Assembly: GCA_001799285.1 (NCBI GenBank)
Contig: MGTD01000060.1
Location: 1-32,561 of the forward strand
Source: Deltaproteobacteria bacterium RIFOXYD12_FULL_56_24
GTDB lineage: Bacteria > Desulfobacterota > Desulfobulbia > Desulfobulbales > Desulfurivibrionaceae
Direction of reading: 5' to 3'
Length of the DNA: 32,561 nucleotides
Shown here: one piece after another, positions 1-32,561 of the stretch
Position numbering within the stretch: position 1 is the first letter of the stretch
How the letters are laid out: each line of letters begins with the position of its first letter
Notes under the pieces: model-generated
The model's input: only the letters and a program-made list of their open reading frames with translations
Told to the model about the DNA's origin: nothing
Databases searched by the model: none
Made by a program: the position numbers and the translations under genes

Positions 1-1092
1 CGACATCAGCCGTCCGACACCCATGATCAGATAGAGGGCGAAACCCATAACCAGGAATCTGGCCGCCACCGCTGCCGCCTCGAAACCTTCCTTCCCCAGC
101 CACAGAAGGATCAGCTGTTCCGAATGTAACACCACGATACAGGACACCGGCACGATGAGCAAAGCAATGACTTTTGTCCCCCGTAGGTAGAGCTGTTTGA
201 TCTCTTCATCCTGGCCAGCGGCTTGTAATTGGGAGGTGGTTGGGGTCAGGATGGGCAGTACTATGGCGGCCAGAGAATTGGTGGTATTGGCGATTTTAGC
301 TCCTACCTCGTATATGCCCACCATTGCGGTGCTGCGGAATATTCCGAGAAATACTTTGTCGATTTCTCCGTTGATAACCTCTGCGATGGCCACTACTTGT
401 ATGGAAAGCCCGTACTTGAACAAGCGTTGGAACATGTTGCTGGTATTGCGGTCGGCCTTGAGGTGCAATTGCGGCACCAAACGGAAAGCGATCACTACGA
501 TGACAATCAGATCAAGCAGGGCATAAGCAAACGCATTAAAGGCCAACCCCGGTAAACCGAAGCCGAAATGGAGCCAAAGCAGTACCCCGCAAAAACTGAT
601 GGTTTGGGTAATGCTCATCAACACATTGAAGATGTCGTATCGTAACAACCCGGTGATTACACCTTTGAAAGGTGAAGCCATTAGGCGAAGACACATGACC
701 GCTATCAGGGCGAAATAAACGAAGGCGACTTCGTCGGCGGAAACGCTGGCAAAATCAAAACATCCCAGCAACCGTTCTCTGAACAGCAGGGCCAGCAGGG
801 TGAGCAGGGTGCCAAGCGCCAGATAGAAAAAGAAACCGGCGCTGACCACGTTGGACACCTGGTCGTACTCCTCCTTGATGTGGTATTCGGCGATGTGCTT
901 GTTAAAAGAGGTTCCGATCCCCATTTCTGCCAGGGAGAAATAAGCGACAATCGCCTCCAGCAACACCCAGGCCCCGAAAGCTTGCACTCCTACCTGGCTG
1001 ATGATATACGGGGTGGCGATTAAGCCAAGCGATAGACTCCAGCCGCGGCCTATAATGGCGTAACTGGCGTTCCGGCGGATAGTGTGTTTCAT
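1..1092 (-). CDS. wzx: Wzx-type polysaccharide flippase, 3' end cut off by the window
   Basis: The minus frame from ATG at 1092 is open to the left edge (364 codons, no stop), so the protein is partial. It begins MKHTIRRNASYAIIGRGWSL and is strongly hydrophobic with repeated membrane segments, for example FFFYLALGTLLTLLALLF. The pattern of an N-terminal segment (IISQVGVQAFGAWVLLEAI) and many 20-residue helices matches the polysaccharide transporter/MATE-like Wzx family, which flips undecaprenyl-linked repeat units across the inner membrane. The WecA-type initiator and the Wzy-like polymerase in the same window support this role. The sequence around its start is repeated in degraded form near 3780-3900. 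Family assignment is good; the exact substrate is unknown. Confidence 0.85.
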   Translation of the reverse strand, partial: MKHTIRRNASYAIIGRGWSLSLGLIATPYIISQVGVQAFGAWVLLEAIVAYFSLAEMGIGTSFNKHIAEYHIKEEYDQVSNVVSAGFFFYLALGTLLTLLALLFRERLLGCFDFASVSADEVAFVYFALIAVMCLRLMASPFKGVITGLLRYDIFNVLMSITQTISFCGVLLWLHFGFGLPGLAFNAFAYALLDLIVIVVIAFRLVPQLHLKADRNTSNMFQRLFKYGLSIQVVAIAEVINGEIDKVFLGIFRSTAMVGIYEVGAKIANTTNSLAAIVLPILTPTTSQLQAAGQDEEIKQLYLRGTKVIALLIVPVSCIVVLHSEQLILLWLGKEGFEAAAVAARFLVMGFALYLIMGVGRLMS

Positions 1093-1220
1093 TAACAATC
1101 AGCTCCGTAATAAAGATGATAACCTCTTGCAAGAAGCTTTTGAGCCCACATAATAACAAACAGGTAAACTCCCGGCTCTGCCTGGGGACTCGCAAAGCTT
1201 GACATTTACGGGAATAAGAG

Positions 1221-1351
1221 GAAGTCTCACGATTCTGAACCGCTCAAAGTTCAAGAAAAGGAGACTTCTCATGTGCGACAGTCAACACCTAAGACTGATG
1301 TGGGAATGCAAGTATCACATTGTATGGATAACGAAGTATCGAAATCATTGA
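1221..1351 (+). pseudogene. IS200/IS605-type transposase (tnpA) remnant with leader hairpin
   Basis: An ATG at 1271 opens a 26-codon frame containing CKYHIVWITKYR, the very characteristic N-terminal motif of IS200-family TnpA (Y1 HUH transposases, normally about 140-150 aa). It stops at 1349-1351, so about four fifths of the gene is missing, including the HUH motif and catalytic Tyr. Upstream, GAAGTCTC (1221-1228) and GAGACTTC (1261-1268) form a perfect 8-bp stem, like the leader hairpin that restrains translation in IS200 elements. The break lies at about 1342-1345, exactly where the neighbouring minus-strand acyltransferase ends, so the truncation and that gene's 3' end are probably one event. 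Confidence 0.75.
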
Positions 1352-2520
1352 GTTCGCTTCAATGTTTTATATGCCTGTTTTAAAAATCGGTAACACCACT
1401 TTATGTGCCATGAGAGTCTCTGAGTGTGCCAGGCAAGGCTGCCGATAGCATCCCGGCTGAAAACTGTATATAACGTTGAGGGTAGAACTTCCGCCCCGAA
1501 ATGTTTTTTATAGTCAGTGAATACGAGAAGATTTATTTCGCGCATTTTCTTGCCGATTGTGTATCGATTAGACTCGATCAAAGAGAGGAACCCTACTCCG
1601 AGTGAGGCATATTTCTCGCGATAGGCGATTTGGAGTCCGCAGAACATGTCCCCATGGTTCACGCCTACCCTGAAGGCGGCGTCATCACCATCGACGGTAA
1701 TGAAGATAGTATGCAAGCCACCCTCCCTCGCGAAGGCAGCAATCCTGGCCGAGAAATTTGTCAAGGTGTCGGTCAAGGCAAGGTTGACCGCGGCCTCTTC
1801 GCTGCCGACTTTCCATGAATTGAGATAGATCGCCTTGATTCGTGAGATAGTCCGATCCAGATCGTCGCCTGTGAAGGAGGACTGTTGTTCGACGTGAATC
1901 TTTCCGGAGTCTATGTGTTTCTGAAGCTTTCTGTATTGGTAACGGAATTTTTTGGAAAGGGACGCCAGGTAGTCTTCAAAGCTGTCCCAAGTGCCGATGA
2001 TGGCGGTATCGTGCTGCTTTTTCAGCACCCGCAATTTATTGTGCTGCAATGCCTCTTCCCAAGCCAACGCAAAGGGGTGATTGTTACGCACATCTCCGGT
2101 CTGCAATATGTTCCAGCGGGTACGCGTTAAGAAAGCTGCCACGAACGCCGGCGCAAAGCCGGGAGGCGGATTGGGAGAACACAGCGTCCAGAAGTTTTGG
2201 TTACCGTCAACTCCCGGGTCTCCTTGATTGTCACCGCCCCAAGGGCAACAAAGGCGGATAGGCAAGAAGCCCCTGATTCGTTTCGTCTCCAGCTGATACG
2301 GCCAGAACCCGAGGTAGTTGTCCCGCTCGTCCATCCCTACCAACAGACGGGCATAGGGGATCGAACTTGCCATCCACGGCTGGTCACGCACCCACGTCGG
2401 TGCACGAAACGGCTCAGCGTGCCATGCTCTGGCACAATCCATCCAGGCCTCCCAGACTGTTTGCGGAATGTCGCTGTATAAGAACTCAATGAACCAGAAG
2501 ATCTCATCGGCCCCATTCAT
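1345..2520 (-). CDS. GNAT/FemAB-like acyltransferase (Acetyltransf_6, CelD/BcsL type), copy 1
   Basis: This 391-aa protein has the second-half pattern of the Acetyltransf_6 domain: YLASLSKKFRYQYRKLQK, the conserved basic stretch of CelD/FemAB-like proteins, followed by an acceptor-side core with FITVDGDDAAFRVGV and YREKYASLGVGFL. Such proteins are found in exopolysaccharide loci and are thought to acylate the polymer or its lipid precursor in the cytoplasm. ATG at 2520 is preceded by GAGGT. It is a close paralogue of the gene immediately upstream (ending 2534), sharing long identical blocks such as WHAEPFRAPTWVRDQPWM. The C-termini diverge, and this copy ends where the IS200 remnant begins. 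The substrate is unknown. Confidence 0.8.
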   Translation of the reverse strand: MNGADEIFWFIEFLYSDIPQTVWEAWMDCARAWHAEPFRAPTWVRDQPWMASSIPYARLLVGMDERDNYLGFWPYQLETKRIRGFLPIRLCCPWGGDNQGDPGVDGNQNFWTLCSPNPPPGFAPAFVAAFLTRTRWNILQTGDVRNNHPFALAWEEALQHNKLRVLKKQHDTAIIGTWDSFEDYLASLSKKFRYQYRKLQKHIDSGKIHVEQQSSFTGDDLDRTISRIKAIYLNSWKVGSEEAAVNLALTDTLTNFSARIAAFAREGGLHTIFITVDGDDAAFRVGVNHGDMFCGLQIAYREKYASLGVGFLSLIESNRYTIGKKMREINLLVFTDYKKHFGAEVLPSTLYTVFSRDAIGSLAWHTQRLSWHIKWCYRFLKQAYKTLKRTQ

Positions 2521-2533
2521 GCTTAGCTATACC

Positions 2534-3754
2534 TCATATGTTGCGCCGTGATTGATGATTGATTGTTGAGAAATTCCTTTTAGGGAGTTCATTCAGGAAT
2601 GCATAGCCTTTCCTGAGCTGCTGACTGATTTTTTTGATGTTGTCTGAAAGTCCTTGAGTGTACCAGGCAAGGCTTCCGATAGTATCCCGGCTGAAGACCG
2701 TATACAACTTTGATTGTGAAACTTCCGCGCCAAAATTTTTTTTGTAATCTATGAACCCAAGAAGGTTTCTCTCATGCATCCCCTGTTCGATTGTGTAGCG
2801 AAAATACTCCATTTGGGCAATAAACCCGACTCCGTGGGAGGCATATTTCTCACGATAGGCTGTCTGGAGAGCACAGCTCATATCTCCATGGCTGACGCCG
2901 ACATGGAAGGCTGCGTCATCGCCATCGACCTTTATAAAGACAACATGCAAGCCGTCTTCCCTGGCAAAAGCGGCAATCCGGGCGGAGAAATTGGCTAACG
3001 TAGAGGGCACGGAAAGGTTGACCACAACTTCTTCACTATCCACTTTCCAAGAATCGCGGTAGATTAAATAAATCCGTTTGACAACCCGGGCCAGCGCATC
3101 GTCGGGGAAAGCGGCCCATTGTTCGACGCTTACTTTGCCGTTTGCCACTTGGCGGTATACACGTCTATAATGCTTTCGCCAATTTTGGGAAAGGGATGCC
3201 AGATAGTTTTTAAAGCTATCCCAAGGACCTATTATGGCAGCATCATGTTGTTTCCTCAATACCCTTAATCGTTTGCGCTTCAATTCATCTTCCCATGCCA
3301 GCGAAAAGGGATGATTTTTGCGCACATCTCCGGTCTGCAACATGTTCCAGTGGGTACGTTCCATGAAAGTTTCCACGAATGCCGCCGCAAAGCCGGGGGG
3401 CGGATCGGGAGTGCACAATGTCCAGAAGTACTGGCGGCCTCCGACTCCCGGGTCTGCTTGATTATCACCGCCCCATGGACAACAAAGGTGGATGGGCAGG
3501 AAGCCCTTGATTCGTTTCGTCTCCATCTGATACGGCCAGAACCCGAGGTAGTTGTCCCTCTCGTCCATCCCAACCAACAGACGAGCGTAGGGAATCGAAC
3601 TTGTCATCCATGGCTGATCACGCACCCACGTCGGTGCACGAAACGGTTCTGCGTGCCATGCACTGGCACAATCCATCCAGGCTTTCCAGACGGTCTCTGG
3701 GATTTCATTGTAGGAAAACTCGGTGAAATGGAAGATTTCCTTGCCTTTGTCCAT
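2534..3754 (-). CDS. GNAT/FemAB-like acyltransferase (Acetyltransf_6), copy 2
   Basis: I place the start at ATG 3754, giving 406 aa beginning MDKGKEIFHFTEFSYNEIPE. This aligns with the start of copy 1 (MNGADEIFWFIEFLYSDIPQ) and has GAGG eight bases upstream. The frame stays open to 3880, but that extra 42-residue stretch reads through a decayed fragment of the wzx 5' end and is very unlikely to be real protein. The domain content is as in copy 1: basic motif YLASLSQNWRKHYRRVYRQ and core FIKVDGDDAAFHVGVSHGDM. Copies 1 and 2 are 13 nt apart and co-directional, indicating tandem duplication followed by divergence, possibly to different acyl donors or acceptors. Confidence 0.8.
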   Translation of the reverse strand: MDKGKEIFHFTEFSYNEIPETVWKAWMDCASAWHAEPFRAPTWVRDQPWMTSSIPYARLLVGMDERDNYLGFWPYQMETKRIKGFLPIHLCCPWGGDNQADPGVGGRQYFWTLCTPDPPPGFAAAFVETFMERTHWNMLQTGDVRKNHPFSLAWEDELKRKRLRVLRKQHDAAIIGPWDSFKNYLASLSQNWRKHYRRVYRQVANGKVSVEQWAAFPDDALARVVKRIYLIYRDSWKVDSEEVVVNLSVPSTLANFSARIAAFAREDGLHVVFIKVDGDDAAFHVGVSHGDMSCALQTAYREKYASHGVGFIAQMEYFRYTIEQGMHERNLLGFIDYKKNFGAEVSQSKLYTVFSRDTIGSLAWYTQGLSDNIKKISQQLRKGYAFLNELPKRNFSTINHQSRRNI

Positions 3755-3782
3755 GGGAGCCTCGATAAAGTTGTCGGGGGGG

Positions 3783-3895
3783 GGGCGATTAAGCCAAGAG
3801 GCAGATTCTATCTCCGGCCCAGGACGGCGAAAAAGGCGTTCAGGCGGATAGTGCGTTTCATCAAAAATCAGCCTCTGCAATTAAAGATGATACCC
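3783..3895 (-). pseudogene. Remnant of a second wzx 5' end and its leader
   Basis: Reading the minus strand from ATG at 3859 gives MKRTIRLNAFFAVLGR and then a TAG, matching MKHTIRRNASYAIIGR at the start of the intact wzx (1092). Beyond the stop the DNA still matches wzx (CTTGGCTTAATCGCC) to about 3783 and then turns into unrelated sequence leading into acyltransferase copy 2. The similarity also extends about 40 nt upstream of the start (AAAGATGATA block). This is therefore a truncated duplicate of the wzx start region, not a gene. Confidence 0.75.
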
Positions 3896-4155
3896 TCTAA
3901 AATGGACTCCTCAGATCAAACAATTAGTTTCATTCTATTAATCAATTAAGCCTTGAATTACCAGAAAAAAACCGAACTGCGGCCACATCCTTGACGTCGC
4001 TTGGAAAGCAGGGTATAGAAATTTTTGGTGCATTGTCGGGTATGGGAAGATTGATGTAACTATCCTGCTTGGCGCTGCGGAGTGACGCGGTGCTGCAAGG
4101 TCAAAAAACGAGACTGATTTGTAACAAAATAGCTTGTTGATAAGCGGAGACATAG
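3896..4155. other. Intergenic region between divergent gene groups, with a possible decayed R3 repeat
   Basis: No gene is visible. Promoters for the minus acyltransferases and the plus ydcF-led group should lie here, but I see no convincing -35/-10 pair. At 4056 the sequence GTAACTATCCTGC resembles the tip of repeat R3, and 4083-4096 carries, in reverse complement, a block like the R3 GCAGCACCGC core. This may be a degraded, shortened R3. Confidence 0.35.
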
Positions 4156-4917
4156 TTGGATAAAATTCTGACCCAATTTACCTCGCCTCTGAGCCTGGCC
4201 TTGCTTTTGGCTTTGGCGGGCCTGGCGTTATTGCTTGCCCGGCGCCGACTGGCTGGGGCAGGGTTGCTGCTGCTGGCTCTGGGCGGCTTGGGCCTGCTTT
4301 CTTTGCCGGCGGTGGCCGACACCCTGCTCCGCTCAATAGAAGAGCGGTATCCCGAACTGCCGGCGTCCGAATTTCCGGTTGCCGAGGCCATAATTGTCCT
4401 GGGGGGAGGGATTGACCCACGGGTGGAAACAAGACCCTATCCTGATCTTCAGTCTGGTGCCGATCGGGTCTGGCACGCGGCGCGGATTTTTCGCGCCGGC
4501 AAGGCCCCTCTGCTGATCCTCTCCGGCGGGGTGATCCCACGGCTGGGGACTAAGGTCAGCGAGGCCGAGGCGATGCGGATATTTCTCGTCGATCTTGGGG
4601 TGCCGACCAAAGCAATACGTTTGGAAGAACGCAGCCGCAATACCTATGAAAACGCCGTGTTCACCGAAGAGATCCTGCGGAAGTCTGGTCTTACCCGGGT
4701 TCTGCTGGTGACTTCGGCTCTGCACATGCCCAGGGCCATGGCGGCTTTTCGGGCTGCCGGGGTGGAGGCCATTCCGGCCCCCACCGATTTTATGGTCAGG
4801 GATGAGCCGTCCCAGTTGTTGCACTGGCTACCGGATGTGAAGTCGCTAACTGTCAGCACCGCCGTTTGGCATGAATATCTGGGTTTATGGATGTATCGTC
4901 GTCGGGGATGGGCATGA
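4156..4917 (+). CDS. YdcF/SanA/ElyC-like DUF218 membrane protein
   Basis: This 253-aa protein has two N-terminal hydrophobic segments (about residues 9-30 and 34-55) followed by a DUF218 domain: AIIVLGGGIDPR, the GADRVWHAARIFRAGKAPLLILSGG region, ERSRNTYENAV and VLLVTSALHMPRAMAAFRAAG. These are hallmark blocks of the YdcF/ElyC/SanA family. ElyC and relatives affect envelope integrity and undecaprenyl-phosphate-linked pathways; no biochemical activity is firmly assigned to the family. TTG is the start because GGAG sits six bases upstream and the membrane anchor follows at once. It is the first gene of the plus-strand group, 15 nt before the next gene. Confidence 0.85.
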   Translation: MDKILTQFTSPLSLALLLALAGLALLLARRRLAGAGLLLLALGGLGLLSLPAVADTLLRSIEERYPELPASEFPVAEAIIVLGGGIDPRVETRPYPDLQSGADRVWHAARIFRAGKAPLLILSGGVIPRLGTKVSEAEAMRIFLVDLGVPTKAIRLEERSRNTYENAVFTEEILRKSGLTRVLLVTSALHMPRAMAAFRAAGVEAIPAPTDFMVRDEPSQLLHWLPDVKSLTVSTAVWHEYLGLWMYRRRGWA

Positions 4918-4932
4918 CATGGGAATGGGAAG

Positions 4933-5946
4933 ATGATTACCGACCGGTCTAAATTGCAGGTGCGTTTTTTGCGCTTTGAGGAGTATGAACGCTGGGATGC
5001 GATGGTAACGGCGCTGCCAACCGCCACCATTTTTGCTGAATCCAGATGGCTGACCGCAGTGGCGGAAATTATGGCCTGCGACGTTAGAATAGCCGCCGTT
5101 TTTAGTGACGATAGGCTGCTGGCCGGAGCGCCTGTGCGGATCAGCCGGCGTTTTGGCATGTCGATGGCCGCAGGTCTTCCTCTTACCCCTACAAATTCCT
5201 GCATTATCACAACCGGTCCCAACGCCTATCCTGCTAAAATAACCAGTCGCCTGCTGACGATCACCGACGCCCTGGCCCGTTTTCTGCAAAGCCACTTTGA
5301 TTACGTGATTCTTACCTTCGACCCGGAACTCCAGGATATTCGCTCCTTCAACTGGCTTGATTGGCGGTCGCAGGCCCTTTATACCTACCATGTCGACATA
5401 GTAAAGGCAGATCTGGCTGCCTTGCCGAGAACCTTGCGCTACGATATCCGCCATGCGGAAAAAACCGGGATGACGAGTGAAGTAAGCCGTGATTTTCTCT
5501 TGGGACATGCGCCAATAGCCAAGACCTTTGCCCGCAAGGGCGTCCCCTTGCCCTTGGCCGCCGAACAATTAGCCGCCTTTGGAGAGCGGCTGGGGGAAGA
5601 CCTGCTCCTCTTGCTGGCTAGATCCCATGATGGTCGATTGATTGCCAGTGACATCATTCTGCTGGATCGTCCGCGCAAGATTGCCTACGTATTACTGGCC
5701 GGATGTGATACCGCTGCCAAATGCCCCGGTGCCGCATTTCTTTTGCAGTGGCAAAGCTTTATCCATTGCCGGGAGCTGGGGATAGAGATTATTGATCAGG
5801 TGGGGGCGGAAAACAAGGAAATTGCCACTTTCAAGGCAGAATTGGGGGGCAGGCTGGTCCCTTATTTTCAGGTGTCTAAGGCCGGATTGCGCTACAGGCT
5901 TGTTAATCGGTTGGCGATGATTGGCGAAAGAGCTTTGGGTCGATAA
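4933..5946 (+). CDS. FemAB-like GNAT acyltransferase
   Basis: This 337-aa protein shows the FemAB/Acetyltransf_6 arrangement: an N-terminal half with TIFAESRWLTAVAEIM, a basic DIRHAEKTGM stretch near residue 175, and a C-terminal signature GAENKEIATFKAELGGRLVP typical of FemAB-like proteins in exopolysaccharide clusters. It is only distantly related to the two acyltransferases at the left of the window and lacks their N-terminal block. The FemAB family uses aminoacyl-tRNA; polysaccharide-locus members probably transfer an acyl or aminoacyl group to a sugar, but substrates are uncharacterised. It starts 15 nt after ydcF and is likely co-transcribed. Confidence 0.75.
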   Translation: MITDRSKLQVRFLRFEEYERWDAMVTALPTATIFAESRWLTAVAEIMACDVRIAAVFSDDRLLAGAPVRISRRFGMSMAAGLPLTPTNSCIITTGPNAYPAKITSRLLTITDALARFLQSHFDYVILTFDPELQDIRSFNWLDWRSQALYTYHVDIVKADLAALPRTLRYDIRHAEKTGMTSEVSRDFLLGHAPIAKTFARKGVPLPLAAEQLAAFGERLGEDLLLLLARSHDGRLIASDIILLDRPRKIAYVLLAGCDTAAKCPGAAFLLQWQSFIHCRELGIEIIDQVGAENKEIATFKAELGGRLVPYFQVSKAGLRYRLVNRLAMIGERALGR

Positions 5947-5987
5947 GGTATTTTTTCAGAAGAGGGAAACAGGTAATAGAGGACCGG

Positions 5988-7118
5988 GTGGGGAAGAGAT
6001 TGCGGCAGAGCAAAGAAGAAGGCAAGATCAATATTCTTTATTTTACCAGTTTCGGCACCCTTAAGGGGGGTGGGCAGCGTAGTCTGTTCTATCTGCTGCG
6101 GGGATTGAACCGGGATATCTTTAACCCGGTTGTAGTCTGTCCGGAACAAGGAGACCTGGTTGACCAACTTCAGGTACTGGGCATTGACACCATGGTCATG
6201 CCGTTTAAAAGATTCCGGCAGTTGAGCGTGGGTTTTGTGTGGCGGATCTTTTGTCTGATCCGGGAGCGGCGGATCAACCTGGTTCATACCGATGCCCCGG
6301 CGGAAACCTTTTACGCTGGGATCGCCGCCCGTCTGGCCGGGGTTCCTCTGATCTGGCATATCCGGGTCAGCGATGCCGGCCCTGCTGATCGTCTGCTGGC
6401 GGCCCTTGCCACCCGGTTATTCATGGTTGCCAGTTCATTGCGGACGCGCTTTCCCTCTACCCCAGCCGACAAGCTGGTTCCCATCATCAACGGTATTGAC
6501 GTGGCGGAGTTCGACGCCCGGCCGCCCATTGGGATCCGTCAGGAAATCGGGGTCGGTTCCGGCCCACTGTTGATCGGTTGTGTCGGCCGACTGGAGGAAA
6601 TGAAGGGTCAGGAATATCTGGTCCGGGCGGTGCAACTGCTCAGCGGCCGGGGCGGAGATTTCCGGGTTCTGCTTATCGGCTCGGCCGAGGGTGATTACCG
6701 GGAAAAGCTGATAGCCTTGATGCGTGAGCTTAAGGTCGAAGAGTATTTTATCGACCTTGGCTTTCGCCATGATACCCCTGGGCTGCTCAAGGAACTTGAT
6801 TTTCTGGTCTCTGCCTCTTCCTTTGGCGAGGGACTTTCCCGAGTGATTCTGGAGGCGATGGCGGCCGGCAAACCGGTGGTGGCCACAGCGATTGGTGGCG
6901 CCGCCGAGGCTGTTGATGAGGGGGTTACGGGGTATGTCGTGCCACCACGTGATCCGCAGGCGCTGGCGGAGGCAATGCTGCGTCTGCTGACCAGCCCGGA
7001 GCGGCGGCATGAGTTCGGCACCCTGGGGCGGCGGCGGGTGGAAGAGCAATTTTGCCTGGCGGATAATATCGCCACTACCCAACGGTTCTACCTGGAGATT
7101 TTGCAACGTGGGCGCTAA
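5988..7118 (+). CDS. GT4-family glycosyltransferase
   Basis: This 376-aa GT-B enzyme has an N-terminal acceptor domain with the glycine-rich loop GTLKGGGQRSLFYLL, and a C-terminal nucleotide-sugar domain with GCVGRLEEMKGQEYLVRA and the E-x7-E motif in GEGLSRVILEAMAAGKPVV near residues 279-290. It adds a sugar to the growing lipid-linked unit on the cytoplasmic face. GTG 5988 is chosen because GAGG lies five bases upstream. Its TAA stop at 7116-7118 overlaps the R2 repeat and lies beyond the start of the following GT9 gene (11-nt overlap), so the insertion of R2 may have reset its C-terminus, now ending LEILQRGR. Confidence 0.88.
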   Translation: MGKRLRQSKEEGKINILYFTSFGTLKGGGQRSLFYLLRGLNRDIFNPVVVCPEQGDLVDQLQVLGIDTMVMPFKRFRQLSVGFVWRIFCLIRERRINLVHTDAPAETFYAGIAARLAGVPLIWHIRVSDAGPADRLLAALATRLFMVASSLRTRFPSTPADKLVPIINGIDVAEFDARPPIGIRQEIGVGSGPLLIGCVGRLEEMKGQEYLVRAVQLLSGRGGDFRVLLIGSAEGDYREKLIALMRELKVEEYFIDLGFRHDTPGLLKELDFLVSASSFGEGLSRVILEAMAAGKPVVATAIGGAAEAVDEGVTGYVVPPRDPQALAEAMLRLLTSPERRHEFGTLGRRRVEEQFCLADNIATTQRFYLEILQRGR

Positions 7119-8280
7119 AGCTGAGTTGAGCAGCTTGTCTGCTCCTACGAAACTTATACCCTCTGGGTGCAAGGATTCAGTCAAAAAACTCTATCTTGCC
7201 GTCCGAACGCTGCTGCTATGGCCCCTTGGTCTGCTGGCCGGTGGTTTTCGCCCCCCTCCCGAGCCAGCGGCAATCAGGAAGATTCTTTTCTTGCGTCATG
7301 ACCGGATCGGCGATCTGGCCCTGTCTCTGCCGATCCTGCGCCGGTTGAAGCAGGCTTTTCCCGGCGCCCGTCTGACGGTGGTGGCCTCGCCGTCTAACCA
7401 GGACCTTCTGCGGCATAATCCCGATGTAAATGAGGTCTTCGTCTATCGGGGATTTGGCTCCTATCTCAAGTTTGTGGCCAAGCATCGCTTTGATCTGGCC
7501 ATCGACCCCTTCCATAATGAGCATCGCTTGTTGCCGGCCTTGATGACCCTGCTGACCGGGGCCAGACATCGGATCGGCTTCGCCCTGGCTGGACGAGAGG
7601 TTTTCTTTACCCGACCGGCCCCCTCTTACGACGAGAATAAATCTTTTCAACAACTCATGCAATTACTGCTGGACGGTCTTGGTATTACAGAAACAACGGT
7701 AGTCGAGGTGGAAGCATCTGTTCCTTTGCTGTCTGTGAGCTTGGAAGAAAGGCGGGAAGCCGCGGCAATGGCCGCTCCCCTATGCGATAAACGACTGATC
7801 GCTATCCACCCCGGCGCCTTTTACCCGGCCCAAAAATGGCCTTTGGATCGCTTCGCGGAAGTGGGGCAGGAATTATCCCGCCAGGGATTTGGTATACTTT
7901 TTTTTGCTCCGGCCAAGGAGTTTCCTGATTTTGATCCGATCCGGTTCGGAGATGAGTCTGGCATTTTGGTTATCAAGAAAGCGTCCATGCGCCAGTTCAT
8001 CGCCATGCTCAGTCGATGCGAATTGCTCATCTGCAACAATTCCGGCCCGTTGCACTTGGCCTGGGCACTTGGGATCAGCACCGTATCTCTTATGGGCCCG
8101 ACCATACCAGCAGTGTGGTGGCCGCAAGGTAGGAGGCATAAGGTGCTGCGTCGCGCTCTGTCTTGCAGCCCCTGTAACTTGGCGTTTTGTCCGACCCATG
8201 AATGCTTGCGTAGCATTAGCGTGGCTGAGGTGTTGTCTGCCGTTAACGAAGCAGTAAGCAATACGGAGGAAAATAAATGA
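7108..8280 (+). CDS. GT9 (ADP-heptose:LPS heptosyltransferase-like) glycosyltransferase
   Basis: Core GT9 motifs are clear: ILFLRHDRIGDLALSLPILR at the N-terminal domain, AIHPGAFYPAQKWPLDRF in the middle, and LLICNNSGPLHLAWALG at the donor site. GT9 enzymes transfer heptose or related sugars in LPS and other glycans. The frame is open further upstream inside the previous gene, but GTG 7108 with GGAG upstream gives a sensible 390-aa protein. Residues 4-21 (AKAELSSLSAPTKLIPSG region) are encoded by the R2 repeat, so the first 20 or so residues are a recent addition before the real domain begins near residue 57. The stop overlaps the next start as ATGA. The sugar donor is not predictable. Confidence 0.87.
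   Translation: MGAKAELSSLSAPTKLIPSGCKDSVKKLYLAVRTLLLWPLGLLAGGFRPPPEPAAIRKILFLRHDRIGDLALSLPILRRLKQAFPGARLTVVASPSNQDLLRHNPDVNEVFVYRGFGSYLKFVAKHRFDLAIDPFHNEHRLLPALMTLLTGARHRIGFALAGREVFFTRPAPSYDENKSFQQLMQLLLDGLGITETTVVEVEASVPLLSVSLEERREAAAMAAPLCDKRLIAIHPGAFYPAQKWPLDRFAEVGQELSRQGFGILFFAPAKEFPDFDPIRFGDESGILVIKKASMRQFIAMLSRCELLICNNSGPLHLAWALGISTVSLMGPTIPAVWWPQGRRHKVLRRALSCSPCNLAFCPTHECLRSISVAEVLSAVNEAVSNTEENK
7117..7170 (+). repeat. R2 hairpin repeat, 54 nt, at a gene junction
   Basis: This free copy of R2 straddles the end of the GT4 gene and the start of the GT9 gene. GAGCAG and CTGCTC flank a CTTGT loop, and the tail reads AAACTTATACCCTCTGGGTG. The same 54 nt is found inside an R1 element at 23338-23391 and, as 53-nt versions, at 16678-16730 and 25529-25581. 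Here it contributes the TAA of the upstream gene and 18 in-frame codons to the downstream one. Confidence 0.8.
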
Positions 8281-9458
8281 AGAGCATCAGTATTATTCCC
8301 AGAAAAAATCTTGGCCGGATCATCCGCAAGGCTATTCAGGACCCGATCTTTGCCTATAATTCGTTTCGCCGCCGTTTTCTTTCCTTCCTCACTTATAAAT
8401 TTGCCGACGGTTACAGCGCTTTTCCGGAAACGATCTCTCTTTTTCTTACCCGGCGCTGCAATCTCAAGTGTGGCATGTGCGGCCAGTGGGGGGAGCGGGG
8501 GGTTTTCCGGAACTATTCGCCCGAGGTCCTCAAACAGCAGCTTGAATTGCCAACCATTAAAAAGTTGCTGCGCGAGTGCAAGCCATACCGACCGACGATC
8601 ACTCTTTTTGGTGGCGAACCGATGCTCCATCCAGACTGGCTGGGTATCGTCCGGGCCGCCAAGGAAAACGGCCTGCGCTGCAATATCGTCACCAATGCGG
8701 TTTTGCTGCACCAGCATGTTAATGAGATAGTGGACTCCGGGCTCGACGAAATCATCTTTTCGCTGGACGGACCACGGGAGGTGCATGACAGCAGCAGAGG
8801 AGTACCCGGTACCTTTGATCGAGCCATGGAGGGTTTCGAACGGTTGCGGCAAATAAAAGAGCAGCGGGGTCAGCAAAAACCATTTGTGACCATCAACACG
8901 ACCATTAACCAGTACAACCATCACTGCCTGACCGAAATTGCCGAGATCGCCGAGCGCATCGGCGCCTATCACCTGAATCTCCATCACCTGCTCTTCCTGA
9001 GCCAGGGGACCTGTGAACGGCATGACAAATTTTTCCGGCAGCGCTTCGGTGTGCCTTCTCCCGACTGGTTCGGTTTTGTCCATGATACCCTGCCGGCCCT
9101 GGATCTGGAGGTGCTCTTCCGGGAGATGGACAAGATCCGCCAGCGTCAGAGCGGGGTGTCGGTGAGTTTTTATCCCAACTTTGAGGAGGATGAGATCAGG
9201 AAGTACTATACAGAATGGGAGTTTGAGTCGAAGAGCTATGCTAATCGCTGCTTAAGTCCTTGGATGGTGGCCTATATCTTCCCTGACGGTTCGGTGCGGC
9301 CCTATCATTCCATGAGCTATGAGCCCGGTAATGTGCTGACGGAATCATTCGCCAAGATATGGAACAATCCGCAATATCGTGAGTACCGGCGAGTAGTTAA
9401 GGAGATTGGTAAATTTGAGGTTTGCAGCAAGGGTTGCACAGAGCTTTACCGTTATTGA
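8277..9458 (+). CDS. Radical SAM enzyme with altered SPASM-like C-terminus
   Basis: This 393-aa protein has the radical SAM cluster motif C61-x3-C65-x2-C68 (RRCNLKCGMC), a GGEPMLHPDW block that contacts SAM, and SLDGPREVHDS. The C-terminal part resembles SPASM/twitch proteins (NRCLSPWMVAYIFPDGSVRP, then GNV, then CSKGC), but the usual Cys after PDGxVxP is replaced by Tyr-His (RPYHSM), so an auxiliary cluster may be incomplete or different. Radical SAM proteins in glycan loci may modify sugars or lipids (epimerisation, dehydration, methylation) but the substrate cannot be read from sequence. It overlaps GT9 by ATGA, implying translational coupling, and R3 follows one base after its stop. Confidence 0.85.
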   Translation: MKSISIIPRKNLGRIIRKAIQDPIFAYNSFRRRFLSFLTYKFADGYSAFPETISLFLTRRCNLKCGMCGQWGERGVFRNYSPEVLKQQLELPTIKKLLRECKPYRPTITLFGGEPMLHPDWLGIVRAAKENGLRCNIVTNAVLLHQHVNEIVDSGLDEIIFSLDGPREVHDSSRGVPGTFDRAMEGFERLRQIKEQRGQQKPFVTINTTINQYNHHCLTEIAEIAERIGAYHLNLHHLLFLSQGTCERHDKFFRQRFGVPSPDWFGFVHDTLPALDLEVLFREMDKIRQRQSGVSVSFYPNFEEDEIRKYYTEWEFESKSYANRCLSPWMVAYIFPDGSVRPYHSMSYEPGNVLTESFAKIWNNPQYREYRRVVKEIGKFEVCSKGCTELYRY

Positions 9459-9459
9459 T

Positions 9460-9612
9460 GTAAATGTCCAGCAGCACCGCATCTGCTTTGTCATCGGCCT
9501 GCTCGTGTGCAATAGCACACGTCACAGACCTCTTTCGCGCATCTACGGCACTGCTGAACATTTACATTATGTGGTTTGTCCCTTTAAGTGCGGCATTAAG
9601 TTGGATATTTAT
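9460..9612 (+). repeat. R3 palindromic element, copy 1
   Basis: GTAAATGTCCAGCAG at 9460 pairs with CTGCTGAACATTTAC ending at 9565, a 106-nt hairpin. Inside is a perfect stem CGTGTGC-AATA-GCACACG. A further tail carries a decayed outer tip near 9600-9612. TTATTGAT before the element and TTATTGAA at 9609-9616 look like an 8-bp target duplication (7/8), in which case the element ends at 9608. Removing it would put the radical SAM stop only a few bases before the next ATG, so it has split a tight gene pair. Confidence 0.8.
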
Positions 9613-9618
9613 TGAATT

Positions 9619-10782
9619 ATGATGAATTCACCAAAAATCATCCATATCATTACCAGGCTTGACCGGGGCGGCTCGGCGGACTTGGTTCTTAAGCTGGCGG
9701 CCGCGCAGCGAGAACGGGGGTGCGAGGTTGCGATTATCAGTGGTCGCACCGTCGATCCTGTGGCAGATTGCCAGGAATACCATCGGCAAACCGGAATCAA
9801 GATTGAATTTATTGACTGTCTGCAACGGGAGATTAATCCCTGGCTCGATCTGCAGGCCCTCTGGCGGCTTTTTTGCCTGCTGCGGCAAAGGCGGCCGGAG
9901 ATCGTTCACCTCCATACCGCCAAGGCGGGCTTTATTGGCCGCCTGGCTGCCAGGGCTGCTGGCCTCAAGGGGGTGGTGTACACCACCCATGGGCATATTT
10001 TTCATGGCTACTTCAACCGCTTGAAGACCGCCATCTTTATCCGCATGGAACAGCTGGCCGCAGCCTGCGGTGGCCTGATCACCACCTTGTCGGAAATGGA
10101 AAAACAGGATTTTGTTTGCCGGCGCATCGCTCCGGCCGCCCAGATCATCCCCGTGCCCAACGGTCTGGACCTGGCCCCGTTCAGCGTGGCGCAACGGGGA
10201 AACGTTCGCAGGGAAATCGGGCTGGATGATGAGACGCCGGTGATCGCCTGGGTAGGTCGCTTCGAACCAGTAAAAGGGCCGGAAATATTTCTGCAGGTTT
10301 GCCGGCAACTGCACCGGCAATATGGTAGCAGACTCAAGGCGCTGATGGCAGGAGACGGGGCCCTGAATGAAAAAATCCACCAGGAGCGGGAATTGTTAGG
10401 ACTCAATGATTTTCTGTTGCTACCCGGTTTCAGGCAAGATATAGTTTCTCTTTTTGCAGATATTGATCTGCTGGTAGTGACCTCTATCAATGAGGGATTC
10501 GGCATGGTTATCTTGGAGGCCATGGTGGCCGGTAAACCGGTAGTTGCCCATGACGTCGGCGGAATTGCCGAGCTGGTTGTGGACGGAGAAACCGGATTTC
10601 TTGTTCCAGTCGGGGATGTGGACGCTATCTGCAGCCGACTTAACCTGCTGCTCAATGACCGGGAACTGTATGCGGCCATGAGCCAGGCTGCTCGCCGGCA
10701 GGCTACAGCTTACTCCTTGACCGCGATGGCAGACAGGTTTGAGGCTATTTACCAGCAGGTGCGAATCGCAGCCTGTAAGTAA
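9619..10782 (+). CDS. GT4-family glycosyltransferase
   Basis: This 387-aa GT-B enzyme has HIITRLDRGGSADLVLKLA, the acceptor-side loop, HLHTAKAGFIGRLAARAAG, which is common in WcaL/PglA-like enzymes, VAWVGRFEPVKGPEIF in the donor domain, and the E-x7-E pattern NEGFGMVILEAMVAGKPVV. It likely adds one sugar to the lipid-linked unit. Two ATGs (9619, 9622) are possible; no strong ribosome site is visible because the leader is occupied by repeat R3. Its stop TAA (10780-10782) is formed from the GTAAC tip of the next R3-like element, suggesting that the original C-terminus was replaced or trimmed. Confidence 0.87.
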   Translation: MMNSPKIIHIITRLDRGGSADLVLKLAAAQRERGCEVAIISGRTVDPVADCQEYHRQTGIKIEFIDCLQREINPWLDLQALWRLFCLLRQRRPEIVHLHTAKAGFIGRLAARAAGLKGVVYTTHGHIFHGYFNRLKTAIFIRMEQLAAACGGLITTLSEMEKQDFVCRRIAPAAQIIPVPNGLDLAPFSVAQRGNVRREIGLDDETPVIAWVGRFEPVKGPEIFLQVCRQLHRQYGSRLKALMAGDGALNEKIHQERELLGLNDFLLLPGFRQDIVSLFADIDLLVVTSINEGFGMVILEAMVAGKPVVAHDVGGIAELVVDGETGFLVPVGDVDAICSRLNLLLNDRELYAAMSQAARRQATAYSLTAMADRFEAIYQQVRIAACK

Positions 10783-10984
10783 CTATCCAGCAGCACCGCA
10801 TCTGCGTTGTTGCACCCAGAGGGTATAAGTTTGTTGAAATTGCCAAAAGACGCAATTACAACAGGGCATGTGCGTATCTATGGTGATCTCTTTCCTGGCC
10901 ATTACGGTTTGGGGTTATTGCAAAACCAACAAAGTCCGTTTGAGCAGACAAGCTGCTCAACTCAGCAATAAACCTGGAGTTAAA
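10779..10984 (+). repeat. Composite of R3 and split R2 fragments
   Basis: The first 33 nt copy the left end of R3 (GTAACTATCCAGCAGCACCG). Then one half of R2 appears (GCACCCAGAGGGTATAAGTT, 10812-10831), about 100 nt of other sequence containing an R3-like GGTTTGGGG block, and the hairpin half of R2 (TTGAGCAG, CTGCTCAA around loop, to about 10965). GTTTG occurs at both edges of the interrupting segment (10829-10833, 10938-10942), as if something inserted into R2. The region has no gene; it ends at the ribosome site of the deacetylase. Confidence 0.55.
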
Positions 10985-10985
10985 G

Positions 10986-11609
10986 ATGAGAGAAATTCAA
11001 AAAGCGCTGGCAATAGGTAGTCATCCCGATGATATTGAGATCGGGTGCGGCGGCACTATCGCCAAGTGGGTTAAGGAATACGGGGTGGAGTTCTATACGA
11101 TGACCATGACCTCAGGTGAATCAGGCGGTATCCCCGAGGTCAGAATGAAGGAGCAGGAGGCAGCAGGTAGGTTGCTTGGGGTATATAAGCATTTCTGGGG
11201 CGACTATAAAGATACCAAGCTTCCCTTAAACAATGACCTGATTGCCGACATCGAAGGTGTGATCAACGAAATCAAGCCGGAGGTGGTGCTGGTTCATTAT
11301 CATCAGGATACCCATCAGGATCATCGCTCTGTGGCCACCGCAACGATCACCGCTTCCCGCTATACCTCCAACGTGCTTTTTTATGAGGGGCCTAGTACCT
11401 ACGGCTTTGCCCCAGTTACCTTCGTGGATATCACCGACAGCATCAACCAGAAATACGGCGCTCTCTACGCGCATAATTCGCAGGTGTCAAAAACCAATGT
11501 CAAGAACCTGCTGATCACCCAGATTGCGGAGGCCACCGCTATCTTCCGGGGCGTTGAATGTCGAGCGAAATATGCCGAGGGTTTCATGCCCTTTCGTTTT
11601 TTTCTGTAA
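10986..11609 (+). CDS. PIG-L/LmbE-family deacetylase
   Basis: This 207-aa protein has the zinc motif HPDDIEIGCGG at residues 14-24 and the second histidine region HYHQDTHQDHRSV, both diagnostic of PIG-L/LmbE N-acetylglucosaminyl deacetylases. The length is typical of single-domain members. ATG 10986 has GGAG eight bases upstream. In this setting it most likely removes an N-acetyl group from a sugar (free, nucleotide- or lipid-linked) of the polymer. Next to the aminotransferases this suggests an amino sugar carrying a free or alternative N-acyl group, which the FemAB/GNAT proteins could then fill; that link is inference. Confidence 0.88.
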   Translation: MREIQKALAIGSHPDDIEIGCGGTIAKWVKEYGVEFYTMTMTSGESGGIPEVRMKEQEAAGRLLGVYKHFWGDYKDTKLPLNNDLIADIEGVINEIKPEVVLVHYHQDTHQDHRSVATATITASRYTSNVLFYEGPSTYGFAPVTFVDITDSINQKYGALYAHNSQVSKTNVKNLLITQIAEATAIFRGVECRAKYAEGFMPFRFFL

Positions 11610-11616
11610 TCGGTTA

Positions 11617-11790
11617 GTACCTTGTAGCTCTTAATATTTCCGATAAACTCCCCTCCCCTTGCGGGAGGGGCTGGGGGTGAGGGTCGCGGCAACAGCTGAT
11701 ATAATTGCAACTTCCCTCCCTCTCTCTTCCTCCCCCACCGCAAGGGGGGGAGGGAATTAATTTGATGTTGATTGAAAAGTTGCAAAGTAC
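11617..11790. repeat. R4 G/C-rich palindromic repeat, copy 1
   Basis: The element is bounded by inverted ends GTACCTTGTAGCTCTTAATA and the reverse complement of a TTGAAAAGTTGCAAAGTAC block. Inside are arms CTCCCCTCCCCTTGCGGGAG and CACCGCAAGGGGGGGAGGG. Similar CCCTCTCCCGCAAGGGAGAGGG-type intergenic repeats are widespread in proteobacteria. It begins eight bases after the deacetylase stop and fills most of the gap to the WecA-like gene. Confidence 0.75.
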
Positions 11791-11840
11791 TACGTAGAGG
11801 TGAAAATCGAGAGGTAGCGGGAAGGGAGGGGGTGGGATTG

Positions 11841-12992
11841 ATGCTGGTGAAAATTATTGTGCCTCTTCTAATGATAGCCATCTTGGGGATTGGCCGGGAA
11901 TTTTTCTGGACCTCAGGGCCAGCCTGGCTGTTTTATTTTCTGTTGGCCGCCTCGATCACCATGGCCCTGTTGCCCCTGATCATCAAGTTAGCCTTTCATT
12001 TCAAGATTCTTGATCAGAGTGATCACGACCACCAACGCAAGGTGCATCGTGACCCCACCCCTAAAATTGGCGGCATCGCAGTGGTCTGTGGCTTCCTGCC
12101 CGCTCTGTTGCTGGCGGGTACGCAGTCGCCAGAGCTGGCCGCCATTATTGTCGGGTCGTTTTTGATCTTCTTGGTCGGAGTTCTGGATGACATCTTCTGC
12201 CTCTCTACCAAACTGAGATTTCTGGCGCAATTGACTGCCGCCCTGCTGGTGATCTGGTTCGGGGTACGCCTCAGCCTCTTGCCCGAGACCAATTTCTGGG
12301 CGCGCAACTTGAATGTTTTCCTGACCCTGTTGTGGATCATCGGGATTACCAACGCCTTCAATTTTCTTGACGGTATCAACGGCGAAGCCTCCGGGCTGGC
12401 CGTTATCATCGGCACGGTCCTGGCCATCTTCGCTTTTGCCCACAGCACCACCTTGCGAGGGGAGGTCATTGTCATTGCCGTCGGCGCTACTGCCGGTTTT
12501 ATGCCCTATAACCTGAAACGCAGGGCCGAGATTTTTCTTGGCGATGGGGGAAGCGGCTTCCTCGGGTTTTTCCTGGCGGTGATGGCGTTGTACATTAACT
12601 GGGGGGATCAGCCGGGCCTGGTCAATCTGTTCATGCCGGTTGCCATTTTCTCTTTGGGCATTTACGACATGTGCATGACCACTGTTACCCGGATTCACTC
12701 CGGGAAGGTAAGAAATTTCACCGATTGGTTAGTCTACACCGGCAAGGACCATCTCCACCACCGGCTAACGGGTGTTCTCGGCGGCAGCCGACTGGCGGCA
12801 GTATTTTTTATCTATGCCGTTGCCGTTGCCAATGCTGTTTTTCCGGTGCTCTACATCGTTTATCGGGGAACTTCGGACTGGTTCATTTACGCTGCCTTTG
12901 CGCAAACATTACTGATCTATGCCATGATCACGATCATGCTTTTCAGCTATCGTTACGAGCGGAGGAAGACGCCGAGGGTTGTCCTATCCTGA
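11841..12992 (+). CDS. WecA/MraY-family undecaprenyl-phosphate glycosyl-1-phosphate transferase
   Basis: This multi-pass membrane enzyme (383 aa) has all the family landmarks: HQRKVHRDPTPKIGGIAV, LVGVLDDIFCLSTKLR (the DD motif), NAFNFLDGINGEASG, FLGDGGSGFLG, and the cytoplasmic His motif KDHLHHRL. It transfers a sugar-1-phosphate to undecaprenyl phosphate and so starts repeat-unit assembly. ATG 11841 is preceded by a GGGAGG ribosome site; the open frame continues upstream to a TTG at 11772 but that part lies in repeat R4 and its flank. It is the last plus-strand gene of the group and faces the DegT gene across R5. Donor specificity (GlcNAc, QuiNAc or other) is not resolvable. Confidence 0.9.
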   Translation: MLVKIIVPLLMIAILGIGREFFWTSGPAWLFYFLLAASITMALLPLIIKLAFHFKILDQSDHDHQRKVHRDPTPKIGGIAVVCGFLPALLLAGTQSPELAAIIVGSFLIFLVGVLDDIFCLSTKLRFLAQLTAALLVIWFGVRLSLLPETNFWARNLNVFLTLLWIIGITNAFNFLDGINGEASGLAVIIGTVLAIFAFAHSTTLRGEVIVIAVGATAGFMPYNLKRRAEIFLGDGGSGFLGFFLAVMALYINWGDQPGLVNLFMPVAIFSLGIYDMCMTTVTRIHSGKVRNFTDWLVYTGKDHLHHRLTGVLGGSRLAAVFFIYAVAVANAVFPVLYIVYRGTSDWFIYAAFAQTLLIYAMITIMLFSYRYERRKTPRVVLS

Positions 12993-13003
12993 AAATTGAT
13001 GAC

Positions 13004-13122
13004 CTCGTAACAACTCATTTTTTAACGCAGAGGCGCAAAGTCGCAAAATTTCAATCCTTTTATTTCAACATGTTGCTTTTGCGTCTCTGCGTCTTGGCGT
13101 TACGTTTTTTAGTTGTTACGAG
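13004..13122. repeat. R5 long inverted repeat between convergent genes, possible bidirectional terminator
   Basis: Perfect 12-bp inverted tips CTCGTAACAACT (13004) and AGTTGTTACGAG (to 13122) enclose AACGCAGAGGCGCAAAG and TTTGCGTCTCTGCGTC arms. The similarity of the flanks extends a few bases further (GATG). The CGCAGAGGCGCAAAG-type repeat is common between genes in many bacteria. Its position exactly between convergent stops (12992 and 13133) and the T-runs beside the stem suit transcription termination on both strands. Confidence 0.7.
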
Positions 13123-13132
13123 TCCATCAAAA

Positions 13133-14365
13133 TCAAGTATCCGAAATTTTTTGGTAATAATCCCGAATTGCCGCGATTACCCGGTCAACCTCCGCATCCT
13201 GCAGCAGGGGATAGATCGGCAGGGATAGGCTTTCATGCCATAGTTGCAGAGAAACAGAACAAGCATTAGGTAAGCGGTCACAGGGCACCACATCTTGCGG
13301 CGATCGGTTCGGCTCACGTGCAAAAGTACGCATCGCCGTCCCGCTTGCCGCAACCTGCGGCACCCTGTGGCCGCTTATTCCGTGGTTATTTAACCCTTGT
13401 GGGCTTGCCCCGTGATCGGTTACAGCATTAGTTCCGGTTAGCAGTTGAAAGGGCTTGAAGACTGGCCGGGCGGCGCTTATTTTGTGGTTGCGCAGGTGGT
13501 TAAGCAGGGTTTCTGGGTTGGCAAGCTGGACCACGTAACGAAAATAAATTGGTTGCTGGTCTGGCTGCGCGCCTGGCAATCGCAGGGGCAGGTCTTTGAG
13601 TCCGGCATTATAGCGATGGGCGATCTCCCGGCGCCGGTGGATGAAATCCGGTAGACGGGTGAGCTGGACCAGACCCATGGCGGCCTGGAAATCAGTCATC
13701 TTGTAATTGTAGCGAGGGAGATAATCGTCCCGGTTATCATAGTCGCAGAGATCGGCGACCGCGTTTGTCAGTTCCTGGCAATTGCTCGCCACCATCCCCC
13801 CTTCGCCGCAGGTCATCACCTTGGTGGCGTAAAATGAGAAGATGCTCAGATCTCCCAGCGTACCGACCTTGGAGCCGGCAAGCTCCGCCCCGACTGACTG
13901 GGCGCAATCCTCGATAACCGGAATCTCGCGTTCCTTGAATAGTGTTATTCCGGCACAAGGGTTGCCGAACATGTGGGGCACGATGACCGCGCGGGTCTTT
14001 GGGGTAATCAGCCGCAGAGCGGCCTGACAGTCAAGATTCCCGTCGGCTGCGCCGACATCAGCGATAACCGGGGTGGCGCCGGTGTAATGCACCGCGTTGA
14101 GCAGGGCCGTGCAGACATAATCCGGTACAATTACCTCATCGCCTGGCCTTGTTCCCAGGGCCAGCAGCGCCAGATGCAGGGCCGAGGTGCCGGAATTTAC
14201 CGCCACCGCCTGTTGCAAGCCGAGAAAATCGGCGAAACGTTTTTCAAATTTACCCACCATCGCGCCCTGAGCGATCTGGCCGGACAGGATAGTCTCGGCG
14301 GCAGCCTTGGCCTCCTCAGCGCCCAGAGTGGGTCGTGAATGGGGGATGGGGTCAATATTCTTCAA
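13133..14365 (-). CDS. DegT/DnrJ/EryC1 aminotransferase carrying an in-frame R1 insertion
   Basis: This is a fold-type I PLP enzyme of the sugar aminotransferase (DegT/ArnB/WecE) family: AVNSGTSALHLALLAL, VIEDCAQSVGA with the PLP-contacting Asp, FSFYATKVMTCGEGGMV with Schiff-base Lys182, and YNYKMTDFQAAMGL. It transfers an amino group, usually from glutamate, to a keto-sugar nucleotide. The start TTG 14365 overlaps the end of the WbqC gene by 14 nt. Residues about 314-367 (TDHGASPQGLNNHGISGHRV and onward) do not belong to the family: they are encoded by repeat R1 plus its target duplication, after which the normal C-terminus (WHESLSLPIYPLLQDAEVDR) resumes in frame. Without the insert the protein would be 356 aa. 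Whether the 54 extra residues allow folding is unknown. Confidence 0.88.
   Translation of the reverse strand: MKNIDPIPHSRPTLGAEEAKAAAETILSGQIAQGAMVGKFEKRFADFLGLQQAVAVNSGTSALHLALLALGTRPGDEVIVPDYVCTALLNAVHYTGATPVIADVGAADGNLDCQAALRLITPKTRAVIVPHMFGNPCAGITLFKEREIPVIEDCAQSVGAELAGSKVGTLGDLSIFSFYATKVMTCGEGGMVASNCQELTNAVADLCDYDNRDDYLPRYNYKMTDFQAAMGLVQLTRLPDFIHRRREIAHRYNAGLKDLPLRLPGAQPDQQPIYFRYVVQLANPETLLNHLRNHKISAARPVFKPFQLLTGTNAVTDHGASPQGLNNHGISGHRVPQVAASGTAMRTFAREPNRSPQDVVPCDRLPNACSVSLQLWHESLSLPIYPLLQDAEVDRVIAAIRDYYQKISDT
13270..13423 (+). mobile_element. R1 miniature inverted-repeat element (IS66-like ends) inside the DegT gene
   Basis: The 154-nt element runs from GTAAGCGGTCACAGGGC to GCCCCGTGATCGGTTAC, whose ends are imperfect inverted repeats. 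A perfect direct repeat AGCATTAG flanks it (13262-13269 and 13424-13431). Insert plus duplication is 162 nt, 54 codons. Further arms inside are also palindromic, including GGCGAT...ATCGCC. It has no transposase. GTAA tips with 8-bp duplications are the signature of the IS66 family. Confidence 0.88.
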
Positions 14366-15050
14366 GTTCTTGATTCAACTTTCGGATGAGCGTGAAATCG
14401 CCACAGGTGTTAAAGATGTAATCCAAAGCCGACATATAGGGGAGGAAGGGGCCGTTGATCTGGGGATATTCCGGATGAACGAAATGCTGGAAAAGCAGCT
14501 TGAGCCCCGCCGCCTTGAATTTTTCACACTCCATGTAATCCTTGCCCCCGGCCCCGGCCAGATAAGTGTCGGCCTTGAAATGACGGCAGATGTCGAGCAG
14601 CCTGGCGGTTGGTTCCTCGCTGAGCCCGGGGATATCGCTGGCGCGAACAATCTCGGTGTCAATGGCAAAAATTTTTCTGATCAGCTCAATAGTCGCCATG
14701 TTTAGATCGGCCAGGGAGTCGCCGGTGTTGGCGTAAAGCTCTGTAAGGGCTGGTAGATGCTCACGGTAGCAGGGCGCCTTGCCGTAGTAAGTCAGCAGGG
14801 TCTGCAGGTGTTTTCGGCGCCAGTCCTGCTGATTGTTGATCTGCACCCCGGAGATCAGATCGCCAAAGTTGAAGCTGACCGGCACCGACAACCAGATCCA
14901 TTGCTCATGTGTCTTGATCCGGTTGCGGTTCTGGTACTCGTTTTTTTTGAACTGGACATTGTCCAGCAGCACAAAGAGATCGGCTTTGTCCAGCTTGTCA
15001 AAATATCCGAGCCAAGGCATGAATTGGGGTTGATGAATGGCGATTCTCAT
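14352..15050 (-). CDS. wbqC: WbqC-like family protein
   Basis: This 232-aa protein begins MRIAIHQPQFMPWLGYFDKL and continues ADLFVLLDNVQFKKNEYQNR, the defining N-terminal signature of the WbqC family found in O-antigen clusters. The family is repeatedly linked to amino-sugar or glycine-type modification genes but its reaction is unproven. ATG 15050 lies directly beside repeat R4, whose edge supplies AAGGAA a few bases upstream, so the ribosome site is inside the repeat boundary. It overlaps the DegT aminotransferase by 14 nt; the pair may act on the same sugar. Length is close to the family norm. Confidence 0.85.
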   Translation of the reverse strand: MRIAIHQPQFMPWLGYFDKLDKADLFVLLDNVQFKKNEYQNRNRIKTHEQWIWLSVPVSFNFGDLISGVQINNQQDWRRKHLQTLLTYYGKAPCYREHLPALTELYANTGDSLADLNMATIELIRKIFAIDTEIVRASDIPGLSEEPTARLLDICRHFKADTYLAGAGGKDYMECEKFKAAGLKLLFQHFVHPEYPQINGPFLPYMSALDYIFNTCGDFTLIRKLNQELEEY

Positions 15051-15205
15051 AGGGTTCCTTGCAAATTAATTCACTCCCCTTTGCGGGGGAGTGCGAGGGT
15101 GGGGGGAAGTTGCCATTATATCGTCTGTTGCAGCTACCCCCACTCCCAACCCCTCCCGCAATGGGGGGGGAGTTTTTACAAAATATTAAGAGTTACAAGG
15201 TATTA
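15051..15205. repeat. R4 G/C-rich palindromic repeat, copy 2
   Basis: The arms ACTCCCCTTTGCGGGGGAGT and CCCTCCCGCAATGGGGGGGGA lie between a left flank (TTCCTTGCAAATTAATTC) and a right flank AATATTAAGAGTTACAAGG, which matches, inverted, the left end of R4 copy 1. Its right tip contributes TAA, the stop of the minus-strand polymerase gene, and its left edge contributes the likely ribosome site of the WbqC gene. Confidence 0.7.
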
Positions 15206-16561
15206 GCCTGTTTGCTCGCCAACCAGGTAGGGATAAGTGTATTTGGTGGGCGTCACTGATGCCCTATCGGGCAAGGATCCTTTCGTCTCGACCTTGTTGA
15301 TGATCTTCTCATAGCTCACCAGCAGGGCCAGCAGCAGCATGTATGGTTCCATGATGCGGACGATGATGTAGGTGTTGGCGCCGAGACTGTGGACAAGCAT
15401 GCCGGTGGTAGCGCAGAGTAGCCCCAGGGCCAGGCCCCGGCTGAAGGGATCCGGAGTGCGGCGGTAAACTGATAAAAGATAGCGCAAGATCGTATAATTC
15501 AGAAAAGCAAAGCTTATCAGACCCAGAAGGCCGTTTTCCACCATAAGTCGGATAAACTGACCGTCAAAAAAACCGGCCCCGGTAATGCCGCGACCGAAAA
15601 CCGGACTTCTGGAAAAAAGTACCAGCGCTCTTTTGTAACCCTCGATACGCTCGGAGGTGGAAGGGTCAAACTTTATCCCGCCAATGGTTTCAGTACGGGT
15701 AAAACCCTCCTCTGCTTTCCAGAATCTGGCTCTTTCCTGGATATTTTCGGGCAGCAAGGGGATGGACATCACGGTCAGAATGGCAAAGGCAAAGATCAAG
15801 ATCTTGCGTTGCACCCCCTTGGTCAGGGCCAGGAAGGTGAGCAGGGAAACCCCCCCAGCCACCCAGGAACCCCGCGACTGGGTATAGATAAACGGCAGCA
15901 CCGCAGCCCCCAACAGCAGGGCATATAAGGTTTTTTTTCGGCCCTTGGGCTCATGGATGTAAAGACCGGCCACGACAGCGCCCAACACCACATAATAACC
16001 GCCAAAGGTGTTAGGCTCCAGATTGTTGCCTTCAAAAGGCATGGCAATGCGACCGCCGCCGGGGATTTGCAGATAACCGTTAATCGTGACGATGGCCATG
16101 GTAAGCAAGGCCGAGCCAAGCATGATTTTAATATCCCTTTTATCCCGAGCATAAAAGAAAACGACAAAGAAAAAGAAAAAATACTGAAGCATCTTAAGGG
16201 TAAAGAAAAAGCCGCTGGCCGGGTTGGCGTACAGCATGGCAACCCCGAGAGTGGTAGTCAGAACCAGTACCAGGGAATGCAGGGCCATGGGGGTGAAAAA
16301 CCGCCCGCCCGAGAGCCGTTCGAGGGGGAAATTCTTATTGATTACAAAGTCAAAAAGCACCCTGATCAGCAGTACGGTGAGCAGCAGATCTTCAACTTTG
16401 ATGGAAATTTCCCGGGCGGCGGTTTTACCTATTTCTATCTCCGGGGAAAGGGAAAAGGCCAGCGGCAGCAAATAGAGAGCGATAACCGGGTTGAGGACGG
16501 TGATCAGCAGCAGAATCAGCAGGACAACAAAGCCACCGTATATCAGAAGGATATTTTCCAT
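15203..16561 (-). CDS. Wzy polymerase / O-antigen ligase-like membrane protein
   Basis: This 452-aa protein is almost entirely hydrophobic, with about a dozen membrane helices (MENILLIYGGFVVLLILLLI at the start) and a long loop in the second half with RSPVFGRGITGAGFFDGQF, as in the Wzy_C/O-antigen ligase family, followed by FLNYTILRYLL and GMLVHSLGANTY. It either polymerises repeat units (Wzy) or ligates chains (WaaL-like); with Wzx, Wzz-like and Wza-like neighbours, polymerase is more likely. ATG 16561 begins directly with the first helix. The stop TAA comes from the tip of R4, so the last residues (LVGEQTG) may have been set by that insertion. Confidence 0.82.
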   Translation of the reverse strand: MENILLIYGGFVVLLILLLITVLNPVIALYLLPLAFSLSPEIEIGKTAAREISIKVEDLLLTVLLIRVLFDFVINKNFPLERLSGGRFFTPMALHSLVLVLTTTLGVAMLYANPASGFFFTLKMLQYFFFFFVVFFYARDKRDIKIMLGSALLTMAIVTINGYLQIPGGGRIAMPFEGNNLEPNTFGGYYVVLGAVVAGLYIHEPKGRKKTLYALLLGAAVLPFIYTQSRGSWVAGGVSLLTFLALTKGVQRKILIFAFAILTVMSIPLLPENIQERARFWKAEEGFTRTETIGGIKFDPSTSERIEGYKRALVLFSRSPVFGRGITGAGFFDGQFIRLMVENGLLGLISFAFLNYTILRYLLSVYRRTPDPFSRGLALGLLCATTGMLVHSLGANTYIIVRIMEPYMLLLALLVSYEKIINKVETKGSLPDRASVTPTKYTYPYLVGEQTG

Positions 16562-16645
16562 CTACGATCTGGTTCAACTCAAGGACGGTTTTTTTTGTAA
16601 TTGATCACAGGATAAGCCGGCTAAGTTTCGCACTGCCTTCAAGCG

Positions 16646-16806
16646 GTAAGCGGTTACAGGGTGCCGCAGGCTGTGGCGCACCCAGAGGGTATAAGTTTCG
16701 CTTGGCAGGCAAGCTGCCAAGCTCAGCTATAAGTGGGACGGCGATGCGTACTTTTGTACGTGAGCCGGACCGATCGCCGCAAGATGTGGTGCCCTGTGAC
16801 CGCTTA
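16646..16806 (-). mobile_element. Short R1 variant with nested R2, at the 3' end of the Wzz gene
   Basis: This 161-nt copy runs from GTAAGCGGTTACAGGG to CCTGTGACCGCTTA. It lacks the outer left part of full R1 and contains R2 at 16678-16730, with stem CTTGGCAG and CTGCCAAG. The TAA stop of the Wzz/kinase gene (16804-16806) is formed by the element's tip. No clean target duplication is seen. The copy at 25501-25661 has the same length. Confidence 0.75.
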
Positions 16807-19026
16807 TTTTTTTCTGCCAATTTTCGCGATCAACCCGGCAATCTTCCAGCGCAGATTTTCCAGGTTATTTCGTAAGCTGACCAAAAGATCACGTTGCAGA
16901 TTTTCCTTATCGATCAGGATGGGGGCTAAGGTTTTGTGCTTGTTGATTACCAGACCGGCGACTTTTACCATTAGGCTTTCCAGATGACTCCTGAACCTGA
17001 CCAGGGTGCTCCGGTCCAGTTTCTCGTACTCGGTCAGCAGCAGCGCCGCGTCCACTTTTTCGGCCAGAATGGAGGTTTCGGAGGTTTCCAGAATGGCGCT
17101 GGTGTCGATAATGACAAAATCGAAAAAATCCCGTAACGAGGCAACAAGGTCTTTCATCCGTTGGGAGTTGATGAAGTTGGCCGGATTTTCCACCCTGCTC
17201 CCGCCGGTGAGGATGTAAAGATTATCCAGGCCCGGGGGGGCAAGCAGGTGTCGGGCCGGGATCTCGCCCAGCATCAGGTCGGTGATCCGGCGAATCGAGA
17301 TATCCCAGTCTTCACTGCCCATAACCACATCACTTAAGCCCGGCTGCCGGTCAATCCCGAACATGCTGTGCAGTTTAGGTGCTTGAAAATCAGCGTCAAC
17401 CAAGGCAACGCTGCGTCCTGCCTGAGCGAGGGCAATGGCCAGATTGGCAGCACAGGTCGTGACTCCCTCCCCTTTGGTGGCGCTCATCACGGCCAGGGTG
17501 CGGATATCATTTTCCCGGGCGGTCAGCAGCAGATTCGGCACCAAGGCCCGATACTCTTCGGCCAGGGTCGAGTCAGCGAGAAAATGAGCCGGCAGGGACA
17601 GATAACGCAAGGCCTCCTCGATGCGCAGACCAGGGTAGCGATTGTGGATCAGCTCCAAGCCTTCGCTTCTGTTCCAGATGGTTAACGAGGTCATGATCGG
17701 CACCCCGAAGGTCTCGGCCAGCACATCCAGTTTGCGCGGCACTGTATCCAGGGCCTCATGAATGAAGCCGGCGATAAAGCCGATGATCACGGACAAGATG
17801 AGGCTGACCACCAGATTGCCAATAAAGGCGATTCTGGTTATCGGCACCAGGGGCAGGACCGGGTAACGGGCGATGGTTACATCCTCCACCAGCTCCGCCT
17901 TGCGCACCTCAACCTCCTGCTGCTTCATCAAAATTTTGTTGTAAAGGGCCTCATTGGCCTCTACTTCCCGCACCAGCAGGTCATAGGTCTTGGCCGCGTC
18001 TGGAATTCCTTTCAGCTTGGCGTAGGTTTCAATCAGGTCCTTCTCCACCGCCCTGCTCTCATCCTCATAGCGTTTTTTCTCCGCCTCCAGATCAACGATA
18101 AACTGCTTGATGATTGCGTTCTTGGCCTCTCGGATGGCCACTACTTCAGGGTGGTTTGGCGTGTAATGGTGCAGCAGCCCCTTTTCCTTTACCCGCAGGT
18201 CTTTAAGAGCCTCATTGAGCCTGGATTGGACGCCGCCGCTTTCATTGTTTGCCCCCCCTGGAACAAAAACCCAGCGGGTATCTTCTTCAGGATTGATATC
18301 CTGGCGCATGGTGACCAGGCTGTCATTGATGCGGGCAATCTTGAATCCCAAGGTGTCAATGATGTTTTTTCTTTCAACGTATCTCGCAAGGATAACCTGC
18401 TGCTCATCCGCAACCGTGGTCAGCTCCAGGCTTTTACGGAATTCATTCAGTTTCTCCCGGGCGGCGGTTAATTGTTCTCTCGATTTTGACGATTGATCGT
18501 CAACGATCTTGATCTCGTTAATAACGCTTTGATTTCTTTCATAATAGGCGGCCTCGCGATACGAGGTTGCCACCAGCTCGGCCAGTTTTTTGGCCATTGC
18601 CGGTTTGGTATCTTGTGTTTTAACGATGAGGATATTGCTTCCATGTTTGTCGGCTTCAGCCGTAATGCTCTTTTCCAGTTTCTTGATCACCGCCATGTAG
18701 TCCTGGGAGCGCAGGATCTCATCGGGTTGCAACTCTGAGGGGATCAAGCCGGCTTTCTGGGCAACGACTCGCAAAACGGGGAAACTGCTGATCATGATTG
18801 AGGCAGTGGCGATATGATCCCCAGGCCGGACAGTGCCGATAAGAATGTCTCCCACGGTGGTGACCTTTTCAATCTTGAGCGAGACCTCGGCTTCGTAAAC
18901 CGGCTCAGGCTTGGCGTAAAAAACCAGGCTGAGCATTAACAGGGCGGCAAGCAGACCGCTGATTTTAATCGTCCGTTTTCTGCGGTGGGTAATCTCCCGG
19001 ACGTCGTTAATCGTATATTCAGCCAT
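16804..19026 (-). CDS. Wzz-like chain-length protein fused to a BY-kinase-like domain with altered P-loop
   Basis: This 740-aa protein has a Wzz domain with an N-terminal helix (residues about 22-40), a long coiled-coil periplasmic region with KSREQLTAAREKLNEF, and a second helix (about 398-425), followed by a cytoplasmic CpsD/BY-kinase-type domain. The Walker A position reads SATKGEGVTTCAANLA near residue 515: the catalytic Lys of the usual GEGKS/T is Val. Walker A' (ALVDADFQAPKLH) is intact and Walker B reads FVIIDTSAI instead of DTPP. The C-terminus (IAGLIAKIGRKK) lacks the Tyr cluster that BY-kinases autophosphorylate. It may thus bind nucleotide weakly or act only structurally in chain-length control. 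It begins 18 nt after the exporter gene. Confidence 0.87.
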   Translation of the reverse strand: MAEYTINDVREITHRRKRTIKISGLLAALLMLSLVFYAKPEPVYEAEVSLKIEKVTTVGDILIGTVRPGDHIATASIMISSFPVLRVVAQKAGLIPSELQPDEILRSQDYMAVIKKLEKSITAEADKHGSNILIVKTQDTKPAMAKKLAELVATSYREAAYYERNQSVINEIKIVDDQSSKSREQLTAAREKLNEFRKSLELTTVADEQQVILARYVERKNIIDTLGFKIARINDSLVTMRQDINPEEDTRWVFVPGGANNESGGVQSRLNEALKDLRVKEKGLLHHYTPNHPEVVAIREAKNAIIKQFIVDLEAEKKRYEDESRAVEKDLIETYAKLKGIPDAAKTYDLLVREVEANEALYNKILMKQQEVEVRKAELVEDVTIARYPVLPLVPITRIAFIGNLVVSLILSVIIGFIAGFIHEALDTVPRKLDVLAETFGVPIMTSLTIWNRSEGLELIHNRYPGLRIEEALRYLSLPAHFLADSTLAEEYRALVPNLLLTARENDIRTLAVMSATKGEGVTTCAANLAIALAQAGRSVALVDADFQAPKLHSMFGIDRQPGLSDVVMGSEDWDISIRRITDLMLGEIPARHLLAPPGLDNLYILTGGSRVENPANFINSQRMKDLVASLRDFFDFVIIDTSAILETSETSILAEKVDAALLLTEYEKLDRSTLVRFRSHLESLMVKVAGLVINKHKTLAPILIDKENLQRDLLVSLRNNLENLRWKIAGLIAKIGRKK

Positions 19027-19044
19027 GCCTGCTTAGCTCCATAT

Positions 19045-22005
19045 CTATTTTCCACTCCAAGCTTCGCCACCACCGGTCGGCATTGAGGGCGGAGTCGAAA
19101 TGGTCGTGGTGGCTGCCGGCGCCGCTTCCCTCCTGATTGGGAAGCCCTCATTCTTAGGCCAGGCCGTGGCGCCATAGATATCCATCGGGGTGCGCATTAC
19201 GGTCAAGTAAGGGGAGAGGGTGCGCAGGAAATCGCGGATATTCCCGGCCGTGTTGGTGGCCATGTAGATTATATCGCCGTTCTGCAGGGAGACGTTCTGC
19301 CGAAAATCGCCTTTCTGGTAAAGATCATTGAGATTGACCACAAAGGCGTCCGGTTTGGTTGCATCCCCTCGGATAACCATTACCTCGTCTGCCTTGGCAT
19401 AGTATGAGGGTCCGCCGGCCAGGGTAAGAGCCTCGAGCAGGTTGATGCTCGCGTCATAGGAAAACAGGCCAGGACGCATTACCTCACCGAACACAAAAAT
19501 CCGGTTCTTGACCTCGCTCTTGTAGGGGATGAAGAGCACATCCCCATCATCAATAGCAATGTCATGCCGATAATCGGCCTTGAACAGGATGTCAAAGACA
19601 TTAACCTGATAGGTCTTGCGGGCTCTGGTAATTTCAACCCTGGTCAGATCTGCCTCCTTGAGGTAGCCGCCGACCCGGGAGATAAACTCGGTCAGCCGTT
19701 CCTGGCCATAAAGACGGTAAGTCCCAGGGCCGGTCGGTTGTCGGGTCAGATCCCGCACTGCGCCAAAGATGGAGGCTCTGTAAGCAAGTTTTTCAGTGGG
19801 ACGGACCTTGACCAGGGGATGCTTGATGTACTGCCGTAAAAATTCCGCCAACGCCTGGTCTGCCTCGGTCGGGGTCAGGCCGGCCATCTTGAAATCAGTT
19901 ATGAAGGAGAAAGAGACCGTTCCTCTTGGGGAAACATTCAACTTGTAGGTGTTTTCTTTAATCCCTTCCCAGATGGTTGCCTCCACCACGTCTGTGGGGC
20001 CAATCCGGTATTCGGCAACCCCATCTGTTACCTTAAAAGACTGGTATTCCCGCATTGGAATCAGCTCCGGCGCCTCTTCAAACGGGTCAATGTTTTGGGC
20101 ACGCCCAAGCACGGCCGGTTCGCCAGCGTCTGAGCCCAGTCCGGATAAACGGGTTGAGGCGGTCGTGGTTATTTCCCCAGCGCTTTTGCCTGGCAACTCC
20201 TCGACGATCGGATCCCCCCGGAGAATAACGCGGATATCCACCCTCCGGTTTTTCTGCAGGGTGGCCTGATCGTTACCTGGATACTGGACCACACTGTCTC
20301 CAAAAGCCTCTTGCCTGATCCTCTCAGGCAGAATACTCTGCTCGCTTAGATAACGGGCGACACTCCGGACCCGCCCTTCGGAAAGTATCTGGTTGTTGGG
20401 AAATTCGGAGGTGTTAATGTCCCGGATATCGGCAAAACCGTCCATTTCCAGCGAAGTGCCTTCCGTGGTCCGCAGAAACTCCGCCACCCGGTTCAGGACC
20501 ACAATGGTTTCCGGCCGCAGATTAACCTTGCCGGTATCGAAAAAAACCGCCGTGGTAAAAACCGGGATTACTATCTTCTCGAGGATTTTTTCGATTTTTA
20601 CCACCGGGGGCGGCGGCAAGGGGATAGCTTCTTTTTTGCGGCAGTCGGCGGAAAAAACCCCGGGCGTGGCCGGGCCCTGCAGCCAAATTTTTAGTCCCTC
20701 ACCATGGGAGGCGGCGATCAAATCCGGCTTCCCGTCGCCATTGATATCCCGGATGGCAAGATCGTGATAATATCCGGCCTTGGGAAGGCCCTCGTCCCTG
20801 GCCTCCCATTTTCTCCCCCCTCCGGGGCCAAGTTCCTGATACCAGATAAAAAGCCCATGGTTGTCGTTGGAGGTCGCGACGATATCCAGCAGGCCATTGC
20901 CGTCGAGATCAACCGCCTTGGCCCGCCAGAAGCTTCCTTTTGCCGTAAGCTTTTCCGAGCGAGGGAAACCGCTTTTCCCATCGCCATAGTAAATATGCAC
21001 CCCGTTGAAATTGGAGGCCGCAATGATATCCGGGTTGCCGTCACCGTCAATATCGGCGATCTCCACTCCCCAGTAGGAATCCCTGGCGAGCACCGGGCCG
21101 GCTGACCAACGGCCGTCACCCAGGCCGAACCAAACCCGCAAAGAGGCCGAATCGACTCCCCAGCCCGCTCCGGCAATATCCAGTTTGCCGTCATGGTTTA
21201 AATCAGCAACCGCGATATCCTTGTAAATACCAATCCGGGTGGGGCCGGTTTCGGAGGCAAAGTTCCCCTGGCCGTTACCCAGCCAGACCTGGATGCCGCC
21301 GATGTTGATGTTGGAGGTGTTGGCCGCGATGAGATCAAGATGACCGTCGCCGTTGATATCGACCAGGCGCAAGCCCTCGTAAAGCTCTTTTTCGGTTATC
21401 GGGGGCGTGGTAATAAAACGGCCCTGTTCGTTGATTCGGATGTGGATGCCCTTGGTATCGCCGATACTGGAGAAAATTAGATCCTTGTAGCCGTCTCCGG
21501 TGATGTCTCCAGCGGTTATCGAGCGGACATCAGCCCTGATTCGGATCCGCTGCTCCCGTGCCCAATTGCCGGCCCCATCGCCCAGCCAGTAAAAAATATC
21601 GCCTGGTTCGGTGCTGCCGCCGATGATATCCAGGCCGCACTCATTATTAAAGTCATCTACCCACAGACTGCGATAACTGCCGGACATCTCCGGGCCGATG
21701 TCCAGAGACCATCTATTTTCAGCTTTGACCCGAGCCACTCCCGGATCAAGCAGGGCAAAAGGCATCGATCCGGCACATCCGGCGAGGAAAGGCAGAACAC
21801 AGCAGATGGCCGCGACCAACCGAGCCAGAGAAGAATTTTTCAGTAACCAATCACGGGGTAAACCCACAGAGGTCAAATAACCACGGAACAAGCGGCCATA
21901 GGGTGCCGCAGGTTGCGGCAAGCGGGCTGGCGATGCGTACTTTTGTACGTGAGCCGGACCGATCGCCGCAAGATGTGGTGCCCGGTGATCGCTTACCTTT
22001 TTCAT
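19045..22005 (-). CDS. Outer-membrane polysaccharide exporter fusing FG-GAP, OmpA and Wza/SLBB domains
   Basis: This is a 986-aa protein. After an N-terminal stretch encoded by repeat R1 (residues about 4-57) comes a lipoprotein signal with lipobox LAGC (Cys77). Residues about 90-440 hold several FG-GAP/VCBS-type blade repeats (DINGDGHLDLIAAN, DIDGDGNPDIIAAS, DLDGNGLLDIVATS) with Ca-binding DxDGDG loops. Residues 467-590 form an OmpA-like peptidoglycan-binding domain (AVFFDTGKVNLRPE, GFADIRD, LSEGRVRSVARYL). Residues 664-950 are Poly_export plus SLBB (YRIGPTDVVEATIW, IFGAVRDLTRQP, IFVFGEVMRPGLF). Wza-family proteins are usually about 350-400 aa with only the last part. It probably forms the outer-membrane channel, anchored to peptidoglycan, with a beta-propeller. 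The start ATG overlaps the HD-GYP stop (ATGA). Confidence 0.88.
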   Translation of the reverse strand: MKKVSDHRAPHLAAIGPAHVQKYASPARLPQPAAPYGRLFRGYLTSVGLPRDWLLKNSSLARLVAAICCVLPFLAGCAGSMPFALLDPGVARVKAENRWSLDIGPEMSGSYRSLWVDDFNNECGLDIIGGSTEPGDIFYWLGDGAGNWAREQRIRIRADVRSITAGDITGDGYKDLIFSSIGDTKGIHIRINEQGRFITTPPITEKELYEGLRLVDINGDGHLDLIAANTSNINIGGIQVWLGNGQGNFASETGPTRIGIYKDIAVADLNHDGKLDIAGAGWGVDSASLRVWFGLGDGRWSAGPVLARDSYWGVEIADIDGDGNPDIIAASNFNGVHIYYGDGKSGFPRSEKLTAKGSFWRAKAVDLDGNGLLDIVATSNDNHGLFIWYQELGPGGGRKWEARDEGLPKAGYYHDLAIRDINGDGKPDLIAASHGEGLKIWLQGPATPGVFSADCRKKEAIPLPPPPVVKIEKILEKIVIPVFTTAVFFDTGKVNLRPETIVVLNRVAEFLRTTEGTSLEMDGFADIRDINTSEFPNNQILSEGRVRSVARYLSEQSILPERIRQEAFGDSVVQYPGNDQATLQKNRRVDIRVILRGDPIVEELPGKSAGEITTTASTRLSGLGSDAGEPAVLGRAQNIDPFEEAPELIPMREYQSFKVTDGVAEYRIGPTDVVEATIWEGIKENTYKLNVSPRGTVSFSFITDFKMAGLTPTEADQALAEFLRQYIKHPLVKVRPTEKLAYRASIFGAVRDLTRQPTGPGTYRLYGQERLTEFISRVGGYLKEADLTRVEITRARKTYQVNVFDILFKADYRHDIAIDDGDVLFIPYKSEVKNRIFVFGEVMRPGLFSYDASINLLEALTLAGGPSYYAKADEVMVIRGDATKPDAFVVNLNDLYQKGDFRQNVSLQNGDIIYMATNTAGNIRDFLRTLSPYLTVMRTPMDIYGATAWPKNEGFPIRREAAPAATTTISTPPSMPTGGGEAWSGK
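21843..21996 (-). mobile_element. R1 element inserted just after the start codon of the exporter gene
   Basis: A 154-nt R1 copy with ends GTAACCAATCACGGGG and CCCGGTGATCGCTTAC is flanked by ATTTTTCA (21835-21842) and CTTTTTCA (21997-22004), a 7/8 target duplication. It lies in the opposite orientation, relative to its host gene, to the copies in the DegT and HD-GYP genes. Insert plus duplication is 162 nt, so the frame is kept. R2 is absent. Confidence 0.87.
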
Positions 22006-23615
22006 GCTGCGTTTTCCTCTAACTCATTCTCCGCTTTGTCGGTGGTTTTGCCTTCTTGGTCAAAAGAGGAATCTACCACTGTCAGCAACGGCTCGTGCAT
22101 CAAGTTATATTGCTTGGGTTCGGTCAGCCGACGGCCACGGGCGTCAGTCAATACCGTCACCTCCGGCCTTAAGGGGGCCAGCCTGTTGGCTTTATGCACC
22201 ATGGCGATTTCGCCGGTATTAAGCTGAACATAGAGGCCAACCGGGAAAATCGCGAACTCGTCAATAAGTACCTTCATCAGTCGCCGACTTAACTGTCCTT
22301 GCCCGCGTTCGATAATCTCCTTGACTATCTCGAAGGGGATTTTTCTCTTCCTCTGCGGCCGGGGCTGGAGCATGGCGGTAAAGGTGTCGGCCAGGGAGAT
22401 GATGCTGGCGTACTCGTGGATTTCATCAGCCCGCAAACCCCTAGGGTAGCCGGAGCCGTCCGTCCTTTCATGCACCTGGCGGGCGACCTCGGCTATCACC
22501 GCAGGCAAGCCGCTCTCTTTGAGGATCTCGTATGAGTAAATGGGATGTTTTTTTATTTCTGCCAACTCGTCCTGCTCCAATTTGCCTTTCTTCATCACCA
22601 CAGTCGGCGAAACCCTAAGCATGCCGATATCGTGCAACATGGCGCAGAGTGTCAGTTCTCGCAGGTCGTTTTGTTCATAGCCAAGGACTATTCCCATTTT
22701 GGTGGCAACTACGGACATGTCCAGTTGATGGGAGGTGAGATCATCGCTGCGTTTTTTGGCAAACAGCATCCTGATAAGGGTGTTGTCCGCCATTAAGGAG
22801 GTCATGATCATTTCGGCTATGGTGTTGATGGCTGCGAGATCAGAAGACTTATTTCCCTGGCAGAGGTTCTGCTGATATTCGTTCAGCCCGTTCCACATGT
22901 GCTGCCAGAAAGGATCCGTAAACTCTCTTGCTTCGTTTTGTTCTTTCTGCCCGGGCAGGGGGCCGGGTGAGACGTTGACCGGCTCATCAGCAGAGGGTGG
23001 CGGCGTTTTTTCAGCGATAGCCACTGCTATATCTTCAGCCTGATCAGTTTCGACCGCAGTATCTTCAATCTGAACCGATTCGGTCTGCATCTCTTCCGGC
23101 TGAGCGTTTTCTTCCACAAGTGCTACGACATGAGTATCAGGAGGTGGTTTCGGTTCGGTGATCAGCGGCTCAGCTTCAGTTTCAGCCATGGTTTGACTTG
23201 CGTTGCCGGCAATGGCAAGTTCGGAGTCCTCATTAGCATCTGGAACTAAGCAGACCACAGGTAAGCGATCACCGGGCACCACATCTTGCGGCGATCGGTC
23301 CGGCTCACTTACCAAAGTACGCATCGCCGTCCCGCTTATAGCTGAGCTGGGCAGCTTGTCTGCCCTAGCGAAACTTATGCCCTCTGGGTGCGCCGCAACC
23401 TGCGGCACCCTGTGGCCGCTTGTTCCGTGGTTATTTGACCTTTGGGGGGGTGCCCCGTGATCGGCTACGACAACAGAAGCATCTGTCTCTGTTTTTGCTT
23501 CGTTATCCTCCGCTTGCGGCTCTTCCCCCGTCACCTTCTCCGGCGCAGCCACAAACACGGCATTTCTCTCGCCTGGGTAGGACGACATGGTTCTTAAAAC
23601 ATGGGTCAATCTCAT
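22002..23615 (-). CDS. HD-GYP domain protein with an in-frame R1+R2 insertion
   Basis: This 537-aa protein's second half is an HD-GYP c-di-GMP phosphodiesterase-like domain: LTLCAMLHDIGM with H328/D329, KKHPIYSYEIL, and VHERTDGSGYPRGL around 381-394 (the motif normally starts HHE; the first His is Val here), then SLADTFTAML. The C-terminal part (YVQLNTGEIAMVHKANRLAP) is the usual HD-GYP tail. The first 230 residues are acidic and low complexity, without a membrane segment. Residues about 49-120 are encoded by repeat R1 with nested R2 and do not belong to any domain. The HD-GYP gene overlaps the exporter start (ATGA), so c-di-GMP turnover is coupled to exporter synthesis. Confidence 0.85.
   Translation of the reverse strand: MRLTHVLRTMSSYPGERNAVFVAAPEKVTGEEPQAEDNEAKTETDASVVVADHGAPPQRSNNHGTSGHRVPQVAAHPEGISFARADKLPSSAISGTAMRTLVSEPDRSPQDVVPGDRLPVVCLVPDANEDSELAIAGNASQTMAETEAEPLITEPKPPPDTHVVALVEENAQPEEMQTESVQIEDTAVETDQAEDIAVAIAEKTPPPSADEPVNVSPGPLPGQKEQNEAREFTDPFWQHMWNGLNEYQQNLCQGNKSSDLAAINTIAEMIMTSLMADNTLIRMLFAKKRSDDLTSHQLDMSVVATKMGIVLGYEQNDLRELTLCAMLHDIGMLRVSPTVVMKKGKLEQDELAEIKKHPIYSYEILKESGLPAVIAEVARQVHERTDGSGYPRGLRADEIHEYASIISLADTFTAMLQPRPQRKRKIPFEIVKEIIERGQGQLSRRLMKVLIDEFAIFPVGLYVQLNTGEIAMVHKANRLAPLRPEVTVLTDARGRRLTEPKQYNLMHEPLLTVVDSSFDQEGKTTDKAENELEENAA
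23261..23468 (+). mobile_element. R1 element with nested R2 inside the HD-GYP gene
   Basis: GTAAGCGATCACCGGGC at the left and GCCCCGTGATCGGCTAC at the right are inverted ends. The direct repeats GACCACAG (23253-23260) and GACAACAG (23469-23476) match at 7 of 8 bases. The 208 nt plus 8 is 216, 72 codons. Compared with the DegT copy, the extra 54 nt is exactly R2 (23338-23391). Confidence 0.88.
23338..23391 (+). repeat. R2 hairpin repeat nested in R1
   Basis: This is 54 nt, 18 codons of the HD-GYP frame. Its stem is GGGCAG and CTGCCC around a CTTGT loop. The junctions with R1 (CCGCTT before, GCCGCAACC after) are the same as in the short R1 copies at 16646 and 25501, so R2 entered R1 once and the composite then spread. 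Confidence 0.8.
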
Positions 23616-23686
23616 ACGTTATGCGTCTCCAGCTCTGTCGTAACCGACCCCTAACCCCTAAGCCCTAAGCTTTAACGTGGACTCAG

Positions 23687-24499
23687 CTACACGATAAATT
23701 CTTCGTTGCCCACCTTTTGCACCGTGAGTACGTCCACTTGGCGCAACTGGGCAATGAAGCCTTCAAAGAGGCACATATCACAAAGCTTGTTGATTTCTCG
23801 CGGCAGGCCTCCGGCATATTTATAAATTTCGGTCATTGCCGCGTCAGTGAATATTTTTGTTTCACAGCCGGCTGTTTCCAGCCGGTGTTCGATATACTTT
23901 TTGGTTTCCTGCTCATTGAGCTGAAATAGATGATACTGAACGGCGATTCTGGCATTAAGCGGGCGGATGCGCTGGATGATCTTGCGCAGTTCCGACTGGC
24001 CGACCAACCCCAGGGTCAAAAGCGGTTGGTTGTTAATCTGAAAGTCTGAAAATAGCCGCAGCTCTTCAAAGATCTCCACACTCTTGATCAGGTGTGCCTC
24101 GTCAATGATCAACACGGCATGCTTGCCGCGGGTATATCCCGAAATGAGCCATTCATGGAAAACGCGGATCATATCCATTTTGGAAGTAAAATCACCCTTG
24201 ATCCCGAACTGATGCAGCATCTCGGAGATAAAGCTGTCGCAATCCACCAGGGTGGGGTGATTGATCAGGGCTACCTCGTACTTGTCCTTATTCTGGAAGA
24301 GGCTGCTCATAACTTGGCTGACGACGATGGTTTTGCCGGCCCCGACATCCCCGGTGAGCAGGAACGAGCCTTTGGTGCTTTGAACGGCGTACATGATTCT
24401 TTTGATTGCTTCTTCGTGCATTGCGGTTGGGAAATAATAGCTGCTATCCGGGGTGACCTGAAAAGGCAGACTCTTAAGATTCCAATGGCTCTCGTACAT
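23687..24499 (-). CDS. ExeA-like AAA ATPase
   Basis: This 270-aa protein begins MYESHWNLKSLPFQVTPDSS, the typical opening of ExeA/GspA and exopolysaccharide-associated ATPases. Walker A is GDVGAGKT (50-57), Walker B VLIIDEAHLI near 127-136, sensor region LTLGLVGQSELR, and the C-terminal lid ends with LPREINKLCDMCLFEG. Proteins of this kind occur beside chain-length and export genes, where they are thought to help assemble or energise the export complex at the inner membrane. It has no C-terminal peptidoglycan-binding extension. The gene is 24 nt after the PilZ gene and 71 nt before the HD-GYP gene. Confidence 0.85.
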   Translation of the reverse strand: MYESHWNLKSLPFQVTPDSSYYFPTAMHEEAIKRIMYAVQSTKGSFLLTGDVGAGKTIVVSQVMSSLFQNKDKYEVALINHPTLVDCDSFISEMLHQFGIKGDFTSKMDMIRVFHEWLISGYTRGKHAVLIIDEAHLIKSVEIFEELRLFSDFQINNQPLLTLGLVGQSELRKIIQRIRPLNARIAVQYHLFQLNEQETKKYIEHRLETAGCETKIFTDAAMTEIYKYAGGLPREINKLCDMCLFEGFIAQLRQVDVLTVQKVGNEEFIV

Positions 24500-24523
24500 A
24501 TTCAGCTCCTCATCGACCCCTTT

Positions 24524-25069
24524 TTAATGGGGACCTCCATTAATGATTACCTGGACATATCTGATGATTTTGTGACGATCCTCATCATCCAGAACGATGA
24601 ACTTAACTCCGACATCGAAATATTCACCTGATCCACCAGCGTTGGGGGTAACTCTCACTACCTCGCACTGACAGTCCAGTAAATCAACCTGCGGCAGAAA
24701 AACCATGAACAACTCAACCTTCTCTCCCACTAGAAAGGGCCGGCGGACCCGCATCCGCAAACCGGAAGCGCTGATGTTGATCCCGTCCATCTCCACACAC
24801 TGCATCTGCAAGTCAGAAAAAGAATAGACCAAACCGGCCAGTTTGTCGACTTTTCCTTCAATAAAGGTCCGGTCCGGTTTGCGTTTATCTTCCCGTTTGT
24901 CGAGAAGCCGGTACAGTTGAGACACTTTTTCGCCAAAGATTTTTTCTTTAAGCTCAAGCCGGCGGTTCCGCTCCGAGTCGCTATTGTCTAATGGCTTGTA
25001 ATAGACAATAGAATCGACAGTATCAACTCTCTGGCCGTCGCGTCTGTGTTCCAGATATTCTATTTCCAC
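24524..25069 (-). CDS. PilZ-domain-like c-di-GMP receptor
   Basis: The C-terminal half of this 181-aa protein fits a PilZ barrel: DGINISASGLRMRVRRPFLVGEKVELFMV, which contains the (D/N)xSxxG element as NISASG, then CEVVRVTPNAGG and YFDVGVKFIVLD. The upstream Arg-rich element of PilZ (RxxxR) is not in its usual place; candidates are RRDGQR at the N-terminus or ERNRRLELK. The N-terminal half is charged and helical. c-di-GMP binding is therefore plausible, not certain. It is the first gene of the minus operon with the ATPase, HD-GYP and exporter, placing a second-messenger sensor at its head. The leader contains R3. Confidence 0.72.
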   Translation of the reverse strand: MEIEYLEHRRDGQRVDTVDSIVYYKPLDNSDSERNRRLELKEKIFGEKVSQLYRLLDKREDKRKPDRTFIEGKVDKLAGLVYSFSDLQMQCVEMDGINISASGLRMRVRRPFLVGEKVELFMVFLPQVDLLDCQCEVVRVTPNAGGSGEYFDVGVKFIVLDDEDRHKIIRYVQVIINGGPH

Positions 25070-25093
25070 GATCCATACCTGTATTTAGATTTC

Positions 25094-25246
25094 GTAACTA
25101 TTCAGCAGCACCGCATCTGCGTTGTTATCAGCCTGCTCATGGGCACAAGCACACGTCGCAGGCATCTGCCTAACAGCTACGGCACTGCTGGATAGTTACG
25201 GTTTGGGTTGTTTTTGTTCGTTTCCGGCCTTGAGCTGGATAGTTAC
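25094..25246. repeat. R3 palindromic element, copy 2, in the leader of the PilZ operon
   Basis: GTAACTATTCAGCAG at 25094 pairs with CTGCTGGATAGTTAC ending 25199 (106 nt), and a further GCTGGATAGTTAC ends at 25246, an outer inverted tip, for 153 nt in all. TAGATTTC (25086-25093) and TAAATTTC (25247-25254) match at 7 of 8 bases as target duplications. It would be transcribed in the 5' leader if the upstream promoter is real. Confidence 0.85.
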
Positions 25247-25296
25247 TAAATTTCAAGCATTGCTCTCTGAGTATAGAAAATAATCCATTTCTATTT

Positions 25297-25323
25297 CTAA
25301 TAGAGATATCAGGCTGTTGTCAA
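25297..25323 (-). promoter_or_regulatory. Possible promoter of the PilZ-ATPase-HD-GYP-export operon
   Basis: On the minus strand TTGACA (25323-25318) is a perfect -35 match, followed after 15 nt by TATTAG (25302-25297), a moderate -10; an alternative TTAGAA gives 17-nt spacing. It would make a leader of about 220 nt containing R3. Weak on its own, helped by position in the only repeat-free stretch here. Confidence 0.35.
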
Positions 25324-25333
25324 TATCAAACAT

Positions 25334-25366
25334 GATTCAATTTGTAAAATGGCCTCAAATTGAATC
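25334..25366. promoter_or_regulatory. Perfect 11-bp inverted repeat upstream of the putative promoter (operator-like)
   Basis: GATTCAATTTG (25334-25344) and CAAATTGAATC (25356-25366) are exact inverted repeats with an 11-nt spacer. For minus transcription they lie about 10 nt upstream of the TTGACA box. No T-run follows, so a protein-binding site is more likely than a terminator. Confidence 0.5.
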
Positions 25367-25480
25367 CCTTCTCCCTTGACGGGAGGGGAGGCAGGGGTAG
25401 GGTGAAGTCGCAACCTGCCGATTTAATGGCCATTTCTCCCCGATCTAACTCTTGCGATGGGGTCAGGGGGGAATTTGGGG
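25367..25480. repeat. R4 G/C-rich repeat, copy 3
   Basis: The arms CTTCTCCCTTGACGGGAGGG and CTTGCGATGGGGTCAGGGGG resemble the other R4 copies but are more degraded, and the AT-rich outer flanks are not recognisable. With R3, the palindrome and R1 it fills the 590-nt gap between the PilZ and PHP genes. Confidence 0.6.
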
Positions 25481-25500
25481 GAATTTCGTCAGTACTTTTA

Positions 25501-25661
25501 TTAGCGGCCACAGGGTGCCGCAGGTTGCGGCGCACCCAAAGGGAATAAGTTTCGCTAGGCAGGCAAGCGACCAAGCTCAGCTATAAGCGGGACGGCGATG
25601 CGTACATCAAGTACATGAGCCGGGCCGATCGCTGCAAGATGTGGTGCCCTGTGACCGCTTA
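25501..25661 (-). mobile_element. Short R1 variant with nested R2, abutting the PHP gene stop
   Basis: This 161-nt copy spans TTAGCGGCCACAGGG to CCTGTGACCGCTTA, ending immediately before the PHP stop codon (25662-25664). R2 occupies 25529-25581 as a 53-nt version whose hairpin stem has lost pairing (TTGGTCG against CTGCC). Same length and layout as the copy at 16646-16806. Confidence 0.72.
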
Positions 25662-27290
25662 TCACAGGGCGGGACTGGCGGTGGGTAAGCGGCAGAAAAC
25701 CGGATTAGCGATCAGTTGGGAATCAAGATCCAGCCGGTAATAGGTCATTCCCTTTTTCTGCTGGTAATCAAGCTCGATGATCTCATTAAATGACCCGGTA
25801 ATTTCAGTATTCCAGACTATCGCGCCCTCGCGGATAAGGCGTAGCTCCAGGGCTGGAGCCTCCGGAGGCACAATTAGCTCGATTTTGATCCTGGTGGGTC
25901 TGCGCACGGTGGCCGTCTCTCCCATCTCGGCCCAGCGCTGCCCTGCTTCATCCCATATCTGGAATTTTTTCAGAACCGGCTTGGGAACTTTTGCCGAGCC
26001 GGTTACCGCATAAATCCGTCCTTCCCGCAGGGCAGCCAGCATATCCTTGCGGCTGAGCTCCCGCAGCATGAACACGGTCTGAGTTTCGCCCAGCCAATCG
26101 CCGACATCATAGTCAAGCTCGCCGATGGCCCAGACCGGCCTTGCCCGATCGCCATGCACATACTCGGTTAAGACCTTGTCCCAGATCCCCCCCGGGATAC
26201 CGGAACTCTTCATCCCCTCGGCAAATACGGCAAAACCCGTGTAATTACGGGTGGTAAGTAGCTCGGAAGAATATGGTCTGGTTTCCATCAGCATTGGGCC
26301 GGCCTGGAAGACACCGGTGCTGATATCCGGCGCTGACCAGAAGATTAGGCCGCCCCGGTCATTGACATAATCGATCAGATCCTGAAAGGGAGCAGAGCCT
26401 TGGTCGCCATGGTACTGGTCGTATTTGGGCTGGAAAAAGGGGAAATTGTTAACCAGAAAGAGCAGGCTGATCACGATCAGCATCATGCTTGACTTTCTGG
26501 CCCGACGAAGGCCGGTTGAAAGGGGCTCTGGAGCCTTGGGTGTGGCAGTTGGTTGAGCAGCTAGAGCGTAGGGGTAGGGTGTGGCGCGGCGCGGCGGGAA
26601 GAGGCGGGCAAGAGCGAAAACAAGCAAGGGCAGCGGCCAGAGATTGAGCAGGCTTGACCAGGCAACAATCAAGGGCTTCCGGTTGCTTACCGTTGGCAGA
26701 TTGTGAAAATCATCGGCCTTTTCCAGCCCGAGGACCAGCATGTCCTTGTGAAAATTTACTACTTTTAGGCCACGGTCCACCTGATTCTGCCGGTAGTCGA
26801 ATTTGCCAATTTTTTCCTTATCCCCCTTACCAGAGACCAGCAGCCGACTAAGACCTTCCCGGCTTAAGACATCGCCAACAAAGGCCGAGACCGAGCCGGC
26901 CCAATAGTAGAAAGCACCCACCTCGGCGCCGGGCAGAATAAGCATGTCCGGATGCTGGCGAGCGAGTTCGTTGATCTCCTGCAAATATAGGTCGGCGCCG
27001 TAGCCGCGGATAGAACCCCGCTCTTCGAATTTTCTGAACAAGTGGCGTAGGGGCGGCAAGCCATATTCTACCCGGTTGTTATACTTATCGTTAAAAACCA
27101 CAACTCGCATGCCGGCTTTACGCGCCCGTTCAACAACCTCTGCAAAGCTTAACGGTGAGCCGGCAGCCTGGCTTTCCAGATGGATCACCCCGGGCACGGG
27201 CTGTAATTCCTGGGCGAAAGCCAACGCTGGCGCTACGGCGGCAAGGAGAATCAGAGTCAGGAAAGAAAAAATATTTTCTTTAATTACCAT
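25662..27290 (-). CDS. PHP-domain-like membrane protein
   Basis: This 542-aa protein has a signal peptide (residues 1-26, ending ALAFAQ), then a PHP-type domain: GVIHLESQAAGSPLSFAEVV, ERARKAGMRVVVFNDKYNN and ILPGAEVGAFYYWAGSVSAF. Two membrane segments follow (about 205-230 and 268-285), then an extracytoplasmic region with IYAVTGSAKVPKP. PHP phosphoesterases normally begin HxHS/T with metal ligands; here the motif is HLES and other His/Asp ligands look absent, so catalysis is doubtful. Similar PHP-like proteins occur near glycan genes without known role. The gene is 9 nt downstream of the DegT aminotransferase stop and thus in that operon. Confidence 0.68.
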   Translation of the reverse strand: MVIKENIFSFLTLILLAAVAPALAFAQELQPVPGVIHLESQAAGSPLSFAEVVERARKAGMRVVVFNDKYNNRVEYGLPPLRHLFRKFEERGSIRGYGADLYLQEINELARQHPDMLILPGAEVGAFYYWAGSVSAFVGDVLSREGLSRLLVSGKGDKEKIGKFDYRQNQVDRGLKVVNFHKDMLVLGLEKADDFHNLPTVSNRKPLIVAWSSLLNLWPLPLLVFALARLFPPRRATPYPYALAAQPTATPKAPEPLSTGLRRARKSSMMLIVISLLFLVNNFPFFQPKYDQYHGDQGSAPFQDLIDYVNDRGGLIFWSAPDISTGVFQAGPMLMETRPYSSELLTTRNYTGFAVFAEGMKSSGIPGGIWDKVLTEYVHGDRARPVWAIGELDYDVGDWLGETQTVFMLRELSRKDMLAALREGRIYAVTGSAKVPKPVLKKFQIWDEAGQRWAEMGETATVRRPTRIKIELIVPPEAPALELRLIREGAIVWNTEITGSFNEIIELDYQQKKGMTYYRLDLDSQLIANPVFCRLPTASPAL

Positions 27291-27299
27291 AGCGGTTCT

Positions 27300-28493
27300 T
27301 CAGAGTGTCTGATCAATCCTTTTAAAAACAGTAATTATCCTCTCCACATCGGCCGCAGTCATGTAAGGATGAGAAGGCAGGGTGAGCAATCTCTCCGCGA
27401 CATAGGTGGAGTTGGGGAAAGGATCGGGGTTGTTGTTATAACCAAGATCATATATTTGGTGAATAGGATGCTGATACATGCGGGCGGTATCAATGCCATT
27501 CTGCCAGAGCATTTCTTCAACCAGGCGTAATCGTTCTTTGTCCTTGAATACCACCGGCAGATGGTTGTAAATCGGCATGCTGCCTGGCACAATTTGCGGC
27601 AGCATGAGCCAGTTATACTCCTTGAGTGCGTCATACATGGTTTGCCCTGTTTTGATCCGCGCCGCGACTATTTCGTCCAGTTTTGGGAGTAGTCTTAAAG
27701 CTACCGCAGCCTGAAAATCGGTGTATCTGCTGGGTCGAAAATGTTCATGCACGGTGGTGGATTTGTAACGGGCAATCAAAGAATACAGCGCCCCATAAAC
27801 CTCGGGTCGCATGGCCAGAGCAAAGGCCGTGAGGATCAGGGGATTGGCCCAGTTTCTTGGTGCGGGTGGCAGCTGCTCCCGGGCCTTACGCATTAAAAGC
27901 GTCATCTCGTCATTGTCCGTGACTGCCAGACCGCCAAAATAGGTAGAAATAACCTTGCCCTTGCAGAGACTGAAGAGGGCGGTGTCGCCGTGGGCGCCTA
28001 CCTTTTTGCCATCCAGCTCTGCCCCCATGGCCTGGGCCGGATCCTCCAGCATAAAAGCGCCTACATTCCGGCAGATTTCCCTGATCCTTGTCAAGGCGCA
28101 GGGGAAGCCGAACATATGCACCGGCACCACAGCCAGGGTGTTAGGGGAAACACATTTCTCCAGAGATTCCGGATCCATGTTGAAGGTGTCCGGAGAGATA
28201 TCGCATAGTCGTGTCTTCAGGCCCGCCATGTTGATGGCCAGGGTAAGCGTGGGCACCGTATAGGCCGGCAGCACCACCTCAGTTTTGTGGGGCGTCATTT
28301 TTTTCATGGCCAGCAAGCCGAGATAGAGCGCCGTAGTGCCTTTGTTCACAGCCAGGCAATGTTTAACCCCGATATATTTTGCAAAGGTCCGCTCAAGTTC
28401 AGCCTGGCTGTCGCCAGAAAAAAACGCGGCGGGCAAGCCCGCCATAATATCCGTTAGACTTATCGGGACCGAAGTCGTGGGAATCTTTCGCAT
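27300..28493 (-). CDS. DegT/DnrJ/EryC1-family aminotransferase
   Basis: This 397-aa protein starts at ATG 28493 (MRKIPTTSVPISL) with GGAG eight bases upstream; an open extension to 28571 overlaps the methyltransferase and is not needed. Motifs are AVNKGTTALYLGLLAM, MLEDPAQAMGAELDGKKVG, FSLCKGKVISTYFGGLA with the PLP Lys in CKGK, and YTDFQAAVALRLLP. The context around Lys differs from the usual SFYxxKxLxxGEGG, so it may belong to a divergent branch acting on a sugar or another keto substrate. It is distinct from the DegT gene at 13133. The stop of the upstream methyltransferase is four bases away. Confidence 0.83.
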   Translation of the reverse strand: MRKIPTTSVPISLTDIMAGLPAAFFSGDSQAELERTFAKYIGVKHCLAVNKGTTALYLGLLAMKKMTPHKTEVVLPAYTVPTLTLAINMAGLKTRLCDISPDTFNMDPESLEKCVSPNTLAVVPVHMFGFPCALTRIREICRNVGAFMLEDPAQAMGAELDGKKVGAHGDTALFSLCKGKVISTYFGGLAVTDNDEMTLLMRKAREQLPPAPRNWANPLILTAFALAMRPEVYGALYSLIARYKSTTVHEHFRPSRYTDFQAAVALRLLPKLDEIVAARIKTGQTMYDALKEYNWLMLPQIVPGSMPIYNHLPVVFKDKERLRLVEEMLWQNGIDTARMYQHPIHQIYDLGYNNNPDPFPNSTYVAERLLTLPSHPYMTAADVERIITVFKRIDQTL

Positions 28494-28497
28494 CTGG

Positions 28498-29202
28498 TTA
28501 CTCCTTTCTGGCTGTAATGATAAAAACAGGGGACAAAAACCACAGGGGGATAAATACCCCTTTTTTATCAATCACCTGCAGCCGATGTCTGTGCAGGATC
28601 CGGTTGATCTCATGATAAAAATAGGTGTTCAACGGCAAGTCGCCGATTGAGGTGTCATAGCTGCCAACCCAGTGGTACAGGAGATACATTAGCGGGTTGT
28701 ATTTATTCCGGATTTCAAAAATAAAAACGCCGCCTTTGCCCAGCACCCTCCCAGCTTCGGCAATGATCTCTTCTAATAGGGTCATGCTGGGAATGTTATA
28801 AAAAATGTTCACGCACACCACCCGTGCGAACGAACCGTCCCGAAAGGGCATCTGCTCGCCGCTGGCCTGCACGAAGTCAAGCCGTTTCCTGTCATCGCCG
28901 ATTACCCGTTGGGTCTTGGCAAGCATGCGAAAAAACAGCTCTAAGCCGACCAGGCGGTGACAGGCATCGCCCTCGCTGGCCATCATTTTTTTTAAGAAAA
29001 TCCCTTCGCCACATCCTATTTCCAGCAGGTTGCCCGGGTAGCTCTGGGCCTTAGCAATGATTCCGTCCCGCACCCGGTCAGAAAGAATGCCGGAGGAGAG
29101 TTCGCGTTTACCGGACCCATCGTCCATGGCCTGGCCTCTAAACTTTCTGAAAAGCCAACGGGGTAAAAAGAACAGGCGGCTCTCTTTGTTGATTTTTCTC
29201 AT
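28498..29202 (-). CDS. Class I SAM-dependent methyltransferase
   Basis: This 234-aa protein has motif I NLLEIGCGEGIFLKK near residues 55-69, followed by VQASGEQMPFRDGSFARVVC (motifs II/III) and EAGRVLGKGGVFIFEIRN, the order of Methyltransf_11 proteins. It would methylate a sugar hydroxyl, or the chain end as a length cap; both occur in polysaccharide loci. Its ATG overlaps the stop of the upstream GT9 gene (ATGA). Confidence 0.83.
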   Translation of the reverse strand: MRKINKESRLFFLPRWLFRKFRGQAMDDGSGKRELSSGILSDRVRDGIIAKAQSYPGNLLEIGCGEGIFLKKMMASEGDACHRLVGLELFFRMLAKTQRVIGDDRKRLDFVQASGEQMPFRDGSFARVVCVNIFYNIPSMTLLEEIIAEAGRVLGKGGVFIFEIRNKYNPLMYLLYHWVGSYDTSIGDLPLNTYFYHEINRILHRHRLQVIDKKGVFIPLWFLSPVFIITARKE

Positions 29203-30281
29203 TCGTTTTCATTCCTTGATTGAACAGACTGACGACTGAAATCGTAAAGCGATAAAGTCCTGAAGGTTGTTTCGCTTAGCAGTTTAACGCAAGCGGCATA
29301 AACCCTATCAACAGTTATTTCGTCACAACAGCGAAAATTGGGACAATCTTCAGGTATCGAAGGGTAACATGGGGCACAGGGTATTAGCGATTGTACCATA
29401 ACGGTATGCTTGCCTGGTGGGCAAAATGAGGAAGGTGCATTTGGTGTTATGGCAACCAAGGGGCATCCAACTGCGCCGGCAACATGCATCATGCCTCCGT
29501 CGTTGCCAATCATTAAACGGCATATTTCTAAAATTGCTGCGCTTGCCAATAGAGACAACCTGCCGGCAAGATTTGCATCAATATAATCTTCACTATTTGC
29601 CGCTATCCAATCTAAGCCATCATCAACCGAACCGATAACAACGACTTTTCCGGTAAAGCCTTCCAGGCGGAGGCGTTTAACAACTTCAAGCATCCGTTGT
29701 AAAGACCAGCGTGGCCTATGTGCCAACTGAGCCGAAGGATAAATTGCCAATAAATCTAAACCAGGATCGGTTAAATTTATCCCATGTCGTTTGCATTCTA
29801 TTGCGGCTTCGTCGCGAGCCTCCTGGGTCACGGTGAGAAAGGCGTTGTTTTTGTCAATTGATTCATCAAACAGCCGGGCAATGGCAACATTAGGCGCAAG
29901 GCCATCTGCGACAGTCGGGTGGAGGATATTAATTTTCACTCCACCAACAACGCGCACAATAATGGACCAGAGGGGGTGAAGGCTGGCCTCGTACACGGCA
30001 AGGTCATAGTGTTTAAATAAACGGACAGACAAAGCGTAGCGAATAAAAGCGACAATTTTTAAATAGAAAAATTTGTGATTAGTGTTCACAACTGCAACAT
30101 GATGGATTCCTTTTGTGCCGATATAACAGGATCGTGAAAGATGATTTGAAACCAGGAGATCAACAGTGGCTGTTGGGTAACGATTTTTTACCGCCGTGAT
30201 GACGGGAGAAAACATCACGGTATCTCCTACCCCGCCAAGAGAAACCAGCAGAATATTATTTGTATTGTCAGGTAACTCCAC
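29199..30281 (-). CDS. GT9-family (heptosyltransferase-like) glycosyltransferase
   Basis: This 360-aa protein has NILLVSLGGVGDTVMFSPVI at the N-terminal Rossmann fold, LDLLAIYPSAQLAHRPRW in the middle, and MIGNDGGMMHVAGAVGCPLV at the donor site, all GT9 landmarks. A Cys-rich stretch near the C-terminus (PCAPCYPSIPEDCPNFRCC) is common in this branch. GTG 30281 is the start, three bases after the CgeB-like gene, with AGGA upstream. It is a different subgroup from the GT9 at 7108. The sugar is unknown. Confidence 0.85.
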   Translation of the reverse strand: MELPDNTNNILLVSLGGVGDTVMFSPVITAVKNRYPTATVDLLVSNHLSRSCYIGTKGIHHVAVVNTNHKFFYLKIVAFIRYALSVRLFKHYDLAVYEASLHPLWSIIVRVVGGVKINILHPTVADGLAPNVAIARLFDESIDKNNAFLTVTQEARDEAAIECKRHGINLTDPGLDLLAIYPSAQLAHRPRWSLQRMLEVVKRLRLEGFTGKVVVIGSVDDGLDWIAANSEDYIDANLAGRLSLLASAAILEICRLMIGNDGGMMHVAGAVGCPLVAITPNAPSSFCPPGKHTVMVQSLIPCAPCYPSIPEDCPNFRCCDEITVDRVYAACVKLLSETTFRTLSLYDFSRQSVQSRNENE

Positions 30282-30284
30282 ACG

Positions 30285-31289
30285 TTATCCTTTAATAATC
30301 GCCATCAACTCATGGACCCGGTGATCATAGGTGTGAAGCTGCATCACCTTGCGGTAACCGCTTTCCGCAATTTTTTGCGCCTTTTCAGGGTGGTCCAGAT
30401 AGTAGACAATCAGGCTTCGGAGTTCATTAATGCTGCTGTAGCAAACGAGCTCATCTCCGGAGGTGAACGCCATCAGCACATCATCTCTGGTATCCACAAG
30501 CTGGAGTCTTTTGCAGGCCATTATCTCGAATACTCTAGTATTCATCATATTATCAACATAGGGCGCAAATGAACTTATATTGTTTAAGGCAATCTTGGTT
30601 GCGGCATATGCACGGACCCATTCGTCAACCTCAAGGCTTCCTCCTCGGACCAAGTGACGCAGTGGTGAATCACTCTCCACCTCATTCCATCGTGGCCCCC
30701 AGATAGCAATATCGAAATCGGAAACCTTTTCCAGCATTCGCATTCGACCTGGGTACATTGAACCAACAAAACAGACATCGGAACGAAGCTGTTGCTCCTC
30801 TGCGGCAGAAAGTTCAACCGGTTTATGATATAAGGGCTCGCAGGCGAAGGGGAAAAGATGCACGTTTTTATGCCCGGCCAGTCTAAGCCTTCTTAGGGCA
30901 TCCGAGCCTGAAACTAGAAAGTGGTCGAACAGTGAGGCGTAATGACAGGCGATATCGAACTCCCGGGGATAATCACAGAGCCAGTTGACCGTGATCATCC
31001 CATATTTCTCTTTCAAGTTTTGCAAGGTATCGGCGGTAATGGTAAACCCATGCAACATGAGCAGCATGTCTGGCCGGACTTCTTCCACCAGCCTGGTGAA
31101 ATCATGGTTGATTTTATAAAGCCCGACCTCTTCGATGTATTTGTTGTACTGCCGGACCCGGGCTGGAATGCCATAGGCCCGATAATCAAAGGGGTAAACT
31201 TCGTGCCCGGCCCTTTGCAAAGCTTCCTCTAAATAATCATAGAGTGTCTTGAACTTGGAAAAATAACTTCGGACATATACTATCTTCAT
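30285..31289 (-). CDS. CgeB-like glycosyltransferase
   Basis: This 334-aa protein has an N-terminal domain (MKIVYVRSYFSKFKTLYDYL; WLCDYPREFDIACHYASLFD) and a C-terminal Glyco_trans_1_2 domain (FAPYVDNMMNTRVFEIMACK, LVCYSSINELRSLIVYYLDH, GYRKVMQLHTYDHRV). This is the layout of CgeB-type glycosyltransferases, first known for spore-coat maturation and common in Gram-negative glycan loci. FEIMACK is the acidic donor-binding helix of the GT-B fold. The start overlaps the acyltransferase stop (ATGA). Confidence 0.83.
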   Translation of the reverse strand: MKIVYVRSYFSKFKTLYDYLEEALQRAGHEVYPFDYRAYGIPARVRQYNKYIEEVGLYKINHDFTRLVEEVRPDMLLMLHGFTITADTLQNLKEKYGMITVNWLCDYPREFDIACHYASLFDHFLVSGSDALRRLRLAGHKNVHLFPFACEPLYHKPVELSAAEEQQLRSDVCFVGSMYPGRMRMLEKVSDFDIAIWGPRWNEVESDSPLRHLVRGGSLEVDEWVRAYAATKIALNNISSFAPYVDNMMNTRVFEIMACKRLQLVDTRDDVLMAFTSGDELVCYSSINELRSLIVYYLDHPEKAQKIAESGYRKVMQLHTYDHRVHELMAIIKG

Positions 31290-32356
31290 AACCGACCACC
31301 TCCACTCATTTTATAAGGGACTGCAAACAAAAACGATAAAAGCCTGCTGCGGGTCAATAGCGTATGAACGGCCAAAGGCAATAGTGTCCCGGTGACAAAA
31401 GCAACAACTGTCATGATTGCAGCACCGGCATCGGGCGCATAATGCCTAAAAACGCCATATGTTATCGCGATAAAGGTTATGTGAAACAGATATATCGTGA
31501 AAGAACCCCGTTCAAGAACACCAAAACAAGCCCGCAGATATGCCGGCAGGTTACATCGAGATATGTATATAGCGGTAAAATAAATATAATACACGCCGGC
31601 CAACGCCTTAAAGTAATAGAAAACAACCCCAAAAAGTTTACCGGTTACCGCCGGAGAAAACAAGAACAACGATAAATGAATCAGGCACAAGATCAGGGCA
31701 TTACGCAGTGTATGCTGATCGCAAAAATCCCTCCAGAATTTTCGCGTTAACCATCCGAAGAAGAATAACAAAATATCACGAGCAAAAAAAGGGGCAACCG
31801 CACCACTTAAGTGTACAGTTAACAACCCGGCACACAAAAACGAGGCCACGATGCCATTTATCTTTTTTAGATAATGGTAAAACGGAACAAAAACCAGGAA
31901 GATACAGAACAGCGACCGTAAGAACCAAAGATGCTGGATATCTTTAGTGAGCAGGATGTCCGTGGCTATGCGAAGAAACGAGCCTTCTGGATTAAGCAAC
32001 AGGAACGTCGTAGGCAGCAAAACTAAAAAACCAGTGGCATAAAGCGGAACCAAAAGCCTTTTGCCTTTTTTGATCAACTCCCGAGTAACATGGATGTCTT
32101 GCCGTTGCTCAAAGGAGGAATAAAAAAACACATACCCGGACATCCACAAAAAAAGCGGCATATGAAAACTGTAAGGGTAGCTTACAAAGATTGTTTGGAT
32201 CAGTGCAGGAACACCATTCGAACTACCTGCGATTGGATTGGTGGGCGAATGGCCAATAACTACCAGCAGAATGGCAATCGCTCTAAGCACCACCACATGC
32301 CATAAACGATCTGAGTTAGTTTGAGAAGTTTGAGGCAAATTCAGGCTTATAGTCAA
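31286..32356 (-). CDS. Membrane acyltransferase (Acyltransferase-3 / OafA-like)
   Basis: This 356-aa protein has ten or so hydrophobic segments. The N-terminal helix carries LRAIAILLVVIGH, whose Arg and His are conserved catalytic-type residues of acyltransferase-3, followed by SFHMPLFLWMSGYVFF and HLWFLRSLFCIFLVF, typical of this family. It O-acetylates (or otherwise O-acylates) exported glycans from the inner membrane. The assigned start is TTG 32356; no ribosome site is evident, and a GTG slightly downstream is possible. It is the first gene of the six-gene minus operon. Confidence 0.85.
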   Translation of the reverse strand: MTISLNLPQTSQTNSDRLWHVVVLRAIAILLVVIGHSPTNPIAGSSNGVPALIQTIFVSYPYSFHMPLFLWMSGYVFFYSSFEQRQDIHVTRELIKKGKRLLVPLYATGFLVLLPTTFLLLNPEGSFLRIATDILLTKDIQHLWFLRSLFCIFLVFVPFYHYLKKINGIVASFLCAGLLTVHLSGAVAPFFARDILLFFFGWLTRKFWRDFCDQHTLRNALILCLIHLSLFLFSPAVTGKLFGVVFYYFKALAGVYYIYFTAIYISRCNLPAYLRACFGVLERGSFTIYLFHITFIAITYGVFRHYAPDAGAAIMTVVAFVTGTLLPLAVHTLLTRSRLLSFLFAVPYKMSGGGRL

Positions 32357-32538
32357 AATTTATGAATGATATAACCGGTAGCGGTCGTTGTCAAGGACGG
32401 TCATTGTCAAGAAAGATGTCGCATTTTTTATGCTGCCTTTTCTAGAGGGTATAGACCTTGGAAAAATGACTTCGGAAATCACTGCTGTCTTATAAATTTG
32501 TAAGCAAAATCGGATAAATAGAAGGCTCGGAGAGCTCC
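32357..32538. other. Intergenic region between divergent genes
   Basis: AT-rich with no gene. Promoters for the minus-strand operon and the plus-strand gene at the edge should be here, but no clear -35/-10 pair stands out. GACGGTCATTGTCAAG partly repeats the preceding GGTCGTTGTCAAGGA as a short direct repeat. Confidence 0.3.
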
Positions 32539-32561
32539 ATGTGTTATATTGTTTTTGCGGA
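32539..32561 (+). CDS. Possible start of a plus-strand gene, cut by the window edge
   Basis: ATG 32539 gives MCYIVFA before the sequence ends, with GGAG six bases upstream at 32529-32532. Too short to identify. Cytoplasmic genes starting with Met-Cys include glutamine amidotransferases (MCG...), but the third residue differs, so I do not name it. Confidence 0.3.

Follow-up and report, generated by a model that had tools for sequence, protein, structure and literature searches.

Three minus-strand genes in the window, the whole 32,561-nucleotide stretch analysed here, contain copies of one short palindromic repeat, R1, and in all three the host reading frame runs through the element. How does a mobile repeat enter genes without breaking them, what moves it, and has it been selected to be read as protein? 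The source is a 3.04 Mb draft genome in 67 contigs (G000, 95% complete) from a sulfur bacterium related to Desulfurivibrio (Desulfobulbales).

R1 copies in the window

The first copy (154 bp, 13270-13423, plus strand) lies in a minus-strand gene for a DegT/DnrJ/EryC1/StrS aminotransferase (13133-14365; PF01041, E 1.9e-85; perosamine synthetase-like). It is bounded by a perfect 8-bp duplication, AGCATTAG, and the gene reads it in frame -0 as 52 amino acids (VTDHG...). The insertion site is empty in an 89%-identical orthologue of another genome, G013. The second copy (154 bp, 21843-21996, minus strand) has a duplication that agrees at 7 of 8 positions (TGAAAAAG/TGAAAAAT) and sits three codons past the ATG of a polysaccharide export gene (19045-22005, minus strand; Pfam domains Poly_export, SLBB, FG-GAP and OmpA), before the signal peptide. 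There it codes for an N-terminal segment in frame +0 (VSDHR...). The third copy (208 bp, 23261-23468, plus strand), also with a 7/8 duplication, contains a 54-nt module of two small hairpins, R2 (23338-23391, plus strand), and is read in frame -0 as 70 amino acids near the N-terminus of an HD-domain (HD-GYP-like) gene (22002-23615, minus strand). The positions, tips, lengths and duplications given for these copies in the initial annotation were borne out, and so was its observation that the exporter copy is inverted relative to the other two and is still open. It was also right that the elements carry no transposase: none is encoded.

Two further copies of the R1+R2 type, both on the minus strand, are intergenic. 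One (16597-16807) has no clear duplication, and its tip (..TTAT) provides the TAA stop for the minus-strand ORF 16804-19026. The other (25500-25662) is without the outer tip, and its tip provides the TAA stop for the minus-strand ORF 25662-27290. When one mismatch is allowed, the window contains the tip GTAASCGRTCAC 10 times, against 0.33 expected. Elsewhere in the window, two tandem minus-strand ORFs (1345-2520 and 2534-3880) share stretches that are 74-77% identical at a spacing of 1234, a tandem gene duplication.

Anatomy of the element

R1 begins with GTAA and ends with TTAC. In the first copy the left tip, core and inner right tip make up a palindromic part of 108 nt (13270-13377, plus strand), which folds as a single long imperfect hairpin (-67.5 kcal/mol, z = -8.4) and matches both strands. 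Positions 109-154 of R1 form a 46-nt extension (13378-13423, plus strand) that closes with a second, outer right tip, GTAACCGATCACGGGGC, and it is this outer tip that the target duplication abuts. The outer tips of the element are GTAAGCGRTCACAGGG and GTAACCGATCACGGGG. R2 is found at two different positions in 208-bp copies, and a 180-bp form carries a 26-nt module.

R2 is present in the window at 7116-7170, 10816-10971 and 23338-23391; it occurs outside R1 too, and is once split by about 100 nt. Its insertions, whether outside R1 or at either position within it, have no evident duplication, and R2 may be a mobile hairpin in its own right.

The window also has members of a sister family, in which the layout of palindrome and doubled right tip is the same and the tips read GTAACTATTCAGC, at 9460-9613, 10779-10815 and 25094-25246. 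The last of these (plus strand) is a 153-bp MITE in which the palindrome is followed by an extension with the second right tip; its duplication is TAGATTTC/TAAATTTC, and its tip is identical to that of two IS66-type elements, L113 and L114. Cores and tips are exchanged, because in relatives the R1 core sits between the tips of the sister family. In the order, the R1 core is common to elements with three kinds of tip (GTAAGCGATCACAGGG, GTAACTATCCAGCA and GTAACCGTTCA).

Copy number, length and distribution

BLAST and pattern searches of the source genome gave about 150 clusters of R1 copies. Tips with up to two mismatches numbered 332, against 6 with the reversed pattern. At 96 elements we found R1-like tips at both ends together with an 8-bp duplication having at most one mismatch (62 of the 96 duplications are perfect), where an offset control that compared shifted octamers put the chance level at 0.5. 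The catalogue was built from the neighbourhoods of matches (458 kb), and diverged copies may be absent from it. Neither a plasmid collection nor Rfam gave a match to R1. The 154-bp copies differ from their nearest neighbours at 2 positions or more and from the consensus at 8.75 on average; given these differences, the burst was not very recent.

The initial annotation had claimed that adding 8 to the length of R1 gives a multiple of 3 in every case. Counting lengths modulo 3 in the 96 duplication-bounded copies showed the tendency but not the rule: 63 are 1 mod 3, while 20 are 0 and 13 are 2, so that 33 of the 96 depart from it. The lengths include 154 bp (45 copies), 208 bp (9), 153 bp (7) and 180 bp (4), and the forms of 180 bp and 234-236 bp, which depart from the rule, have been amplified as well.

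An exact scan for the R1 core pattern in 84,980 genomes returned 59 stretches. The titles of their records name Desulfobulbaceae, Desulfobulbales, Desulfurivibrio, one Desulfobacterales bacterium (LH_M18) and one unclassified proteobacterium, and for that reason we regard R1 as an element of the Desulfobulbales and close kin. In relatives, 13 of 20 elements with R1 tips are 133 bp long (1 mod 3), other lengths being 132, 134, 138, 144, 159 and 213; sister elements of 150-153 bp occur there too.

Insertions in genes

Most R1 sites are intergenic, with more than 85% of copies outside genes. For the genic test we removed the copy, kept one duplication and scored the ORFs across the site with codon usage; genic status rests on these coding scores, Pfam and the one empty site. 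Ten copies in the source genome were confirmed as genic and nine of them are in frame 0. Besides the three in the window, these lie in genes for Ppx/GppA (C7:70961), a TrmA-like methyltransferase (C9:12145), a metallophosphoesterase (C14:39981), a PBP4/S13 carboxypeptidase (C32:52390) and an SF2 helicase (C1, about 12532-12740), and in the signal region of LptA (C7:30899). Eight of the nine are read in -0 and one in +0. The tenth copy lies out of frame in a ClpA/B-like gene (C37:2390), which is a real gene, with 12 codons left to the stop. With one third expected in frame 0, nine of ten has a chance of about 4e-4 (nine of nine, 5e-5). Out-of-frame calls numbered four, the ClpA/B-like gene and three ORFs (C11:39192, C51:17712 and C29:9179) that were rejected as genes; these three have no Pfam match and resemble antisense ORFs.

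The same outcome is seen in relatives, where all four genic copies are in frame 0. The murF gene of D. alkaliphilus AHT2, a member of the same family, has a 133-bp R1-type insert with a perfect 8-bp duplication and the encoded segment VTDYGGHGVSGHR... Desulfurivibrio AMeS2 has 133-bp inserts in its RlmN and CobQ-like genes, and LH_M18 a 157-bp insert in a TreZ-like gene. In total 13 of 14 genic copies are in frame 0, in 13 unrelated conserved genes of three lineages, so the likeness to the Rickettsia palindromic elements that the initial annotation saw holds for what happens in genes. Host proteins that are otherwise normal gain 45-70 amino acids from the inserts. In alignments to solved structures three of the inserts fall between conserved stretches (residues 97/103 for Ppx, 155/169 for RlmN and 260/290 for MurF of the matched chains). 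The R1 copies suggest that conserved enzymes tolerate, at several sites, MITE inserts of about 50 residues that keep the frame.

We considered whether the genic inserts could be disrupted genes or assembly artefacts that look open by chance, as the source genome is a draft in 67 contigs. We think this very improbable: the MurF insert, with its perfect duplication, is in the complete genome of an isolate (one contig of 3,097,763 bp), 13 of the 14 cases are in frame 0, and conserved sequence flanks the insert on both sides.

Reading frames and selection

Both orientations of R1 do enter an open frame, as had been proposed. The consensus is open only at +0 and -0, and frame 1 ends at the TAA of the tip. 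To say that this combination looks selected, as the initial annotation did, goes further than the data allow. When the tips were held fixed and the inside was shuffled, both frames were open in 16% of cases (12% when the stems were kept, and about 4-5% with the length rule). Across 44 copies, +0 is open in 36, -0 in 37 and both in 30, and a neutral simulation, in which the same substitutions were placed at random across these copies, gave 35.0, 35.5 and 28.3. Because open frames are lost at the neutral rate, we see no maintenance of openness. Substitutions are uneven by codon position (116, 108 and 161), but the excess falls on codon position two of the frame that genes mostly use, and so gives no support for coding selection.

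One selective reading is that R1 lineages were selected for two-way coding competence, with doubly open, 1-mod-3 forms spreading since more of their insertions survive. Two genera have amplified forms (154, 208 and 133 bp) that all measure 1 mod 3 and are for the most part open in both orientations, and this leaves selection some scope; the predominance of frame 0 among genic copies (13 of 14) would fit as well. Even so, we judge it quite unlikely given the shuffles and the neutral loss described above. The 180-bp and 234-236-bp forms and the 150-153-bp sister elements break the length rule, and the great majority of copies lie outside genes, where coding is irrelevant. It is also rather unlikely that the R1-type IS66 MITEs of the Desulfobulbales are an independently evolved coding-competent lineage, analogous to the Rickettsia elements and favoured since frames open both ways would allow a third of genic insertions to survive, with the 133-, 154- and 208-bp forms as its traces. 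The simplest account of the frame-keeping forms is a founder effect together with selection on host genes, and the in-frame pattern in genes would arise because that selection removes the other phases.

A candidate transposase

The initial annotation had called R1 a non-autonomous IS66-family element. The IS66 family has ends and 8-bp repeats as described in PMC11946415, and R1 agrees in its GTAA ends and 8-bp duplications. No source element was found in the genome or the genus: the 95%-complete source genome gave no IS66 DDE or TnpB domain (PF03050, PF05717), 16 congeners yielded no IS66 DDE domain either, and TnpC queries found no DUF6444-group TnpC in the genus. Tip-matching transposons are present in the order. 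The relevant group, represented by L306, was recovered with an L138 query; a first IS66 profile (A1) had missed it at its E-value limit. TnpC elements with 8-bp duplications have tips GTAACTATTCAGC (L113, L114, L115), the close variant GTAACTATCCAGC (L091), GTAACTAATCACAGGG (L309, L317, L318, L323, L325) or GTAACCGATCAGGGGG (L306, L315). L321 shares the tips of the last two without a clean duplication, and L138 and L303 have tips GTAACCGTTCACCGGG without a duplication. The outer tip of R1 matches the L306 group (L306, L315, L321) at 15 of 16 bases (P = 6e-5 when everything but GTAA was shuffled). For the left tip, agreement with known IS66 tips is only 13 of 16 (P about 0.009 by the same shuffle).

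Genome G117, which houses the L306-type transposons, also has a 134-bp MITE (L326:2581-2714) with outer tips identical to those of R1 at 16 of 16 bases and a perfect duplication, AGCGCATG; it is inserted within an IS66-type element. The R1 core is in addition found between GTAACTATCCAGC tips and between GTAACCGTTCA tips, both of which match IS66-type elements of the order. Given TnpC elements in the order that have 8-bp duplications and whose tips differ from the outer tip of R1 at a single base in 16, mobilisation of R1 by an IS66-type transposase is well supported by inference from the sequences.

A canonical IS66 element (tnpA-tnpB-tnpC, tips GTAAGCG..ACCCC) might have mobilised R1 in place of the TnpC-only or TnpC+DruA group. 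In R1, both the left tip (GTAAGCG) and an inner block (ACCRCATCT) look like the ends of this type, and such elements are present in Desulfurivibrio genomes (L086, L087). We find this fairly improbable, since it matches at most 11 bases of 16, where the DUF6444-type group matches 15, and the tips of the one canonical element in the complete D. alkaliphilus genome do not match the R1-like copies there.

Several IS66-type elements of the Desulfobulbales (L306:448-2818, L102:1240-3653 and L138:107-2940) have, between their ends and on the upstream side of TnpC, a DruA-family ORF (PF14236, E 1e-31 to 5e-37). The DruA family is that of the Druantia defence protein DruA; here a defence protein may be linked to an accessory gene of transposons.

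We favour, with a probability of roughly 0.85, the reading in which R1 is a MITE, a DUF6444-type TnpC (IS66) mobilised it in trans, and host-gene selection filtered its genic copies and left nearly all in frame 0. A DUF6444-type TnpC of the Desulfobulbales would act on the outer tips and duplicate 8 bp of target on integration; we infer that this source has been lost from the lineage or is missing from the assembly. We assume that the phase of integration is roughly random. Within a gene, frame 0 would be open in either orientation from GTA/GTG, a second phase would stop immediately, at the tip's TAA, and the third would run into internal stops. Frame 0 is kept because of the length (154, 208 or 133) plus 8, and therefore about a third of genic insertions would leave an intact ORF with an insert of 45-70 amino acids. 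Host-gene selection would then remove nearly all insertions in other phases. R1 itself shows no sign of being maintained as coding sequence.

Comparison with known systems

IS66 elements with a DUF6444-domain TnpC (ISBst12-like, some with a DruA-family ORF) share GTAA tips and 8-bp duplications with R1, but R1 encodes no protein, is 133-208 bp long and palindromic, and has a doubled right tip. RUP (IS630), MITEPsy1 and Correia/NEMIS are likewise short, non-autonomous elements of high copy number with IS-like tips and target duplications, but none is IS66-type. RUP is intergenic and carries stops in every one of the six frames, and the length of MITEPsy1 shifts the frame (PMC2229807, PMC3189936). 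In the open-licence literature we found no IS66-type MITE that behaves like R1.

R1 also resembles the palindromic elements of Rickettsia and Wolbachia (RPE/WPE), which are palindromes of 100-150 bp found in frame in unrelated conserved genes with the ORF left open (PMC10969869, PMC2229807, PMC3767692); the target duplication of RPEs is entered as "?" in PMC2229807. R1 likewise is a palindromic repeat (a 108-nt hairpin in 154 bp) found in frame in unrelated conserved genes. It differs in having 8-bp duplications and a candidate transposase class, in being mostly intergenic and in belonging to a different phylum. By analogy R1 works like the RPEs, which is a likeness of behaviour, and we file it as an IS66-type MITE. 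We know of no established target duplication or transposase for RPEs. How such palindromes enter conserved genes unbroken is an old question. For R1 the 8-bp footprint is clear, there is a candidate class of transposase, and the genes entered include murF, rlmN and lptA. The account that R1 suggests is a plain one: the tip sequence and the length leave one of three phases open, and selection on host genes does the rest.

Follow-up and report, generated by a model that had tools for sequence, protein, structure and literature searches.

How a single lipoprotein chain came to combine a β-propeller, a peptidoglycan-binding domain and a polysaccharide-exporter core, and what such a chain might do in the cell envelope, are the questions raised by one gene in the 32,561-nucleotide stretch of DNA analysed here (the window). 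A preliminary description had noted the combination from the letters and reading frames, and the frame bears it out: one uninterrupted ORF of 986 codons runs from ATG to stop on the reverse strand (19045–22005), and Pfam places along it FG-GAP, OmpA, Poly_export and SLBB domains, in this order and each above its curated cut-off.

The fusion exporter and its modules

The gene and its parts are as follows.

19045–22005, (−): ORF of the fusion exporter, read as 986 aa; lipoprotein signal, FG-GAP propeller, OmpA, Poly_export and SLBB domains, conserved C-terminal tail
21843–21996, (−): 154-bp mobile repeat, in frame after ATG AAA AAG, with flanks TGAAAAAG / TGAAAAAT
21775–21846, (−): lipoprotein signal after the insert, residues 54–77, lipobox LAGC, Cys77 (from sequence; the empty-site reading aligns with orthologs)
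20671–21717, (−): seven-bladed FG-GAP propeller, about residues 97–445 (Pfam, AlphaFold model, fold search, loop motifs)
20248–20544, (−): OmpA/MotB-type peptidoglycan domain, residues 488–586, with D526 and R545 (Pfam, PDB, ortholog alignment)
20041–20208, (−): variable linker from OmpA to the OPX core, residues 600–655 (ortholog comparison, dN/dS)
19801–20016, (−): Poly_export (PES, Wza D1-like), residues 664–735 (Pfam, Wza alignment)
19519–19785, (−): first SLBB-like (Wza D2-like) region, about residues 741–829 (limits inferred from the Wza alignment)
19264–19503, (−): second SLBB domain, residues 835–914 (Pfam)
19192–19245, (−): conserved amphipathic segment near the C-terminus, residues 921–938, with a putative outer-membrane role

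The propeller, which the preliminary description had predicted to bind calcium, is matched by FG-GAP_3 in six stretches (E 1.2e-37), and it is the only well-modelled part of the AlphaFold prediction, in blocks mostly at pLDDT 65–90. Its model resembles aldos-2-ulose dehydratase and CRTAC1 (Z about 32) as well as integrin alpha (Z about 29), and it has the seven blades and DxDxDG-type loops of the FG-GAP/integrin-alpha type: strict DxNxDGxxD-type loops occur in six blades of the window protein and in all seven blades of two orthologs (L041 and L082). Two other Pfam hits inside these repeats, PliI and the sub-cut-off TcdB_toxin_midN, are taken to be repeat cross-hits. Structure prediction, which the description had recommended, was less informative for the rest of the chain: the whole model has a mean pLDDT of 54, with low confidence in the OmpA and OPX parts, and the OPX core modelled alone – from only four sequences – reaches 38.8.

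The OmpA domain (PF00691, residues 488–586; E 6.9e-9, 36.4 bits against a cut-off of 27.2) is matched in NCBIfam by TssL, YiaD and MotS-type models and aligns with MotS and Pal in the PDB, with Asp and Arg retained. The two diaminopimelate-binding residues that the description had expected are D526 (in GFAD) and R545 (in LSEGR), both conserved in 5/5 orthologs, which makes cell-wall anchoring through this domain plausible on sequence grounds. The position of the domain also bears on where the propeller might lie. FG-GAP proteins are frequently extracellular, and a sugar-binding lectin, PLL2, stands at rank 45 among the propeller's fold matches; the propeller could thus be imagined as a surface-exposed lectin that retains exported polymer on the cell, with the OmpA and OPX parts periplasmic. 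Fold similarity, however, tells little about the ligand of a propeller, and this one is flanked by an N-terminal lipid on one side and a wall-binding domain on the other, with nothing between the two recognised as membrane-spanning, so that surface display appears improbable.

What follows the OmpA domain is recognisably an OPX core. Poly_export (PF02563) is found with E 9.8e-14 and 51.7 bits against a cut-off of 28, and is followed by SLBB matches in two stretches for PF22461 and one for PF10531, the best SLBB_2 match (E 2.4e-21, two stretches) lying at residues 835–914; domains D1–D3 of Escherichia coli Wza (2j58) align with the core at E 3.4e-13 and 8.5e-14. The best NCBIfam matches are TIGR03027 (119 bits) and EpsE, TIGR03028 (104 bits), both below their equivalog cut-offs. 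The gene is, moreover, linked to co-polymerase and Wzy-type genes, as expected of the OPX family. Poly_export is nonetheless stated to open the mature chain in this family (PMC9603273), whereas here it begins at residue 664, behind the propeller and the OmpA domain, and it is for this reason that the protein is termed an OPX variant.

A mobile repeat at the gene start

In the window strain, the beginning of the gene is not entirely its own. Codons ~4–54 derive from a 154-bp repeat that is absent from the orthologs, and the sequence proper to the family restarts at about residue 55. The ends of the repeat are inverted (GTAAGCGATCAC...GTGATTGGTTAC) and its 8-bp target duplication is almost perfect (TGAAAAAG/TGAAAAAT); many other copies in the same genome have clean 8-bp duplications. 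With the repeat removed, the empty site reads MKKSSLARLVAAICCVLPFLAGC, in agreement with MKRSSFPWLVVVFCCVLPLLTGC of an ortholog. Past the insert, a lipobox, LAGC (Cys77), was read by eye downstream of a hydrophobic stretch. As the repeat has one stop-free frame on each strand and amounts, together with its duplication, to 162 bp or 54 codons, its insertions can preserve the frame of a gene, as in the fusion exporter and in the nearby HD-GYP and DegT genes. Because the start of the exporter gene has been disturbed in this way, its expression in the window strain is uncertain; the lipoprotein may be made there with a long n-region or from a later start.

The element itself is MITE-like (loci L088–L117). 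Its copies in the window lie at 21843–21996, 13268–13423, 23258–23488 (with other sequence) and 16727–16813 (partial), which include those within the HD-GYP and DegT frames; across the window genome, 40 strong copies were scored out of ~258 candidates, and the genomes of relatives contain related matches, mostly shorter. The 8-bp duplication and GTAA ends are features that we take to point to IS66, but an IS66 transposase as the source was rejected, none being present in the window genome.

Distribution, descent and selection

Orthologs were sought in 97 related genomes and a large genome collection, and then in a wider search. Three loci match over nearly the whole chain, with 80% (L039), 54% (L041) and 85% (L040) identity, the last ending at a contig edge and continuing, for its N-terminal part, on a second contig (L054); the wider search added a fifth fusion locus, in genome G647 (L070/L082), with 51–57% identity depending on the module. 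The preliminary description had named a frameshift or an assembly error joining separate genes as what would overturn it. Since four orthologs from other genomes repeat this domain order, such an artefact is excluded, as is chance, and the survey of genomes that it had proposed yields at least five loci, all in uncultured genomes, that share both this order and their operon neighbours.

The fusion is rare. It occurs in 3/257 genomes of the order, in two of the 17 genomes searched in the window's genus and, in a sample of 395 genomes of the phylum, solely in the window genome and that of L041. Because so few members of the genus possess it and the copy nearest to that of the window belongs to another family, the locus has probably moved horizontally. 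The fused forms, five of the 34 OPX cores placed on a tree, make up one clade with support of 100/100, whose neighbours are unfused relatives, mostly of 280–430 aa. A 738-aa frame at another locus (L081:7055–9271) was considered as a further instance and rejected: it joins NTP_transf_5 to an OPX core, two parts encoded by separate neighbouring genes in L080 and L083. Beside it lies a gene for a co-polymerase/BY-kinase whose periplasmic part contains an inserted Cds6_C NTF2-like domain (L081:4319–7051).

Among the closer orthologs, dN/dS (NG86) is ~0.06–0.18 for the propeller, 0.08–0.11 for OmpA, 0.04–0.12 for the core and ~0.35 for the linker. Every module is, by these values, under purifying selection, and the retention of three modules around a loose OmpA–core linker is the pattern expected of a flexible joint. 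These values also bear on whether the OPX part still exports at all. The chain has no Pfam match to Wza_C – only the short amphipathic segment near its C-terminus – and no β-barrel partner gene was recognised within the window, so that one could picture a periplasmic scaffold which has lost export and links wall, co-polymerase and polymerase while the polymer leaves by another route. The D1–D3 core is, however, under tighter constraint than any other part of the chain, and many OPX proteins without Wza_C serve export through a separate barrel (PMC9601211); loss of export is accordingly the least credible of the readings, and a very improbable one.

Operon, partner kinase and comparison with known systems

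The neighbouring genes are the following.

24524–25069, (−): PilZ domain protein (Pfam)
23687–24499, (−): XrtA/PEP-CTERM-type AAA ATPase (TIGR03015, 217 bits, below the 324.5 cut-off)
22002–23615, (−): HD-GYP protein, with repeat sequence in its N-terminal linker too (Pfam, repeat search)
16804–19026, (−): co-polymerase with BY pseudokinase domain, GEGV for GEGK, no Tyr tail (Pfam, NCBIfam, motif comparison)
15203–16561, (−): Wzy_C/O-antigen-ligase-like membrane protein (Pfam)
14352–15050, (−): WbqC-like protein (Pfam)
13133–14365, (−): DegT/DnrJ aminotransferase, with an in-frame repeat copy (Pfam, repeat search)

Wherever contigs allow, all fusion loci follow the order PilZ, XrtA-type ATPase, HD-GYP, fusion exporter, co-polymerase and Wzy-like gene, with WbqC and DegT mostly coming next. 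The XrtA-type ATPase is present although the window genome (G000, 95% complete) contains no PF09721 match, i.e. no detectable exosortase, which leaves the locus outside XrtA/exosortase systems as defined. At two of the ortholog loci, genes are split into two frames – Wzy-like (L040:4423–5629), PHP (L082:5940–7436) and DegT (L082:17389–18441) – through either decay or assembly error.

The neighbour that the preliminary description called BY-kinase-like does have a BY-kinase domain, but its catalytic lysine and Tyr cluster are gone. Its Walker A motif has no P-loop lysine, being GEGV or GEGA in 5/5 fusion loci (the window, L039, L040, L041 and L082), and the last 40 residues contain 0–2 Tyr (none in the window protein, which has GEGV), whereas GEGK is retained in 7/7 relatives whose exporter is unfused, and several of these also have a Tyr cluster. 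The partner of the fusion exporter is, judged by its sequence, a pseudokinase. As the fusion and the pseudokinase both trace to one clade, their association counts as a single evolutionary case.

Taken together, the evidence leans modestly towards a wall-tied outer-membrane lipoprotein that works alongside a pseudokinase co-polymerase as the OPX subunit of a Wzy-type exopolysaccharide pathway; wall binding, the ligand of the propeller, topology and pore are all inferred. The N-terminal lipid would hold the N-terminus in the outer membrane, where the propeller, kept nearby, may bind polymer or a partner with the help of calcium, while the OmpA domains of the oligomer would clamp peptidoglycan round the channel and the OPX core would dock on the co-polymerase. 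Such a geometry – N-terminal lipid, OmpA before D1, and a core rising back to the outer membrane – could let OmpA sit at wall level round the D1 ring. In the Wza–Wzc complex, D1 of the exporter touches the co-polymerase, and disassembly is attributed to autophosphorylation (PMC12881504); here, because the kinase beside it seems to be inactive, wall anchoring and contacts with the pseudokinase probably keep the translocon in place, where tyrosine phosphorylation would otherwise assemble and dismantle it. The HD-GYP and PilZ genes of the operon suggest c-di-GMP control, and their products probably set export output. A stronger version, in which MotB-like wall clamps on each subunit, a ring of calcium-type propellers and permanent, c-di-GMP-controlled anchoring replace kinase cycling altogether, is offered only tentatively.

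A plainer reading would leave the mechanism unchanged: the fused domains would merely stabilise or localise a Wza-type channel, and phosphorylation control would come from another kinase. The core is indeed an ordinary D1–D3 OPX, kinase-inactive co-polymerases are known (PMC12004946), and one genome with the fusion locus (G053) has another BY-kinase above the cut-off; G009 has one below it. In G000, G097 and G647 no further BY-kinase exceeds the cut-off, which speaks against this reading, as does the lack of a Tyr cluster on the co-polymerase for phosphorylation in trans; an ordinary, decorated exporter is on the whole rather unlikely. For the preferred wall-tied subunit, a precedent for one component exists in Myxococcus xanthus, where EcpK/EpsV (PMC12004946) is a co-polymerase working with a BY pseudokinase that likewise has neither Walker residues nor a Tyr tail; there, however, the pseudokinase stands as a protein of its own, and no fusion of the OPX protein is reported.

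Other parallels concern single modules. CRTAC1 and integrin alpha share the seven-bladed FG-GAP fold and repeated calcium-type loops, but only ~13–16% identity with the propeller, and MotB/MotS, Pal and TssL have the same peptidoglycan-binding domain with Asp and Arg kept, yet not between a propeller and an OPX core. The XrtA/PEP-CTERM export protein (TIGR03027) and EpsE (TIGR03028) are the closest NCBIfam relatives of the core, and an XrtA-type ATPase adjoins the gene; the scores are nevertheless below cut-off, the window genome is without exosortase and, judged from the model match, the N-terminal modules are absent from those families.

OPX classes have been defined as Poly_export–SLBB architectures to which Wza_C or GfcC may be added (PMC9603273 and PMC9601211), and the main texts of both papers make no mention of OmpA, in keeping with the earlier claim that the architecture is unusual. 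A fusion of FG-GAP with OPX or exosortase was not found described in the searchable literature, covered in part and through main texts; the fusion exporter is, within that literature, a variant of the OPX family with no described example. To a classification built on Poly_export, SLBB and C-terminal domains, the fusion clade adds large N-terminal modules and a dead partner kinase.

The closest whole-system comparison remains E. coli Wza, a class 1 OPX (PDB 2j58), and the Wza–Wzc complex (PMC12881504). Like the fusion exporter, Wza is a lipoprotein with a Poly_export D1 and two SLBB-type domains, and its gene is linked to co-polymerase and Wzy-like genes; unlike Wza, the fusion exporter has ~580 residues (propeller and OmpA) ahead of D1 and no Wza_C match, and its partner kinase, unlike that of Wza–Wzc, is without catalytic residues. 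If the proposed reading is true, this would be a wall-tied exporter that dispenses with the phosphorylation cycle regarded as central to Wza–Wzc systems, and a comparison of the two could test the roles of that cycle and of wall anchoring.
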